Below, in pieces: positions 1-64,000 of a DNA stretch of 64,000 nucleotides. Position 1 is the first letter of the stretch. Every line of letters starts with the position of its first letter. Source of the DNA: Rossellomorea aquimaris (lineage in GTDB: Bacteria; Bacillota; Bacilli; Bacillales; Bacillaceae_B); assembly GCF_000935355.1 (NCBI RefSeq), contig NZ_JXZC01000004.1, positions 124,001-188,000 on the forward strand. Direction: 5' to 3'. A model generated the notes under the pieces. That model did no database searches. It was not told the origin of the DNA and saw only the letters and a program-made list of their open reading frames with translations. A program made the translations under genes and the position numbers.

Positions 1-1
1 G

Positions 2-733
2 TTCGGAACTCATTCTATGCCGGAAACAGCCGAGAATGTGGCGAAGCAGTTCGGCATTTCAAGGGAAGAGCAGGACCACTTTGCTTACTGGAGCCAAATG
101 AAAGCGAAGCGTGCCATGGATGAAGAACGGTTCAAAGAGGAAATCGTGCCCGTCGAGTTACGTGACCGTAAAGGGAACCTATCTACGTTCCATCTCGATG
201 AGCACCCAAGGCCCGATACCAATAGTGAGAAACTGCAGAAGCTTAAGCCGTTATTCCAAGGAGGAACGGTGACGGCCGGGAATGCATCAGGAGTCAATGA
301 TGGTGCATCTGCCCTATTATTAATGAGCAGGGAGAAGGCAGAAGAATTAGGCGTTACACCGCTGGCACGCTACATGACATCGGCCACTTCAGGACTTGAA
401 CCTTCAGTGATGGGGCTGGGACCGATCTATGCCACACAGAAGGTACTGAAGAGGTCAGGGCTTGCCCTTGACCAAATCGGCCTAGTGGAGCTGAATGAAG
501 CATTCGCTGCACAATCCATTGCCTGCATCCGTGAGCTTGGATTGAATGAAGAGATCGTCAATGTCAATGGAGGAGCCATCGCATTCGGGCATCCATTGGG
601 AGCCAGTGGAGCACGTATCCTCACCACCCTTTTATATGAAATGAAAAAGAGAAAGGTACGCTACGGCTTGTCCACCATGTGCATCGGTGTAGGTCAGGGA
701 ATTGCGACTTTAGTAGAGAACATCGAAACTTAA
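2..733 (+). CDS. paaJ: Thiolase, C-terminal part (acetyl-CoA acyltransferase, probably 3-oxoadipyl-CoA thiolase type)
   Basis: The window opens inside this gene; 243 residues are visible and about 150 N-terminal residues, including the nucleophilic cysteine, lie upstream. The frame is open from base 2. Visible thiolase marks are [13 protein letters not shown] at the left edge, [19 protein letters not shown] with the catalytic histidine, and the C-terminal [12 protein letters not shown] with the second catalytic cysteine. Thiolases cleave 3-oxoacyl-CoA with CoA to release acetyl-CoA. The nearby PaaX-family regulator suggests the last step of phenylacetate degradation (3-oxoadipyl-CoA to succinyl-CoA plus acetyl-CoA), but a fatty-acid thiolase cannot be excluded. 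The family call is firm; the paaJ assignment rests on context. A terminator follows directly. Confidence 0.85.
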
Positions 734-739
734 TAGCTC

Positions 740-767
740 GAGTCCTGTATGTGCAGGGCTCTTTTTG
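740..767 (+). terminator. Rho-independent terminator after the thiolase gene
   Basis: GAGTCCTG (740-747) pairs with CAGGGCTC (754-761) with one G-T wobble, followed by five T. It ends the thiolase transcript. Confidence 0.75.
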
Positions 768-815
768 TGATTAGAATGGCCACTTTTTAGAAAAGATAGA
801 AGTGAGGTGAGTAAG

Positions 816-1037
816 ATGGAATTTGAAATCATGACAAAAGAAAGCGAGATTCCTTGTCTGGTAGTTGCGGATGAGGACAACGGAAGGTATTTGATAAGAA
901 ATGCCGATACCAGCGGGGAAGTGTTCAATAGTCAGGAAGAGCTCGTGAGATGGATCGAGGCGAATTGGTCGAAGGAGCAGGTTGTCAATACGTATGATTA
1001 TGTTAAAATGCTTGAGATGTTGAGGGTATATCATTGA
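816..1037 (+). CDS. Small uncharacterised protein (73 aa)
   Basis: A short ORF between two terminators. The ATG at 816 has a good ribosome site (GAGGTG at 804-809, 6 nt spacing); the in-frame GTG at 807 lies inside that site and is unlikely. The protein is acidic and soluble, starts MEFEIMTKESEIPCLVV, has no membrane segment or cysteine pair, and ends in an aromatic VYH. I do not recognise the family. Lying between a paa-type thiolase and a PaaX-type regulator, it could belong to the phenylacetate locus, but nothing in its sequence shows that. Confidence 0.6.
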   Translation: MEFEIMTKESEIPCLVVADEDNGRYLIRNADTSGEVFNSQEELVRWIEANWSKEQVVNTYDYVKMLEMLRVYH

Positions 1038-1041
1038 GGAT

Positions 1042-1068
1042 CAGGCTCTGTAGATGAGCCTTTTTTTT
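1042..1068 (+). terminator. Rho-independent terminator after the 73-aa ORF
   Basis: AGGCTC (1043-1048) and GAGCCT (1056-1061) form a short stem around TGTAGAT, followed by a run of T to 1068. Confidence 0.75.
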
Positions 1069-1128
1069 GTGTGAGAAATTCCCGGTAAAAGATGAAAAAT
1101 CAAGAATATTCATTTATTTTAATCGATT

Positions 1129-1186
1129 GTTTATGATAATATATAAACTAAACGTAAATTAAACGTCATAAACAAACGGAATATAT
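1129..1186 (+). promoter_or_regulatory. Possible operator region upstream of the PaaX-family gene
   Basis: The AT-rich gap before the regulator holds an inverted repeat, GTTTAT (1129-1134) and ATAAAC (1143-1148), followed by direct repeats of TAAACGT and a third TAAAC. Repressors of this type often control themselves, so this may be the binding site. No clear -35/-10 pair could be fixed. Confidence 0.35.
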
Positions 1187-1203
1187 CTAAAGGAGAGGCA
1201 CCG

Positions 1204-2079
1204 ATGAATACACGATCAATGATCTTTACACTATATGGGGATTACATACGGCACTATGGCAATAAGATATGGATTGGCAGTTTGATTCGCTTGCTCAATG
1301 AATTTGGTCACAATGATCAAGCTGTTCGTGCAGCGATTTCAAGAATGAATAAGCAGGGGTGGGTCCAGGCGGAAAAACAGGGAAACAAAAGCTACTATTC
1401 CCTGACTGAACGCGGTGTGACTCGCATGGAAGAAGCGGCAAATAGGATTTTTAAGCTGAAGCCCGAGCAATGGGATGGTAAATGGAGAATCCTTATGTAC
1501 TCGATTCCTGAAGAGATTAGGAGTATTCGGGATGAGTTGAGAAAAGAGCTGGTATGGAGTGGATTCGGAACCCTCTCAACAAGCACGTGGATTTCTCCAA
1601 ACAATCTTGAAAAACAGGTACAGTCCCTAATTGGAAAATACGACATTAAAGAATACGTCGATTTCTTCATTGCTGAATATGAAGGGCCCAATGAGAATAA
1701 ACGACTGATCGAGAAAAGTTGGGACCTGAACGAAATCAATGACCGCTATCAGGAATTCATTTCTCACTATAGTCAACAATACATGATCGACAAAAGTAAG
1801 ATAGGAAAAGGGCAAATGAGCGATGCAGAATGCTTCGTCGAACGAACCAAACTTGTGCATGAATACCGCAAATTCCTGTTCGTCGATCCCGGCTTACCGG
1901 AAGAGCTTCTGCCTGGGAAATGGCTGGGGTCACACGCTGCCACACTGTTCGGTGAATACTACAAAGAACTTGCAGAACCAGCATCACGCTTCTTTGAAAG
2001 TGTCTTCGAAGACGGCAACGAACTTAAAAACAAAGACCAAAGCTACAACGTCATGACCCATCCATTATTACTGGATTAA
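1204..2079 (+). CDS. paaX: PaaX-family transcriptional regulator
   Basis: A 291-aa protein with the PaaX layout: an N-terminal winged helix-turn-helix (about residues 1-75, with MIFTLYGDYIRHYG and the helix around AVRAAISRMNKQGW), a central PaaX domain (about 95-175) with MYSIPEE, and a C-terminal PaaX-C domain (about 180-275). PaaX represses phenylacetate degradation genes and is released by phenylacetyl-CoA. The start has a strong ribosome site (AAAGGAGAGG). It follows the thiolase gene in the same direction but as a separate unit between terminators. The length matches the family. Which genes it controls is inferred from position only. Confidence 0.88.
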   Translation: MNTRSMIFTLYGDYIRHYGNKIWIGSLIRLLNEFGHNDQAVRAAISRMNKQGWVQAEKQGNKSYYSLTERGVTRMEEAANRIFKLKPEQWDGKWRILMYSIPEEIRSIRDELRKELVWSGFGTLSTSTWISPNNLEKQVQSLIGKYDIKEYVDFFIAEYEGPNENKRLIEKSWDLNEINDRYQEFISHYSQQYMIDKSKIGKGQMSDAECFVERTKLVHEYRKFLFVDPGLPEELLPGKWLGSHAATLFGEYYKELAEPASRFFESVFEDGNELKNKDQSYNVMTHPLLLD

Positions 2080-2084
2080 AAAAA

Positions 2085-2120
2085 ACCACTTGCCCGTTCC
2101 ATCCGGCAAGTGGTTTTTTT
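2085..2120 (+). terminator. Strong terminator after paaX
   Basis: ACCACTTGCC (2085-2094) pairs perfectly with GGCAAGTGGT (2105-2114) and is followed by T residues to 2120. The interspersed motif GAGGGACGGACC begins at 2121. Confidence 0.9.
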
Positions 2121-2205
2121 GAGGGACGGACCTCGAGAATCTTGAGGGGGTACTTGTCTAACAATTCTAAAAAGTATAACATTAATTTAACGAAGGAGGA
2201 TTTTT

Positions 2206-3162
2206 ATGAATAACCTAACCGAACTATTACATATAAAATATCCAATTATTCAAGGTGGAATGGGGAATATCAGCAATGCCCCGTTGACCGCGGCCATCTC
2301 GGAAGCCGGGGCGCTCGGTACGATCGGTGTAGGTACCATGGGTGTGGAGGAAGTGGAAACAATCATCGTTGAAACGAAAAAAAGAACCAGTAAACCATTC
2401 GCTCTAAATATCCCAATTTCCATCACCCCTTACTTGAAGGAAATGATTCGCTTAGTGGTGACACACGGGATACCGGTCGTTTCCTTATCAGCAGGAAATC
2501 CAACCCCACTGATTCCCTATTTCCACGAGCACAACGTAAAAGTGATCTGTGTCGTCGCTTCTAAAAAGCAGGGAAAGAAAGCGGAAGATGCCGGGGCAGA
2601 TGTCATCGTTGCAGAAGGCTATGAGGCTGCCGGGATCAACTCCAATCTTGAAACGACAACGCTTGCCCTTATTCCACAACTCGTCGATGCAGTGGACATT
2701 CCTGTCGTCGCGGCAGGAGGAATCGGTGATGGAAGGGGTCTCGCTTCCATGCTCGCTCTGGGTGCCAGTGGTGTGCAAATGGGAACGCGGTTCATTGCTA
2801 CACAGGAAGCACCTTTTCATGAGAACTATAAATCTACATTAGTGGAAGCAAAAGATGATAGCACGATCATCGTCGGGCGTTCTGTCGGAAGAGTGAGAAG
2901 GGTCATGAAAACGCCTTATGCTGCACAACTGATTCAAAAAGAACAAGAGGGGGTCGCCCTTGAAGAGTTCAGTCAAATGACCTCGGAGGATTATCACCGT
3001 GTCGGGGCACTGGAAGGGAAGCTGGATCAGGGATTCATCAACGGAGGGCAGGTGTCCGGCCTTGTGTCGGATGTTCCGGCTGTGAAGGAACTGGTAGAGA
3101 GAATGATGAATGATGCCCGTGGGATTTTCAGGAAGCTTTCGGGCAGCGGTGTGGAATCTTAA
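2206..3162 (+). CDS. Nitronate monooxygenase / FabK-like flavoprotein
   Basis: A 318-aa FMN TIM-barrel protein of the NMO/2-nitropropane dioxygenase group. Family marks are the N-terminal YPIIQGGMGNIS, the phosphate-binding VAAGGIGDGRG near residues 168-178 and GASGVQMGTRFIAT near 185-198. Such enzymes oxidise alkyl nitronates such as propionate 3-nitronate; close relatives reduce enoyl-ACP (FabK), which sequence alone does not separate. The start has an AAGGAGG site. It stands as a single gene behind the paaX terminator and ahead of a long gap, so it is probably transcribed alone. Confidence 0.85.
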   Translation: MNNLTELLHIKYPIIQGGMGNISNAPLTAAISEAGALGTIGVGTMGVEEVETIIVETKKRTSKPFALNIPISITPYLKEMIRLVVTHGIPVVSLSAGNPTPLIPYFHEHNVKVICVVASKKQGKKAEDAGADVIVAEGYEAAGINSNLETTTLALIPQLVDAVDIPVVAAGGIGDGRGLASMLALGASGVQMGTRFIATQEAPFHENYKSTLVEAKDDSTIIVGRSVGRVRRVMKTPYAAQLIQKEQEGVALEEFSQMTSEDYHRVGALEGKLDQGFINGGQVSGLVSDVPAVKELVERMMNDARGIFRKLSGSGVES

Positions 3163-3460
3163 TAGATTATGTGAAAGGCGCTTTTCCTTTATTGGGGAAG
3201 GGTCTTTTTTATGGTAGTGTTTCACAATTTGGCAAAAGTTTTGGTGAAAGTGGCACAAGTTTAGTAGATTCCGGCACAACAGCAAGAAAAGAAGAATGAG
3301 AAGTAGAAAAACTATAGTACGAAACTATTGAATATCCAGGATCATTGGAGTGATTCAGCTCCTCATCCACACAACCACAGAAAATTTTCTCCAAATCCCT
3401 CTAGAAATCACCGCCAATACCGACTATACTAGTAATAATTTTTAAATTTTCCGAATATTA
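3163..3460. other. Gene-free stretch with a small dispersed repeat
   Basis: No ORF with a ribosome site is visible. A weak hairpin with a T run (about 3176-3210) may end the NMO transcript. TCACAATTTGGC (3222-3233), 16 nt, then GTGGCACAA (3250-3258) recurs with identical spacing at 31561-31597. Confidence 0.4.
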
Positions 3461-3505
3461 TTGACTATTTTGTGACAGGAGTGATAATATAACGTTGTAT
3501 TTACG
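3461..3505 (+). promoter_or_regulatory. Sigma-A promoter and operator of the ABC transporter operon
   Basis: TTGACT (3461-3466), an 18-nt spacer, then TAATAT (3485-3490) preceded by TG (extended -10). Just downstream is CGTTGTATTTACG (3493-3505). The same layout occurs at 6714-6758 before the phenylalanine dehydrogenase operon. Confidence 0.7.
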
Positions 3506-3589
3506 CTGATGATCATTTTTATCATACTTGGGTTTGCTAGTCTAATAGACTACTGATCATAAATTAGGAAGAGAAAAAGGGGGATTTCT

Positions 3590-4597
3590 GTGAAGAAGAA
3601 GAGTTTATTACTTGTTGTCATCTCAATGATGCTGGGAATGCTGGTTTTAGCGGGTTGTGGTAGTGATACAAGCTCAGGTGGAGGCGATGGTGAGAAACAA
3701 TATGTTATCGGGGTAACCCAAATTGTGGAACATCCGTCTTTAGATGCAGCCTTTGAAGGTTTTAAAAAGGCTTTAGCTGAAAATGGCCTTGAAGAAGGTA
3801 AGAATGTGAAGTTTGATGTTCAAATTGCTCAAGGGGATCCTACGAATTCACAAACGATCGCCAAGAACTTCGTTGGTGATGGCGTCGACCTCATCTTTGC
3901 AAACTCAACCCCAAGTGCTCAGCACGCATTAAATGCTACAAAGGAAATTCCAATCGTGTTCACGTCAGTGACTGATCCCGTTGGTGCAGAGTTAGTGAAG
4001 TCCTTCGAGGAGCCTGGTGAGAATATCACAGGAACCACAGATACTCATCCTGAAGCAATCTCTAAGACGATTTCATTTATTACAGATGAAATGAAAGCGA
4101 AAAATATAGGTGTTATTTATAACTCTGGTGAACAAAACTCTGTTGTACAGGCAGAAGAAGTGAAAAAGCTTGCTGAAGAAAAGGGAGCAAAAGTTGTTGA
4201 AGCTTCAGTATCTACGTCAGCAGATGTAAAGCAAGCGGCAGAATCACTGGTAGGTCGTGTGGATGCGATTTACGTTCCAACTGATAATACGGTTGTATCG
4301 GCATTGGAATCAGTCATCAGTGTCTCCAATGATAAAGATATTCCTTTATTTGTGGGTGAACTGGATTCAATGAAAAAAGGTGCGATTGCAGCTAGTGGAT
4401 TCAGCTACGAAGATCTTGGTTACGAAACGGGCCTGATGGCTGCAAAAATTTTAAAAGGTGAAAAGAAACCTTCTGAAATCAATGTTGAGTATCCAAAGAA
4501 CTTCAAGTTAATGATCAATAAGCAGGCCGCTGAAGAGCAAGGTGTAGAAGTCCAGGATGCATGGTCTGATTTAGGGGAATTTTACGAAGAGAAATAA
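3590..4597 (+). CDS. ABC transporter substrate-binding lipoprotein (TrpX/DUF534 type)
   Basis: A 335-aa secreted lipoprotein. It starts at GTG 3590 behind a G-rich ribosome site and has a signal peptide ending in the lipobox LVLAGC, so the mature protein would be anchored at Cys-23, followed by a Ser/Gly-rich linker. The rest is a two-lobe periplasmic-binding fold of the family used by Trp/Tyr-type and other importers (VIGVTQIVEHPSLD near the start of the mature domain, NITGTTDTHPEAI in the middle). It leads an operon with the permease and ATPase that follow. The ligand is unknown; the promoter shared with the PheDH operon argues for an aromatic amino acid. Confidence 0.85.
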   Translation: MKKKSLLLVVISMMLGMLVLAGCGSDTSSGGGDGEKQYVIGVTQIVEHPSLDAAFEGFKKALAENGLEEGKNVKFDVQIAQGDPTNSQTIAKNFVGDGVDLIFANSTPSAQHALNATKEIPIVFTSVTDPVGAELVKSFEEPGENITGTTDTHPEAISKTISFITDEMKAKNIGVIYNSGEQNSVVQAEEVKKLAEEKGAKVVEASVSTSADVKQAAESLVGRVDAIYVPTDNTVVSALESVISVSNDKDIPLFVGELDSMKKGAIAASGFSYEDLGYETGLMAAKILKGEKKPSEINVEYPKNFKLMINKQAAEEQGVEVQDAWSDLGEFYEEK

Positions 4598-4613
4598 GAA
4601 AGGATGATGATTC

Positions 4614-5633
4614 GTGCCAACAGCAATATTCGCATCCTTTGAATCTGGAATCATTTACGCTATTATGGCCCTCGGAGTCTACCTGTCCTTTCGGATATTG
4701 GATTTTCCTGATTTAACCGTCGATGGCAGCTTCGTTACAGGAGCCGCTGTCGCAGCAACCATGATTGTCAGTGGCGTAAATCCAGTCATCGCAACCATTA
4801 CAGCGATTGTCATCGGATTTGTTGCAGGATGTATAACAGGATTGCTTCACACATTTGGAAAAATCAATGCCTTATTATCAGGGATTTTAATGATGATCGC
4901 CCTTTATTCCATCAACCTCAGGATAATGGGGCGTTCGAATGTACCTTTACTTAGTCAGGATACTGCTTTTACAGGAGTGGAAGGGTTTTGGTCTCCACTG
5001 GGGATCGATGCCGCTCTCAATAAAATGTGGATGGCTGTGGGACTTGGGGAGCCTGTCCCGGGAACCTGGAGCATTTTATTTATCATGACGATCATTACCC
5101 TTGTGATCAAATTTTTGACGGATGGATTTTTGAAAACAGAAATCGGGTTGGCTTTAAGGGCGACAGGGGATAATCAGCGGATGATTCGCAGTTTCTCCGC
5201 TAATACCAATCTGATGATCATTCTTGGTTTAGGGATTTCGAATGGGATGGTCGCTCTATCCGGTGCCTTGATTGCCCAGTACAGTCGATTTGCAGATGTG
5301 GGAATGGGGATCGGGATGATCATCATCGGACTTGCTTCGGTTATCATCGGTGAGGCATTATTCGGAACCAAGACGATTGCCCGTACGACCTTAGCCGTTA
5401 TCGGTGGGGCAATCATCTACCGTTTGGTCGTTTCCATGGCCCTTCGCGTCGATTTCCTGGAAACAGGGGATATGAAGCTGATCACGGCGACAATCGTGAT
5501 TCTTGCACTTGTGATGCCTAAAGTGATGGATCGCTACAAGGATAAGAAACGAAAAGCTCAACGAATGGCAGAACGAATAAACAAGGCTCCAATCACAGAT
5601 GGAAAGGGTGAGAGCGGTGTTACAATTAAATAG
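4614..5633 (+). CDS. ABC transporter permease (branched-chain/TrpY-like)
   Basis: A 339-aa membrane protein with about eight to nine hydrophobic segments. It is the permease normally paired with DUF534-type binding proteins; marks are GVYLSFRILDFPDLTVDGSF near the N-terminus and a basic C-terminal tail. It starts at GTG 4614 with AAGGATGATGA upstream, 16 nt after the binding protein. Its 3' end overlaps the likely start of the ATPase gene by 17 nt, so the subunits are probably translationally coupled. It forms the membrane channel of the importer. Confidence 0.87.
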   Translation: MPTAIFASFESGIIYAIMALGVYLSFRILDFPDLTVDGSFVTGAAVAATMIVSGVNPVIATITAIVIGFVAGCITGLLHTFGKINALLSGILMMIALYSINLRIMGRSNVPLLSQDTAFTGVEGFWSPLGIDAALNKMWMAVGLGEPVPGTWSILFIMTIITLVIKFLTDGFLKTEIGLALRATGDNQRMIRSFSANTNLMIILGLGISNGMVALSGALIAQYSRFADVGMGIGMIIIGLASVIIGEALFGTKTIARTTLAVIGGAIIYRLVVSMALRVDFLETGDMKLITATIVILALVMPKVMDRYKDKKRKAQRMAERINKAPITDGKGESGVTIK

Positions 5634-6411
5634 AATTCACAAAGTATTTAATGAGGGGACACCCGACGAAAAAATCGCCCTTGATGACATCCAGCTGAAT
5701 CTGAAACCAGGGGATTTTGTCACTGTGATCGGAAGTAACGGAGCCGGGAAATCGACATTGATGAACATCGTTTCAGGTGTGCTTCTGCCCGATATCGGAA
5801 ATGTTCTCATTGATGATCATGACGTCTCAAAGGTTTCCGAGTATAAACGATCAAAGCTCATCGGTCGTGTGTTCCAGGATCCAATGGCAGGAACGGCACC
5901 TTCCATGACGATAGAAGAAAATCTGGCCATGGCGTATTCACGAAATCGTACACGTACCTTTAAAATGGGGGTAACCAAAAAACGGAGAGTGTTTTTTAAA
6001 GAAGTACTGGAAACTCTTCACTTAGGGTTAGAAAACCGATTGAACGCAAAGGTAGGATTATTATCGGGCGGGGAACGGCAAGCGCTCTCTCTATTGATGG
6101 CGACATTTACTGAGCCTTCGATCCTCCTGCTGGATGAGCATACGGCAGCGTTGGATCCTGCGAGAGCCGATCTGATTACAAACCTTACAAAAGAGATTGT
6201 AGAGAAGTATAAGCTCACAACCCTAATGGTGACGCATAACATGCAGCAGGCATTGGATCTTGGAAACCGCTTGATCATGATGGATAAGGGCCAAATCATC
6301 TTAGAGGTAAATGAAGAAGAGAAGAAGCACCTCACGGTCGAGGGACTTCTACACGAATTCCAACGCATACGTGGAAGCAAACTGGCCAGCGACCGGGCAC
6401 TTCTTTCATAA
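5617..6411 (+). CDS. ABC transporter ATP-binding protein (TrpZ-like)
   Basis: A 264-aa ATPase that energises the importer. Walker A is GSNGAGKST, the Q-loop lies around VFQDPMAGT, the signature is LLSGGERQALSL, Walker B is ILLLDEHTAALDP, and the H-loop is MVTHNMQQA. The start is chosen at GTG 5617 because AAAGGGTGAG (5603-5612) is well placed for it; an upstream in-frame ATG at 5599 lies before that site. It is the last gene of the three-gene operon and a clear terminator follows. Confidence 0.9.
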   Translation: MLQLNRIHKVFNEGTPDEKIALDDIQLNLKPGDFVTVIGSNGAGKSTLMNIVSGVLLPDIGNVLIDDHDVSKVSEYKRSKLIGRVFQDPMAGTAPSMTIEENLAMAYSRNRTRTFKMGVTKKRRVFFKEVLETLHLGLENRLNAKVGLLSGGERQALSLLMATFTEPSILLLDEHTAALDPARADLITNLTKEIVEKYKLTTLMVTHNMQQALDLGNRLIMMDKGQIILEVNEEEKKHLTVEGLLHEFQRIRGSKLASDRALLS

Positions 6412-6430
6412 GATTAACAACCTTCTACAA

Positions 6431-6463
6431 AAAGCAACGGGACTTTGTTCCGTTGCTTTTTTG
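6431..6463 (+). terminator. Terminator of the ABC transporter operon
   Basis: AAAGCAACGG (6431-6440) pairs with CCGTTGCTTT (6450-6459) and is followed by T residues. Confidence 0.9.
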
Positions 6464-6504
6464 TGTTAGGAAGATTTTAATTGTCTATCTGGAAAAGAGA
6501 GTCG

Positions 6505-6622
6505 TCCAGCTCCGGCGGCTAGAGGCTCGAGGTCATAAGGCGAACAGGCCAAAAAGGCAAAAAACGCCTTTCTGGCCTGTTCGCCTTATGCTTGTCGCCT
6601 CTGGGCAAGCCACCTCCGCTTT
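6505..6622. repeat. Interspersed 118-bp hairpin repeat, copy 1
   Basis: It begins TCCAGCTCCGGCGGCTAG, has a perfect 17-bp stem (6534-6550 with 6574-6590) enclosing a smaller GGC/CGCC hairpin, and ends in CACCTCCGCTTTT. Two tandem copies occur at 22053-22296 and a diverged relative at about 35190-35290. It resembles intergenic repeats common in Bacillaceae; its function is unknown. Confidence 0.85.
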
Positions 6623-6627
6623 TGAGT

Positions 6628-6667
6628 GAGGGACGGACCTTCGGCTTCGCCGATAGGTCCGTCCCTC
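6628..6667. repeat. GAGGGACGGACCT inverted repeat pair
   Basis: GAGGGACGGACCT (6628-6640) and its exact complement (6655-6667) flank a 14-nt loop that itself pairs (TCGGC/GCCGA). It has no T tract, so it is not an ordinary terminator. Confidence 0.85.
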
Positions 6668-6680
6668 TGCATAACTTATA

Positions 6681-6708
6681 TTAATATAATATTTTAAATA
6701 TTTTAACA
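6681..6708 (+). promoter_or_regulatory. AT-rich motif shared with the hpd upstream region
   Basis: TTAATATAATATT (6681-6693) plus a related 15-nt tail matches 13231-13258 upstream of hpd, identical over the first 13 nt and 9 of 15 in the tail. It lies just upstream of the -35 element and may be an activator or repressor site. Confidence 0.4.
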
Positions 6709-6713
6709 ATTTA

Positions 6714-6758
6714 TTGACTATTTATAAAACAAAATGTTATTATATCGTTGAATTAACG
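6714..6758 (+). promoter_or_regulatory. Promoter and palindromic operator of the phenylalanine dehydrogenase operon
   Basis: TTGACT (6714-6719), an 18-nt spacer, and TATTAT (6738-6743) with an extended TG. A perfect palindrome CGTT-GAATT-AACG (6746-6758) lies over the expected transcription start. Layout and sequence match the promoter at 3461-3505. Confidence 0.7.
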
Positions 6759-6801
6759 TTATATAAAAATATATAATTTGTTGGTTTAAAGGGGGAAAGC
6801 A

Positions 6802-7197
6802 ATGAAGTCTGGATTAGCAGAAGGACATACGGCAGTCGTCACAACAGAAGTAACCCCCAGCATGTACGCCCAGTTCGAAGGAAACGTGGTTCACCCCGTG
6901 TATTCAACGGTTTCAATGGTGTATCACATGGAATGGGCTTCGAGAAAAATCATTCTACCCTATTTGGAAGATCACGAAGAAGGGATGGGGGCAAAGGTGA
7001 ACGTCGAGCATATGGCTCCGGCGAAAACCGGTTCCTCTCTTGAAATTAAAGCGAGCGTTATTAAATATGAACGAAATATCATCGTAACCGAAGTGACTGT
7101 CAGAGATAGAGAGAATGACAGACTCATTGGAAAAGGTGAAGTAAAACAAGTCGTCCTGCCTAAAGAAAAAATAAAAGAAAGAATAAAAGAAAACTAG
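6802..7197 (+). CDS. Hotdog-fold thioesterase family protein
   Basis: A 131-aa protein resembling single-domain hotdog thioesterases of the fluoroacetyl-CoA thioesterase type: GNVVHPVYSTVSMVYHMEWASRK with the N-terminal helix, then GAKVNVEHMAPAKTGSSL. Such enzymes hydrolyse small or aromatic acyl-CoAs. It is the first gene of the operon and starts at ATG 6802 behind AAAGGGGGAAAG. Ahead of phenylalanine dehydrogenase and a 2-oxoacid dehydrogenase complex, it might hydrolyse an aryl-acyl-CoA and free CoA if flux backs up. The substrate is not known. The C-terminus is unusually rich in Lys and Glu. Confidence 0.75.
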   Translation: MKSGLAEGHTAVVTTEVTPSMYAQFEGNVVHPVYSTVSMVYHMEWASRKIILPYLEDHEEGMGAKVNVEHMAPAKTGSSLEIKASVIKYERNIIVTEVTVRDRENDRLIGKGEVKQVVLPKEKIKERIKEN

Positions 7198-7241
7198 TTT
7201 TGAGTACTTCTTGAATAAGAATGTAAAAGGAGGAAGCTTTA

Positions 7242-8411
7242 GTGTCCAACATAACGACAAAAGTGAAAGCGGTTACAAATAGAGAGCCGGCGGGGGGAAT
7301 AGAAATGGATATGTTTCAAAAAATACAAAACCATGAGCAGGTTGTATTCTGCAACGATGAAGAAACAGGACTCAAAGCCATCATCGCCATACATAATACC
7401 ACTCTCGGACCTGCACTGGGCGGATGTCGAATGAGACCTTATGCATCAGTGGATGAAGCATTGGAGGATGTTTTACGTTTATCAAAAGGAATGACCTACA
7501 AATGTGCCGCGGCCGATGTGGACTTTGGAGGAGGAAAAGCGGTAATTATCGGGGATCCCGAAAAAGACAAACATCCGGAGCTGTTCCGGGCTTTCGGTCA
7601 ATTCGTTGAATCCCTTAACGGACGATTCTATACAGGGACAGACATGGGGACCACGCCTGATGACTTTGTTTATGCCTTGAAAGAAACGAACTGTATCGTG
7701 GGCGTCAATGAAGAGTATGGAGGCAGCGGGGATTCATCCGTCCCGACTGCCATGGGAGTCATTTATGGCTTACAGGCAACCAACCAAAATGTGTGGGGCT
7801 CAAAGGATCTTCATGGAAAAAGCTACGCCATTCAAGGGTTGGGGAAAGTGGGATATAAGGTAGCCGAGCGCCTACTGGAAGAGGGAGCGGACCTCTATGT
7901 AACGGATATTAGCCAGAAATCCATCGATCAGTTGGTTTCCAAGGCGAAAAGTATGGGAGCGGCGATCAAGGTCGTAGCCGGGGATGAAATATACTCTGTT
8001 GATGCGGATGTATTCATACCGTGTGCCATCGGCGGGATCATCAACGATCATACAGTAGATCAACTAAAAGTAAAAGCGGTTGTAGGATCTGCCAATAACC
8101 AATTATTAGACATGACCCATGGAATGAAGCTGCATGAAAAAGGAATTCTTTACGCACCTGATTACATCGTCAATGCAGGCGGATTGATTCAAGTGGCTGA
8201 CGAATTATACGAACCGAACAAAGAACGCGTACTCCAAAAAACAAGTGCCATCTATAACAGCCTTCAGAATATTTATCTGCAATCAGAAAACCAGCACATG
8301 ACTACAGTCGAAGCAGCCAATCGTTTCTGTGAAGACCGCATTCATTCACGCACAAGAAGAAACAGCTTCTTCTCCCACGCGAAACGTCCGAAATGGTCGG
8401 TCAGGACATGA
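7242..8411 (+). CDS. pdh: Phenylalanine dehydrogenase (Glu/Leu/Phe/Val dehydrogenase family)
   Basis: NAD-dependent oxidative deamination of L-phenylalanine to phenylpyruvate. The 389-aa sequence follows my memory of Lysinibacillus sphaericus PheDH closely, including [17 protein letters not shown] and a PheDH-type tail ([14 protein letters not shown]) that leucine dehydrogenases lack. Catalytic residues are present: Lys-87 in MTYKCAA, Lys-99 in FGGGKAVI and Asp-134 in GTDMGTT; the NAD fold has GLGKVG. GTG 7242 is taken as the start because of a strong AAGGAGG site; ATG 7305 is a plausible alternative that still keeps the core. It is co-transcribed with the E1/E2/E3 genes. Leucine/valine dehydrogenase activity is the main alternative. 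Confidence 0.85.
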
Positions 8412-8466
8412 AATAGTAAATCAAGTGTTTACCGTAACAAAAAAAAGCACCACAAGAGGTGATGAA

Positions 8467-9531
8467 ATGAACGAGGAATTTCAATTGGTCCAGGTGATGG
8501 ATCAAAAAGGACAATTGGTTCAAGACGGGTATGAAAAGGACATTTCAGAAGACTTGGTCCGTACATTTTATCGGCATTTAATCAGGATCCGTACCTTTGA
8601 TAAGAAAGCGGTGAGCCTGCAGCGACAAGGCCGGATCGGGACCTATGCTCCTTATGAAGGACAGGAGGCATCCCAGGTGGGGAGCGCACTTGCCCTAAAG
8701 GATAAAGACTGGTTATTCCCGTCCTATCGCGATCATGGCGCAACCATGACATTCGGACATTCCCTGCTTCATATTCTCCTATTCTGGAAAGGTCGGAATG
8801 AAGGGTGTGTGCCACCGGAAGGAAAGAATATTTTCACTCCCGGTATTCCGATAGCGACTCAGCTTCCACATGCGGTGGGTGCGGCTTTCGCCGAGAAGAG
8901 AAAAGGAACACGGAATGCAGCGATTGTATATTTTGGTGATGGTGCCACTTCAGAGGGTGACTTTCATGAAGGATTGAACCTGGCAAGCGTCTGGGAGGCC
9001 CCGGTTGTATTTTTTAATCAAAATAATCACTACGCCATCTCTGTTCCCATGCACAAGCAAATGAAAACGAAAACCATTGCCCAGAAGGCAATCGCGTATG
9101 ACATTCCAAGCGTACGCATCGACGGCAATGATATTTTTGCTGTTTATTTTGAAACGTTGAAAGCATTGGAGCGAGCAAGGAACGGGGACGGACCTACCTT
9201 GATCGAGTCCGTGACCTGGAGATATGGTGCCCACACGACCGCCGATGATCCGACCAAGTACCGTGATCAGCAGGAAAGTGAGATCCGTCGCAAGGAGAAC
9301 GATCCTGTCGAACGCTTAACGAGATTCATGAAACAAAGAGGCTGGTTCGATGAGGAGTGGATGACTTCCGTTCAAAAGGAATGTGCGAAGGAAGTGGACC
9401 TTGCTGTCGAGGAGTTGGAAGCCTACCCGGCCGCAGATCCGAGTCTGATCTTCGATTATGTGTTTGCCACTCCGACGTGGACAATCCAGGAACAAAAAGA
9501 AAAGCTCCTTGAGCTATGGAGAGGTGAGTAG
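8467..9531 (+). CDS. 2-oxoacid dehydrogenase E1 alpha subunit
   Basis: A 354-aa thiamine-diphosphate subunit that decarboxylates a 2-oxoacid together with E1 beta. The TPP motif runs from GDGATSEGDFHEGLN to NQNNHYAIS; the phosphorylation-loop equivalent is YRYGAHTTADDPTKYR-like (WRYGAHTTADDPTKYR). The start at 8467 has AGAGGTGATGAA just upstream; an earlier in-frame ATG (8329) lies within the PheDH gene and has no ribosome site. Sequence similarity leans to PdhA/BkdAA-type alpha chains. Coupling to PheDH suggests phenylpyruvate or other aryl/branched oxoacids as substrate, which is inference. It contains GGGACGGACCT at 9184-9194, a near-match to the local repeat core. Confidence 0.9.
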   Translation: MNEEFQLVQVMDQKGQLVQDGYEKDISEDLVRTFYRHLIRIRTFDKKAVSLQRQGRIGTYAPYEGQEASQVGSALALKDKDWLFPSYRDHGATMTFGHSLLHILLFWKGRNEGCVPPEGKNIFTPGIPIATQLPHAVGAAFAEKRKGTRNAAIVYFGDGATSEGDFHEGLNLASVWEAPVVFFNQNNHYAISVPMHKQMKTKTIAQKAIAYDIPSVRIDGNDIFAVYFETLKALERARNGDGPTLIESVTWRYGAHTTADDPTKYRDQQESEIRRKENDPVERLTRFMKQRGWFDEEWMTSVQKECAKEVDLAVEELEAYPAADPSLIFDYVFATPTWTIQEQKEKLLELWRGE

Positions 9532-9532
9532 A

Positions 9533-10528
9533 ATGAGCACCTTAACAAAAATGAAGACATTGACGATGGTTCAAGCCATCACGGACGCCATGAGGGTGAT
9601 GCTTGAAGAAAACGAGGATGTCCTGTTAATGGGCGAAGACATCGGAACGAATGGTGGGGTATTTCGGGCAACGGACGGTCTTCAACAGGAATTTGGGGAA
9701 GACAGGGTTCTCGATACACCATTAAGTGAAGCAGGCTTTATTGGAGCGGCTATTGGAATGGGGTTAAACGGTTTTCGTCCTGTAGCTGAGGTCCAATTTT
9801 TAGGATTCATCTATCCAGCATACGAACAGATCATGACCCATGCTTCCCGCTTGCGTTCCCGTACTCTTGGTCATTTTACCTGCCCGTTGGTGATACGTGC
9901 TCCTTATGGGGCTGGAGTCAGAGCACCTGAAATTCACTCCGATAGTACAGAAGCGCTTTTTACACATATGCCGGGAATAAAAGTTGTTTGTCCAGCAACA
10001 CCGTATGATGCGAAGGGACTGTTGATTGCTGCCATTGAAGATCCGGATCCCATTCTTTTCTTGGAGCCTATGAGATGCTATCGATCTTCCCGTGAAGAAG
10101 TGCCGGAGGAAAAGTATACGGTGGAAATCGGGAAAGGAAAAGTAGTCAAAGAGGGTGAAGATGTCACGATCATCGCTTGGGGAGCCATGGTGAAGGTTGC
10201 CGAGGATGCTGCTAAGGAAGCGGCAGGTAAAGACATTTCCTGCGAAGTCCTTGATTTAAGGACACTCTATCCCCTGGATAAGGACCTCATTTCAAGTTCT
10301 GTCCAGAAAACGGGAAGAACCGTGATTGTACATGAAGCCCATGCCACTGGTGGAGTCGGAAATGATGTGCTGGCGATTATCAATGATACATCCTTTTTAT
10401 ATCAAAAGGCTCCGACTGAACGGGTGACTGGATTCGATACCCCTGTTCCTTATTTCGGATTTGAAGATTTCTATCTGCCTGACAGCAAACGTGTAGTAGC
10501 GGCAGTGGAAAAAGTAGCACGCTATTAG
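9533..10528 (+). CDS. 2-oxoacid dehydrogenase E1 beta subunit
   Basis: A 331-aa transketolase-like beta chain. Marks are the N-terminal MVQAITDAMRVMLEENEDV, LLMGEDIG and LNGFRPVAEVQFLGFIYPA, plus the C-terminal transketolase domain (about residues 200-325) with VIVHEAHATGGVG. The start ATG 9533 follows the alpha-subunit stop by one base, with GAGGTGAG overlapping the end of the alpha gene. With E1 alpha it forms the heterotetrameric decarboxylase. An upstream in-frame start at 9458 lies inside the alpha gene and is rejected. Pyruvate, branched-chain and aryl oxoacid complexes share this subunit type. Confidence 0.9.
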   Translation: MSTLTKMKTLTMVQAITDAMRVMLEENEDVLLMGEDIGTNGGVFRATDGLQQEFGEDRVLDTPLSEAGFIGAAIGMGLNGFRPVAEVQFLGFIYPAYEQIMTHASRLRSRTLGHFTCPLVIRAPYGAGVRAPEIHSDSTEALFTHMPGIKVVCPATPYDAKGLLIAAIEDPDPILFLEPMRCYRSSREEVPEEKYTVEIGKGKVVKEGEDVTIIAWGAMVKVAEDAAKEAAGKDISCEVLDLRTLYPLDKDLISSSVQKTGRTVIVHEAHATGGVGNDVLAIINDTSFLYQKAPTERVTGFDTPVPYFGFEDFYLPDSKRVVAAVEKVARY

Positions 10529-10543
10529 ATAAGGAGGGAGTCC

Positions 10544-11728
10544 ATGGAAGTTAAGCTTCATGATATTGGGGAAGGCATGACCGAAGCCAATATCAATCAC
10601 TTTCTTGTAAAAGTGGGAGATGTCGTAAAAGCCGATCAACCATTAGTAGAGGTTCAAACAGATAAAATGACTGCGGAAATTCCGGCACCTTTTTCAGGTG
10701 TGATCAAGGAGTTTACGGTAAGTGAAGGGGAAACGATTCCAGTGGGATCCACGGTTCTGTTGATGGATCAAGAACACGTGAAGCAGTCCTTAGGCAAGCG
10801 TTCCATTTCACAAACAACGCAAGTGATGAAGAAAAGAAGGATCCTTGCATCCCCGTATACGAGGAAAATAGCAAGGGAGAATGGTATCAACCTAGAAGAA
10901 GTGGTTGGTTCCGGAGCGGGAGGAAGAATCCTTGATGAAGATATTTTCCTCTATATGAAAGGAGAAAGTCAGACATCTCCACAGCCGGTTGAAGAATCTA
11001 AAACCGTTACTCCTGTAGCATCAAAAGAACCCGACACGATGACGATTCCATTCCGGGGAAGACGCAAACAAATTGCATCTAAAATGTCACAGTCACTCAG
11101 AACGATCCCGCACTGTACCCATTTTGAAGAAATCGATGTTACGAACCTGCTATCCTGGAAAGATAACATGAAAGCGGGGCGCGGGTCCATTTCTATGGGA
11201 GCTTATTTTATCAAAGCCATTTCTATCTGTTTAAAAGAGTTCCCGATCTTCAACGCCCGCCTCAATGAACAGGAGGAATGTGTCGAGATCCAGTCCCATC
11301 ACAATATTGGAATCGCTGTAGATACGGACGAAGGGCTGATCGTTCCTGTCATTAAACAGGTCGAGCTGAAAACAATGAGGGACATCCATAGGGAAATGAA
11401 GGAACTGACCGTTAACGCACAGGAAGGCAAGTTAACGATGAAAGATATCAAAGGCGGAACCTTCACGATCAGTAACGTAGGACCCCTGAACGGGTCGATC
11501 GGAGCCACTCCGATCATTAACGAACCGGAAGTTGCCCTCCTTGCTTTCCATAAAACGAAGAAGCGTCCGATGGTGAATGATAAAGATGAAATTGTCGTCC
11601 GTTCAATGATGAATGTGTCTATGTCATTTGATCATAGAGTGGTAGATGGCGGAACGGCCGTTAAGTTTACGAATCGATTACGGGATTTGATTGAACAGCC
11701 CGAGTCCATGCTTTTGGAGTTGATGTAA
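10544..11728 (+). CDS. Dihydrolipoamide acyltransferase E2
   Basis: A 394-aa E2 core. An N-terminal lipoyl domain (about 1-78) carries the lipoylated lysine in VQTDKMTAEIPAP near residue 43; the peripheral subunit-binding domain is at about 103-140 (LASPYTRKIARENGI, GRILDEDI); the catalytic domain is at about 165-394, with HRVVDGG holding the active-site histidine and aspartate. It passes the acyl group from lipoyl to CoA. One lipoyl domain is usual for branched-chain type E2. It has an AAGGAGGGAG site 15 nt after E1 beta, and the E3 gene starts directly after its stop codon. Confidence 0.92.
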   Translation: MEVKLHDIGEGMTEANINHFLVKVGDVVKADQPLVEVQTDKMTAEIPAPFSGVIKEFTVSEGETIPVGSTVLLMDQEHVKQSLGKRSISQTTQVMKKRRILASPYTRKIARENGINLEEVVGSGAGGRILDEDIFLYMKGESQTSPQPVEESKTVTPVASKEPDTMTIPFRGRRKQIASKMSQSLRTIPHCTHFEEIDVTNLLSWKDNMKAGRGSISMGAYFIKAISICLKEFPIFNARLNEQEECVEIQSHHNIGIAVDTDEGLIVPVIKQVELKTMRDIHREMKELTVNAQEGKLTMKDIKGGTFTISNVGPLNGSIGATPIINEPEVALLAFHKTKKRPMVNDKDEIVVRSMMNVSMSFDHRVVDGGTAVKFTNRLRDLIEQPESMLLELM

Positions 11729-13156
11729 ATGGTAGTGGGAGAGATCACGGAAGATAAAGAGATTGTCGTCATCGGGGGAGGTCCGGGCGGCTATCATGCA
11801 GCCATCCGGGCTGCGGGTTTAGGACTGAAAGTGACCCTGATCGAAAGAGAAGAGCTGGGAGGGACCTGCTTGAATAAAGGGTGCATCCCATCAAAAGTCT
11901 TTACCCATTTTGCCCAAGAATTTAAAAAGACGAAGCACCTGAAGGAGATGGGGATGGAGTTTGGGGAAGTAGAAGCAAACCTCTCTTCTCTTCAACACTA
12001 TAAAAATAAAAAGATCACCCAGCTTCGTACAGGGATAGAATCCCTGTGCAGAGCGAATAAGGTTGAAATCGTCAAGGGTTCTGCATCCTTCCTGTCAGAA
12101 TCCCGTATTGGAGTTGAAAACGGCCATGAGTTTTCCCTTTTCAATTTCAAGCAAGCCATTGTCGCGACCGGTGGTGAATTTCATTACCCGGAAGGAATAG
12201 AATTTGATTCGATTCATGTACTAAAGGAGAGAGAAATCTTTCAGCTGGAGGAAATACCAGAGGAACTCATTGTATATGGGACCGATTATATTTCCCTAGA
12301 GATCGCGTCTGTTTTCTCTATATTGGGAAGTCATGTCACCCTTATTTTGAACGGGGAAATTCCATTTGACTCTGCCATATCCAAAGAGCTGTTCAGACAG
12401 TTAAAAAAGCAGAAGGTCAATGTAATCAAGAATTCTCCGCTGCAAGCTGCCAGTCAAGCTGAAGCAAAAGTCACAGTGAACCTTGACAGGGGGAACGGAG
12501 AAGTCGTTTCAATCGAAGGCTCACATTTTGTCGCAAGCGGAAAAGTTAAGCCGAACCTATCAGACCTCGGCCTTGACCGTCTCCGTGTTGAATTAACCGA
12601 TGAGGATTATATCCGGACAGATCGGGAGGGACGGACCTCCATACCGAATATTTGGGCGATCGGCGATGTCACGGAAGGTCCGTCCCTCGCAGTCAAGGCG
12701 ATCAAACAGGGGAAGGCGGCAGCCGAGGCAATGGCTGGGCTTCAAGTGGAAGTAGATCTTCAGTTTGTGCCGACGGTGGTGCAGATGAGTCCTCCTATTG
12801 CATGCGCAGGAATGACGGAGGAAGAAGCCGGACGGGCAGGTTATTCGGTTAAAGTAAGTGAAAACCCTCTCAGAGGAAACGGGTACGCTCAGCTGACAGA
12901 GGAGAAGGATGGATTCGTGAAAGTCGTGTCAGACAGTGAAACGGATTTGATCCTGGGTATTCATATAATGGGGATGGGAGCAGCCGAGTTGATCACCTCA
13001 GGGGTACTTGGTCTTGAAATGGCAGCGAGAGATGAGGACTTTCGTTTTCCACTTTACCCCCACCCAAACATGAATGAAAGTCTTCTGGAAGCGGTCGAAG
13101 GATTAAAGGGGGACGCCGTGCATATGCCTCCCAGAAAAAAAGAGCCCGCGAGATAA
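11729..13156 (+). CDS. Dihydrolipoyl dehydrogenase E3
   Basis: A 475-aa FAD disulfide oxidoreductase that reoxidises dihydrolipoamide with NAD. Marks are the FAD motif GGGPGGYHAAIRAAGLG, the redox disulfide GGTCLNKGCIPSK, the second FAD motif IWAIGDVTEGPSLAVKA, and the C-terminal HPNMNE-type active-site histidine. ATG 11729 directly follows the E2 stop codon. The stretch coding for the conserved FAD motif is flanked by inverted copies of GAGGGACGGACCT at 12626-12638 and 12676-12688, which is odd. Residues around 185-215 (YGTDYISLEIASVFS) lack the exact GxGxxG NAD signature, so cofactor binding may be atypical. Confidence 0.9.
   Translation: MVVGEITEDKEIVVIGGGPGGYHAAIRAAGLGLKVTLIEREELGGTCLNKGCIPSKVFTHFAQEFKKTKHLKEMGMEFGEVEANLSSLQHYKNKKITQLRTGIESLCRANKVEIVKGSASFLSESRIGVENGHEFSLFNFKQAIVATGGEFHYPEGIEFDSIHVLKEREIFQLEEIPEELIVYGTDYISLEIASVFSILGSHVTLILNGEIPFDSAISKELFRQLKKQKVNVIKNSPLQAASQAEAKVTVNLDRGNGEVVSIEGSHFVASGKVKPNLSDLGLDRLRVELTDEDYIRTDREGRTSIPNIWAIGDVTEGPSLAVKAIKQGKAAAEAMAGLQVEVDLQFVPTVVQMSPPIACAGMTEEEAGRAGYSVKVSENPLRGNGYAQLTEEKDGFVKVVSDSETDLILGIHIMGMGAAELITSGVLGLEMAARDEDFRFPLYPHPNMNESLLEAVEGLKGDAVHMPPRKKEPAR
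12626..12688. repeat. GAGGGACGGACCT inverted pair inside the E3 gene
   Basis: A perfect 13-bp inverted repeat with a 37-nt loop lies in frame in the coding region; it spans the codons for EGRTSIPN to EGPSL. Confidence 0.9.
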
Positions 13157-13230
13157 AAAGCGGTCGTGACTTCATCGCAGAGAAGCGTTTAAGCTTTACT
13201 AGCCGCTCTTGAGAAGTTCTATAAAACTAT

Positions 13231-13258
13231 TTAATATAATATTCAGAATATACTAACG
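13231..13258 (+). promoter_or_regulatory. AT-rich motif upstream of hpd
   Basis: TTAATATAATATT (13231-13243) and its tail CAGAATATACTAACG match 6681-6708. It contains a possible -10 (TATAAT 13235-13240) with TTGAGA at 13209-13214, but the 20-nt spacing is poor. Confidence 0.4.
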
Positions 13259-13276
13259 TTCAATGGAGGGATTGAG

Positions 13277-14392
13277 ATGCAAGAGAATGTAGCAAAAAAG
13301 CAGGTTAAAGTAGAAGAAGTCTTCCCTGTAAGAGATGTTGATTATTTAGAGTATTATACGGGGAATGCAAAGCAGGCCGCCCATTTCTTCTGTACAGCAT
13401 TCGGATTTAAGACCGTTGCCTATTCAGGACTGGAAACAGGAAATCGCGACACAGTATCCTATGTACTGCAACAAAATAAAGTACGATTGGTTATTACAGG
13501 AAGCCTGCACGAAGGAAGCCGTGTGTCCCAATTCGTGAAACATCATGGAGACGGCATTAAAGATATCGCCCTTGTGGTGGATGATGTTGAAAAGGCTTAC
13601 ACTGGAGCGGTGTCCCGCGGTGCGATTGAAATCATGTCACCTTCGACGCTCGAAGATGATAACGGAAAACTAAAAAAAGCCATCATTGGTACATACGGGG
13701 ATACAATCCATACCCTTGTGGAGCGTAAAGATTATAAGGGAATCTTCATGCCAGGCTTTGAAAAGTATGATTCCGCTCTTAAAAATGAAGATGCCGGTAT
13801 CATCGCTGTCGACCATGTAGTAGGAAACGTGGAGCGCATGGAAGAGTGGGTGGAATATTACGAAAAAGTGATGGGCTTCAAGGAAATGCGCCATTTCACA
13901 AATGAAGACATTACAACGGAATACTCCGCCCTTATGTCCAAGGTCATGCATAACGGCGGTCGCATCAAATTCCCGATCAATGAGCCGGCCGAGGGAAAAC
14001 GTAAATCACAAATCCAGGAATACCTTGAGTTCTACGGTGGTCCAGGAGTTCAGCACATTGCCATCTTAACTGAAGACATCGTGAAAACAGTCGGTATTTT
14101 AAAAGAAAACGGGGTAGAATTCCTTAACACGCCGGATTCCTATTACGACATGCTTTCAGAGCGTGTAGGAGAAATCGACGAAGAGATTTCTAAAATCAAA
14201 GAGTTGAATATTTTAGTAGACCGTGATGACGAAGGCTACCTGCTTCAAATTTTCACAAAGCCAATCGTTGATCGTCCGACCCTATTCATTGAAGTGATTC
14301 AACGAAAGGGTGCAAGAGGATTCGGAGAAGGAAACTTCAAAGCATTATTCGAATCCATCGAGCGGGAGCAGGAACGCAGAGGAAACCTATAA
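13277..14392 (+). CDS. hpd: 4-hydroxyphenylpyruvate dioxygenase
   Basis: A 371-aa non-heme iron enzyme that converts 4-hydroxyphenylpyruvate to homogentisate. Two vicinal-oxygen-chelate domains are visible: DVDYLEYYTGNAKQAAHFF at the N-terminus and VDHVVGNVERMEEWVEYYE in the middle. The expected iron ligands are the His in VDHVVGNV (about 176), the His in GVQHIAILTEDI (about 258) and the Glu in LFIEVIQRKG (about 338). The C-terminal helix region GFGEGNFKALFESIE is typical. GGAGGGATTGAG precedes ATG 13277. It begins the homogentisate operon. Phenylpyruvate is a weaker known substrate of the family. Confidence 0.95.
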   Translation: MQENVAKKQVKVEEVFPVRDVDYLEYYTGNAKQAAHFFCTAFGFKTVAYSGLETGNRDTVSYVLQQNKVRLVITGSLHEGSRVSQFVKHHGDGIKDIALVVDDVEKAYTGAVSRGAIEIMSPSTLEDDNGKLKKAIIGTYGDTIHTLVERKDYKGIFMPGFEKYDSALKNEDAGIIAVDHVVGNVERMEEWVEYYEKVMGFKEMRHFTNEDITTEYSALMSKVMHNGGRIKFPINEPAEGKRKSQIQEYLEFYGGPGVQHIAILTEDIVKTVGILKENGVEFLNTPDSYYDMLSERVGEIDEEISKIKELNILVDRDDEGYLLQIFTKPIVDRPTLFIEVIQRKGARGFGEGNFKALFESIEREQERRGNL

Positions 14393-14584
14393 AAATAAAA
14401 AATAGATAGATAGATAGAACATATATAACGGGGGTCAAAGGACCGGTCAGGGGGTTAACTCATGAAGAGATTAGCTGCTTCTACTTATAATATTGTACGC
14501 ACTGCGGGTACTATATTTGAACGAGAAGATAAGCTAACACGTGAGTCAACCCCCTTCATCCATGAGAAAGGCGGGGATTCATGT

Positions 14585-15694
14585 ATGACACTAAAGTTCA
14601 AAACAAGAGAAGCGGTCACACATATCGCTCCATATGTGCTGGGGAAAACGCTCTCAGACTTACAGAAAGAGCATGGTCTGAGCTCTATCAGAAAGCTATC
14701 AGAAAATGAAAACATATATGGCTGCTCTCCAAAAGTGAAGCAGTGGTTTAAAGAAAACGGAAGCGACTTGTTTTTGTATCCGGACGGAGCTGCCGTCGAC
14801 CTTAGTCATAAGGTAGCGACATTTTTAGGCGTGCCTAAGGAACAGCTCGTGTTTGGGAATGGCTCGGATGAAGTGATCCGATTATTGACGAGAGCCTATT
14901 TGAGCAGCGGGGATGAAGCCATCATGGCCGACGTTACATTTCCCAGGTATCAAACCAATGTGTCCTTAGAAGGGGGTACCCCGGTTATCGTTCCTTTAGT
15001 CAACGGTACCCATGACCTGCAAGCGATGCACGACCAGATCACTCCGAACACCAAGCTGATCTTTGTGTGTAATCCTAATAATCCAACCGGAACCATCGTC
15101 GGTAAAAACGAACTACTGCAGTTTATCGAGAGCGTGCCGTCACACATCCTGGTAGTAGTGGATGAAGCGTATATGGAATACGTCACAACCGATGATTATT
15201 TAGAAACCCTGCCGCTGCTGTCGGCATTCGAAAATCTGATTGTTCTCAGAACTTTTTCCAAGATATATGGCCTTGCGGGTTTAAGAGTCGGCTTCGGGGT
15301 CATGAACGAAGAAGTTGCCGAACAGCTCCGAAAAGTGAAAGATGTTTTCAATGTTAATACGGTTGCTCAGAAGTCAGCGATCATCGCACTTGAGGATCAG
15401 GCATTTATAAGAGAGTGCACCCATAAGAACGAGCGGGGTCGCCTCTTTTTAGAAGGGGAGTTTGACCGTCTGGGTGTATCCTATTTCCCCTCTCAATCGA
15501 ACTTTATCATGGTGGATACCGGATTGAATGGTGACACGGTCTCCTATGAGCTTGTAAAAAGGGGACTGGTTGTCCGTTCAGGAACTCTTCTTGGGTACCC
15601 CACGACCGTACGGGTCACGATTGGAACAGAAGGGGATAACAAGAGGTTCATACAGGCATTGGAAGATATATTACAAAGTGAAGGGGTGAAATAA
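14585..15694 (+). CDS. Aminotransferase, HisC-like (probably aromatic amino acid aminotransferase)
   Basis: A 369-aa class I/II PLP enzyme. The PLP lysine is in RTFSKIYGLAGLRVG (about residue 225); CNPNNPTGT and DEAYMEY are the other cofactor motifs. The family is histidinol-phosphate aminotransferase, but its place in a tyrosine-degradation operon points to transamination of tyrosine/phenylalanine to the arylpyruvates used by HPD. The start is set at 14585, where the family-like N-terminus MTLKFKTREAV begins, with AGGCGGGG upstream. An in-frame ATG at 14462 with a weaker G-rich site would add 41 non-conserved residues. Confidence 0.85.
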   Translation: MTLKFKTREAVTHIAPYVLGKTLSDLQKEHGLSSIRKLSENENIYGCSPKVKQWFKENGSDLFLYPDGAAVDLSHKVATFLGVPKEQLVFGNGSDEVIRLLTRAYLSSGDEAIMADVTFPRYQTNVSLEGGTPVIVPLVNGTHDLQAMHDQITPNTKLIFVCNPNNPTGTIVGKNELLQFIESVPSHILVVVDEAYMEYVTTDDYLETLPLLSAFENLIVLRTFSKIYGLAGLRVGFGVMNEEVAEQLRKVKDVFNVNTVAQKSAIIALEDQAFIRECTHKNERGRLFLEGEFDRLGVSYFPSQSNFIMVDTGLNGDTVSYELVKRGLVVRSGTLLGYPTTVRVTIGTEGDNKRFIQALEDILQSEGVK

Positions 15695-16306
15695 ATGGAT
15701 ATCAAACCTCGTACCCTTCAGTGGCAGGACGCTTATAAATTAATGGTTGGTTCGATTTTACCTCGTCCGATTGCATTCGTTTCATCTCTTGATGAAGGAG
15801 GGAATGCGAATCTTGCACCATACAGCTTTTTTACGGCCATTTGTGCCGACCCGATGCTCGTTTGCTTCTCTCCCATGAGAAAGGGAAAGGATGGCAGCAA
15901 AAAGGATACCCTTACAAATATCGAGAACACGAAGGAATTCGTCATCAATATCGTGAGTGAAGAGTTCGTGGACAAAATGAATAATTGTGCCATTGAATAT
16001 GAATCGGGCGTTGATGAATTCGAACAGGTCGGTCTGACGAAGAAAGAGTCCATCACGGTAAAGCCTCCAGGAGTATTTGAAAGCAAGGTTCAATTGGAAT
16101 GCGTTCTTCATGAGGTTCTTCACTTCGGCGATCATCCCGGTGCAGGGAGTCTCGTGATCGGAAAGGTAGAATGTGTAAGAATCGATGACGAACTCTATTA
16201 CGACGGCAAAATAGATTCAGAGAAATTAAAGCCGGTAGGTAGACTGGCTGGACAAATGTATACCAAACCATTATCCGATTCATTTGAATTGATTCGAAAA
16301 AGGTGA
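15695..16306 (+). CDS. Flavin reductase-like FMN-binding protein
   Basis: A 203-aa split-barrel flavoprotein of the flavin reductase-like family; LVGSILPRPIAFVSSLDEGG-like residues near the N-terminus (MVGSILPRPIAFVSS) and NLAPYSFFTAICADPMLV are typical. ATG 15695 immediately follows the aminotransferase stop. Relatives reduce FMN with NAD(P)H for a partner monooxygenase or bind FMN with other roles. No partner oxygenase of that type is in this operon, so its job in tyrosine catabolism is unclear. Confidence 0.82.
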   Translation: MDIKPRTLQWQDAYKLMVGSILPRPIAFVSSLDEGGNANLAPYSFFTAICADPMLVCFSPMRKGKDGSKKDTLTNIENTKEFVINIVSEEFVDKMNNCAIEYESGVDEFEQVGLTKKESITVKPPGVFESKVQLECVLHEVLHFGDHPGAGSLVIGKVECVRIDDELYYDGKIDSEKLKPVGRLAGQMYTKPLSDSFELIRKR

Positions 16307-16312
16307 TGACAA

Positions 16313-17296
16313 GTGAAGCTTGTTAGCTTTGTAAAAGAAGGAGAATTAAGAGCAGGTATCGTTCAAGGTGAACTTGCAGCGGACCTGCATGCCATTAGCC
16401 AAGGAACTCTCCCTAAGGATATATTGTCCATTATCGATCTTGGGGAAGAAGGATTGAAAAAGATAAAAGAGATCGGACCCTTTTCTGCTGGAGATAAGGG
16501 AGTGTATCATTTGCGTGATATCACGCTAAAGGCGCCGATTCCGAGGCCTGTCAGCATACGGGATTTCTATGCTTTTGAAGAGCATGTGAAAACGGCACGG
16601 AAGCGGAGGGGACTTGAAGTGGTCCCGGAATGGTATGACGTCCCTGTATTTTATTTCACCAATCATTTAGCAGTGAAGGGTCCGAACGAGCACATTGAAA
16701 AGCCTGTTGACTGTGAGTGGCTGGATTATGAACTGGAAATCGCCTGCGTCATTGGAAAAGAAGGCAGAAACATTTCAAAGGAAACAGCAGAAGATCATAT
16801 TTACGGTTATTTTATCATGAACGACTGGAGTGCAAGGGACATTCAGAAACATGAAATGAAAGTCGGTCTCGGGCCAGCGAAAGGGAAGGATTTTGCCACT
16901 TCATTCGGTCCTTATTTGGTGACGGGGGATGAACTGGAGTCTAATCGGAGAGGAAACCGTTTTGATCTGTCCATGACGGCCAAAGTGAATGGGAAGCTCT
17001 TGTCCCAAGGGAATTATCTCGATATTCATTATACGTTCGCTGATATGATCGAACGTGCCTCAAAAGACGTCACCCTTTATCCGGGAGAGGTCATTGGGTC
17101 AGGAACCGTCGGAACAGGCTGCATATTAGAACTTGGTCCTGAGACACATCCCTGGTTAAAACCAGGGGATGTGGTGGAATTAGAGATTGCCGGTCTGGGA
17201 ATTTTGCGTAATACAGTTGCAAGCAGAAGAGAGGGGGAAGACCATGTATTATCGACAAATGGGGAAAATACCTCACAAACGTCACACCATGTTTAA
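16313..17296 (+). CDS. Fumarylacetoacetate hydrolase family protein
   Basis: A 327-aa FAH-fold enzyme, expected to cleave fumarylacetoacetate to fumarate and acetoacetate (or the maleyl form). Marks are the acidic metal site DYELEIACVIGKEGRNI, GYFIMNDWSARDIQ and KGKDFATSFGPYLV, and the C-terminal GSGTVGTGCILELG. It starts at GTG 16313 with AGGTGATG upstream, 6 nt after the flavin reductase gene. Its last 53 nt overlap the start of the homogentisate dioxygenase gene. No maleylacetoacetate isomerase is visible in the cluster, so this enzyme may act on maleylacetoacetate directly or the isomerase is elsewhere. Confidence 0.88.
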   Translation: MKLVSFVKEGELRAGIVQGELAADLHAISQGTLPKDILSIIDLGEEGLKKIKEIGPFSAGDKGVYHLRDITLKAPIPRPVSIRDFYAFEEHVKTARKRRGLEVVPEWYDVPVFYFTNHLAVKGPNEHIEKPVDCEWLDYELEIACVIGKEGRNISKETAEDHIYGYFIMNDWSARDIQKHEMKVGLGPAKGKDFATSFGPYLVTGDELESNRRGNRFDLSMTAKVNGKLLSQGNYLDIHYTFADMIERASKDVTLYPGEVIGSGTVGTGCILELGPETHPWLKPGDVVELEIAGLGILRNTVASRREGEDHVLSTNGENTSQTSHHV

Positions 17297-18389
17297 AAAG
17301 GACGATGGCACGCTCTACAGGGAGCAGGTCATGGGAACAAAGGGGTTCTCGGGAACACAGTCGATTTTGTATCATCATCATTTGCCGACGGCTGTGGCGA
17401 AAACGGACTATTTAGGGAGTTATATGCCGGAGTTTGAGGAAGAAGGTGCACTTCGTCATCGACATTTCTTTACGGACAGAGTGGAGAAAAAAGGCTGTGC
17501 CTTAAAAAGTCGTGAATATTTACTCGGTAACACTGATCTGTTGATCGGAACCGCCTATGTCACAGAAGAAATGAAGAGCTTTTATCGCAATGGGGATGGA
17601 GATGAAATGCTATATATTCATTTCGGTAAAGGAAAAGTGGAGACGATGTTTGGAACGATCTCCTATGGAAAAGGGGATTATGTGGTGATTCCGATTGGAA
17701 CGATCTATCGCGTCGTTCCTGAAGAAGAGACCAAAATGCTGATTGTTGAATCCTTTAGCCAGATTACAACACCTCGCCGCTATCGTAATGAATATGGTCA
17801 GCTTTTGGAGCACAGCCCGTTTTGTGAACGGGATTTACGGGGGCCTGAAGAATTGCAAACCGTAAATGAAGAAGGCGAATTTGAGGTGATCACGAAATCA
17901 AGAGGGGCTCTTCATTCACATATGTTAAATCATCATCCGCTGGACGTAGTCGGTTGGGACGGCTATTTGTATCCATGGGTATTTAACATTGAGGATTTCG
18001 AACCGATCACAGGACGTGTCCATCAGCCGCCTCCTGTACATCAAACGTTTGAAGGGCATAACTTCGTTGTGTGTTCATTCGTGCCGAGATTATACGACTA
18101 CCATCCGGAATCGATTCCTGCTCCTTATAATCACAGTAACGTAAATAGTGATGAGCTGCTGTATTACGTCGAAGGAAACTTCATGAGCAGAAAAGGAATT
18201 AAGGAAGGTTCGATCACCCTTCATCCGAGCGGGATTCCACATGGTCCACATCCAGGAACGACGGAAGCCAGTATCGGGAAAAAAGAAACCCTGGAGCTTG
18301 CCGTTATGATCGATACCTTCAAACCATTGAAAATCGTCAAGAAAGCCAGAGATGTCGAAGATCCAAATTATATGTTTACATGGGTGTAG
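17244..18389 (+). CDS. hmgA: Homogentisate 1,2-dioxygenase
   Basis: A 381-aa cupin-type iron enzyme that opens the ring of homogentisate to maleylacetoacetate. Marks are the N-terminal YYRQMGKIPHKRHT, the cupin region DGDEMLYIHFGKG, the C-terminal metal region DELLYYVEGNFMSRKG, and LHPSGIPHGPHPG, rich in the expected ligand histidines. The start is ATG 17244 with GAGGGGGAAG upstream; it overlaps the FAH gene by 53 nt, which implies coupled translation. A terminator follows. Bacillus-type enzymes are slightly shorter than the animal form, which fits. Confidence 0.93.
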   Translation: MYYRQMGKIPHKRHTMFKKDDGTLYREQVMGTKGFSGTQSILYHHHLPTAVAKTDYLGSYMPEFEEEGALRHRHFFTDRVEKKGCALKSREYLLGNTDLLIGTAYVTEEMKSFYRNGDGDEMLYIHFGKGKVETMFGTISYGKGDYVVIPIGTIYRVVPEEETKMLIVESFSQITTPRRYRNEYGQLLEHSPFCERDLRGPEELQTVNEEGEFEVITKSRGALHSHMLNHHPLDVVGWDGYLYPWVFNIEDFEPITGRVHQPPPVHQTFEGHNFVVCSFVPRLYDYHPESIPAPYNHSNVNSDELLYYVEGNFMSRKGIKEGSITLHPSGIPHGPHPGTTEASIGKKETLELAVMIDTFKPLKIVKKARDVEDPNYMFTWV

Positions 18390-18394
18390 AAAAA

Positions 18395-18440
18395 GAATCA
18401 GTCCAAGACCTTGTGGGTTACTTGGATTGGTTCTTTTATT
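18395..18440 (+). terminator. Terminator of the homogentisate operon
   Basis: GAATCAGTCCAAG (18395-18407) pairs with CTTGGATTGGTTC (18421-18433), followed by TTTTATTTAT. Confidence 0.85.
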
Positions 18441-18924
18441 TATATACAGTTTAATAAAGGTGAACGACATACTATGGGGATTATTTGTTTCTGCGAAAAA
18501 ATATTCAAGATAATAGAAGGAAGTTGAAGGATTGAAGTTGGAATTTGGAGTCCGAAAAACAAATAAATAGTAAGGATTGTCGTCTGTGAGTTGAATCAGT
18601 CCTTTTTTGCTGATTGTATTTTCTGCTGAATAAAAATTCAATCTGATATTTTATAGTAGAAAAATATTCTCAATTATATAAAGTGAATGAGAATAAACCA
18701 CTCCCTCACAACGTAGGATAAAACTCCCCAAACCTCCATTCTCATGGGATTTTGTCGAAATATTTCATATAGCGACCAAGTCGAAAACTGAACCCCTATT
18801 CACCCACTGAAATAAAAAAATCCAAAAAAAATTTTATTCCCAATAAACTCTATAAGGACAAAGATGTAAGCGTTTACTTATAATCAGATAAATCTAAATA
18901 GTCAAAAAATTTACGAAAATCCTG
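18441..18924. other. AT-rich gene-free stretch upstream of ilvE
   Basis: No convincing gene on either strand. A second terminator-like hairpin is present: AAGGATTG (18572-18579), TCAGTCCTT (18596-18604), then T residues. The remainder is AT-rich with no repeat that I recognise. Confidence 0.5.
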
Positions 18925-18953
18925 TTGACCTTCCCGGAAAACGGGAGTAATAT
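18925..18953 (+). promoter_or_regulatory. ilvE promoter with an inverted repeat in the spacer
   Basis: TTGACC (18925-18930), a 17-nt spacer, TAATAT (18948-18953). The spacer holds TCCCG (18932-18936) and CGGGA (18942-18946), a likely repressor or regulator site between the two promoter boxes. Confidence 0.75.
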
Positions 18954-18974
18954 TGTCCTCAATTAAAAAAATAT

Positions 18975-19028
18975 GAGCCAGCAGGAGGCAACAGCCAAAA
19001 CTATTCCAACCTGCTGTTCAACAGGCTC
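18975..19028 (+). promoter_or_regulatory. Structured leader hairpin upstream of ilvE
   Basis: In the predicted 5' UTR, CAGCAGG (18979-18985) pairs with CCTGCTG (19010-19016), and the outer GAGCC (18975-18979) with GGCTC (19024-19028). No T tract or T-box motif is present. The in-frame ATG at 18974 has no ribosome site. Confidence 0.45.
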
Positions 19029-19113
19029 CAAACAAACTGAAGAAATAGTCCTTCAGTGCGAAAATAAAATTCGAAAAAATCAAATAAATTCTCACCGGAA
19101 AGGAATGATTAAC

Positions 19114-20013
19114 ATGAACGAACAATGGATCTACTTAGACGGGCAATACGTAAAAAAGGAAGACGCAGTTGTATCTGTGTACGACCATGGTTTTCTATAT
19201 GGAGATGGAGTGTTCGAAGGGATTCGAATGTACGATGGGAATGTGTTCCGTCTAGAAGAACATGTTGATCGCCTTTATGACTCTGCAAAATCAATCATGC
19301 TGAATATCGAAGTATCGAAAGAAGAGATGAGCGACATCATCGTCGATACATTGAAAAAGAATCAACTAGAGAATGCCTACATACGTGTGGTCATTTCTAG
19401 AGGTGTTGGAAACTTAGGTTTGGATCCATTTACTTGTAGAAAACCACAAATCATTGTCATTGCAGAACAATTAGCCCTGTTCCCTAAAAGCTTATACGAA
19501 ACGGGCATCGATATCGTTACAGTAGCAAGTCGCCGTAACCGCGCGGATGTTCTTTCACCAAAGGTTAAATCGTTGAACTACTTAAATAATATCCTGGTAA
19601 AAATCGAAGCCAACCTCGCTGGTGTAAGTGAAGCGTTAATGCTTAACGACCAAGGGTATGTAGCTGAGGGATCTGCGGACAATATCTTCATTGTCAAAAA
19701 AGGAAAGATCCTGACCCCTCCTGGATATGTAGGGGCCCTAGAAGGGATCACCCGTAACGCAATCATCGAGATCGCCGAGAAGCTCGGATTCGAGATGAAG
19801 GAAGAAGTTTTCACCCGTCATGATGTGTATACGGCAGATGAAGTGTTCTTAACAGGAACAGCCGCAGAAGTCATTGCCGTTGTAAAGGTTGATGGACGAG
19901 TGATCGGAGAAGGAAAACCTGGAAAGTATACAACACAATTATTGCAGGAGTTCAGAAACAATGTCACGCAGGATGGAAGAAAAGTTTACAAACAAAATGC
20001 TCAAGTTGGCTAA
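19114..20013 (+). CDS. ilvE: Branched-chain amino acid aminotransferase
   Basis: A 299-aa class IV PLP aminotransferase that makes Val, Leu and Ile from their oxoacids. Marks are WIYLDGQYVKKEDA, YDHGFLYGDGVFEGIR, the PLP lysine in SPKVKSLNYLNNIL and the phosphate-binding EGSADNIFIV and TGTAAEVIAV. ATG 19114 is chosen because GGAAAGGAATG precedes it and the family begins there; the open frame extends 47 codons upstream without a ribosome site. It leads the branched-chain gene group and is followed 15 nt later by ilvD. Its promoter is at 18925-18953. The family also includes D-amino acid aminotransferase, but context favours IlvE. Confidence 0.92.
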   Translation: MNEQWIYLDGQYVKKEDAVVSVYDHGFLYGDGVFEGIRMYDGNVFRLEEHVDRLYDSAKSIMLNIEVSKEEMSDIIVDTLKKNQLENAYIRVVISRGVGNLGLDPFTCRKPQIIVIAEQLALFPKSLYETGIDIVTVASRRNRADVLSPKVKSLNYLNNILVKIEANLAGVSEALMLNDQGYVAEGSADNIFIVKKGKILTPPGYVGALEGITRNAIIEIAEKLGFEMKEEVFTRHDVYTADEVFLTGTAAEVIAVVKVDGRVIGEGKPGKYTTQLLQEFRNNVTQDGRKVYKQNAQVG

Positions 20014-20028
20014 GTTGGAGGTGATGAC

Positions 20029-21696
20029 GTGCGAAGTGACATGATCAAAAAAGGAATCGACCGGGCTCCTCACCGCAGTTTACTGTACGCTACGGGAGTG
20101 AAGCTTGAAGACTTGGAAAAACCATTCATCGGGGTGTGTAACTCCTACATTGATATCATTCCAGGCCATATGCATTTAAACGGATTTGCCCAGGTGGTGA
20201 AAGAAGCGATCCGGGAAGCCGGCGGCATTCCATTCGAATTCAATACAATCGGTGTTGATGATGGGATCGCCATGGGACATATCGGGATGAGGTACTCATT
20301 ACCAAGCAGGGAATTGATCGCGGACTCAGCAGAAACCGTCATCAATGCTCACTGGTTCGATGGAGTGTTCTACATTCCAAACTGTGACAAGATCACACCG
20401 GGAATGCTCATGTCAGCGGTCAGAACAAATGTCCCATCCGTTTTCGTATCGGGAGGTCCGATGGAAGCAGGTGTATCGAGCGAAGGTAAGCCATTATCAC
20501 TCGTATCTGTTTTCGAAGGAGTCGGCGCCCATCAGTCAGGAAGGATGACGGCTGAACAGCTTCTTGATATCGAAGCCAATGCGTGTCCGACTTGCGGATC
20601 ATGCTCTGGGATGTTCACAGCGAACTCCATGAATTCCCTGATGGAAATGCTCGGGATGGCTCCTCCGGGGAATGGAACAATCGTTGCCACCTCTGAAGAG
20701 CGGCATCAGCTAATCAAGGATGCGGCCAAATATCTAGTGGAAATGGTCAAGAAGGATATTAAACCAAGAGACATCATTACGAAAGATACAATCGACGATG
20801 CATTCGCTTTGGATATGGCTATGGGAGGCTCCACCAATACCGTCCTTCACACACTGGCCATTGCGAATGAGGCGGAAATTGATTACGACATCAACCGGAT
20901 CAATAAAGTCGCAGAGCGAGTACCTTATTTATCCAAGATAAGCCCAGCCTCTGATTACTCCATGCAGGACGTTCACAATGCTGGAGGGGTCAGCGCCATT
21001 ATTAAAGAATTATGTGAAATGGGGGCTGTTCACAACGATCGAATCACGGTAACAGGAAAGTCTCTTTATGAAAACGTACAAGATGCTCATATTCAAAATG
21101 ACGATGTCATCCGTCGCAAGGAAAACGCCCACAGTCCAGTCGGAGGATTATCCGTCCTCTTCGGAAATATCGCTCCAAATGGTGGAGTCATCAAGGTAGG
21201 TGCAGTCGACCCGTCCATTAAAACGTTTATGGGTGAAGCGATTGTATACGAATCTCAGGATGACGCACTTCGAGGCATTGAAAGTGGAGAAGTGAAAGAA
21301 GGGCATGTAGTGGTGATCCGGTACGAAGGGCCAAAGGGTGGTCCGGGAATGCCGGAGATGCTGGCACCAACGGCAGCCATTGCAGGACGGGGCCTGGAAA
21401 AGAAAGTGGCACTCATGACAGACGGCAGGTTTTCCGGAGCATCGCGAGGCATTTCAATCGGTCATGTCTCACCGGAAGCTGCTGAAGGAGGACCGATCGG
21501 TGTTGTTGAAAATGGAGATCCCATCTTCATTGATCTGACGAATCGAACGATTTCCCTCATGGTGTCAGAAACGGAACTTCAGTTCAGACAAAAGGAGTGG
21601 GTACAGCCCCCTCCGAAGATCAGAAAAGGTTACTTAGCACGATATGCCAAGCTTGTAACGTCAGCCAGTACAGGTGGAATATTGAAAACGGAATAG
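20029..21696 (+). CDS. ilvD: Dihydroxy-acid dehydratase
   Basis: A 555-aa iron-sulfur enzyme that dehydrates dihydroxy-isovalerate and dihydroxy-methylvalerate to the oxoacids. Marks are [17 protein letters not shown], the cluster cysteines in [16 protein letters not shown] and [18 protein letters not shown], and [21 protein letters not shown] near the C-terminus. It starts at GTG 20029 behind GGAGGTGATG. It is followed within a few bases by the T-box leader of ilvB, so ilvE-ilvD form one unit and ilvB onward is separately attenuated. Confidence 0.96.
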
Positions 21697-21705
21697 TTAA
21701 AGCGT

Positions 21706-21996
21706 TGAAGAGGTAAAAGGGTTGGAAATCGTATTTTCAGAGAGCTGGTGGTGCTGCAAACCAGTAATACATCCAATGCCGACATCCCCTCTGAGTATCG
21801 TTCTGAACCTCTAAAAGTAGGAACGATCGAGTAGATGCTACTCGTTACAAAAACAAAGGCTGGTGAAACCGATCAGCCTGCAAAGGGAGATGATATCAAA
21901 TTATCTCTGAATTAGGGTGGTACCGTGGAAAGGATGAAGGCCTTTTCGCCCCTGCGAAAGATGAACTCTGTCGTAGTGGGTGGAAAGGTCTTTTTT
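21706..21996 (+). promoter_or_regulatory. T-box riboswitch upstream of ilvB
   Basis: The conserved T-box AGGGTGGTACCGTGG starts at 21914 and pairs in the antiterminator. Stem I runs from AGAGG (21709-21713) to CCTCT (21788-21792) and contains GGTGGTGCTGCAAACCAG. A strong stem III is ATCGTTC/GAACGAT. The terminator is GGCCTTTTCGCCC (21939-21951) pairing with GGGTGGAAAGGTC (21978-21990), then six T. Uncharged tRNA binding would allow read-through. The best specifier reading by position is ATC (Ile, 21784-21786), but the following base is not the usual purine and a leucine codon nearby cannot be excluded. Confidence 0.92.
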
Positions 21997-22052
21997 GTTT
22001 GGGAAAGTGGATGAAAAAAGTCAGGTGATTCACCGCCTGCGCTTTTAATATA

Positions 22053-22170
22053 TCCAGCTCCGGCGGCTAGAGGCTCGAGGTCATAAATCAAACATACCAA
22101 AAAGGCAAAGAACGCCTTTCCGGCATGTTCGCTTTATGCTTGTCGCCTCTGACCAAGCCGCCTGCGCATT
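22053..22170. repeat. Interspersed hairpin repeat, copy 2
   Basis: About 118 bp, beginning TCCAGCTCCGGCGGCTAGAG and with the same palindromic centre as the copy at 6505. The tail of a truncated unit (CCGCCTGCGCTTTTAATATA) precedes it at 22033-22052. Confidence 0.88.
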
Positions 22171-22177
22171 TAATATA

Positions 22178-22296
22178 TCCAGCTCCGGCGGCTAGTCCCT
22201 CGAGGTCATAAGTCAATCTCGCCAAAAAGGCAAAAAACGCCTTTTCAGCGACCTTGCCTTATGCTTGTCGGGCCTGACCAAGCCGCCTGCGCTTTT
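22178..22296. repeat. Interspersed hairpin repeat, copy 3
   Basis: In tandem with copy 2 (period about 125 bp), with partly different stem arms, and ending 11 nt before the ilvB ribosome site. Both copies lie between the T-box terminator and ilvB, so the read-through mRNA carries them. Confidence 0.88.
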
Positions 22297-22318
22297 AATA
22301 AAAGGGAGGAGATAGGCA

Positions 22319-24036
22319 ATGAGAGCGAAGGTAGAGGCAGAACCGGCTTCACAGACACTAACAGAAAACGTCAACGGTGCTGATATGCTCATGAAAGCTT
22401 TAAAGGAGGAAAAGGTTGAGATTCTGTTTGGATATCCTGGGGGAGCGGTCTTGCCGATTTACGATGCTCTTTACAAAGCCCCGATCAAGCACGTACTTGC
22501 CCGTCATGAGCAAGGGGCAATCCATGCGGCAGAAGGGTACGCCCGTGTATCAGGGAAACCGGGTGTGGTCATTGCCACATCAGGACCGGGAGCCACGAAT
22601 CTCGTAACCGGGATTGCAGATGCCATGATGGATTCATTGCCCTTGGTGGTTTTTACAGGGCAGGTGGCTTCAGGGGTGATCGGAACCGATGCATTTCAGG
22701 AAGCGGACGTGGTCGGCATCACGATGCCGATTACAAAGCATAATTATCAGGTTCGTGATATCAAGGATCTTCCGAGAATCGTGAAGGAAGCTTTTCACAT
22801 TGCTTCGACCGGAAGGCCCGGACCGGTACTCGTCGACATTCCGAAAGACTTGACCCTGCAGCAAGCGTATCCGGTACACGAAGTAGAAATGGACTTACCA
22901 GGGTATCAGCCTAATTTATACCCGAATCCCCTTCAAATCAAGAAATTGGTGGATGCCATTAAGGTTTCCAGGCAGCCGGTCATCTTGGCCGGGGCAGGGG
23001 TGCTTCATGGAAAGGCAACAGAGGAACTGAAGAGATTCGCAGAGCAATATGACCTTCCTGTCATTCATACCCTTTTAGGTTTAGGTGGATTTCCTGCTGA
23101 TCACCCGCTGTTTCTAGGGATGGCAGGGATGCACGGATGCTATGCAAGTAATATGGCCATCCATGAATGTGACTTGCTCATCAATATCGGAGCCAGATTT
23201 GATGACCGGTTAACAGGGAATCTTGCCACCTTTGCACCACGGGCCAAAGTGGTCCATATCGACATCGATCCAGCTGAGATCGGGAAGAATGTTGAAACGC
23301 AGATTCCGATCGTTGCAGACGCGAAACAGGCACTCGCTAAACTTCTTCAGCATGAGGCGGAAAAACCTGATTTCGATGCCTGGCATCATCATCTTAAGTC
23401 ATATAAAAGGGAATATCCTTTCTGGTATAACCAGGCTCACGATGTGCTCTCTCCTCAGCGATTGATTGAACAGGTGTACGAAATGACGAACGGGGAAGCG
23501 GTTGTCACAACGGACGTGGGACAGCATCAAATGTGGGCGGCACAATACTACTCCTTTAAAAAACCTAATAATTGGGTCACTTCCGGAGGGCTTGGCACGA
23601 TGGGATTCGGATTCCCGGCAGCAATCGGAGCCCAGTTGGCAAACCCATCAAGTACGGTGGTCGCCTTTGTAGGAGATGGCGGATTCCAAATGACACTACA
23701 GGAGCTGGTTCTCCTGAAAGAGCTGAACCTTCCTGTGAAAGTGGTCCTTCTTAATAACGCTACCCTCGGGATGGTGAGACAATGGCAGGAAACATTCTTT
23801 GAAGAGAGATACTCTCAATCGGTGTTCTCCACACAGCCTGATTTTGTAAAACTGGCTGAATCGTATGGAATCAAAGGATATCGCGTGAAAACACAGGAAG
23901 AAGTCGATTCAGTTTTACGGGAAGCCTTAACGAGTGATGAACCCGTACTCATTGATTGCTGGGTGAATCCAAAGGAAAATGTCTACCCGATGGTGGCTCC
24001 AGGGAAGGGATTACACGAAATGTTAGGAGTGAAACC

Positions 24037-24040
<4 letters not shown>
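22319..24040 (+). CDS. ilvB: Acetolactate synthase, large (catalytic) subunit
   Basis: A 573-aa TPP/FAD enzyme that condenses two pyruvates, or pyruvate with 2-oxobutyrate. Marks are the catalytic Glu region [31 protein letters not shown], and the TPP motif [19 protein letters not shown] to [22 protein letters not shown] precedes ATG 22319. It is the first gene of the T-box controlled operon and overlaps ilvN by ATGA. The N-terminal twenty or so residues are variable, as usual. Confidence 0.96.
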
Positions 24041-27194
<3,154 letters not shown>

Positions 27195-27201
27195 ACGATG
27201 G

Positions 27202-27224
27202 GAGCCTTGTCATTCAAGGCTCCT
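27202..27224 (+). other. Intercistronic hairpin between leuA and leuB
   Basis: GGAGCCTTG (27202-27210) and CAAGGCTCC (27216-27224) form a perfect 9-bp stem with a 5-nt loop and no T tract. It is not a terminator; an mRNA processing or stabilising structure is likely, as known for the Bacillus subtilis ilv-leu transcript. Confidence 0.65.
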
Positions 27225-27254
27225 CATACAAATCAAAAACAGGAGGTAATTCTA

Positions 27255-28367
27255 ATGAAGAAAAAAATCGCTGTACTACCAGGAGACGGTATCGGTCAAG
27301 AGATTATGGACGGGGCATTAGAAGTACTGAAGGCTGTGGGTGATTGGTTCGGCCATGAATTCGAAGTGGAAAAAGGATACATCGGTGGATCTGCCGTTGA
27401 TCGCTTCGGTACACCATTACCTCCTGAAACGATCAAGCTTTGTAAAAATAGTGATGCCGTTCTATTAGGGGCCGTAGGAGGACCAAAATGGGAGCATCTT
27501 CCGAAGGAGCTTCGTCCTGAAAAAGGTCTCCTGGCCATCCGCAAAGAGTTTGACTTATTCGCGAACCTGCGCCCGGTTAAAGCATTTGAAAGTTTACTTG
27601 GTGCTTCCCCGTTAAAGCGTGACATCGTTGAAGAAGTAGACTTAGTGATTGTCCGGGAACTGACAGGGGGATTGTACTTCGGTCAGCCATCCGGTCGTCA
27701 AGGAAAAAGGGATGAAGTAGCCGTCGATACACTGGTCTATGAAAAAAGTGAAATCGAACGGATCGTTCATAAAGCCTTCAAGCTGGCTCAAAAACGCAAG
27801 AAAAAATTAACGTCCGTTGACAAGGCAAATGTTTTGGAAACAAGTCGAATGTGGCGCGAAGTCGTGAATGAGGTAGCTCCTGAATACCCGGATGTGGAAG
27901 TGGAGCACATGCTGGTCGATGTCGCTGCCATGAAGCTGATGTATCAGCCGAAGCAATTCGATGTACTGGTGACGGAGAATATGTTCGGGGATATCCTTAG
28001 TGACGAAGCCTCCATGATCACAGGGTCACTGGGAATGCTGCCTTCCGCTAGTTTAAGAGGAGACTCCTTCGGTCTTTACGAACCGGTACACGGGTCTGCA
28101 CCTGATATTGCCGGAAAAGGAAAAGCCAATCCACTGGCTATGATTCTATCGGTTGCCATGATGCTTAGGCACTCCTTCGGCTTAAAAGAAGAGGCTGAAA
28201 TGATTGAAATGGCCGTTCAGGAAGTATTGAATGCAGGCTACCGAACAGGAGATCTTTGGACGATGGGCCGCGGAACCGTTGTCGGGACCGGTGCCATGAG
28301 TCAGCTGGTTGTGGAGCGCTTGGAAGCGGATCATGCCCTGTCTTCGATCCTGGCGGCTTACTTGTAA
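27255..28367 (+). CDS. leuB: 3-isopropylmalate dehydrogenase
   Basis: A 370-aa NAD enzyme that oxidises and decarboxylates 3-isopropylmalate. Marks are [13 protein letters not shown], the substrate-site [27 protein letters not shown], and [25 protein letters not shown] with the metal aspartates. ATG 27255 has a perfect AGGAGGTAATTCTA site; the upstream in-frame ATG 27198 lies in the intercistronic hairpin region. A 106-nt gap without further structure separates it from leuC. Confidence 0.96.
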
Positions 28368-28473
28368 GATGGAATTTACTGGGGTTTGTGGAATCAAGCG
28401 CTACTCACTCAGCAACCATTCTACCAGACCAGTCTTAACTGAATAAAAATTTTACCAAACCAGGAGGGAGTTC

Positions 28474-29889
28474 ATGGCAGGGAAAAATATCATCGAAAAG
28501 ATATGGGAAAAACACATTGTACACAGAGAAAAAGGAAAGCCGGATTTATTGTATATTGATCTGCACCTTGTACATGAAGTAACGTCTCCCCAAGCATTTG
28601 AAGGTCTTCGCTTAAAGAATCGCAAGGTGAGAAGACCCGATTTAACCTACGCCACGATGGATCATAACGTACCGACGAGAGAGCGTCACATCATTAGAGA
28701 TGAAATTGCTCGGCTGCAAATGGATACGTTGAAGAAAAATTGTGATGAGTTCGGCGTCACTCTAGCCGATATTCACCATCCTGATCAAGGGATTGTCCAC
28801 GTCATCGGACCTGAGCTCGGTTTGACACAGCCAGGAAAAACAATTGTATGTGGAGACAGCCATACTTCCACCCACGGAGCGTTCGGAGCACTGGCCTTTG
28901 GGATTGGGACGAGTGAAGTGGAACATGTACTGGCAACCCAGACACTATGGCAATCGAAGCCAAAAACACTTCAAGTAGAGGTGTCCGGAGAGCTGGGGTT
29001 TGGTGTCACGGCCAAAGATGTGATTCTGAATATCATTTCAACATACGGGGTGGGATTTGGAACCGGATATGTCATCGAATTCACTGGAGACGTGATCCGC
29101 AACCTAACCATGGAAGAAAGAATGACCGTCTGTAATATGAGCATTGAAGCAGGTGCCAAGGCAGGATTGATCAGTCCCGACGAAACGACCTTTAAATATT
29201 TAGAGGGAAGAGAATATCTTCCTAAGGATAAATCGTTCGAACAATGTAAAGAAGAATGGCGATCGCTTACGAGCGACAGTGACGCAGCCTATGATCACAA
29301 GATTGAGGTGAAGGGTGAAGAAATCGAACCTCATGTGACATGGGGAACGAATCCTGGAATGGGCGCAGGCATTTCAAGGTCCGTCCCTCACCCAGAGGAG
29401 TTCCGGGATCCTTCTGATAGAGAAGGAGTAGAACGGGCGCTTCATTACATGGGGCTCGAGGCGGGAATGAGGATCGAGGACATTGAGGTTGATTATGTGT
29501 TCATTGGTTCGTGTACGAATTCACGCTTGAGTGACTTGAGAGCGGCGGCTGAAGTTGTGAAAGGTCACAGTGTAAAACAGGGCGTCACCGCATTGGTTGT
29601 TCCTGGATCGTTCAAGGTGAAGAAAGAGGCTGAAGAACAAGGTTTGGATACCATTTTCAAAGAAGCTGGATTCCAGTGGAGGGAAGCTGGATGCAGCATG
29701 TGCCTGGCGATGAATGATGATATCGTTCCACCTGGCAAGCGCTGTGCATCGACTTCCAACCGGAACTTTGAAGGCCGGCAGGGAAATGGCTCTCGAACGC
29801 ATCTACTCAGCCCATCCATGGCCGCTGCGGCTGCCGTTACCGGAAAGCTGACAGATGTACGAAAGCTTGAAAAAATGCCGATTTCCTAG
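28474..29889 (+). CDS. leuC: 3-isopropylmalate dehydratase, large subunit
   Basis: A 471-aa aconitase-family subunit with a 4Fe-4S cluster. Marks are the cluster cysteines in [13 protein letters not shown] and [33 protein letters not shown] with substrate residues, and [19 protein letters not shown] precedes ATG 28474. With LeuD it interconverts 2- and 3-isopropylmalate. The codons for RSVPH (near residue 304) contain AGGTCCGTCCCTCA (29377-29390), an exact copy of the local repeat core. Confidence 0.96.
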
Positions 29890-29900
29890 GAGGTGAGAAA

Positions 29901-30506
29901 GTGGCAATCAATCATGTGGAAGGAAAAGTGTTTCCTCTAAGAAGAGACAATGTGGACACGGATCAAATCATACCCAAACAGTTTTTAAAAAGGATCGAGC
30001 GTAAAGGGTTTGGTCAGTACTTGTTCTATCATTGGCGGTTTGAAGACGACGGTAAAGCCCTAAGAGACGACTTCTTATTAGATACACCCAAGTATCAAAA
30101 CGCCGAGGTTCTCCTTGGCGGAAAGAATTTTGGGTGCGGATCTTCGAGGGAGCACGCTCCGTGGGCCCTTCAAGACTATGGGTTCAAAGTAATCATCGCC
30201 AAAAGCTTTGCAGATATTTTTTATAACAACTGTTTGAAGAATGGGATCCTGCCCATTCAACTGGATGAACAAACAGTCGATGCCCTTTTTAGAAATGAGA
30301 GTCATGTAGATTTATATAAAATTGAAGTGTCCCTTGAGCATCAGACCATTTGTGACTCGGAAGGTCAACGCGTCTCCTTTGACATCGATCCTTACTGGAA
30401 GACGATGCTTCTAAAGGGACTGGATGAGATCGATTTAACTCTGCATTACGGAAAAGATATTGAAGAATACGAAAAAAATTATGAGGTGAGTGGCTTGGGA
30501 ATTTAA
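29901..30506 (+). CDS. leuD: 3-isopropylmalate dehydratase, small subunit
   Basis: A 201-aa swivel-domain subunit that partners LeuC. Marks are DNVDTDQIIPKQFLKRI near residue 17 and GGKNFGCGSSREHAPWALQDYG. It starts at GTG 29901 behind AGGAGGTGAG, 11 nt after leuC, and its stop codon shares one base with the next start (TAATG). The length matches the family. Confidence 0.95.
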   Translation: MAINHVEGKVFPLRRDNVDTDQIIPKQFLKRIERKGFGQYLFYHWRFEDDGKALRDDFLLDTPKYQNAEVLLGGKNFGCGSSREHAPWALQDYGFKVIIAKSFADIFYNNCLKNGILPIQLDEQTVDALFRNESHVDLYKIEVSLEHQTICDSEGQRVSFDIDPYWKTMLLKGLDEIDLTLHYGKDIEEYEKNYEVSGLGI

Positions 30507-31489
30507 TGGATAACACTGAAGTTGTAGAAGCAATGGAAAGAATCAGTCATCAGGTGCATCGAACACCGTTAAAGCAATCATCGACGCTGAATACGTTCAC
30601 TGGTGGAGAGATCTATTTAAAAATGGAGAATCTGCAGCGAACAGGTTCCTTCAAAGTAAGAGGCGCAATGAATAAAATCATGTCATTGTCTGAAGAAGAA
30701 TCGGGTAGAGGCATCATTGCCGCATCTGCAGGAAATCATGCCCAGGGTGTGGCGCTGGCTTCATCCCTGCGCGGAGTTCCGTCGAAAATCTTCATGCCGA
30801 AACGGACACCTTCCACAAAGATAGCGGCAACGAAACATTACGGAGCTGAAATCGTCCTGACCGGAGATACCTATCAGGAAGCCTACGGGGCAGCACTGGA
30901 AGAGAAAATCAGAAACGGCTCAACGTATGTTCATGCATTTGATGATCATAAAGTGATGGCTGGGCAAGGGACAGTCGCACTGGAAATGCTTCAGCAACTC
31001 AGTGATTTAGACATGATCCTCGTACCTGTTGGCGGAGGCGGTCTGTTGGCCGGAATGGCACTGGCCGTAAAAGCCTTTAACCCACGAGTGAAAATCGTCG
31101 GCGTACAGGCACTGGGAGCACCGGCTACGTATAACTTTTTCACAGGCAGAAACAAAGGATCCCTGGAACATGTGCACACCATTGCCGATGGCATCCTGGT
31201 GAAGAAGCCCGGAGAGCTCACGTTTCCGATCATCCGGAAATATGTAGACGACATGGTCACCGTTACGGATGAAGAAATCTCCTATAGCATCATGTTCATG
31301 CTTCAACGGGAAAAAACGCTGGTTGAAGGAGCAGGAGCAGCTTCCTTGGCGGCAGCCATGTGCCAAAAGGTCAAGGTGCATGGAAAGAAAGTCGGCTGTG
31401 TCATCAGTGGCGGGAATGCCGATCCCAGCAAGATACCTGTGTATCGGGATCTATCGAAAATGGCCAGACAGCTGCATCATATTGTGTAA
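30506..31489 (+). CDS. ilvA: Threonine/serine dehydratase, short form
   Basis: A 327-aa fold-type II PLP enzyme that deaminates threonine to 2-oxobutyrate, the isoleucine precursor. The PLP lysine is in [13 protein letters not shown] (about residue 52), and the glycine loop is [13 protein letters not shown]. Biosynthetic IlvA in Bacillus is usually about 420 aa with a C-terminal ACT-like regulatory domain; here it is absent, so the enzyme resembles catabolic TdcB-type forms and may escape isoleucine inhibition. The position as last gene of the ilv-leu operon, overlapping leuD, supports a biosynthetic role. Confidence 0.88.
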
Positions 31490-31754
31490 AGATGGGACGG
31501 CTCTTAACTGCGTGTTAGTTAGGGGCGGTCCTCTGTTATTAATAGGTGTTTTTACTTTGTTCATAATTTGGCGCAACAAAGTCTAAAAGTGGCACAACAA
31601 CCGAGGATAGGACTCTAAGATGTACAAAATCAGCTCAAATTTTGCCTGAAGTTCCCTTCGAAACACTGTTCACGTCACAAAAGAGTGAAAATTGAGCAAA
31701 ACAAGCTAATATTCTACCAGAATTGAAAGCTCTTACATTCTAAAAATACGTAAA
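31490..31754. other. Gene-free stretch after ilvA
   Basis: An imperfect hairpin (about 31497-31537, loop GCGTGT, no T tract) may end the operon poorly. TCATAATTTGGC (31561-31572), 16 nt, GTGGCACAA (31589-31597) repeats the layout at 3222-3258. Nothing else is recognised. Confidence 0.4.
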
Positions 31755-31789
31755 TACCTATTGTAATAGGTAATTTTTTCTACTATAAT
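31755..31789 (+). promoter_or_regulatory. hom-thrCB promoter with a palindromic operator
   Basis: A perfect palindrome TACCTATT-GT-AATAGGTA (31755-31772) covers the -35 (TTGTAA, 31761-31766); a 17-nt spacer leads to a consensus -10 TATAAT (31784-31789). A protein on the palindrome would block the promoter. Confidence 0.75.
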
Positions 31790-31846
31790 GTCCACTATAC
31801 AAGAACAAATGTACATCAGAAATAAACAAATGGAGGTTTTCGGCTT

Positions 31847-33145
31847 ATGGAATCAATTTCAATCGGACTTTTAGGACTCGGAACGGTGGGAGCAGGAGTG
31901 GTGAAGATTGTAGAGAATCATCAGGATAAACTGTCCCATCAAATCGGCTGCCCTGTGAAGGTAAAGAAAGCCCTTGTTCAGGATTTAGAGAAAGATAGGG
32001 GACTGGAAATGGAAAACAGCATACTGACCTTAAATCCTGAGGAAGTCCTGTTTGATCCTGAAATTGATATTGTGGTCGAGGTAATGGGAGGAATTGAAGC
32101 AACGAAGGAACATCTCCTCCATGCACTGCACCAGAAGAAGCATGTCGTTACGGCAAACAAGGATCTTATGGCGCTGCACGGACCGGAATTATTGAGAGCT
32201 GCCTCAGAAAACGGCTGCGACCTATTCTACGAAGCAAGCGTCGCAGGTGGTATCCCGATTTTAAGAAGTTTAGTAGATGGCCTCGCATCGGATCGGATCA
32301 CGAAAATGATGGGAATCGTCAACGGAACAACCAACTTTATTTTGACGAAGATGACGAAAGAGGGACGGACCTTCGAGGATGTCCTCCAGGAAGCCCAGGA
32401 TCTTGGGTATGCAGAAGCGGATCCGACAGCAGATGTCGGCGGTTTGGATGCGGCGAGAAAGATGGCCATCCTTTCAACGCTGGGGTTCTCCATGAACGTT
32501 GATTTAGCGGATGTGAAAGTGAAAGGCATTACGGAAGTGACGGGTGATGATATCCAATATGCCGAGCAATTCGGCTTCACAATGAAGCTCATCGGATATG
32601 CTCACCGTGAAGGGGAGAGTGTCGAGGTGAGTGTGGAGCCTACTTTGCTGCAAAACGAGCATCCACTGGCATCGGTCCATGATGAATATAATGCGGTATA
32701 CGTATACGGAGAAGCGGTTGGTGAAACGATGTTTTACGGCCCGGGTGCAGGAAGTCTTCCGACTGCCACAGCCGTCGTATCCGATATGGTAGGAATCATG
32801 AAGAATATGAGATTGGGAGTCACGGGTAAGAGTGCGGTGAACCCGCAATTCCCTAAAAAATTAAAAGAGCGTAATGAAATTCATTCAAAATATTTCTTGC
32901 GTCTGCACGTACAGGATGAAGTAGGTGTTTTGGCAAAACTCACTTCCATCTTCTCTAATCATGGCGTCAGCTTCGAGAAGATCCTGCAGAATCCGTTAGA
33001 CAGTGACGAATTTGCTGAAATTGTCCTAGTGACCCATAAAGCATCTCTTGATCATTACGAAGATATTCTTATGGAGCTTAAGGATTATGAAGCCATTCAT
33101 TCGATTGAAAGTTCATATCGTGTAGAAGGGGGAGAAAAAGGATGA
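31847..33145 (+). CDS. hom: Homoserine dehydrogenase
   Basis: A 432-aa enzyme that reduces aspartate semialdehyde to homoserine. The NAD(P) fold has [16 protein letters not shown]; the catalytic region has [14 protein letters not shown] and [22 protein letters not shown]-type residues ([14 protein letters not shown]); a C-terminal ACT domain (about 350-425, [20 protein letters not shown]) allows threonine control. AATGGAGGTT precedes ATG 31847. It leads the threonine operon and overlaps thrC by 4 nt. The codons for KEGRTFED carry GAGGGACGGACCTT (32360-32373), the repeat core. Confidence 0.95.
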
Positions 33146-34203
33146 GGTGGAAAGGATTATTGGAGCAGTATGGTGAGCGTCTTCCATTAAATGATGACAC
33201 TCCTCTTTTAACGTTAAATGAAGGGAACACTCCCTTGGTTGAATTAAAGACGTTGTCCCGGGAATGGGGCATCGAGCTTTATGCAAAGGTAGAGGGAGCA
33301 AACCCTACCGGCTCCTTTAAAGATCGCGGAATGGTTCTCGCCGTTGCCAAAGCGGTAGAGTCAGGCAGTTCGACGGTCATTTGCGCCTCTACCGGAAATA
33401 CCTCTGCTTCAGCCGCAGCATATGCAGCAAGGGCAGGAATCAAATGTATCGTGGTCATTCCAGAGGGGAAAATTGCTCAAGGGAAATTAGCTCAAGCTGT
33501 CATGTACGGTGCCGAAATCATTTCCATCGAAGGGAATTTTGATGAAGCCCTCGAAATCGTCCGTGAGCTGAGTAAAACCGAATCTGTCACTCTTGTGAAT
33601 TCAGTGAATCCATATCGATTGGAAGGACAGAAAACAGCAGCTTTTGAAGTCATTGATGGATTGGGGGAAGCCCCAGATGTGCTTGCGATCCCTGTCGGTA
33701 ATGCAGGGAATATTTCGGCATACTGGAAAGGCTTCAAGGAATATCACAATCTTAAAGCCTCGACTTTACCACGGATGTTTGGCTTTGAAGCGTCGGGGGC
33801 TGCAGCCCTGGTCCATGACAGGGTGTTTCCTCAGCCTGAAACGATTGCCACTGCAATCCGCATAGGGAACCCGGCAAGCTGGACGTTAGCTGTGGATGCT
33901 CTGAAGGAATCAAACGGACATATTGACGAAGTAACCGATGAAGAAATTCTTGAGGCCTATCAGCTTCTTGCAAGTAAAGAGGGGATATTTGCCGAGCCGG
34001 CGTCATGTGCCTCGATTGCGGGAATAAAGAAATCATTAGATAAAGGTTTGATCGAAAAAGATTCAAAGGTAGTGGCGGTGCTGACAGGCAATGGCTTGAA
34101 GGATCCGGTTACGGCAATGGAATGCAGTCCGGTCACTCCGGTGAAGTTGCCAAACGATCGTGAAATGGTGAAGGACTACATCAAAGGGACGATTGGCGTA
34201 TGA
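33142..34203 (+). CDS. thrC: Threonine synthase
   Basis: A 353-aa PLP enzyme that converts phosphohomoserine to threonine. The PLP lysine lies in [18 protein letters not shown] (about residue 60), [17 protein letters not shown] binds phosphate, and [13 protein letters not shown] is the glycine loop. ATG 33142 overlaps the hom stop (ATGA), with GGGGGAGAAAAAGG upstream. The length is that of the short Bacillus-type enzyme. It overlaps thrB by 4 nt. Confidence 0.95.
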
Positions 34204-35135
34204 AAAGACGTGATCCCCGCTCCTGGAAGATCATTGTCCCGGGAAGCACTGCCAATTTAGGAGCTGGATTCGATTCACTGGGCTTGGCGTTAAATGTGTT
34301 TTTAACCGTGGAAGTACATGAAGCAGAAGATTGGCAAGTGATTCCCCTTTCTCCTGCCCTTGAGATCTTTCCGGAGGATGACACACATTTTATTGTAGAG
34401 ATCGTGAAAGAGGTGGCAGATGACTATGGTAAGAAGCCGTCTCCTTGCCATCTCTACGTGTCGAGTGATATTCCGTTAACGAGGGGGTTAGGCTCCAGTG
34501 CAGCAGCGGTTGTGGCGGGCATTGAACTTGCCAATGCCCTATGTGAGCTGAATCTGACCCAGGAAAAGAAACTGTCACTTGCGAATCGATTTGAAGGTCA
34601 TCCTGATAACGTCGGGGCTTCCCTCTATGGTGGGTTTGTGGTCAGCTGTCAGCATGAAAAGGGTGTGAGTCTTTTATCGATCCCTGATCTTCCGATTGAT
34701 GTGATATGCGTAATCCCTAAAGCTGAGCTGAAAACATCGGAATCAAGAAATGTACTTCCGACCAGTTTATCTTTTGAAGAATCCGTGGAGGCGGGCGCGA
34801 TTTCAAACGTATTGGTGGCTGCGTTTTTAACCGGGGACTGGGAAATGGTTGGGAAAATGATGAAGCGGGACAGGTATCACCAGCCCCATCGTAGAAAGCT
34901 GCTTCCTCACTACGATGCAGTGGAAGAGGTAGCTGGCCGTTTCGGTGCATTCGGTGTCGCCTTAAGCGGTGCCGGGCCGACGATTGCCTGTTTTGTGGAA
35001 CGGGAAGCGAGTGAATGGCTCGCACGCCAGCTGGACCAGTCCTTCCCCAGCATGGACGTCCGCAAACTATCCATCTCCCCATCGGGAAGCAGCATCACCA
35101 TTCAACAACCGAAGGTCCGTCCCTCATCGCTTTAA
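34200..35135 (+). CDS. thrB: Homoserine kinase
   Basis: A 311-aa GHMP kinase that phosphorylates homoserine. Marks are [20 protein letters not shown] at the N-terminus, the ATP loop [19 protein letters not shown], and the C-terminal [20 protein letters not shown] 34200 overlaps the thrC stop. The last eight codons (PKVRPSSL) are written by the left arm of the terminator repeat at 35112-35155, so the C-terminus is probably a product of that element rather than conserved. Confidence 0.95.
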
Positions 35136-35160
35136 ACGAGTGAGGGACGGACCTTGTTTT
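35112..35160 (+). terminator. Threonine operon terminator made of the GAGGGACGGACC repeat
   Basis: AAGGTCCGTCCCTCA (35112-35126) pairs perfectly with TGAGGGACGGACCTT (35141-35155), followed by GTTTTTGTTG. The left arm overlaps the end of thrB. Confidence 0.88.
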
Positions 35161-35189
35161 TGTTGTTTTGTGCACTGTTTTTCCTGTCA

Positions 35190-35290
35190 TGAGGCTTGAG
35201 CCTCTGAGTGGTAAGAAGGACCTGAAGTGAAGGGAAAGAAAGCCTTCTTCTCAGGTTCTTCTTATGCATGCCTGCTCTTATCGAGGGGCC
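35190..35290. repeat. Diverged copy of the interspersed hairpin repeat
   Basis: GAGGCTTGAGCCTCTG is followed by TAAGAAGGACCTGA (35212-35225) and TCAGGTTCTTCTTA (35251-35264), with TTATGC after the stem, the architecture of the 6505 and 22053 copies but with low identity. Confidence 0.55.
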
Positions 35291-35306
35291 ATGGGCTTTA
35301 TTTGTT

Positions 35307-35612
35307 TTATTTCTCCAGGGTGATCATAAAACAATTCTCTTTCTCATTTACTTTCATGTAGTAGGGTGATTGATGGGTCATACCCATTTCTTCCCGGATT
35401 TCCTTTGGGATGTGTACGGTACCTTTTTCTGAGATGTAACGCTTATTATGTGTGGAGTCTTTATTCGCTCTCTTAATATAGATGCAGTTGTTTTGGTAGA
35501 CGAGTTCCGCAAGTTTTCCGGGTACCAGTCCAAACTGTTGTCTCCATTTATGAGGGAGGGTGATCGATCCGCTCTTACTGAATGTTTTGCTTCCATACAT
35601 CATGCTCAACAT
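35307..35612 (-). CDS. AbrB/SpoVT-type DNA-binding protein with two domains
   Basis: A 101-aa protein with two tandem swapped-hairpin AbrB-like units: residues about 8-48 (KTFSKSGSITLPHKWRQQFG) and about 57-100 (RYISEKGTVHIPKEIREEMG). Both carry the pattern of an N-terminal strand, Gly-turn and I-P-x-x-x-R helix. A strong site AGGTGAT lies 5 nt before the start. Most AbrB/MazE proteins have one such unit per chain and dimerise, so this chain may form the fold alone. Target genes are unknown. It is a single gene facing away from the antiporter. Confidence 0.75.
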   Translation of the reverse strand: MLSMMYGSKTFSKSGSITLPHKWRQQFGLVPGKLAELVYQNNCIYIKRANKDSTHNKRYISEKGTVHIPKEIREEMGMTHQSPYYMKVNEKENCFMITLEK

Positions 35613-35754
35613 GTCGCATCACCTGCTTTCACTATCATTGCTTCTCTATTTTCCTTCTCTACGACAAATAAACACGATTTTGAAAAAATAGGAAGATGGT
35701 TGGGTACGTTTAACTCGTGGGTGACAAAGGAATAAAAAAGTATAAACCCATTGT

Positions 35755-36954
35755 TTGGAGGTGGGAACCATCGAACCAATCCACATCCTGTTCTTGCTAG
35801 TAATCGGCTACAGTGTGTATACCATTGATAAAAAGAAAAAGAATTTCCCTGTTCCCGTTGTTTTACTCCTGCTTGGAATGGGTCTGTCGTTCATACCTGC
35901 CTTTTCTGACGTCACCTTAACGAAAGACATTATCTTTGAATGGTTTTTACCCTCACTTTTATTTATTTCGGCATATCAATTTTCACCAAAAGCCTTGAAA
36001 AAGCATGCGGGAATCATCTCTCTTTTAAGTACAGTCGGCATCGTCATCACGATCATCCTAATGAGTGTGCTTTTCTATTACGGTTTACATCCGTGGCTCT
36101 CAATTTCGTATGTAGAGGCTCTCTTGATCGCAACAATCTTAACGCCTACTGATCCGGTTTCTGTTGTGTCGGTGTTGAAGGAGGCTTCGAGTCGCAGAGA
36201 CATAGCGGATATAGTAGAAGGGGAGTCAATGATCAATGATGGTACAAGCGTCGTTCTCTTTACGGTCGTCGCAGGTATCTACTTTGGGGAAGAATCCTTT
36301 TCTGTTTCTTTGTTCCTTTGGGAATTTCTTTTGGTTTCCTTTGGAGGAGTCGTGATCGGTGGTTCACTCGGCTGGCTGGCGAGTAAGGCCATCCATTTCA
36401 CAACGGACTCCAGGTACCAGATCATGCTTAGCATCATTCTTGCTTACGGTACCTTTTACATAGGGGAAGAACTTGGTGTTTCAGGCGTACTGGCTACTGT
36501 CTCTTCAGGTATCATGCTTTCTTATGAATACGGAAGAACGATTAAAGAGAAACATTTCAGGAGGGATCTGGATGGTTTCTGGACCGTCATTGAACCGACC
36601 ATCCTGACCTTTCTGTTCCTGTTAATCGGAATCCAGGCGACGCAATATTTGTCTTTCTCATTAATCGGGTGGATCATCCTCCTATTTATTCTCTCCTTGC
36701 TGGTTCGCTATGTTATTATTATTGGTGTTGTCAAAATGAAAAAAACGTGGAGAAAAACGTACGGGTGGAAGGAAGTATCTATATTAACGTGGTCCGGCAT
36801 CAAAGGCACCATGTCTGTTGCTTTGCTGCTTGGTATGGATGGGCAAGGACCTCAGCTCCTGCACTCCTTAACATTTGGGGTTATCCTGCTATCTCTCATC
36901 ATTCAAAGCGTAGGAATATACCCGTTGTCCACTTTCTTTCTGAAACGAAAATAA
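35755..36954 (+). CDS. Na+/H+ antiporter, CPA1 family
   Basis: A 399-aa membrane protein with about 12 hydrophobic segments; marks are TPTDPVSVVSVLKEA and EGESMINDGTSVVLF (ion-binding region) and WSGIKGTMSVALLLG near the C-terminus. It exchanges cytoplasmic Na+ or K+ for H+. The start is unclear: the only start-like codon at the 5' end is TTG 35755 without a ribosome site, while GGAGGTG (35757-35763) is placed for an ATC at 35770 (EPIHILF follows). It lacks the long cytoplasmic C-terminal tail of NhaK-like relatives. Confidence 0.85.
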   Translation: MEVGTIEPIHILFLLVIGYSVYTIDKKKKNFPVPVVLLLLGMGLSFIPAFSDVTLTKDIIFEWFLPSLLFISAYQFSPKALKKHAGIISLLSTVGIVITIILMSVLFYYGLHPWLSISYVEALLIATILTPTDPVSVVSVLKEASSRRDIADIVEGESMINDGTSVVLFTVVAGIYFGEESFSVSLFLWEFLLVSFGGVVIGGSLGWLASKAIHFTTDSRYQIMLSIILAYGTFYIGEELGVSGVLATVSSGIMLSYEYGRTIKEKHFRRDLDGFWTVIEPTILTFLFLLIGIQATQYLSFSLIGWIILLFILSLLVRYVIIIGVVKMKKTWRKTYGWKEVSILTWSGIKGTMSVALLLGMDGQGPQLLHSLTFGVILLSLIIQSVGIYPLSTFFLKRK

Positions 36955-37015
36955 GTCCTTAAAGAATTTTATGATAAATTGGTAAGAACTGAGAAACCAT
37001 AGGAGAAAGACTATT

Positions 37016-38362
37016 TTGAATTTAGGTGAAACCTCTACGATGAAACAAGCAAAAGACATTGCCTTAAGAATTTCCATCACCTATGTGTTGTTAGGCGTTG
37101 TGTGGATTATATTGTCGGATTATTTTTCCATGATACTCGCTCACGAGAAGCTTAGCATGTATATATATTTTCAACGCTACAAAGGCTGGTTATTTACACT
37201 TGTAACAGGTATCATTATTTTTCTATTGGTATACCGGAGGACACATGAATTAATCCTCTCGAATGAAAAGTTAAAAAAGAAAGAGAAGCAGCTCCAAATA
37301 AGGAATCAGCATTATCATTCCTTATTTGAACAAAATCCGGACGCGGTATTAGAGTTGACCCTTGACGGGAATGTGGTGTCTGTGAACTCTGAAGCAGAGG
37401 GATTGCTTGAATCCACCCATGAAGAGTTGAAAGAAGTGAAATTCAGCAAATTTTTGGATGAAGGTGAGATGAAACGAGTAAGGGAGTACTTTTTCGAAAC
37501 ATTCAAAGGCTGGTCATCAACGTTTGAAACGAGCATTCATTTAGCTAATAACAAACAGAAGATCCTGCGATGTTCACTCGTCCCGATTATTATTAATCGA
37601 AAAGTGACAGGAATGTTTGCCATTGCGAGGGATATCACTCTTCATCGTGAAAATGAAGAAATGGTGGTCGCTTCCGAAAAGCTTTCTGTCATTGGACAGC
37701 TTGCGGCTGCCGTAGCACATGAAATCCGCAATCCCCTAACATCTTTGAAAGGGTTCATTCAGCTTATGCAAACAAGCAATAGAATCAACCATGATCATTT
37801 GGACATTATGCTTTCTGAAGTGGATCGGATTGACCTGATTTCAGGTGAGATGCTGATACTTGGTAAACAGCAGGAAGTCCATTTCCGTCCCGAAAAGCTG
37901 GATGACATCCTTAGACAAGTGCTGGTACTAATGGAAGCCCAGGCCCATCTTGATAATGTATCCATTTATTATGAAAACAAGGCGGAAAATCCTTTATATG
38001 TGTTAGGTGAAGGAAATCAGCTTAAACAGGTGTTCATAAATATTATTAAAAATGCAGTTGAATCCATACCTGACTATAAGGATGGGATCGTTTCGATTAC
38101 ATTGGAAGATCGAGTCTCGGCTGCCCGTGTAATCGTGACGGATAATGGGGTCGGCATGGATCCGGAAAGAATCGGGCACCTTGGAGAACCATTCTATTCA
38201 ACGAAAGAAAAAGGAACGGGTCTGGGACTGGCCGTCTGTCAAAAAATCATTGAACGACATAAAGGACATATACACTTTCAAAGTGAAATAGAAAAAGGAA
38301 CTGCAGTGGAAATCAGCCTGCCAATCGTAGAAGAAGAGATACCGGGTGCCACTGCGGATTAA
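37016..38362 (+). CDS. PAS-domain sensor histidine kinase (sporulation-kinase-like)
   Basis: A 448-aa membrane kinase. Two N-terminal membrane segments (about 18-43 and 60-78) enclose a short outside loop; a PAS domain follows (about 100-210, HSLFEQNPDAVLELTLDGNV); HisKA has the phospho-acceptor in AAAVAHEIRNPLTSLKGF; HATPase_c has NIIKNAVESI, DNGVGMDP and GTGLGLAVCQKII. TTG 37016 is the start because AGGAGAAAG lies 10 nt upstream. No response regulator is adjacent, as is normal for KinA-E type phosphorelay kinases. The signal sensed is unknown. Confidence 0.88.
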   Translation: MNLGETSTMKQAKDIALRISITYVLLGVVWIILSDYFSMILAHEKLSMYIYFQRYKGWLFTLVTGIIIFLLVYRRTHELILSNEKLKKKEKQLQIRNQHYHSLFEQNPDAVLELTLDGNVVSVNSEAEGLLESTHEELKEVKFSKFLDEGEMKRVREYFFETFKGWSSTFETSIHLANNKQKILRCSLVPIIINRKVTGMFAIARDITLHRENEEMVVASEKLSVIGQLAAAVAHEIRNPLTSLKGFIQLMQTSNRINHDHLDIMLSEVDRIDLISGEMLILGKQQEVHFRPEKLDDILRQVLVLMEAQAHLDNVSIYYENKAENPLYVLGEGNQLKQVFINIIKNAVESIPDYKDGIVSITLEDRVSAARVIVTDNGVGMDPERIGHLGEPFYSTKEKGTGLGLAVCQKIIERHKGHIHFQSEIEKGTAVEISLPIVEEEIPGATAD

Positions 38363-38377
38363 GAAAGGACTAAAAGC

Positions 38378-39511
38378 ATGAACTCAATTTCAACCATTAT
38401 CAAGACACCGTCAATTCAGAAGAACTGGGAAGAATCCGGCTTCACTTCACTAACCCCTGTACAGGAGCGCGTAGTACCCCTCATCATGGAAGGGAAAGAT
38501 GTTGTTTGTGAATCACCGACGGGTACAGGGAAGACGCTTGCTTATCTTCTTCCGATCATCCAAGCCATTGATCCATCAAGAAAACAGGCTCAAGCTGTGA
38601 TTCTTGCTCCATCAAGAGAGCTTGTCATGCAAATCCACCAGGAAATCCAGAAATGGGCGAAGGGTACCGACGTCACGAGTGCGGCGTTCATTGGGGGAGC
38701 AAATATCAAGAAGCAAGTGGAGAAACTGAAAAAAAAGCCGCATATCGTAGTGGGTACAACGGGTCGCTTGATCGAACTGATGAAACTGAAGAAGCTGAAA
38801 ATGCATGAAGTGAAAACCATCGTCGTCGATGAGTTCGACTTAATGATTTCATCAGAACATATCCGTGAAGTGAAGGATATCATTAAAGCAACGTTAAAAG
38901 AACGTCAGGTTTTATTCTTCTCTGCGACGTTGTCAGACGAAACCGAGCACGTAGCGGAATCCCTATTGCAAAACCATGAAATCGTGAAAATGGAAGCGAA
39001 CCTTGATAATCCAAAAGTAGATCATGTGTATGTGTACAGTGAGCTGAGAGACAAAATGGAAGCTCTAAGAAGCATCTCCTACTTCAAAGGAATCAAGGCC
39101 CTTGTATTTTTTAATCAACTTGAAAAGCTCTCTGAAATAGAAGAAAAGCTGAAGTATAAAGGAGTCGAGCTGGAAGTATTGGCAGGGGAATCAAACAAGA
39201 TGGAGCGTAAGCAATCTTTGGATCGCTTCCGGTCAGGGAAAGTGTCCATGCTTCTGACAACAGATGTCGCAGCACGTGGACTTGATATCACAGACGTCAC
39301 ACATGTTGTCCATTACGACTTCCCAAGCGATACAAAACAATATATCCACCGCTCAGGAAGAACCGGACGCATGGGAGCGGAAGGAACCGTCATCTGCCTC
39401 GTCTCGAAACGCGAACTGAGCTTCCTTGAAAAACTAAGCAAAGAACTCAATCTCCCATTCCAAGAAAAAACCATCCGGGGCGGGGGACTGAAAGCGCCGG
39501 AACAAAAATAA
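38378..39511 (+). CDS. DEAD-box RNA helicase
   Basis: A 377-aa two-domain helicase core. Q motif SLTPVQERVVP, motif I SPTGTGKTLAYLLP, motif Ia APSRELVMQ, motif II DEFD, motif III SAT, motif V TTDVAARGLDITDV, motif VI HRSGRTGRMG. It has no C-terminal RNA-binding extension. Motif II has Phe instead of Ala (DEFD), a variant in some small Bacillus helicases. It unwinds short RNA duplexes with ATP; a role in ribosome assembly or cold adaptation is a family guess. It starts 15 nt after the kinase gene, so the two may be co-transcribed. The terminator is the inverted repeat at 39523. Confidence 0.9.
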   Translation: MNSISTIIKTPSIQKNWEESGFTSLTPVQERVVPLIMEGKDVVCESPTGTGKTLAYLLPIIQAIDPSRKQAQAVILAPSRELVMQIHQEIQKWAKGTDVTSAAFIGGANIKKQVEKLKKKPHIVVGTTGRLIELMKLKKLKMHEVKTIVVDEFDLMISSEHIREVKDIIKATLKERQVLFFSATLSDETEHVAESLLQNHEIVKMEANLDNPKVDHVYVYSELRDKMEALRSISYFKGIKALVFFNQLEKLSEIEEKLKYKGVELEVLAGESNKMERKQSLDRFRSGKVSMLLTTDVAARGLDITDVTHVVHYDFPSDTKQYIHRSGRTGRMGAEGTVICLVSKRELSFLEKLSKELNLPFQEKTIRGGGLKAPEQK

Positions 39512-39522
39512 GATGAATCTGT

Positions 39523-39567
39523 AGAGGTCCGTCCCTCAGGTATGAGGGACGGACCTCTGTTTTTTTG
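39523..39567 (+). terminator. Terminator made of the GAGGGACGGACC repeat
   Basis: AGAGGTCCGTCCCTCA (39523-39538) pairs perfectly with TGAGGGACGGACCTCT (39543-39558) around a 4-nt loop, followed by G and seven T. Confidence 0.92.
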
Positions 39568-39659
39568 AGACGACGTCACGATTTATGATCCTGAATTCAA
39601 ATATATGAAGCTTTTGTCGAATAAAATAGATTTCTATCTCTCCATTCATCAATCCAACT

Positions 39660-41273
39660 CTACTTTTCAAACACAACCTCCCCGTCCATCACCGTCATCC
39701 ATACATCCGTCTCCAGGATTTCCTCGGCTTCCACTTCAAATAGATTGTGGTCCAAAACGACTAAATCCGCTTTCTTTCCAATTTCGATCGTCCCTAAATC
39801 ATGCTCTCTGAAGTTTCCATAGGCAGGGGATTTCGTATAATGAAGCAATGCATGTGCTAATGATATTTTTTCATGAGGATTCCAGCCGCTTGGTGGAGTT
39901 CCGTCCTCATGCTTTCTGGTAACCGCCCGGTAAAGACCAAGCATGGGATTCAAATCCACAATCGGGAAGTCCGTGCCAAAGGCCACAAGCGCTTTATGAT
40001 TCTGCAAGGACCCGATCGGCCATGTGAATCGTGACCGGTCACTACCCAATCTATCTAAGTAAGCATGGGTATCCATGGACCCTGATGTCAGGTGTTCAGG
40101 CTGGATGGATGCAATGACCCCTAAGTTCGCAAACCGATGGAAATCACTTGGATCGCATACTTCAATATGCTCGATGGTATGACGTGAATCCCGCACCCCG
40201 TTAACACGCCGGGCATGCTCATACAAATCCAGTCCCAACCTGACCGCAGCGTCTCCACATGCGTGAAGGCGAATCCGGAATCCTTCCCGGTCAGCATCTT
40301 CAATCCATCTTTGGTATACATGAGGTTCATAAATCGTGCCGCCCAAATCAGAAGGACGATCCGAGTATGGTTGAAGTAAAAAGCCGGTATAGGTGAGGGG
40401 AACACCATCCAGAAACTGCTTCAAACCTGAGAATTGAAGCTTATCGGATTGAAACCTTTCCCTGAATCGGATACCACGCTCAAGATCCCCATCCAACACA
40501 TCCAAAAAATGAATCCTGGTCGTCAGCTTTCCTTTTTCCTCAAAGCCTCTGTAAAAAGCAGGATCCCCTAAAGTATATCCGGGCAGAGGAAGCATATCAG
40601 AAACAGAGGTTATACCGCAGGATGCAGTCTTTGCCAGCATCCCGTCCATCAGCCTGGTTTTCACTTTCTCATCAAAGGAAAAGGCTTCAATGACATATTT
40701 AACAGCCGTTTCGTACAAGAAACCGGTCGGCTCCCCATCCTCGTCTTTTTCAATCTTTCCAAAAGGGGGTTCAGGAGTATCCCGATGAATTCCCAATTTC
40801 TTAAGGGCAGCTGTATTCAGCCACGCACTATGAGCTTCTTCATTCAGAAGCACAACGGGTCGGTGGGGAAAGTACTGATCCAAAGAGTGACGGGAGGGAA
40901 GAGTCTGCCCTGGCCAGCGTATGTGATGCCAGCCGAACCCAAGAATCCATTCTTCATCTGGATGATCCTTTGCATACTCCGCAACCATTTTTGCCGTCGC
41001 TTCTTCTGAATGGCCGAATGTCAGCTGACAGAACCCCTCGAACATCGCCCCTAAAAACAAATGAAGATGAAAGTCATGAAAACCTGCCATCACCAGTCGG
41101 TTTCCAACATCCCATGTTTCTGTCGACGGTCCTGTAAAACTTACCATCTCTGAACGGGGACCGACTCCAACAATCGTATCATCCCGAACAGCCACGAAAC
41201 CGTCAAAGGGGGACATAGCCGTTCCAGTAAATATGGCTTCACTTACTATGATTTTGTGAGCTTTATGTTGCAT
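39660..41273 (-). CDS. Amidohydrolase family 3 protein (YtcJ-like)
   Basis: A 537-aa metal-dependent hydrolase with the TIM-barrel marks HDFHLHLF (first metal His pair), FRIRLHACGDAAVRLGLD, DSRHTIEHIEVCD and AFGTDFPIVDLNP. The C-terminal LGTIEIGKKADLVVLDHN is the family's composite beta-sandwich end. Substrates are amides or cyclic ureas, not predictable here. The start is set at 41273 because GGAGAGG lies 5 nt upstream; an in-frame ATG at 41342 would add 23 residues without a ribosome site. It stands alone and is convergent with the helicase gene. Confidence 0.87.
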   Translation of the reverse strand: MQHKAHKIIVSEAIFTGTAMSPFDGFVAVRDDTIVGVGPRSEMVSFTGPSTETWDVGNRLVMAGFHDFHLHLFLGAMFEGFCQLTFGHSEEATAKMVAEYAKDHPDEEWILGFGWHHIRWPGQTLPSRHSLDQYFPHRPVVLLNEEAHSAWLNTAALKKLGIHRDTPEPPFGKIEKDEDGEPTGFLYETAVKYVIEAFSFDEKVKTRLMDGMLAKTASCGITSVSDMLPLPGYTLGDPAFYRGFEEKGKLTTRIHFLDVLDGDLERGIRFRERFQSDKLQFSGLKQFLDGVPLTYTGFLLQPYSDRPSDLGGTIYEPHVYQRWIEDADREGFRIRLHACGDAAVRLGLDLYEHARRVNGVRDSRHTIEHIEVCDPSDFHRFANLGVIASIQPEHLTSGSMDTHAYLDRLGSDRSRFTWPIGSLQNHKALVAFGTDFPIVDLNPMLGLYRAVTRKHEDGTPPSGWNPHEKISLAHALLHYTKSPAYGNFREHDLGTIEIGKKADLVVLDHNLFEVEAEEILETDVWMTVMDGEVVFEK

Positions 41274-41451
41274 CTTCGCCTCTCCAATCCTTTTCAACAT
41301 GTTAAATCGATTGTAACCAGAATTAGGAAATAATACAAACAAACGTTTCTCATCACCAGTACAAGATTTTAGAAAAATTCAATTTTCAAGAAGGCATTAA
41401 AAAATACAATGTTGAATAGTTAAGGAGAACAAGAAGAAAAGGAGAATGATT

Positions 41452-41997
41452 ATGCTGACAAGAACCTTCCCGTTACTTGAAACAGAAAGATTCCGCTTAA
41501 GACAGATGGAAGAAGGGGATGCCCCACAAGTATTTGATTATTTTTCAAAAGATGAAGTCACACGATATTATGATTTAGAATCGTTTCAAGAAGAAACACA
41601 AGCTGTTGAAATCATCAATAGATGGAGCGAGAGATTTCAGGTGAATGAAGGGATCAGATGGGGGATTGCTTTAAAAGAAACAAACGAAATCATCGGAAGC
41701 TGCGGTTTTCATCAGTGGGAAAAAGAACACTTTAAAGCCGAGATCGGATTTGAAGTCCATCCAACGTATTGGAAACAAGGGGTTATGACCGAGGTGTTGA
41801 AACCGATCCTGCAGTACGGCTTTGAAGAAATGTCTCTGAATAGAATAGAAGCTTATTATGATCCGTCAAACACGGCTTCAAAGAAATGTCTTGAAAAAGC
41901 AGGATTTACGTTCGAAGGAGTCTTAAGACGAGCGGCATTTGAAAAAGGCGTCTTTTGTGATGCAGTCGTTTGTTCACTGTTAAGAGAAGAGTTTTAA
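41452..41997 (+). CDS. GNAT N-acetyltransferase, RimJ/RimL type
   Basis: A 181-aa acetyltransferase; LLETERFRLRQMEEGDAP opens the fold, EIIGSCGFHQWE and AEIGFEVHPTYWKQGVMTEV cover the acetyl-CoA region, and NRIEAYYDPSNTASKKCLEKAGF is the conserved C-terminal part. It probably acetylates a protein N-terminus or an amino-sugar-like small molecule; the acceptor is unknown. ATG 41452 is preferred over ATG 41446 because AAAAGGAG is 7 nt before the former. It is single and is followed by a hairpin without a T run (42005-42046). Confidence 0.88.
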   Translation: MLTRTFPLLETERFRLRQMEEGDAPQVFDYFSKDEVTRYYDLESFQEETQAVEIINRWSERFQVNEGIRWGIALKETNEIIGSCGFHQWEKEHFKAEIGFEVHPTYWKQGVMTEVLKPILQYGFEEMSLNRIEAYYDPSNTASKKCLEKAGFTFEGVLRRAAFEKGVFCDAVVCSLLREEF

Positions 41998-42004
41998 ACA
42001 AAAT

Positions 42005-42046
42005 TTAAGACGCTGCTTATGCCTATATCACATAAACAGCGCCTTA
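42005..42046 (+). other. Long imperfect hairpin after the acetyltransferase gene
   Basis: A 17-nt arm (42005-42021) pairs at 15 of 17 positions with 42030-42046. There is no T tract, so it may be a weak or Rho-assisted end. Confidence 0.5.
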
Positions 42047-42166
42047 ACTTAAGTAAACCTTATTCAATTAACTTTACTATCCTTTCTTACTAATACACAT
42101 ACTTAACATTCATTTAAATTAATGGTCTTGCATGTATTATTTAGTTTATTTTCTCTTGCCGCTGAT

Positions 42167-42396
42167 TTCCCCACACGCCCACATGTTACGAAGATAGTTT
42201 TCACGGGCTATCTTCTTGCGTACCATGATGTTAGCATGCTTCGCTTACACTCTTCATTGGAATCATCTCCTGAAATAAGATTGCGCATTCCCACATATCC
42301 ACACATCTTGAAATCAGTTTTCACGGGCCGATCTCAAAAGCGAGATGTGATGCTGATATGCTTTGCTAGCTTACTTCATTGGAATCACGCCTTCCT
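42167..42396. repeat. Two diverged direct repeats of about 120 bp
   Basis: The blocks AGTTTTCACGGGC (42196-42208 and 42316-42328) and TTCATTGGAATCA (42253-42265 and 42375-42387) recur 120-122 nt apart in the same order. In copy 1 the first block sits in the hairpin AAGATAG/CTATCTT. No supported ORF crosses the region; a 92-codon open frame there lacks a ribosome site. I do not recognise the element. Confidence 0.7.
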
Positions 42397-42609
42397 TTAA
42401 AGTTTGTGTTTGTTAATCATTTATTAATTATATATTAACAAATTCTAAAATTAATGCAAATGTTCAGAATAATCAATATAATGCGATTTGGGCTGTTTTT
42501 TACGATGAAATAGTGGGTTATCTTACCTTATCTCATTCTTTCTTATTTTTTGAAACTTTTTTACGAAAAGTAGCTAGAAGCTTCTAATTGAGGGTTTCAA
42601 TAAAACAAG

Positions 42610-42735
42610 GACCGTTCCTTTCCGCTGCAGGTGCTCGCTTTCCGCGGGGCGGGCGGTGAGCCTCCTCAGCTTCGCTTCCGGGGTCTCACCTGTCCCGCTT
42701 CTCCCGCAGGAGTCGAGCACCTTTCGCTCCAATCC
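42610..42735. repeat. Bacillales-type GC-rich interspersed inverted repeat
   Basis: The stretch is much more GC-rich than its surroundings. AGGTGCTCG (42629-42637) pairs with CGAGCACCT (42714-42722), with inner GTGAG/CTCAC and CGGGGCGGGCG-like arms. The sequence resembles intergenic repeats that I recall from many Bacillaceae genomes; no function is known to me. Confidence 0.7.
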
Positions 42736-42913
42736 ACTCTGTGCTTCTTCATTATTTGTCACTATAAGAATTAGAAGTAGATAGACCAAACACTAAAAAT
42801 CATTTAACAAAAGAATTGAACGTCACTTAAAAAGCAGCCACTCTACACAGTAACAGCACGTAGTTCCTTTCTCATTTTAAAAAATCCATTAATTGTGCAA
42901 AAAAACAGTCCCA

Positions 42914-43147
42914 TTATTCCAATCGTCTATTAAGATAGTACTTCTCTAAATCAAGCTCCCGGTTCACAAGCAGCTCCATTTCTTCTAGATGATGTGTTTC
43001 CACGACGGGGTCAAGGTGGGACCAGTGAACTTTATTGACGAAGTAATAGTTTCTGATCTTTCTGAGGATGACAAGGGAGTGGGGGAAGTGATCAAATTCT
43101 GCTTTTATGCTGTTGAAACGGGTAAAGCCCCATTTTGTTAGATTCAT
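42914..43147 (-). CDS. Small uncharacterised protein (77 aa)
   Basis: A 77-aa ORF with a very good start: AGGTGAT lies 6 nt before the ATG at 43147. The protein is hydrophilic with clustered charged residues (THHLEEMELLVNRELDLEKYY near the C-terminus, a likely helix) and an aromatic-rich middle (IRNYYFVNKVHWSHLD). It has no membrane segment. I do not recognise the family. It is a lone gene between the repeat-filled gap and the helicase gene, divergent from the latter. Confidence 0.65.
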   Translation of the reverse strand: MNLTKWGFTRFNSIKAEFDHFPHSLVILRKIRNYYFVNKVHWSHLDPVVETHHLEEMELLVNRELDLEKYYLNRRLE

Positions 43148-43405
43148 GTTTTATCACCTAATGTTCTATTACCTTTTCTTTCAATATGTTAATCCCCTGG
43201 GAGCATATCCGATTTAAACAAACGTTTGATTAGTACTTCAAAACATTTATTCTACTAGGGTTCAAGGGATTAAACAATCGTTTAACAGTATTTTCATATC
43301 TATCAGTCTATCCCTATCATCCTGAGATTGTCATTGCTATTTTTGAAGGGCTCTTGTTATGATGAGAAGGTTATGAATCGTAAAGAAAAGCTAGGAGAAT
43401 GAGCT

Positions 43406-45658
43406 TTGAATAAAGTATTGAAGAACTATTCTATTTACCCATATGAAGCGGAAAAGAAGGAAATCCCGGTAGCGCCACTCCATAAAGGGGAAACGACGAA
43501 ACAGCTGATATCCTCTCATGAAGAGGATTCTTTTTTCTTTCGGACGATGGAGGATGCCGGCATTCTTTTGAATGCTTCTCAGATAGATGCTGTGCGCCAT
43601 GTGAAGGGACCGTGCTTAACCCTGGCCGGTGCCGGGACTGGAAAGACGACGGTTCTCGTATGCCGGGCAGGTTACCTGATGTCAGTGAAAAATATTCTGC
43701 CGAGGAATATTTTACTTGTGACATTTACAAAGAAAGCAGCGGAAGAAATGAAGCAGAGGATTTCAAGTCTGCCGGGGACAGAAGCCTTCGGACAGGTGCA
43801 TGCCAGTACGTTCCACGCTCTGTTTCTTTATTTATTGAGATCCCGCCATTATACACAAGAAGTGATCGGGAACGAACGCTATAAACAAATTATCTTGAAG
43901 CAAATTCAGAGAGAAATGAATATATATGACCCTTATGATGCGGAGACTCTCCTTGCAAAACTCTCTCATTATAAGCTGAATCAAAAGGATATCAGGGATC
44001 TTCCGCAGAAATCCAAGTCAGAAAAAGAAGTGCGAGACATTCTCTTAAAATATGAAGAGTGGAAGCGGATGAATCATAAAATGGATTTCGATGATATTTT
44101 GACAGAGGCATATCAATTATTACTTTCGAATCCTAACCTCCTGACCTCCCTTCAGCATCGTTTTCAGTACGTGATGGTAGATGAATTCCAGGATACGAAT
44201 CTTGTACAATATGAGCTTATCAAGTTGATTGCGGCTCATCGGAATTTGTTCGTAGTAGGGGATGATGACCAGACGATTTACACCTTTAACGGAGCAAGAA
44301 ACGAATTCATTTTGGATTTTGATGAAGAGTTCCCCGACGCAAAGGTTGTAACATTGAAGGAGAACTACCGATCGGATGCCTATATTATAGGGCTCGGGAA
44401 TGAAGTGATTGGACGAAATGATCACCGCAGGAAAAAAGAGCTGATTGCCACGAAAATAGAAGGACAAAAACCGCTTTATTCAAGACCGGCAACTGCTGAT
44501 GAAGAGGCTGTCTGGATCACAGAAGAAATTCACCGGTTAATAGAAGAAGGCTATACATATGGGGATATGACGATTCTTCATCGCACGATGAGCAGCGGGC
44601 GGGCAGTCTTTGAGCAGCTGCTATTAAAGGAGATTCCGTTCACGCCTTATAATCAGAAAGATTCCCTCTTCTATGAGAACTGGACGGTGAAACCGGTGGT
44701 GGATTACTTGCGTTTATCGATTGTTCCAAGGAATTTTTCAGCCATGGAATCCCTGCTGCCGACTTTATTTATAAGAAGGGACCGGGGGATGGCTCATATT
44801 CTGGAGGAAGATCGTAAAGAGAGAAAGAAATATCCTCTCATCCATTTGACGACATTATCAGGATTGAAGCCGTTCCAGGTAAAGAATATTAAAGAACGGA
44901 TGAAGTTTCTAAAGTCGATCGGAGACCAGTCACCTGAAGCTGCGATCAAACGGATCAGGAAAGAGTTCTATCATCAATACATCGATGCCCAGGAATCACA
45001 TGTGGTAACAGAACAGAAGGAACTCATTAAAGAAATGCTGGACGAGCTTGAAGGGTCGGCGAAGCGTTTTGATTCGATTTCGGGTTTTATTACTTTTATT
45101 GATGATATGAAAGCAAAGTATGAGGAAATCTATACAAATCAAAGTCAAAAGAAGAATACGAACAGTGTTTCCCTCATGACGATCCATCGTTCTAAAGGTT
45201 TGGAATTTCCCGTCGTGTTTTTAATCGGAGCCATTGAAGGGAACCTTCCTCATAGCTCGGCCCTGAATGCCAATAAGCTTGAAGATAAGGTATACAAAAA
45301 TCCGAATCAAAAAGAAAAGGTCCTGGGTGCAGTAGAGGAAGAAAGGCGGCTCGCGTATGTAGCCATAACGAGGGCAAAAGAAAAATTGTTTATTTCCTCT
45401 CCTGCCTATTATCAAGGTGAACAGCGGAAATGCTCGCGTTTTATTGCCGACTTATTTACGAATACTCCCCACACGGATCAGACTAAGACAAATAAAAAGG
45501 CGAGGAGCGGGAAGGTGAGTAAAATCCTGGCCTGGGTTTGCACAAATACCAAGTGCATTGCCTGGCAGAGACCGGAAACCCATGAAGATACGGAATCCAA
45601 AGTTTGTCCCCTATGCTCAAGTCCAATGAAGCTTGGCGAAAAGGAAATCACTGAATAA
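43406..45658 (+). CDS. UvrD/Rep-type DNA helicase (YjcD-like)
   Basis: A 750-aa superfamily 1 helicase. Walker A AGAGTGKTTVL (about residue 75), motif II VDEFQDTNLVQYEL, GDDDQTIYTFNGA, SLMTIHRSKGLEFPVVFLIG, and VAITRAKEKLFIS. The last 50 residues hold a Cys pair CTNTKC and CPLC, a zinc-ribbon-like end not found in UvrD or PcrA but seen in YjcD-type proteins. It unwinds DNA 3' to 5' in repair or conflict resolution. It starts at TTG 43406, with CTAGGAGAAT upstream. The 90 N-terminal residues before the Walker motif are variable. A terminator follows directly. Confidence 0.9.
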   Translation: MNKVLKNYSIYPYEAEKKEIPVAPLHKGETTKQLISSHEEDSFFFRTMEDAGILLNASQIDAVRHVKGPCLTLAGAGTGKTTVLVCRAGYLMSVKNILPRNILLVTFTKKAAEEMKQRISSLPGTEAFGQVHASTFHALFLYLLRSRHYTQEVIGNERYKQIILKQIQREMNIYDPYDAETLLAKLSHYKLNQKDIRDLPQKSKSEKEVRDILLKYEEWKRMNHKMDFDDILTEAYQLLLSNPNLLTSLQHRFQYVMVDEFQDTNLVQYELIKLIAAHRNLFVVGDDDQTIYTFNGARNEFILDFDEEFPDAKVVTLKENYRSDAYIIGLGNEVIGRNDHRRKKELIATKIEGQKPLYSRPATADEEAVWITEEIHRLIEEGYTYGDMTILHRTMSSGRAVFEQLLLKEIPFTPYNQKDSLFYENWTVKPVVDYLRLSIVPRNFSAMESLLPTLFIRRDRGMAHILEEDRKERKKYPLIHLTTLSGLKPFQVKNIKERMKFLKSIGDQSPEAAIKRIRKEFYHQYIDAQESHVVTEQKELIKEMLDELEGSAKRFDSISGFITFIDDMKAKYEEIYTNQSQKKNTNSVSLMTIHRSKGLEFPVVFLIGAIEGNLPHSSALNANKLEDKVYKNPNQKEKVLGAVEEERRLAYVAITRAKEKLFISSPAYYQGEQRKCSRFIADLFTNTPHTDQTKTNKKARSGKVSKILAWVCTNTKCIAWQRPETHEDTESKVCPLCSSPMKLGEKEITE

Positions 45659-45660
45659 AA

Positions 45661-45702
45661 AAAGCTCGGGCGTCCTGGTAGACAGGATGTCCGGGCTTTT
45701 TG
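45661..45702 (+). terminator. Terminator of the helicase gene
   Basis: AAAGCTCGGGC-TCCTG (from 45661) pairs with CAGGA-GTCCGGGCTTT (to about 45699), followed by T residues. Confidence 0.88.
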
Positions 45703-45878
45703 CTTTGCCGACTGTAAAGATATTAACCGTTATACGGATTTATCGACTTTTATGGGAAGATATCCACCTTTATTAGAGTTTATCAACCGTTCTTTCATTT
45801 TATCAACCGTATTTTCAAGATACCGACTGTTCTGCAAAAAATGACAAAATTCGCTATCGGTTATGAAGGCCCAAACCA

Positions 45879-46019
45879 TCATTGTGAAAAATGATCATGA
45901 TCATGAGAGTCGATCTTTTTCGAATCATTTGAATCCAAAGCTTGTCTTAAGAAATAAATAAGAATGCCCAAAACCATCCCAAGCATTACGACTAAACCCA
46001 AAGTGATTGTGATTCCCAT
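45879..46019 (-). CDS. Short membrane protein with a His-rich tail (46 aa)
   Basis: An ORF of 46 codons with GGAGG (about 6 nt spacing) before the ATG at 46019. The N-terminal half is one hydrophobic helix (GLVVMLGMVLGILIYFLRQ), and the C-terminal half is charged and ends DSHDHDHFSQ, which could bind a metal ion. The layout recalls short accessory membrane proteins such as CcoS, but I see no signature of that family. It is isolated, between the helicase terminator and the toxin locus. Confidence 0.65.
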   Translation of the reverse strand: MGITITLGLVVMLGMVLGILIYFLRQALDSNDSKKIDSHDHDHFSQ

Positions 46020-46110
46020 TGTGCCGCCTCCTTTTTTAAATCAGCTATGGTCCAATTTTCATCATTTTAAACATCTATATCGTTATTCTATGAACAGGAG
46101 GAGGTATTAT

Positions 46111-46212
46111 ATGCGATTTAATCTCACTTATAGGCAGAATCCATTCAGTAAAAAGGAACTATTTTCTAAATACGCTCTAAAATTTAGAACATATGTTCGA
46201 TTTTTGTGTTAA
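46111..46212 (+). CDS. Possible 33-aa peptide ORF upstream of the toxin
   Basis: ATG 46111 has a very strong ribosome site (AGGAGGAGG). The 33-aa product is basic and aromatic (MRFNLTYRQNPFSKK). The last codons overlap the LexA box and the promoter of the toxin transcript. It may be a translated leader, a decayed gene or a real peptide; there is no family match that I know. Confidence 0.4.
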   Translation: MRFNLTYRQNPFSKKELFSKYALKFRTYVRFLC

Positions 46213-46215
46213 AAT
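46187..46215 (+). promoter_or_regulatory. LexA/DinR box over the toxin promoter
   Basis: GAACATATGTTC (46187-46198), with CG on one side, matches the Bacillus SOS box GAAC-N4-GTTC. Eleven nucleotides on is TAAAAT (46210-46215) preceded by TGT, an extended -10. The box lies where the -35 would be, so LexA would block transcription until DNA damage. Confidence 0.7.
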
Positions 46216-46283
46216 AAATGTACGGTGTACATAGCTGGGTGGGCAAGAGGCAGCTCCCTGAAGATGGGAGGTGATGAGCAGGA

Positions 46284-46376
46284 ATGATCGAAACGGCAGA
46301 CGTACTACAATTGATGATTGCCTTTGGTACATTAACAGTAGCAATAATCGCAGTCACGCAACAAAAAAAGAAGTAA
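46284..46376 (+). CDS. Putative holin-like toxin, type I toxin-antitoxin (30 aa)
   Basis: A 30-aa peptide, too short for most gene finders. It has the pattern of the holin-like toxin family: acidic start, LQLMIAFGTLTVAIIAV membrane helix, KKK end. Such toxins insert in the membrane and are held off by an antisense RNA. GGAGGTGAT (46268-46276) is the ribosome site. The terminator hairpin overlaps its stop codon and works in both directions, as in Fst-type systems. GGGTGGG in the 5' leader (46236-46242) is complementary to CCCACCC (46377-46383), which could fold the mRNA. The family call is from the residue pattern only. Confidence 0.75.
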   Translation: MIETADVLQLMIAFGTLTVAIIAVTQQKKK

Positions 46377-46424
46377 CCCACCCACTATGACAACTGCTAG
46401 GGAAAGGTTACTTCTATCTTATTA
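46361..46424 (-). ncRNA. Candidate antisense antitoxin RNA
   Basis: On the minus strand a -10-like TAATAA (46419-46424) with TTGCCG 16 nt away (46441-46446) would start an RNA near 46412 running over the toxin's 3' end to a perfect 10-bp terminator stem (46406-46415 with 46369-46378) plus a seven-T run. The length would be about 55 nt. The promoter is weak by eye; the position and shared terminator are typical of type I systems. Confidence 0.45.
46369..46420. terminator. Bidirectional terminator of the toxin locus
   Basis: AGAAGTAACC (46369-46378) and GGTTACTTCT (46406-46415) are exact complements; the minus strand continues into seven T, the plus strand into ATCTTATT. Confidence 0.8.
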
Positions 46425-46456
46425 AAGGATAAATTGCTCACGGCAATGTATACTGT

Positions 46457-46484
46457 CAGAGTTCTGGTGGCAGCCAGGACTCTG
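46457..46484. other. Hairpin downstream of the toxin locus
   Basis: CAGAGTTCTGG (46457-46467) pairs with CCAGGACTCTG (46474-46484), 11 bp with one wobble, without a T tract. Confidence 0.6.
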
Positions 46485-46549
46485 TATCAATGAATGAACT
46501 TCTCTTTTTTATTATACAAAAAGCAACGAAAATCTGTAAAGAAATCTTC

Positions 46550-47173
46550 TTATTTTCGATCGATTAAAATGGCTCGAACGGGAGAGCCATCCCCTTCTTG
46601 AAGAGGGAGTGGAAGAGCCACCAATTCGTACAGGCCAGGCTCGACATCGTTAAGGAGAATCCCTTCCAATATCCCGATGTCATTTTCACGCAATGAATGA
46701 TGGGCTACCAGATCCTTACTATCCAAGGGATCAACAGAAGGAAGGTCCACTCCTATCAGATCAATGCCCTTCTCCTTCAAAAAGGGGGAAAGTTCTTTGG
46801 TGATGGGAGGGATGCTTTCAGGAAACTGATCCGGGCTCTTCCAGGCATTGGTCTTAAAAAGAACCTTCTTAATTCCTGAAAAGTCGATACCTTTCATTTG
46901 TTCAGGGCTTATTTCTGCCGCATCCTCCACCGATACAACGATGGCGGGTCCCATAAACCTCTCTAATGGCAGGTCCAATATTCTCTTTCCACCACTGTCA
47001 AAGTGGAAGGGAGCATCGACGTGTGTTCCAGTATGGGAACTCATGGTAAGCTGACCGACATTAACGGATCCGGTTTCTTCTTTCGTCCAATTCAATGAGA
47101 AAGAAAAGGGAGTGTCCCCTGGCCAAACAGGAGTATCATTGTGCAATGGGCGTGAAATATCAATGATTTTCAA
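46550..47173 (-). CDS. kynB: Kynurenine formamidase (cyclase family)
   Basis: A 207-aa metal-dependent hydrolase of the cyclase/KynB family that turns N-formylkynurenine into kynurenine plus formate. The signature SSHTGTHVDAPFHFDSGG holds the zinc-ligand His and Asp residues; IGVDLPSVDPLDSKDLVAHH is the second conserved block. It is encoded downstream of kynU on the minus strand (29 nt gap), so tryptophan breakdown to anthranilate is likely. Tryptophan 2,3-dioxygenase (kynA) is not in the window. Other cyclase-family members act on isatin, but the neighbour settles it. Confidence 0.9.
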   Translation of the reverse strand: MKIIDISRPLHNDTPVWPGDTPFSFSLNWTKEETGSVNVGQLTMSSHTGTHVDAPFHFDSGGKRILDLPLERFMGPAIVVSVEDAAEISPEQMKGIDFSGIKKVLFKTNAWKSPDQFPESIPPITKELSPFLKEKGIDLIGVDLPSVDPLDSKDLVAHHSLRENDIGILEGILLNDVEPGLYELVALPLPLQEGDGSPVRAILIDRK

Positions 47174-47202
47174 GCGGTCTCATCCTTTCCATACTAAAGA
47201 GG

Positions 47203-48486
47203 TTATGCTACGACATTCCGCGTATTTTCAAACTGCTTATATTCTTCATTTTCCATGATCGTCTTCAGGATCTGAATCGTTTCCCATACATCCCCGAATG
47301 AAGAGTACAGGGCCACAGGAGCCAGGCGAATCACATTTGGTGATCTGAAATCAGGTGTAACCTTGTTCACCTTCAGGGCTTTACAAATTCTTGCGGCTTC
47401 CTCATGCTTTAAACTGATATGGCCACCTCTCTTATCATCTTCAAGTGGATTGCAGAGTGTAAATCCATACTGGGAAAGCTCTTGTTGAAATAAATCCATC
47501 ATAAATCGGGTAAGAGAAAGGGATTTTCTTCTCAGATTCTCAATGCCGGCTTCTTCAAATAACTCCAGGGAGCCAAGTAAAGGAGCGTTGCTTAATATAT
47601 GCGGTGTCCCGATTTGGAAGGCACCCGCAGAATCTGCATGGGTCAATGTATGATCCATATCAAACTGCTTATCCTTACGGGAACTGAACCAGCCGGAAAG
47701 GCCAGGTTTCTTCCCTTTATGCCTGTTATGAACAAATAATCCACCAACACCACCAGGACCGCTATTTAAATATTTGTAATTGCACCACACGGCAAAGTCC
47801 ACTCCGTCATCATGCAATTGATGAGGAAGAGCTCCAATGGAATGGGCTAAATCGAATCCTATCACAATGCCACGTTTATGGGCTTCGTCAGTCAATCGTT
47901 TTATATCCAAAAGCTGCCCGCTCCGATAAAGAACGGACGGCAATAGAATTAGGGAGATATCATCGGTCATGTTTTCAATGATGTCTTCTTCCCGCAGTGT
48001 ATATCCGTCCTGGCTTTTTACCTGGATCAAATGCTCCTCAGGTGAGTAGCCTTTTAACTCCAACTGACTTTGGATCGCGTAAATATCCGAAGGAAAAGTC
48101 AATTCATCTGCTAAGATTTTGGTGCGTTTTCCATCAGGTTTATAGAATGTGGCAAGTAATTGGTGAAGGTTGGTCGTAATGGATCCTGTCACAATCACTT
48201 CTTCTTTTTTGGCTCCCACTAAAGGGGCTGTCATTTCGCCAAGCTTCTCAGAATAATAGAACCAGGGCTCCTGGCCATCCATCCAGCCATCGATCCCATG
48301 TTCCTTCCAATCTTCCAATGATGTGAGTAACGACTTCTCAGCCCGTTTAGATAATAAGCCTAAGGAATTCCCATCCATATAAAAGTGATCTTTCTTTATG
48401 TAAAATTCATCGCGGAAATGTGCCAATGAGTCCCGCCTGTCCATTTCCTTAGCATGCTCTACCGTTAATTTTTCTCCATGTGTCAT
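47203..48486 (-). CDS. kynU: Kynureninase
   Basis: A 427-aa PLP enzyme that cleaves kynurenine to anthranilate and alanine. The PLP lysine is in [13 protein letters not shown] (about residue 240); other marks are [17 protein letters not shown] at the N-terminus, [15 protein letters not shown] with the cofactor aspartate, and the C-terminal [18 protein letters not shown]. The start at 48486 has GGTGGGAT upstream. It is the first gene of the kynUB unit and divergent from a sigma-54 activator across a 214-nt gap with palindromes. Confidence 0.93.
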
Positions 48487-48580
48487 CCCTATCCCACCTT
48501 AAACAGTCTTACCAAAATGATAATTGAAATGGTTTGAATAGTAAAATAATTTCTTGGTTTAATAGAGTGAAAAATATTTA

Positions 48581-48603
48581 TTTTTGAATAATTTATTCAA
48601 AAA
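48581..48603. promoter_or_regulatory. Perfect 23-bp palindrome between kynU and the activator gene
   Basis: TTTTTGAATAA-T-TTATTCAAAAA is fully symmetric. A related pair, AATTATTCA (48661-48669) and TGAATAATT (48674-48682), lies closer to the activator gene. The shared TTGAATAA half-site suggests one regulator, perhaps the adjacent activator, binding in the divergent region. Confidence 0.65.
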
Positions 48604-48709
48604 TGTATAAAAAGTCAAAAAACTTTGGTATAAATGAATTAATATAAAAATTATCAGGATAATTATTCATTGTTGAATAATTTCAAGACTTGCAAAGGGG
48701 ATGCTGTCT

Positions 48710-50089
48710 TTGACTGTAAAGAAAAAAAGTTGGAATGAGAATGAAGCGATCCTTCACTCACTGCAAGATGATATTTTAGTAACCAATACAGATGGGATCA
48801 TCTTGAAAGTGAGTGACGCAACCGGGGATATTTATAACGTGAACTCGGCAGACATGGTAGGGAAATCTGTCTATGATCTGGAAAAAGAAGGCGTTTTTTC
48901 TCCGATATTAACCCCGATCGTTCTAAAAGAAAAGAAAAAAATAACGTTGGTCCAGACGAGTAAAGAAGGCAAGAAACTGCTTGTTACAGGGATCCCGGTA
49001 TTCGATGAGACTGGTGAACTAGTGAGAATCGTAAGTTATTCCCATGATGTAACGGAATTATTGAATATGAAAAAGTACTTAACAGAAATGGAAGATGAGA
49101 TGGAAAGGGTGAAAAGTGAGCTTGAAATCTTAAGGAGCCGTCATTATTATTCAGAAGGGATCATTGCCACAAGTAATGAGATGAAAAAGGTGTTACAGGT
49201 GGCCCTGCAAGTAGCAGAAGTCGATGTGAACGTCCTGCTCCTGGGAGAATCAGGTGTCGGCAAGTCCCATATCGCGAAATTCATACATAACAAAAGTCAA
49301 CGAAGAGGCGGCCCGTTCATTGAGGTCAATTGTGGAGCGATACCAGACTCTTTGTTTGAAGCAGAGTTCTTTGGGTATGAACCCGGGTCTTTCACTGGGG
49401 CTGACCGCAAAGGGAAAGTAGGATTAGCGGAACTCGCTGAAGGCGGCACCCTATTTTTAGATGAAATAGGGGAACTATCTCTATCGAACCAGGTCAAAAT
49501 TCTAAAGTTCATTCAGGAGAAACAATTTTATCGCGTAGGCGGTACGAAACAAAGGAAGGTTGACTTCCGGGTTCTGGCAGCTACAAACAAGGATTTAGAG
49601 GCGGCTGTAGAGGAAAAAGAGTTCAGGAGGGATTTATATTTCCGTTTGAATGTGGTTCCCATTACGATTCCTCCATTAAGAGAGAGAACATCAGACATCA
49701 TTACGATGATCGAATACTTTGTAAATCATTTTTGTAAAAAATATCAGCGCCAAAGAGAGCTGGATGAAGGAGTAGTTCACCAGTTGTTGATTCAAGATTG
49801 GAAAGGGAATGTCAGAGAATTGATGAATTTAATTGAAAGACTGATCGTGACATCTTCCAAGCCATTAATTGAAATGGAGAATTTGCCTGGCTCTTACATA
49901 AAACATATGGGTGAAATTCCAGGCTTTGAGCACAATGGTCAATCGTTAAAAGACATTCTTGAAACAGTCGAAGAACAAGTATTAAAAAATGCGAGGGAGA
50001 AGCACAAGACTACTACTCAAATGGCCCAGGAACTGGGAATCAGTCAACCTTCAATAGTCAGAAAACTTAAAAAATACAAAATAAAATAA
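48710..50089 (+). CDS. Sigma-54-dependent transcriptional activator, PAS/AAA+
   Basis: A 459-aa enhancer-binding protein. The N-terminal PAS-like sensor domain spans about 15-120, a helical linker about 120-145, and the AAA+ domain about 155-385, with Walker A LGESGVGKSHIAK, the sigma-54 loop GSFTGA (Ser instead of the usual Ala), Walker B GGTLFLDEIGEL and ELMNLIERLIV. The C-terminal TyrR-like helix-turn-helix is TTTQMAQELGISQPSIVRKL. AAAGGGG ends at 48700, directly before ATG 48701, so TTG 48710 is the better-placed start. A sigma-54 promoter at 50094 follows the gene, so the downstream transporter and aminotransferase are its likely targets. Confidence 0.88.
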   Translation: MTVKKKSWNENEAILHSLQDDILVTNTDGIILKVSDATGDIYNVNSADMVGKSVYDLEKEGVFSPILTPIVLKEKKKITLVQTSKEGKKLLVTGIPVFDETGELVRIVSYSHDVTELLNMKKYLTEMEDEMERVKSELEILRSRHYYSEGIIATSNEMKKVLQVALQVAEVDVNVLLLGESGVGKSHIAKFIHNKSQRRGGPFIEVNCGAIPDSLFEAEFFGYEPGSFTGADRKGKVGLAELAEGGTLFLDEIGELSLSNQVKILKFIQEKQFYRVGGTKQRKVDFRVLAATNKDLEAAVEEKEFRRDLYFRLNVVPITIPPLRERTSDIITMIEYFVNHFCKKYQRQRELDEGVVHQLLIQDWKGNVRELMNLIERLIVTSSKPLIEMENLPGSYIKHMGEIPGFEHNGQSLKDILETVEEQVLKNAREKHKTTTQMAQELGISQPSIVRKLKKYKIK

Positions 50090-50093
50090 ACGA

Positions 50094-50110
50094 TTGGCAT
50101 GAAACTTGCA
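50094..50110 (+). promoter_or_regulatory. Sigma-54 promoter of the transporter-aminotransferase operon
   Basis: TTGGCAT-GAAAC-TTGCA matches TGGCAC-N5-TTGC; the GG (50096-50097) and GC (50108-50109) are 10 nt apart, as sigma-54 requires. Confidence 0.82.
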
Positions 50111-50220
50111 AGTAATAATGTGAAAAGAACTGAAAGGTAGAGAAGGGGGATATTAATAGACTCATAAGTGATTTTCGAATGGTTAGGGGTTATGGATAAA
50201 TTATAAAGGGGTGTTTGACA

Positions 50221-51597
50221 ATGGAAGTCGGAAAACAAAATGTTAGTCAATTAGAAACCCGGTCGACAAAGGAAGCGATGAAGTTTATCATTCCGTCCTT
50301 ATTGGGTGTATTGTTGTTCTTGGTGCCTGTTACGTATGAAGGGAATATGACAATCGGGGTAGGGATATTTGCTTCTTATTTTCAAGGGATGCTGGAAGGT
50401 GTACTGCCTTTATTCATGACAGTGGTTTTTGGTGTATCAGCTCTTATGGCTATTTATACAAAAGTTTTTAAACCTCAGTGGATTGTCAATCAATCATTTT
50501 TAAAAGGACTATTCGACGTAGGATACTTCTGGATCGCTGTTCGTGTCCTCGGTGCGATATTTGCGGTGATGACGGTAAATGGAAGTGGTCCCGAGTGGAT
50601 TATTTCTGACTTTACAGGAGGAACTGTATTGTATTCGTTAGTTCCTGTCTTAGCCACTTGGTTTTTATTTGCTGGCTTATTGATGCCATTGCTTTTAGAT
50701 TTTGGGTTGATGGATTTCTTCGGTACCCTGCTGCAGAAGATCATGAAGCCGCTTTTCCAATTGCCGGGAAGATCCTCCATCGATGCCCTTGCATCTTGGA
50801 TGGGGAGTGGGACCGTCGGCGTATTGATCACAACGAAACAATTTGAAGAGGGTTACTACACAAAGCGGGAAGCGGCAGTCATTGCGACAAACTTTTCCGT
50901 TGCTTCAATCGCTTTCAGTCTTGTGATTGTCAGCTTCATCGGATTGGAATCAATGTTTGTTCAACTGTATGGGACAGTGGTTATTGCAGGGATAGCAGCT
51001 GCGGTCATATGTCCGCGTATCCCGCCCCTTTCCCGAAAGAAGGATACCTATTATGAGCCGGTTGGCATGCAAATATCTGAAACGGTTCCTGAAAATGTAT
51101 CCCGTTTTCAATGGGGCTTTGAAAAAGCAGTAGAAAAAGCTTCAGAAGTGAAGAGTGTCGGAGAGGTAACGAAAAAAGGATTCCAGAACGTCCTGGATAT
51201 CTGGTTTGGTCTTATTCCTTTAGTCATGGCCCTTGGAACGATTGCTTTAGTTGTAGCGGAATATACACCTGTGTTTGATGTATTGGCTTATCCGATTGTG
51301 CCACTATTAGAACTTTTGCAAATTCCACAGGCGGCAGATGCGGCTCCTGCCATGATCGTTGGTTTTGCAGACATGTTTTTACCTGCTGTAGTAGGGAGCG
51401 GAATTGAGAGTGAGTTAACAAGATTCGTCATTGCCGCCATGTCTTTGACTCAATTAATCTACATGTCCGAGATTGGTATTCTACTAATCAAATCCAAGAT
51501 TCCGATCAGCTTTTTAGATTTATTCATCATTTTTATCCAGCGTACGATTATCACGTTACCAATCGTCGCGTTATTGGCTCATTTCTTCTTTATGTAA
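50221..51597 (+). CDS. YjiH-family membrane transporter (nucleoside-recognition/gate domains)
   Basis: A 458-aa membrane protein with about 10-11 hydrophobic segments. Two gate (nucleoside-recognition) repeats are visible, around SSIDALASWMGSGTVGVLITTKQ and PAMIVGFADMFLPAVVGSGI. The YjiH group is thought to move small metabolites; the substrate is unknown, but a class III aminotransferase gene follows, so an amine or amino acid is likely. ATG 50221 fits AAAGGGGTG 8 nt upstream; TTG 50215 would be too close. It is expressed from the sigma-54 promoter. Confidence 0.82.
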   Translation: MEVGKQNVSQLETRSTKEAMKFIIPSLLGVLLFLVPVTYEGNMTIGVGIFASYFQGMLEGVLPLFMTVVFGVSALMAIYTKVFKPQWIVNQSFLKGLFDVGYFWIAVRVLGAIFAVMTVNGSGPEWIISDFTGGTVLYSLVPVLATWFLFAGLLMPLLLDFGLMDFFGTLLQKIMKPLFQLPGRSSIDALASWMGSGTVGVLITTKQFEEGYYTKREAAVIATNFSVASIAFSLVIVSFIGLESMFVQLYGTVVIAGIAAAVICPRIPPLSRKKDTYYEPVGMQISETVPENVSRFQWGFEKAVEKASEVKSVGEVTKKGFQNVLDIWFGLIPLVMALGTIALVVAEYTPVFDVLAYPIVPLLELLQIPQAADAAPAMIVGFADMFLPAVVGSGIESELTRFVIAAMSLTQLIYMSEIGILLIKSKIPISFLDLFIIFIQRTIITLPIVALLAHFFFM

Positions 51598-51754
51598 GAC
51601 TCATTTCGTTAAGTTTGTTTGTTGTTATTGTAGAGGGGAAAGTACTAGTTTATTTCCGCTCCAATCAGCTTTCTGAGCATATATCCTTAATAGAAATCTT
51701 AATAGAAATCAATAAAAAACAAATTTGTCAGTCACATATATGGAGGTTACTAGA

Positions 51755-53077
51755 ATGGAACGAACGTTTGAACAGCTTATTCAAAATATGCCTAATCGCC
51801 TGGCACCCAGTATGGCAAAGGATCACCCGAACTTACCGGTAGTAAAAGAAGAGGGGTGCTATTACTACGGGTTGGACGGAAAGAAATATCTTGATTTCAC
51901 TTCTGGAATTGCCGTAACGAATGTTGGACATCGTCATCCGAAAATCGTACAAGCGATTAAAGATGCAGCAGATGGGCTTATGCACGGTCCTTCAGGTGTG
52001 ATCATGTATGAATCGATCCTTCGATTGGCTGATGAGCTTGCGGAGATTCTTCCAGGAGATTTAGATAGCTTCTTCTTTGCCAATAGTGGTACCGAAGCGA
52101 TTGAGGGGGCGATCAAACTTGCGAAATATGTAACGAAACGCCCTTATGTCGTTTCCTTTACCGGTTGTTTTCACGGACGTTCTCTTGGTGCATTAAGTGT
52201 CACGACTTCTAAGAGTAAGTATCGAAAGTTCATGCAGCCATCAGGCCTGACGTATCAGGTTCCATATGCGAACGAACGGGAGTGTCCAGAGGGGTATGAC
52301 TCGGTCGGGTATGTTGTTGAGAAGCTTGAAAAGGATTTCGAAACTCTCTTTAATCATCAGGTCACTCCTGAAGAGGTAGCATGTGTCATCCTGGAACCTG
52401 TCCTTGGTGAAGGTGGGTACATCGTTCCTCCGAAAGCATGGCTCAAAAAAGTAAGGGAGATTTGTGATCGTCACGATATTTTACTGATTTTCGATGAAGT
52501 CCAAACAGGCTTTGGACGTACGGGAAATTGGTTCGCCGCTCAAACCTTTGATGTAACACCGGATATCATGGCGATTGCAAAAGGGATTGCCTCGGGGCTT
52601 CCCCTGAGCGCGACTGTTGCATCGAATAAGCTCATGAAACAATGGCCTCTTGGAAGTCATGGGACGACGTTTGGTGGAAACCCCATTGCATGTTCCGTTG
52701 GACTTGCTACATTGGAAGTCATGAAGGAAGAGAATCTTCTAGATAATACGAAAACAATGGGGGCTTATGCTGTATCAAGGCTGGAACTACTGAAGGAAAA
52801 ACATCACGTAATCGGCAGCATTCGATCAGTCGGATTGATGATTGGCATTGAAATCGTTCATCCTCAAACTGGAAAACCAAATAAGGAAGGCTTAATGGAT
52901 ATTCTTGACCGGGCCCTGGATAAAGGCGTCTTATTCTATTTGTGTGGAAATCATAGTGAAGTGATCCGTATGATTCCGCCACTTACTGTAACAAAAGAAC
53001 AAATTGATGATGGACTGCGGATGCTCGATGAAGCGTTAACGGAATACGAAGAATCGTTAATGAGCCATCTTGATTAA
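51755..53077 (+). CDS. Class III aminotransferase (GabT-like)
   Basis: A 440-aa PLP enzyme of the omega-aminotransferase group. Marks are [18 protein letters not shown] near the N-terminus, [19 protein letters not shown] binding the cofactor phosphate, [15 protein letters not shown] with the cofactor aspartate, and the PLP lysine in [16 protein letters not shown]. It likely moves the terminal amino group of GABA, another omega-amino acid or a diamine to an oxoacid. ATG 51755 has TGGAGGTTACTAG upstream. It is second in the sigma-54 operon, after a 157-nt gap, and is followed by a perfect terminator. GABA is the first guess, since sigma-54 control of gab genes is known in Bacillus. Confidence 0.88.
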
Positions 53078-53093
53078 ATTCCCATAGCATAAG

Positions 53094-53132
53094 AAAAGGT
53101 TGATCAGTTTCACACTGATCAACCTTTTTTAT
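53094..53132. terminator. Bidirectional terminator between the aminotransferase and rpiR-type genes
   Basis: AAAAGGTTGATCAGT (53094-53108) pairs with ACTGATCAACCTTTT (53114-53128), with T runs on both strands. It serves both convergent genes. Confidence 0.92.
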
Positions 53133-53980
53133 AGTCTTTTAACCGAAATAGCCTTCCTCATTTTCCGGAGTGCATCCTGACCTTCGATTTCCCTTCTCAT
53201 CATCAGGTTTACATAAAGAGCATCAATTAGCGTTAATTGCGCAATACGGGAAGAGAGGGCCTCGGAGCGATAGTCGGTTTCTTCGGACACGGTGAAAAGT
53301 GATGTATCGACTCTTTGGCTCAATGGTGATTTTGCAAAATTGGTGATGCAGATTGTCTTTGCCCCGGTTTCTTTGACAATGTCTAGAACCTGGAGGATAT
53401 CTTTCGTTGAACCTGAGTGGGAAATAAATACAGCACAATCATCACTCGTCATTTGGGAAGCGGTCATCAACTGGATATGACTGTCGCTCGCAGCATGCAC
53501 ACGTAAGCCGGTTCGAATGAACTTATGATAGGCGTCAAGTGCGATGACGCCTGATCCGCCACTACCGAAAAATTCGATTGAGCGTGCATTGATCATAATA
53601 TCTACAGCTTTTAATAGTTTCTTTTCATCAACAACCATTAAGGTGTCTTCGATGGTTTTGATGTTCGAACGGAATACTTTTGTAGCAATCGTTTGAGCCG
53701 TGTCTCCTTCATCGATTCGCTCGTGTATGTCCTTAAGTCCCGTCACAATTTCCGAAGCAAGAGCGATTTTCATCGCTTGATATCCTTTAAAGCCGATTCG
53801 TTTGCAAAAGCGGAAGACTGTGGAGTCCGCGACCCCTAAATCTTCTGCTAAACCATTAATGGTTGAATGAATGATCTCGGTTGGGTTTTCAAGTATATAG
53901 TCGGCAATTTTCTTCTCAGTCACGCTAAACTGAGGATAGTGTGAGCGTATACTCGCTAAACAATGCTGATGTTGACTCAT
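53129..53980 (-). CDS. MurR/RpiR-family transcriptional regulator
   Basis: A 283-aa regulator with an N-terminal RpiR helix-turn-helix (about 1-77; LAEDLGVADSTVFRFCKRIGFKG) and a C-terminal SIS sugar-phosphate domain (about 120-260; FFGSGGSGVIALDAYHKF, FISHSGSTKDILQVL). SIS domains sense phosphosugars, here perhaps 6-phosphogluconate. It is divergent from the gluconate permease gene, so it probably controls that operon in place of the GntR of Bacillus subtilis. The start is set at 53980 because AGGAGTG lies 8 nt upstream; earlier in-frame codons overlap that site. Confidence 0.88.
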   Translation of the reverse strand: MSQHQHCLASIRSHYPQFSVTEKKIADYILENPTEIIHSTINGLAEDLGVADSTVFRFCKRIGFKGYQAMKIALASEIVTGLKDIHERIDEGDTAQTIATKVFRSNIKTIEDTLMVVDEKKLLKAVDIMINARSIEFFGSGGSGVIALDAYHKFIRTGLRVHAASDSHIQLMTASQMTSDDCAVFISHSGSTKDILQVLDIVKETGAKTICITNFAKSPLSQRVDTSLFTVSEETDYRSEALSSRIAQLTLIDALYVNLMMRREIEGQDALRKMRKAISVKRL

Positions 53981-54049
53981 AGACATCACTCCTGTAAGGG
54001 TTTACATAGTTTTATTATACAAGAATAATAGAAAAATAAAAATAATTTC

Positions 54050-54063
54050 TGTAAACGGTTGCA
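54050..54063. promoter_or_regulatory. Probable cre site (CcpA) in the gluconate divergent region
   Basis: TGTAAACGGTTGCA matches the cre consensus with one mismatch. A second look-alike, TGTAAACGTTTTAC (54190-54203), is weaker. Catabolite repression of gluconate genes is typical of Bacillus. Confidence 0.6.
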
Positions 54064-54282
54064 AAAAGAAAAATATTTTTTATAATAGAGTTAGATGGAA
54101 AATAATTTTCCTTAGATATCTGGAACTGCGAAATGGAATTCCAATGTTGAATTCGGCAGATTTGAGAGTAGAAGTTACATAGAGTGAATTGTAAACGTTT
54201 TACTTTCCCGATTATTCAGGATCAATCGTTATAAAAAATCTGGCAGCCAAGCTGTCGTCATGAAAGAAAGGTAGGGATAGAG

Positions 54283-55626
54283 ATGTCTGATCAAATGCTT
54301 ATTTTAGTTGCATTAGCCGGAATTTTTCTTCTATTATTTTTAGTTATCAAAACGAAGCTTCATGCTTTCGTCGCCCTATTATTAGTAAGTTTGATTGTAG
54401 GGATCGCCGCAGGCATGCCTCTCCAGGAAGTTGTCGCTTCGATACAAAGCGGAATGGGCGGGACCCTCGGGTTTGTCGCTGTCGTAGTTGGTTTAGGTGC
54501 AATGTTCGGTCGTATGCTTGAAGTTTCAGGGGGAGCGGAACGACTGGCTCAAACCCTGATTAATAAATTTGGTGAAGATAAAGCGCAGTGGTCGTTAGGT
54601 ATTACAGGTTTCTTGGTAGCCATTCCGGTATTCTTTGATGTAGGATTCATCATCCTTGTACCGATCGTATATGGTTTGGCAAAGAAAACTGGCAAGTCGC
54701 TATTATACTATGGAATCCCTTTACTTGCGGGACTTGCTGTAACCCACAGCTTCATTCCGCCAACTCCAGGACCAATTGCTGTAGCTGATTTAATCGGTGC
54801 TGACCTTGGCTGGGTTATCTTATTCGGTACTCTTGCAGGTATCCCATCCATGATCATCGCCGGTCCACTTTTTGCAAAATTCATTTCGAAACGAATTCAT
54901 GCAGTGGTTCCGGATTATATGCAAGTGGAAGAGATCGAGTACGATAAAGAGCTTCCAAGCTTTGCAATGATTGCGTCACTTATCTCGATTCCTTTAGTGT
55001 TAATTTTATTGAATACACTTTCTGGTGTTCTATTAGATGAAGGAAATACCATTCGTTCAATCTTAACGTTCCTTGGTCATCCGTTCGTAGCGTTAACGAT
55101 TGCGACTCTATTGACGTTTACATTATTAGGAACAAGACGTGGATATTCCCGTCAGGAAGTTCAGGACATTGCGACAAAAGCACTTGAGCCGGCTGGGATC
55201 ATCATCCTTGTTACAGGAGCCGGTGGAGTGTTCAAACAAGTTCTGATCGACTCGGGTGTCGGTGAAGTACTTGGTGAAATGATGGCAGGTTCAAGCTTGC
55301 CTCCGATTGCCCTTGCTTTCTTAATTGCCATGGTCGTTCGTGTGGCACAAGGTTCAGCGACTGTATCCATGGTCACGGCAGCGGGACTAATGAGTCCATT
55401 AATTTCCACTCTTGGTTTAGAAGGGCCGGTCCTTGGTTTAATGGTCATTTCCATTGCAGCAGGAGCAACTGTCTTCTCTCATGTAAATGACAGCGGATTC
55501 TGGCTAGTGAATCGTTATTTTGGATTAGATGTGAAAGATACGTTAAAATCATGGACAATGATGGAAACGCTCATCGGTTTTGTAGGATTTACTGTAGTAT
55601 TCATTATAGGGATATTCATCGGATAA
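54283..55626 (+). CDS. gntP: Gluconate permease, GntP family
   Basis: A 447-aa proton symporter with about 12-14 hydrophobic segments. Family marks are LIVGIAAGMPLQEVVASIQSG-like residues (IVGIAAGMPLQEVVASIQ), PVFFDVGFIILVPIVYGLAK, HSFIPPTPGPIAVADLIGADLG and the C-terminal FSHVNDSGFWLVNRYFGL. It has AGAAAGGTAGGG upstream. It is followed by the kinase gene 78 nt on and divergent from the RpiR regulator, so it imports gluconate for phosphorylation. Related GntP proteins carry glycerate or lactate-like acids; the kinase supports gluconate. Confidence 0.92.
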   Translation: MSDQMLILVALAGIFLLLFLVIKTKLHAFVALLLVSLIVGIAAGMPLQEVVASIQSGMGGTLGFVAVVVGLGAMFGRMLEVSGGAERLAQTLINKFGEDKAQWSLGITGFLVAIPVFFDVGFIILVPIVYGLAKKTGKSLLYYGIPLLAGLAVTHSFIPPTPGPIAVADLIGADLGWVILFGTLAGIPSMIIAGPLFAKFISKRIHAVVPDYMQVEEIEYDKELPSFAMIASLISIPLVLILLNTLSGVLLDEGNTIRSILTFLGHPFVALTIATLLTFTLLGTRRGYSRQEVQDIATKALEPAGIIILVTGAGGVFKQVLIDSGVGEVLGEMMAGSSLPPIALAFLIAMVVRVAQGSATVSMVTAAGLMSPLISTLGLEGPVLGLMVISIAAGATVFSHVNDSGFWLVNRYFGLDVKDTLKSWTMMETLIGFVGFTVVFIIGIFIG

Positions 55627-55704
55627 AATAGGATAGAATAATAGTGGAAGAGGGAAGAGCCATGTCGCTTCTTCCTTTTCTCTATTTGTTTAGGAGGAAC
55701 GAAA

Positions 55705-57228
55705 ATGTCAGAATTCATGATTGGTGTCGATATCGGGACAACCAGTACGAAAGCGGTACTTTTTAATAAAAAGGGAGAAGCGATCGATCGTCATGGGGTC
55801 GAATATCCATTACATACACCGGCACCGGGAACCGCCGAACAGGACCCCGAAGAAATCTTCCGTGCCGTCATCAGTTGTATAAAGGAAGTGACCTCGAAAA
55901 CAAGTGAGAAAATCTCGTTTGTGTCGTTCAGCTCTGCTATGCACAGCTTGATCCTGGTGGATGAGAAGGACCAGCCTCTGACTCCTTCCATTACTTGGGC
56001 TGATAACCGAAGTGCCGAATGGGCGGATAAGATAAAAAAAGAAATGAATGGGTTGGAGATTTATCGCAGAACAGGGACTCCCATTCACCCGATGTCCCCC
56101 CTTGTAAAGCTTGCCTGGCTGCAGCATGAAGAACCCGAATTATTTTCCAAGGCAGCTAAGTTCATTTCCATTAAAGAATTTGTGTTCCACCGCTTTTTCG
56201 GAAAATATGTTGTGGATTATTCAATCGCATCTGCAACAGGTATGTTCCATCTGGAGAACCTTGCTTGGGATGAAGAAGCGTTGAAGGTGGCAGGTGTCAC
56301 CAAGGATCACCTTTCGGTTCCAGTCTCAACGACTGAAAGCTTAGTTGGCTTGAAATCTGAGTACACGGACATGATGGGCTTATCAGCCGACACACCGTTT
56401 GTCGTCGGAGCAAGTGACGGAGTCCTATCGAATCTTGGCGTCAATGCCATTGAACCGGGTGTCGTAGCCGTTACGATCGGAACGAGTGGTGCGATACGCG
56501 CTGTAACGGACCGTCCGGTAACGGATCCGAAAGGCCGCATTTTCTGTTATGCCTTGACGGATAATCATTGGGTGATTGGCGGGCCAGTCAACAACGGTGG
56601 TATGATCTTTCGTTGGGTGCGGGACGAACTGGCTTCTGCAGAGGTTGAAGTGGCGAGCCGGTTAGGGAAAGATCCTTATGAAGTCCTTACGGATATTGCA
56701 TCTAAAGTAGAGCCGGGCTCGGAAGGATTACTCTTCCATCCGTATATGGCCGGAGAGCGTGCGCCTCTTTGGAACGCAAAAGCCCGCGGCTCATTCTTTG
56801 GACTCGGTATGCATCACAAAAAGGAGCATATGATCCGAGCCGTGTTAGAAGGAATTGTGATGAATTTATACAGTGTTCTATTAGCATTGGAAGAATTAAT
56901 CGGAACACCGAAACGAGTGCAGGCAACCGGTGGCTTTGCCCGTTCTGAAATTTGGCGTCAAATGCTTGCCGACGTATTCGATCAGGAAGTGGAAGTTCCG
57001 GAAAGCTTCGAAAGCTCATGTCTTGGAGCAGTTGTCCTTGGGATGTATGGCAACGGGATGATTGACTCCCTGGAAGAAGTGAGTGAAATGGTCGGTTCTG
57101 TACATTCCCATCAACCGGATCCGAAAGCAACGGAAGCATATACGAAACTGATGCCTATCTTTATTCGCGTTCCACGTTTGCTGGAAGAAGAATATGAAGC
57201 GATAAGTGCATACCAGGAAGGAAGCTGA
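55705..57228 (+). CDS. gntK: Gluconokinase, FGGY family
   Basis: A 507-aa sugar kinase that makes 6-phosphogluconate. The N-terminal ATP fold has IGVDIGTTSTKAVLFNKKGE; SFSSAMHSLILVD and TWADNRSAEWA are the substrate-side marks; the C-terminal FGGY half has GVVAVTIGTSGAIRAV, PYMAGERAPLWNAKARGSFFG and RVQATGGFARSEIWRQMLAD. The FGGY family also covers other sugars, but the partner permease fits gluconate. TTTAGGAGGAAC precedes ATG 55705. A terminator hairpin overlaps the stop codon. Confidence 0.92.
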   Translation: MSEFMIGVDIGTTSTKAVLFNKKGEAIDRHGVEYPLHTPAPGTAEQDPEEIFRAVISCIKEVTSKTSEKISFVSFSSAMHSLILVDEKDQPLTPSITWADNRSAEWADKIKKEMNGLEIYRRTGTPIHPMSPLVKLAWLQHEEPELFSKAAKFISIKEFVFHRFFGKYVVDYSIASATGMFHLENLAWDEEALKVAGVTKDHLSVPVSTTESLVGLKSEYTDMMGLSADTPFVVGASDGVLSNLGVNAIEPGVVAVTIGTSGAIRAVTDRPVTDPKGRIFCYALTDNHWVIGGPVNNGGMIFRWVRDELASAEVEVASRLGKDPYEVLTDIASKVEPGSEGLLFHPYMAGERAPLWNAKARGSFFGLGMHHKKEHMIRAVLEGIVMNLYSVLLALEELIGTPKRVQATGGFARSEIWRQMLADVFDQEVEVPESFESSCLGAVVLGMYGNGMIDSLEEVSEMVGSVHSHQPDPKATEAYTKLMPIFIRVPRLLEEEYEAISAYQEGS

Positions 57229-57250
57229 CTCATCCGAGTCGGCTTTCTTT
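57223..57250 (+). terminator. Terminator of the gluconate operon
   Basis: AGCTGACTC (57223-57231) pairs with GAGTCGGCT (57236-57244), with a T-rich tail; the stop codon lies in the left arm. Confidence 0.8.
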
Positions 57251-57370
57251 AGGTAAGAGTGGCAAGGAATCTACTTAGCCAAAAATAGTTGTTTTCATGT
57301 ATAATAGAAACGAAAATACCTTTTAAGATTGAAAGTATCTATAGATAAATGTGAAAGAGAGTGAAACAAT

Positions 57371-58090
57371 ATGGGACGTAAATGGAATAACATTAAAGAA
57401 AAGAAAGCGTCTAAGGATGCGAATACGAGTCGTATTTATGCGAAGTTCGGTCGTGAGATCTATGTTGCGGCCAAGCAAGGTGAGCCGGATCCGGAACTGA
57501 ACCAAACGCTGAAATTTGTTCTTGAGCGTGCGAAAACATACAGCGTACCGAAACATATCGTCGACCGTGCCATCGAAAAGGCAAAGGGTGGTTCAGAAGA
57601 GAACTATGACGAGCTACGCTATGAAGGCTTCGGGCCGAATGGTTCCATGGTCATTGTTGATGCCCTGACGAACAATGTAAACCGAACTGCATCCGAAGTG
57701 CGTGCTGCTTTCGGGAAAAATGGCGGTAACATGGGTGTAAGTGGATCTGTAGCGTATATGTTCGATGCAACAGCCGTAATCGGTATTGAAGGGAAATCAG
57801 AAGAAGAAGTAATGGAGATCCTGATGGAAGCGGATGTAGACGCCCGTGATATTATCGAGGAAGATGATGCTGTGATCGTTTACGCTGAACCAGATCAATT
57901 CCATGCAGTTCAAGAAGCGTTTAAAGGTGCAGGTGTCACTGAGTTTACAGTGGCGGAACTGACAATGCTTGCGCAGAATGATGTCGAACTTCCAGAAGAT
58001 GGTCAAGCTCAATTCGAAAAAATGATTGATGCGATCGAAGATTTGGAAGATGTTCAGCAGGTTTATCATAATGTTGATTTAGGTGAATAA
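57371..58090 (+). CDS. YebC/PmpR-family protein (TACO1 type)
   Basis: A 239-aa protein of the YebC family. Marks are [20 protein letters not shown], the helical domain with [33 protein letters not shown] and [19 protein letters not shown], then [14 protein letters not shown]. YebC proteins help ribosomes through proline-rich stretches or act as DNA-binding regulators. The MGRKW start matches the shorter branch of the family (YeeI-like) rather than the MAGHSKW branch. It is a single gene with its own terminator. Confidence 0.92.
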
Positions 58091-58102
58091 TAGAATGAAG
58101 GA

Positions 58103-58134
58103 CCTCTAATGCTTTGTGCATTAGGGGTTTTTTA
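58103..58134 (+). terminator. Terminator of the YebC-family gene
   Basis: CCTCTAATGC (58103-58112) pairs with GCATTAGGGG (58117-58126), with one wobble, followed by T residues. Confidence 0.88.
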
Positions 58135-58377
58135 TTGAGAGAAGGAATGGATCAGTATGATAGAGCCGATTTTCAGTTTCCTATTGTTGTTAAATACCGC
58201 ACCAAACCCTAATCAAATCTCACCCCCTCTCAGTAAGAATCTCGCCGCTGATTATGTCACTTTACCACTTTATTTGTCGAATAGATTGAAAATTCAGCAA
58301 AATACTTCATTCTCCCAATTTGCTTTGTTATGCTAAAGAGGAATCTGAATAAATACGTGATAAGGGGAGAGGAAAAT

Positions 58378-59643
58378 ATGGGACTAGATCAACTTGAATT
58401 ACAGCAAGCAGAACAGAGCGTAAAGGACAAGACCAAACCCTATCTAACGGCATTGATCGGCTGGAGTCTGCCGGCAATCGAAGCGTGTACGAAGCTAAAT
58501 AGGCCTTTCGTCGTTGTTGGCCCGCCTGATTTTGAGGCATATGCAGAAAAACATGATATTGCCTTTATCGGCTGGGATTTCGATCGGTTAAATGAAGGTT
58601 CAGATCATCTTTATAAGCAGTTGAAGGCAATGGGTGCAGAAGTGGCTGTTCCTTTGTATGAAGAGTGTGTGGAGTGGTCCGGGGCATTGAACTCCCGTTT
58701 CCGAAACGAACCGCGCGTCTTCAACCGTTCTCTTCTATTAAGAGATAAAGGGATGATGAAGCGTAAAGCGCAAATTGCCGGAATCAAAGTGGGTGTATTC
58801 GAAGAAGCACGGGATAAGGAGGATGTAAGGCGCTTCTTGAAACGTGTGAATGAAGCCCTCCTTAAAGTGGAAGGAGATAAGAACGATCCCATTCACGTAA
58901 AACCACTTGATAAAGCAGGGTCTGTCGGACACCGTGCCATTGAGAATCCTGAAGATATCGATGCTCTCACCGAGTCTGAGTTCCCGCTTCTGATGGAAAG
59001 TCATTTAGACGGACAGGAATTCTCGTGTGAAGCGTTCATTCATAACGGAAAGATCCAATTTTTAAATATAACGGAGTATGTGCGATTAGGCTACTCCAAT
59101 TTCGTACCTGCATCCCCGACCCTTGAGGAAAAGCGTCCGATCATCCTTGAGGCTATTCAACAGCTCATTGATGCGTTTGAGATTGAATACGGTGTTATTC
59201 ATCCGGAATATTTCATTACGTCCGATGGTACTCTTCATTTTGGTGAAGTCGCAGCCAGGGTTCCCGGCGGACATATCTTTGATTTGATTGAGCGTGCTTA
59301 TGGATTTAATGCTTATCAAGCTCAAATCCTTTGTAGTGATCCCAATACAACAGAAGAAGAGCTTAGAGAGTTCTTCCCTTCTACAGGTGAAAAGGCAAAA
59401 GCCCATGCAGGTTGTTTAATGGTCCATCCTCATGTCAATTATGTGGAGAAGCTGGAGGTGCCCGATGAACTGGAGAACCATGCCTATTTTGAAAAACATG
59501 ATATGTTCAGTCCGGCCCAAGGGAAAGTAGCTCAGCGAATCGGCTTCGGTAATCATTACGGAACGATCTTCTTCTACGGGGAAGACAGTGAAATCATGAG
59601 GGGTCTATTAAAGGAATACGAACAGTTTAACTTCTATATCTAA
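58378..59643 (+). CDS. ATP-grasp enzyme of unknown substrate
   Basis: A 421-aa ATP-grasp protein. After an N-terminal pre-grasp domain (about 20-110), residues about 125-330 carry ATP-grasp features: NRSLLLRDKGMMKRKAQIAGIKV at the domain start, HVKPLDKAGSVGHRAIEN for the lysine-bearing grasp, LLMESHLDGQEFSCEAFI and HFGEVAARVPGGHIFDLIERA with the metal acidic and basic residues. Such enzymes join a carboxylate to an amine using ATP. The start is ATG 58378 with GGGGAGAGG upstream. It is transcribed with the following 654-aa gene (43 nt gap); together they look like a small biosynthetic or modification pair. The substrate cannot be told. Confidence 0.85.
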   Translation: MGLDQLELQQAEQSVKDKTKPYLTALIGWSLPAIEACTKLNRPFVVVGPPDFEAYAEKHDIAFIGWDFDRLNEGSDHLYKQLKAMGAEVAVPLYEECVEWSGALNSRFRNEPRVFNRSLLLRDKGMMKRKAQIAGIKVGVFEEARDKEDVRRFLKRVNEALLKVEGDKNDPIHVKPLDKAGSVGHRAIENPEDIDALTESEFPLLMESHLDGQEFSCEAFIHNGKIQFLNITEYVRLGYSNFVPASPTLEEKRPIILEAIQQLIDAFEIEYGVIHPEYFITSDGTLHFGEVAARVPGGHIFDLIERAYGFNAYQAQILCSDPNTTEEELREFFPSTGEKAKAHAGCLMVHPHVNYVEKLEVPDELENHAYFEKHDMFSPAQGKVAQRIGFGNHYGTIFFYGEDSEIMRGLLKEYEQFNFYI

Positions 59644-59686
59644 TTCTTTCATCCACTGGTATTTTAATTGATAAAGGAGTTTTGAA

Positions 59687-61651
59687 ATGGCATTTGAATT
59701 AACGTCCAAGCTGGAAGATCGATTTCTGCAAGCGCTTAATGAACTGGAGAGCGCAGCTTCATTTGCGAAATCAATGTATCAAACCGACGTCTATCAGGAA
59801 GCGCAAAGGCTATTGGATACGGATGAGGGACTGGGGATTCTATATCGGAGCGCAAGTCGCTTTGAAAAGGCCGGGGTCTTCCAGGACGGTCCTTGGGAAA
59901 AAGCGTCCAAGCTTCAGCCGCCTCTTGTGGCCGGGTCACTTCAAGCGAAGGGGCTTCCTTCAATCATTGAGATTCTTAGTGAGTTAAGAATGCTAGCCAT
60001 TGCAGAGGGTCAATATGATCATCCCGATGTTTCGACTGAAATGGCAGAGGATTTCCTCAATGAAGTAATGGTTCTCAATCTGAACCTGCTTTTCCCTGAA
60101 GCAACAGAAGCAGCACGGATCGAAGGTGGAGAGCAAAGTGAAAGAGCAACGGAGTTATTTCGATTTCTATCTGATAAGCTTTCCTATCAAGCACTTACGA
60201 CTACACTGATTAAAGAAATTGAACGGTTGACGGCACAACGTCCGATTATGGTGAAGCGGACAGTGTCGATGATTGAAACAGCGAAAAAGATGCTCCATTC
60301 AGACTTAAGTGCAGCGGAACGACTTGTTTTAGAAAAGTATGTGTCTGCTATTGAAGGTCCTTCCCCCATAAGTAAAAGTATTGTCCAGCCGGGTGAATAC
60401 CGTAAGAAGCTGATGAATTTGTCTAAGGAAGAGCTGGAGAAGGAAGCTGTCTCGTTTGCCATGTCCATGCGCAAAACGGGGCTTGTTGCCCCTCAGCATG
60501 CGATTTTACTAAGATTCCTGAGCAGAAAGGTTCAAGAGCTTGTTCCGGCTGCCCTTCAGTTAAATGACAAAGGAAAAGCAAACTTGGGTGAACATACCGA
60601 GCTCGTATTCCAGCTCATAAAAGTGGCAATTTATCCAGCCACAAAGCAATCGGTTTACGGGCTCGCTCTTATGCTTGAACGGGGAGTATTATCATCATCA
60701 CCAGTATCACCAGGATTGAAAAGGCTGATTGAGCTTGATATTCGACCGGAAGTGCGGAAGACGCTCCTTAACTCGTGTAAAGCAGGAGACGGGATTACAG
60801 CAAATTCTGTCCTTCTTGCCGGTGTCATCAATGTCCTCGGTCAACCGATCGGGATCGGTCAAGGTTTAAATCCGACCTGTCAAACAGCGCGGGGAATCAG
60901 TCTCTGGGCACAGCATGCCCCGGGATACTTACTCGAACTGATTCCACGGGCAGCGAGGGACGGAGATATCGATATTATGTTTGAGGGAACACCGGTCCAT
61001 TCCAAGGAATTGAGTGGAGGACTGGCGCCCGAGCTTCATCAAGAGCTTGATCCTGTGTCGCTTGTTCTCGTCCCTCATCTTGATCGTATCTATAGTGAGA
61101 TGATGAGGCGTGTATCGCTGAGAGGGGAAGATGGACACCGCTGGGTGAACCCCGAATTTTATGGAGATTGGGTTCAAAAAGGGTTTAGTACAGTCATTGA
61201 TTCACTGACTGGCCTCATCTCAGACTATCCTGGGTTCGTTCGCCTGTTCTATGCCACTCACCACCCGGAATACAATGATGACTACGGGTTGATATACCCG
61301 AATCCGGTCGGGATCTTCATCACAAATGTTCATGGGAAGCTCCTTGGATTCCATGCCGTTTCTATCTTAAGAATCACGCAAGATCCCAATGGGGAATACC
61401 GGATCTATTTCTATAATCCGAATAATGATGGCTCTCAGAACTGGGGGCAGGGTATCGAACCTTCCGTCATGGAAAACGGGGAACTGGAAGGGGAATGCTC
61501 TCTTCCGTTTCACGAGTTTGTTTCCCGCCTTTACGCTTTCCACTATAACCCTTATGAACAGGGAGATGCTTTTGCGGTGGAAAATGAAATTGTCGATGAA
61601 ATCAAAGACCTTGCCCGGGATAGCTGGGGAAGGGATTATACGTGGGTTTGA
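59687..61651 (+). CDS. Large uncharacterised protein with a possible Cys-His-Asn active site (654 aa)
   Basis: I do not recognise the family. The first 380 residues look mostly helical. The C-terminal half (about 380-640) resembles a papain/transglutaminase-like arrangement: a cysteine before a helix, GLNPTCQTARGISLWAQ (Cys-398), a histidine in a strand, LLGFHAVSILRI (His-556), and an Asn/Asp-rich strand, YFYNPNNDGSQNWGQG (Asn-577 to Asp-581). No signal peptide or membrane segment, so it is probably cytosolic. AAAGGAGT precedes ATG 59687. It follows the ATP-grasp gene and has its own terminator. If the triad is real, it could act as peptidase, amidase or acyltransferase on the ATP-grasp product. 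That is inference. Confidence 0.75.
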   Translation: MAFELTSKLEDRFLQALNELESAASFAKSMYQTDVYQEAQRLLDTDEGLGILYRSASRFEKAGVFQDGPWEKASKLQPPLVAGSLQAKGLPSIIEILSELRMLAIAEGQYDHPDVSTEMAEDFLNEVMVLNLNLLFPEATEAARIEGGEQSERATELFRFLSDKLSYQALTTTLIKEIERLTAQRPIMVKRTVSMIETAKKMLHSDLSAAERLVLEKYVSAIEGPSPISKSIVQPGEYRKKLMNLSKEELEKEAVSFAMSMRKTGLVAPQHAILLRFLSRKVQELVPAALQLNDKGKANLGEHTELVFQLIKVAIYPATKQSVYGLALMLERGVLSSSPVSPGLKRLIELDIRPEVRKTLLNSCKAGDGITANSVLLAGVINVLGQPIGIGQGLNPTCQTARGISLWAQHAPGYLLELIPRAARDGDIDIMFEGTPVHSKELSGGLAPELHQELDPVSLVLVPHLDRIYSEMMRRVSLRGEDGHRWVNPEFYGDWVQKGFSTVIDSLTGLISDYPGFVRLFYATHHPEYNDDYGLIYPNPVGIFITNVHGKLLGFHAVSILRITQDPNGEYRIYFYNPNNDGSQNWGQGIEPSVMENGELEGECSLPFHEFVSRLYAFHYNPYEQGDAFAVENEIVDEIKDLARDSWGRDYTWV

Positions 61652-61663
61652 AGATGAATGAGG

Positions 61664-61697
61664 GCGTTAAGCAGCTTAAGTTGCTTAACGCTTTTTT
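61664..61697 (+). terminator. Terminator of the ATP-grasp operon
   Basis: GCGTTAAGCA (61664-61673) pairs with TGCTTAACGC (61682-61691), then six T. Confidence 0.92.
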
Positions 61698-61761
61698 GAG
61701 CTAAATGAAGTTTGGATGATTCTTTTATCAGTAGCCATACTAAAAAATGGAGGTGGAATAT

Positions 61762-61956
61762 ATGAGAGATCATAAGAGACCTGAAGAGTTGCGGATGGAC
61801 ACTCCGTTAAATCCCGAATTCACAATGAATAACCAGCTTCGTAATCCCAGTCAAGTGTATGTTCCGGGAGAGTCAGTAGAGGAACATCATGCAATTGAAG
61901 AAGGGAACGGGTTCATGGCAGAAAAAGAACTCGGACAAGCAAACGAAAATAGTTAA
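61762..61956 (+). CDS. Small acidic protein (64 aa)
   Basis: ATG 61762 has GGAGGTGG 5 nt upstream. The product is hydrophilic and rich in Asn, Glu and Pro (MRDHKRPEELRMDTPLNPEF to EKELGQANENS), with no hydrophobic segment or cysteine, and is probably disordered. Unknown family. It is the first of three tiny genes in a row with similar ribosome sites, which suggests a small operon. Confidence 0.6.
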   Translation: MRDHKRPEELRMDTPLNPEFTMNNQLRNPSQVYVPGESVEEHHAIEEGNGFMAEKELGQANENS

Positions 61957-61969
61957 GAGGTGAAGAACG

Positions 61970-62122
61970 ATGATCAATAAAGAGTTTCCGGTGGCAAACC
62001 TATCAGAAGATACGTTGAATCAAGTGCAGAATATGGAGAGTGAGCTTCGTCATCAAACGAAAGAGGATATTATTCTAATCGCATATAAGAATGGAGGTGG
62101 AATGATTGAAGAAGGAAGATGA
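61970..62122 (+). CDS. Small protein (50 aa)
   Basis: ATG 61970, with AAGAGGTGAAGAACG upstream, is 14 nt after the previous gene. The 50-aa product (MINKEFPVANLSEDTLNQVQ to NGGGMIEEGR) looks like one amphipathic helix. The end overlaps the next gene by 17 nt. Unknown family. Confidence 0.55.
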   Translation: MINKEFPVANLSEDTLNQVQNMESELRHQTKEDIILIAYKNGGGMIEEGR

Positions 62123-62324
62123 AGTGAATAAAGGGAATAAAGACATGCCGGATTTCAAACAGTTAAACGACCGTGTCATAGCAGAGGAACCAAAAGGACC
62201 GTTTTTTGCAATCAAAACCAATATGGATACGGCAGGAGTCAAGGATAATCCTTATGCGTCAGAAAAAGCGAGCCCTGAACAAGAAGAAAAGTTACAGCAG
62301 TTTTTTGAGGATGAAGAGCTGTAA
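62106..62324 (+). CDS. Small acidic protein (72 aa)
   Basis: TTG 62106 has GGAGGTGG 5 nt upstream, inside the preceding ORF. The product is soluble and strongly acidic at the end (PEQEEKLQQFFEDEEL), with FKQLNDRVIAEEPKGPFFAI in the middle. No family recognised. It is the last of three small genes and is followed by a bidirectional terminator. Confidence 0.6.
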   Translation: MKKEDEVNKGNKDMPDFKQLNDRVIAEEPKGPFFAIKTNMDTAGVKDNPYASEKASPEQEEKLQQFFEDEEL

Positions 62325-62364
62325 GAATTCATCGTGCTTGGAAGTATCATCAATAGAAAATAAG

Positions 62365-62397
62365 AAGCGCCAATCATCAAGTAGATTGGCGCTTTTG
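62365..62397. terminator. Bidirectional terminator between the small-protein operon and the BCCT gene
   Basis: AAGCGCCAATC (62365-62375) pairs perfectly with GATTGGCGCTT (62384-62394), with T on the right and A on the left. Confidence 0.88.
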
Positions 62398-62400
62398 ATA

Positions 62401-63933
62401 TTATTTCGTTTGACGGAACTGTTCAACCAGTAACTCTTTTGACACTCTTGGGGCCAGCCAGAGCATTGGAAGCAACAGAAGAGAGACGGGAACAGCGGTG
62501 ACCACGATAAAATTTTGAAGGGCACTGACACTGCCATCACCTATATAAAGAAGGATCGCAGCGATGGATCCCATCAGGATTGCCCAAAATACTCGTAAAG
62601 ATACTTTGGGATCTCCTTCACCTGAAACAGCCATTGCAATCGTGTAAGACATAGAGTCTCCTGTTGTGACAACAAAAATGATTGTCAGTAATAAAAAGAG
62701 CGGTGAAATGATTCCTGCCAGTGGCAATTGATTCGTTATGGCAATCATTGCAGCAGGCATACCACCACTCGTTAGTTCCTGTGAGATACTTCCCGGATTT
62801 TGGAGTTCATAGAAGATACCTGAACCGCCGACTACGGTAAACCAAAAAGTTGTGACAATGGGGGCGATGATCGCAATGGCCAATATGATTTGGCGGATCG
62901 TTCTTCCACGTGATATGCGGCTGACAAGTATCGCCATCATAGGTCCATATCCAATGAACCAACCCCAGAAAAACACCGTCCAGCTCCCCAACCAACTTTT
63001 ATCCGACCGGAATGTACTGATCTGGATGAAGTGGTCCATATAGTATCCGAAAGATGAGACGAAGGAATCGATGATGAAACCTCCAGGACCGAATAATAAG
63101 ACGAAGAAAATCAACCCGAAAGCCAATCGCACATTGAAATTACTCAGGATTTGTATTCCTTTATGAATACCTGTCGCAGCTGACACGGTGGAGACAATCA
63201 CTAAACATATAATAATGATAAGCTGCGTCGAAAATTGATCAGGAATGTTGAAAAGAGCAGACAGACCGTAACTTGCCTGTAAACCGAGGAAGCCAATCGG
63301 TCCGATTGTACCAGCGGCTACTGCAATGATGGCAAATGCATCAATGATTGTTCCGAAGATGCTCGTTTTAAGCTTTTCTCCGAATATGGGATACAGGAGA
63401 GTTCGCGGTTTCATAGGCATCCCTCTATGGTAATGACCGTACATCATGACGACGGCACTCAATGTTCCTAATATCGCCCAAGCAAGAAAGCCCCAGTGCA
63501 TATAACTTTGGGACAGGGCAGGCATAATCGCTCCTCGAGTAGAGGGATCGATTCCTTCATGCATGGGAGGAACCGTCATGAAGTGGTACATAGGCTCTGC
63601 GGCAGCCCAGAATACTCCGCCCCCTGCAAGCAGGGTAGCCATAATGATGGATAACCATCTAAACGTTCCGATTTCCGGTGTTTCCATATACCCTAATCGG
63701 ACATTCCCGTATTTAGAGAATGCAAGGTATAGTGCTACTAGAAAATGTACTAGCATTAAAACCTGCCAGAAAGCGCCAAAGTATTTCGAAGACCAAGCGA
63801 ATCCTTCGTTAACAAATGAGGTGACAGTATCGAGACTGGTGAAAGCCGCAATTACAAAAATAATGAGTAATCCACCACTGATTGCAAAAACGGGCCAATC
63901 AATCTTGGATGTGTGCTGCTGTTTTGTAGACAT
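62401..63933 (-). CDS. BCCT-family transporter
   Basis: A 510-aa membrane protein with 12 predicted helices. Family marks are SSKYFGAFWQVLMLVHFLVAL, LGYMETPEIGTFRWLSIIMA and the segment WTVFFWGWFIGYGPMMAILV followed by SRISRGRTIRQ. BCCT carriers take up betaine, choline or carnitine, often as osmoprotectants. The usual aromatic motif (WWISW-like) in helix 8 is replaced by GWFIGY, so the substrate may differ. The start is set at 63933 (MSTKQQHTSKIDWPVF), with AAAGGAG 12 nt upstream; the window ends 67 nt further, so a longer form from 63972 remains possible. Confidence 0.85.
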   Translation of the reverse strand: MSTKQQHTSKIDWPVFAISGGLLIIFVIAAFTSLDTVTSFVNEGFAWSSKYFGAFWQVLMLVHFLVALYLAFSKYGNVRLGYMETPEIGTFRWLSIIMATLLAGGGVFWAAAEPMYHFMTVPPMHEGIDPSTRGAIMPALSQSYMHWGFLAWAILGTLSAVVMMYGHYHRGMPMKPRTLLYPIFGEKLKTSIFGTIIDAFAIIAVAAGTIGPIGFLGLQASYGLSALFNIPDQFSTQLIIIICLVIVSTVSAATGIHKGIQILSNFNVRLAFGLIFFVLLFGPGGFIIDSFVSSFGYYMDHFIQISTFRSDKSWLGSWTVFFWGWFIGYGPMMAILVSRISRGRTIRQIILAIAIIAPIVTTFWFTVVGGSGIFYELQNPGSISQELTSGGMPAAMIAITNQLPLAGIISPLFLLLTIIFVVTTGDSMSYTIAMAVSGEGDPKVSLRVFWAILMGSIAAILLYIGDGSVSALQNFIVVTAVPVSLLLLPMLWLAPRVSKELLVEQFRQTK

Positions 63934-64000
63934 ATAAGATAAATGCTCCTTTATTTTTCTTTGGAAAAACACAAGTTCCTACTATCTCACAGATGGAAAA

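Follow-up and report, generated by a model that had tools for sequence, protein, structure and literature searches.

Results

A six-gene operon between the paa and tyrosine genes

The window, that is, the whole 64,000-nucleotide stretch of DNA analysed here, carries six consecutive genes on the + strand at 6802-13156, in the order that a sequence-only reading had given for them. An FlK-type hotdog thioesterase (6802..7197; PF22636, 114 bits) is followed by a phenylalanine dehydrogenase (PheDH; 7242..8411) of the Glu/Leu/Phe/Val dehydrogenase family with a B. badius-type pocket. Next come the E1 alpha subunit of a predicted phenylpyruvate dehydrogenase (8467..9531; PF00676 (E1_dh), 301 bits; TIGR03181 above cut-off), E1 beta (9533..10528; PF02779 (Transket_pyr) and PF02780 (Transketolase_C)), an E2 with a single lipoyl domain, an E3-binding domain and an acyltransferase domain (10544..11728; PF00364, PF02817, PF00198), and the E3 dihydrolipoyl dehydrogenase (11729..13156; TIGR01350, 413.6 bits, cut-off 408.8). 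The gaps between the genes are, in order, 44, 55, 1, 15 and 0 bases: the operon is real. By profile matches it holds all the parts of a 2-oxoacid dehydrogenase complex, namely TPP-dependent E1 alpha and beta, a three-domain E2 and E3.

Upstream, as the same reading held, lie a thiolase and a PaaX-type regulator. The PaaJ-like thiolase, present as its C-terminal part (17..733, + strand; thiolase match), is the last gene of a paa operon that enters from the left edge (upstream genes in locus L004), and the PaaX repressor follows at 1204..2079 (+ strand; TIGR02277 equivalog, 353 bits, cut-off 264.6). Between these and the six genes, a TrpX-like ABC uptake system of binding protein, permease and ATPase (3590..6411, + strand; NF041285 at 282 bits, below the cut-off of 390; PF04392, PF02653, PF00005) probably imports aromatic amino acids. 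Downstream, 4-hydroxyphenylpyruvate dioxygenase (HPPD; 13277..14392, + strand; TIGR01263, 468 bits, cut-off 277) is the start of a tyrosine branch adjoining the operon, and HisC-like aminotransferase, flavin reductase-like, FAH-family and homogentisate dioxygenase-like genes stand at 14582..18389 (+ strand, profile matches). The genome has equivalog matches above cut-off for the PaaA, B, C, D epoxidase and PaaX, and its paa operon includes a PaaK-like ligase. An aromatic amino acid hydroxylase is also present, so phenylalanine may also exit via tyrosine.

Phenylpyruvate can be converted to phenylacetyl-CoA or phenylacetate by an indolepyruvate/phenylpyruvate ferredoxin oxidoreductase, or by phenylpyruvate decarboxylase plus aldehyde dehydrogenase; these are enzyme families other than that of the window's complex. 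Neither IorA nor either of two phenylpyruvate/indolepyruvate decarboxylase families scored over cut-off in the genome; as IorA passes in just 2 of 14 control genomes and the decarboxylases in 0, their absence has little weight. An IorA match below threshold lies in an 870-residue frame.

Promoter and palindrome

A promoter scan of 6350-13400 on both strands gave 17 matches, against 9.9 (sd 3.2) in shuffled sequence. The two best on the + strand (6714-6743 and 6748-6777) both precede the thioesterase gene, the former being a sigma-A-like TTGACT-18-TATTAT with TG ahead of the -10 (consensus match only), and only two + strand matches, each 9/12, fall within the operon (8746, 12297). Terminator-like sites numbered 10 over the same range, against 7.0 (sd 3.0) in shuffles, and every one on the + strand is intragenic. 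From the matches ahead of the first gene and the weak internal ones, a single operon promoter, as claimed in the earlier reading, is likely.

Behind this promoter, just 3' of the -10, lies the palindrome CGTTGAATTAACG (6746..6758, + strand, exact match), of the form CGTT-N5-AACG, which occurs exactly 4 times across the whole window. The exact palindrome stands at 44/76 FlK promoters vs 2/376 promoters of unassigned other genes, for a motif picked after the promoters had been inspected; L127, L130 (filler) and L001 were excluded, duplicates of a stretch were collapsed to one, and only intergenic stretches of at least 80 bases were used. Transporter promoters carry it too, as do some of those ahead of paaX and paaA; at HPPD promoters the count is 0/26. 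The palindrome is thus a probable operator common to the operon and the paa-side genes, with PaaX as the candidate binder. In E. coli, phenylacetyl-CoA relieves PaaX repression.

The amino acid dehydrogenase is of the phenylalanine type

At the catalytic and pocket positions listed for PheDH in the available text of PMC8543943 and PMC9728165, the window enzyme equals B. badius PheDH at 16/16 pocket positions (68% identity), and the LeuDH of the same genome departs from it at 6 of those 16. The pocket thus speaks for PheDH and against a leucine/valine dehydrogenase, which would have undone the earlier reading. The B. badius PheDH is a characterised enzyme. In B. badius NBRC 15713, PheDH has 14/14 published pocket residues at their published numbers, and E1 alpha and then the start of E1 beta, recognised from their translations, come after it.

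The complex is a third one, distinct from Pdh and Bkd

Besides this operon, the genome has a pdh operon and a bkd operon, so the complex is its third of the kind. Its E1 alpha is 39% identical to the genome's own PdhA and 38% to its own BkdAA. In the tree, Pdh rows form one group and Bkd rows another (support 100 each), and the window E1 is an orthologue of neither. It nevertheless matches TIGR03181, the NCBIfam model for pyruvate dehydrogenase E1 alpha, at 472 bits (cut-off 411); the model seems not to separate the window's E1 clade from pyruvate dehydrogenase.

The closest solved structures are those of pyruvate dehydrogenase E1, 1W85/3DUF (E 4e-79 for alpha, 1e-109 for beta), which we take to come from Geobacillus stearothermophilus. 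Where they have Phe, the window E1 alpha has Thr59. A comparison of E1 active sites, proposed with the earlier reading, bears this out: the position is Phe in 30/30 Pdh and 30/30 Bkd sequences. Thr59 takes the position of Phe66 of the Thermus enzyme, a substrate contact, in a pocket between the alpha and beta chains. Within the clade, Thr was found in 109/109 PheDH-linked, 12/12 HisC-linked and 34/34 other members, of which rows L136-L215 were retrieved by a pattern including Thr59 and rows L051-L129 otherwise. Since Thr is universal in the sampled clade, including members in other settings, it marks the clade and not the substrate, and we rejected it as a mark of phenylpyruvate use. Arg130 of E1 beta was likewise dropped as a distinguishing residue, because the Thermus enzyme also has Arg there in the alignment. 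The PheDH-linked E1s do not form one clade: their linkage requires 15 changes on the tree.

Distribution and gene order in Bacillales

Counted as present at 55% identity or more, E1 was found in 118/299 Bacillales genomes sampled: 111 have both E1 and PaaA, 7 E1 only, 15 PaaA only and 166 neither (Fisher p 1e-55, computed without kinship correction). These lists, and that for PheDH, were compiled by hand. Among 22 genera picked by eye, 12 of the 16 that vary are fully concordant for E1 and PaaA. Window-type E1 is missing from 15 genomes with PaaA and 11 with PheDH.

Gene order was read in an order set of 78 stretches with E1, hand-picked from the match list, whose species overlap with those of the named set, so that the two sets are not independent; the counts omit L127 (a copy of L094) and L077 (a second copy in G076). 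PheDH lies at most 5 genes upstream of E1 (at least 55% identity) in 56/68 order-set loci. Because the order recurs in this way, it is not a product of chance, and the arrangement is common among relatives. A paa or paaX gene is in the stretch at 49/68 loci and HPPD is seen in 19/68; FlK is absent from view in 20/68, with 8 contigs short. The four Exiguobacterium loci L177, L191, L192 and L201 have the PheDH-E1 order beside paa. Clade members away from PheDH, HisC and paa occur at 2/68 order-set and 6/68 named-set loci, and one member, L076, adjoins ptb- and buk-like genes.

A HisC-type aminotransferase lies upstream of E1 in 6/6 E1-only genomes read (7 exist). Hpa genes came up in both of the loci put through a family scan, and three others have apparent FAH-family neighbours. 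Of the tree's 10 HisC-linked rows, 9 fall in a nested subclade (support 97). The aminotransferase and Hpa genes point to a 4-hydroxyphenylpyruvate version of the complex in the E1-only genomes.

Discussion

Based on these observations, we propose that the complex is most likely a phenylpyruvate dehydrogenase yielding phenylacetyl-CoA, as the sequence-only reading had suggested. From the gene order, the protein families, the PheDH pocket residues, the E1-PaaA distribution and the common palindrome we infer its substrate, the order of reactions, the regulator and the role of the thioesterase. In this scheme, PheDH would deaminate phenylalanine to phenylpyruvate and NADH, and E1 alpha/beta would decarboxylate phenylpyruvate on thiamine diphosphate; the phenylacetyl group would move from E1 to the lipoyl arm of E2, which would transfer it to CoA, and E3 would reoxidise the arm with NAD. 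The PaaABCD epoxidase would then be the entry point of phenylacetyl-CoA into the paa pathway next door, by a route that would avoid phenylacetaldehyde, free phenylacetate and the ATP-costing ligase PaaK. The FlK-type thioesterase probably releases CoA upon phenylacetyl-CoA build-up, and the probable repressor of the operon is PaaX, acting at the palindrome that follows the promoter. Against phenylpyruvate as the substrate speak the TIGR03181 name, the clade members in other settings, the scatter of PheDH-linked E1s over more than one clade, the hydroxylase, the sub-threshold IorA match, and the PaaA and PheDH genomes that lack E1.

It is unlikely, though deserving of weight, that the complex is a broad arylpyruvate dehydrogenase with 4-hydroxyphenylpyruvate or indolepyruvate as its main or equal substrate. 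The HisC-linked nested subclade, the Hpa genes in both scanned loci (L093, L107) and the HPPD and HGO-like genes directly 3' of the operon would fit this idea, but HPPD already handles 4-hydroxyphenylpyruvate here, is seen far less often than PheDH in the order-set stretches, and lacks the palindrome at its promoters. An additional pyruvate or branched-chain dehydrogenase, beside PheDH by accident, is very improbable. Its NCBIfam name and the ptb-/buk-like neighbours of L076 agree with such a role, as does the bkd operon (L006), which likewise couples LeuDH with E1/E2/E3 and is the counterpart of this arrangement for leucine and valine. That operon differs in its LeuDH pocket, its ptb-/buk-like genes and its E1, the 38%-identity paralogue. 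Against an additional dehydrogenase of this sort, pdhA and bkdAA are each present in 61/61 genomes tested (E up to 1e-120), the E1 distribution tracks PaaA, and the palindrome is shared with paa-side genes. That the complex feeds free phenylacetate, with the thioesterase hydrolysing phenylacetyl-CoA and PaaK reactivating the product, has hardly any claim on belief: FlK heads the operon, the paa operon has a PaaK-like ligase and a 2008 paper names phenylacetate as the product (PMC2615787, in its available text), but ATP would be wasted, FlK goes unseen in many stretches, and PaaK has a separate use in taking up outside phenylacetate into the pathway. On context only, an acetoin dehydrogenase identity is disfavoured.

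Taking the phenylpyruvate reading together with the HisC-linked loci, we think it reasonably likely that the E1s belong to an arylpyruvate dehydrogenase clade, apart from Pdh and Bkd, with two Bacillales forms: PheDH plus complex, giving phenylacetyl-CoA for paa under the PaaX palindrome, and aminotransferase plus complex, giving 4-hydroxyphenylacetyl-CoA for the homoprotocatechuate pathway.

The sequence-only reading took such a dedicated complex to be new. We found no assay of one from Bacillales in the open-licence literature, a weak kind of absence, and the idea itself has precedents. The accessible part of the 2008 genome paper of Exiguobacterium sibiricum 255-15 states in one sentence that a pyruvate dehydrogenase adjoining phenylalanine dehydrogenase could use phenylpyruvate, with phenylacetate as the product vs phenylacetyl-CoA here (PMC2615787). 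In Streptomyces pristinaespiralis, PglB/PglC of phenylglycine antibiotic synthesis are already named phenylpyruvate dehydrogenase; going by the portions of the sources at hand, they are alike in description, as a pyruvate-dehydrogenase-like E1 alpha/beta turning phenylpyruvate into phenylacetyl-CoA, and differ in being biosynthetic and actinobacterial and in consisting of two E1 subunits encoded within an antibiotic cluster, the pglA-E operon being described without PheDH or its own E2 or E3 (PMC7089894, PMC10685826).

If the predicted chemistry holds, 2-oxoacid dehydrogenase complexes would gain a new substrate class in primary metabolism, and the step from phenylpyruvate to phenylacetyl-CoA would be filled in a large bacterial order, where more than a third of the sampled genomes carry this E1. 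The pyruvate dehydrogenase name of the NCBI model would need correcting. The long-used Bacillus phenylalanine dehydrogenases would also have found their natural role, and with it the reason why these bacteria carry PheDH.

Operon organization and genomic setting

Six genes lie almost back to back on the + strand: an FlK-type thioesterase (FlK, 6802-7197), an amino acid dehydrogenase of the phenylalanine dehydrogenase (PheDH) type (7242-8411), and E1 alpha (8467-9531), E1 beta (9533-10528), E2 (10544-11728) and E3 (11729-13156) of a 2-oxoacid dehydrogenase complex. The tightly spaced order proposed in the sequence-only reading was therefore recovered at 6802-13156. A single promoter is likely: One clear promoter-like site (6714-6743) precedes the operon, with an overlapping second match (6748-6777), and the promoter scan gave two weak + strand matches, and only these, within the operon. 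On the left are a TrpX-like ABC transporter, a nitronate monooxygenase-family gene and PaaX, and beyond them the phenylacetate (paa) operon, which ends in a thiolase straddling the window's left edge; the thiolase and PaaX-type regulator claimed upstream are thus in place. PaaA, B, C and D of the paa operon all exceed their cut-offs and the PaaK-like ligase scores 632 bits, slightly under its cut-off of 646; enoyl-CoA hydratases, an aldehyde dehydrogenase and a 3-hydroxyacyl-CoA dehydrogenase are also encoded. Read by eye, an EthD-like short frame sits between PaaD and PaaF (15134-15480 of L004, the own-genome stretch left of the window). 4-Hydroxyphenylpyruvate dioxygenase (HPPD) and further homogentisate-route genes follow 3' of the operon. 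Of additional note, kynurenine formamidase and kynureninase genes, named by eye (46550-48486, - strand), put tryptophan breakdown on the same stretch.

A phenylalanine dehydrogenase beside a third complex

Pocket residues of the B. badius and B. halodurans PheDHs are given in published reports (PMC8543943, PMC9728165). Judged from its sequence, the window's dehydrogenase is of the phenylalanine type, with the B. badius letter at 16/16 published pocket positions. The genome's own leucine dehydrogenase (LeuDH) departs from B. badius PheDH at six pocket positions (86, 123, 124, 126, 144 and 306). Among 109 E1-linked PheDHs, Gly123, Thr124 and Met126 are each conserved in 108, the remaining one being a gap, and Val144 is less constant (93/109). 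Bacillus badius NBRC 15713, which may not be the source strain of the published enzyme, encodes a 380-residue PheDH with 14/14 published residues at the exact published numbers. Translation of the sequence directly 3' of it reveals E1 alpha and then the beginning of E1 beta; B. badius also has a second E1 gene copy, without PheDH (L181).

A genome search found three E1 alpha genes, in the PheDH operon, the pyruvate (pdh) operon and the branched-chain (bkd) operon, the last with LeuDH, lpd, E1 and E2, and with ptb and buk by gene order and sequence read by eye. The E1 alpha of the PheDH operon shares 39% identity with that of the pdh operon and 38% with that of the bkd operon. Since pdhA and bkdAA are both present in 61/61 Bacillales genomes tested, the PheDH-linked complex is an addition.

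Conserved neighbourhoods and distribution

The closest named relatives belong to Rossellomorea (91-92% identity in E1). We compared two collections of E1 loci that overlap in species. In the order set (68 stretches with E1 of at least 55% identity; 8 contigs end early), PheDH lies at most 5 genes upstream of E1 in 56 stretches and a HisC-type aminotransferase in 6; 49 stretches contain one or more paa or paaX genes, 45 both PheDH and paa, and 2 none of PheDH, HisC and paa. FlK is present in 48 of the stretches, E2 in 65 and E3 in 54. The named set, in which 68/80 loci qualify, gave PheDH in 51, HisC in 5, paa in 51 and none of these three in 6. Where both genes occur (106 loci), the PheDH-E1 gap has a median of 15 bases and is at most 100 in 93. 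Thermoactinomyces mirandus has a relative at 49% identity (L212), where the order is PaaF-like, PaaG-like, PheDH, E1 alpha, E1 beta, E2. The nitronate monooxygenase-family gene (2206-3162; PF03060), for which we know of no role in phenylacetate breakdown, has relatives in 53/68 order-set stretches.

E1 was found in 125/299 Bacillales genomes (E up to 1e-100) and PaaA in 126/299 (E up to 1e-60). Setting aside seven genomes with best E1 below 55% identity leaves 118 E1-positive genomes: 111 have both genes, 7 E1 only, 15 PaaA only and 166 neither (Fisher p 1e-55, ignoring kinship). With PheDH (at least 62% identity) the counts are 105 both, 13 E1 only, 11 PheDH only and 170 neither, and 105 genomes have all three. 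E1 varies in 16 of 22 genera chosen by eye, and in 12 of these 16 it is concordant with PaaA in every listed member.

A HisC-linked sister form

The E1-positive, PaaA-negative genomes are G086, G123, G139, G190, G202, G240 and G304; in the six read (all but G123), a HisC-type aminotransferase lies upstream of E1. At one such locus, L093, the family scan placed two neighbours above the cut-offs of the HpaG N- and C-terminal types (256 and 396 bits), and a third scored 110 bits against the 5-carboxymethyl-2-hydroxymuconate isomerase model, under its cut-off of 215; L107 has HpaG-C (394 bits). FAH-family neighbours were seen, outside the scan, at L097, L109 and L123, and none within the stretch of L108. 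The HisC-linked form was observed at L093, L097, L107, L108, L109, L123, L165, L167, L180, L188 and L202, with FAH-family neighbours in seven of the nine loci other than L093 and L107; L093 also has an NhaC antiporter. The HisC and Hpa neighbours point to a tyrosine version feeding the homoprotocatechuate pathway, with the HisC-linked form as a candidate 4-hydroxyphenylpyruvate dehydrogenase. This supports aryl substrates for the clade.

E1 phylogeny and pocket

A quick E1 alpha tree of 120 rows included 66 of 109 PheDH-linked rows, chosen for diversity and counting L212, a long branch of unsure placement. The window's E1 alpha falls within a 91-row clade (support 99) of 65 PheDH-linked, 10 other paa-linked, 9 HisC-linked and 7 other rows; the HisC-linked rows form one subclade (support 97). 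PheDH-linked rows are clustered without being a single clade (15 changes vs a shuffled mean of 39). Pdh and Bkd rows stand apart, each with support 100, and three rows from other settings group nearer Pdh. An identity of 65% does not fix the substrate: L076 (5618-12964) encodes an E1 of the same clade next to genes that, by eye, resemble those for phosphotransbutyrylase and butyrate kinase. In two Paenibacillus loci (L203, L204), remoter E1/E2 genes (52-53%) precede a gene resembling an ABC ATPase and the genes for two large proteins, one of 777 and the other of about 1500 residues; these may form a biosynthetic cluster.

In the suggested residue comparison with PdhA and BkdA, 15 positions of E1 alpha, each constant in at least 90% of its group, distinguish the PheDH-linked rows (107) from those of Pdh (30) and Bkd (30). 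One of the 15, Thr59, aligns to Phe66 of the Thermus enzyme 1UM9, which we take to contact the substrate side chain, and Phe occupies this position in 30/30 Pdh and 30/30 Bkd rows; Thr in its place would leave space for a phenyl ring. However, every sampled member of the clade has Thr59, even those found in other contexts, and the residue is therefore a hint only.

A shared palindrome

The motif CGTT-N5-AACG behind the -10 box was noticed when reading promoters and then counted in the same data, among related loci, in intergenic stretches only. Exact copies (with up to one mismatch in parentheses) precede FlK in 44 (55) of 76 stretches, TrpX in 10 (30) of 56, PaaX in 3 (15) of 58, PaaA in 4 (7) of 10, the monooxygenase gene in 1 (8) of 35, PheDH as first gene in 3 (3) of 26, PaaK in 0 (1) of 10 and unassigned genes in 2 (25) of 376; none, exact or with one mismatch, was found in 26 stretches before HPPD. 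Letter-shuffled versions of these groups had exact copies at 0-0.5% and one-mismatch copies at 2.5-5%. In the window, an exact palindrome stands before the PheDH operon (6746-6758), and versions with one mismatch precede paaX (1153-1165), the monooxygenase gene (2180-2192) and trpX (3493-3505); own paaK has two mismatches. Three more exact copies lie elsewhere in the window, and one-mismatch copies are in mild excess over the whole of it (29 vs 19.2 in shuffles; 3/100 shuffles as high). The palindrome ties the operon to the transporter and paa-side genes, not to the tyrosine branch. We infer that PaaX reads it, and these sites may mark a PaaX regulon of Bacillales.

Other routes and precedents

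For ALTERNATIVES in the genome, IorA and two phenylpyruvate/indolepyruvate decarboxylase families gave sub-cut-off matches only, a weak result given the control genomes above cut-off (IorA 2/14, decarboxylases 0/14); the decarboxylase-family match is the window's acetolactate synthase-like gene (22319-24040) and the IorA match sits in an 870-residue frame. PF00351 matches above cut-off, in two stretches of 579-residue frames on contig C1, show that this genome has a biopterin-dependent aromatic amino acid hydroxylase (G000:C1:637680-638483), which offers phenylalanine a second way out, via tyrosine.

The novelty claimed for a dedicated complex stands in part. PglB/PglC of pristinamycin synthesis is reported to be a pyruvate dehydrogenase-like complex yielding phenylacetyl-CoA (PMC7089894) and is named phenylpyruvate dehydrogenase (PMC10685826), and the 2008 Exiguobacterium sibiricum genome paper states that a pyruvate dehydrogenase beside PheDH could act on phenylpyruvate (PMC2615787); the reaction and the idea therefore have precedents. 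In the open-licence literature searched, we found neither a catabolic complex with its own E2/E3 tied to PheDH, paa and palindrome across Bacillales nor the hydroxyphenyl variant. Whereas PglB/PglC serves pristinamycin synthesis, the Bacillales complex would be catabolic, with its own E2/E3 and ties to PheDH, paa and the shared palindrome. We predict that the operon probably encodes a phenylpyruvate dehydrogenase complex, and that this complex is widespread.
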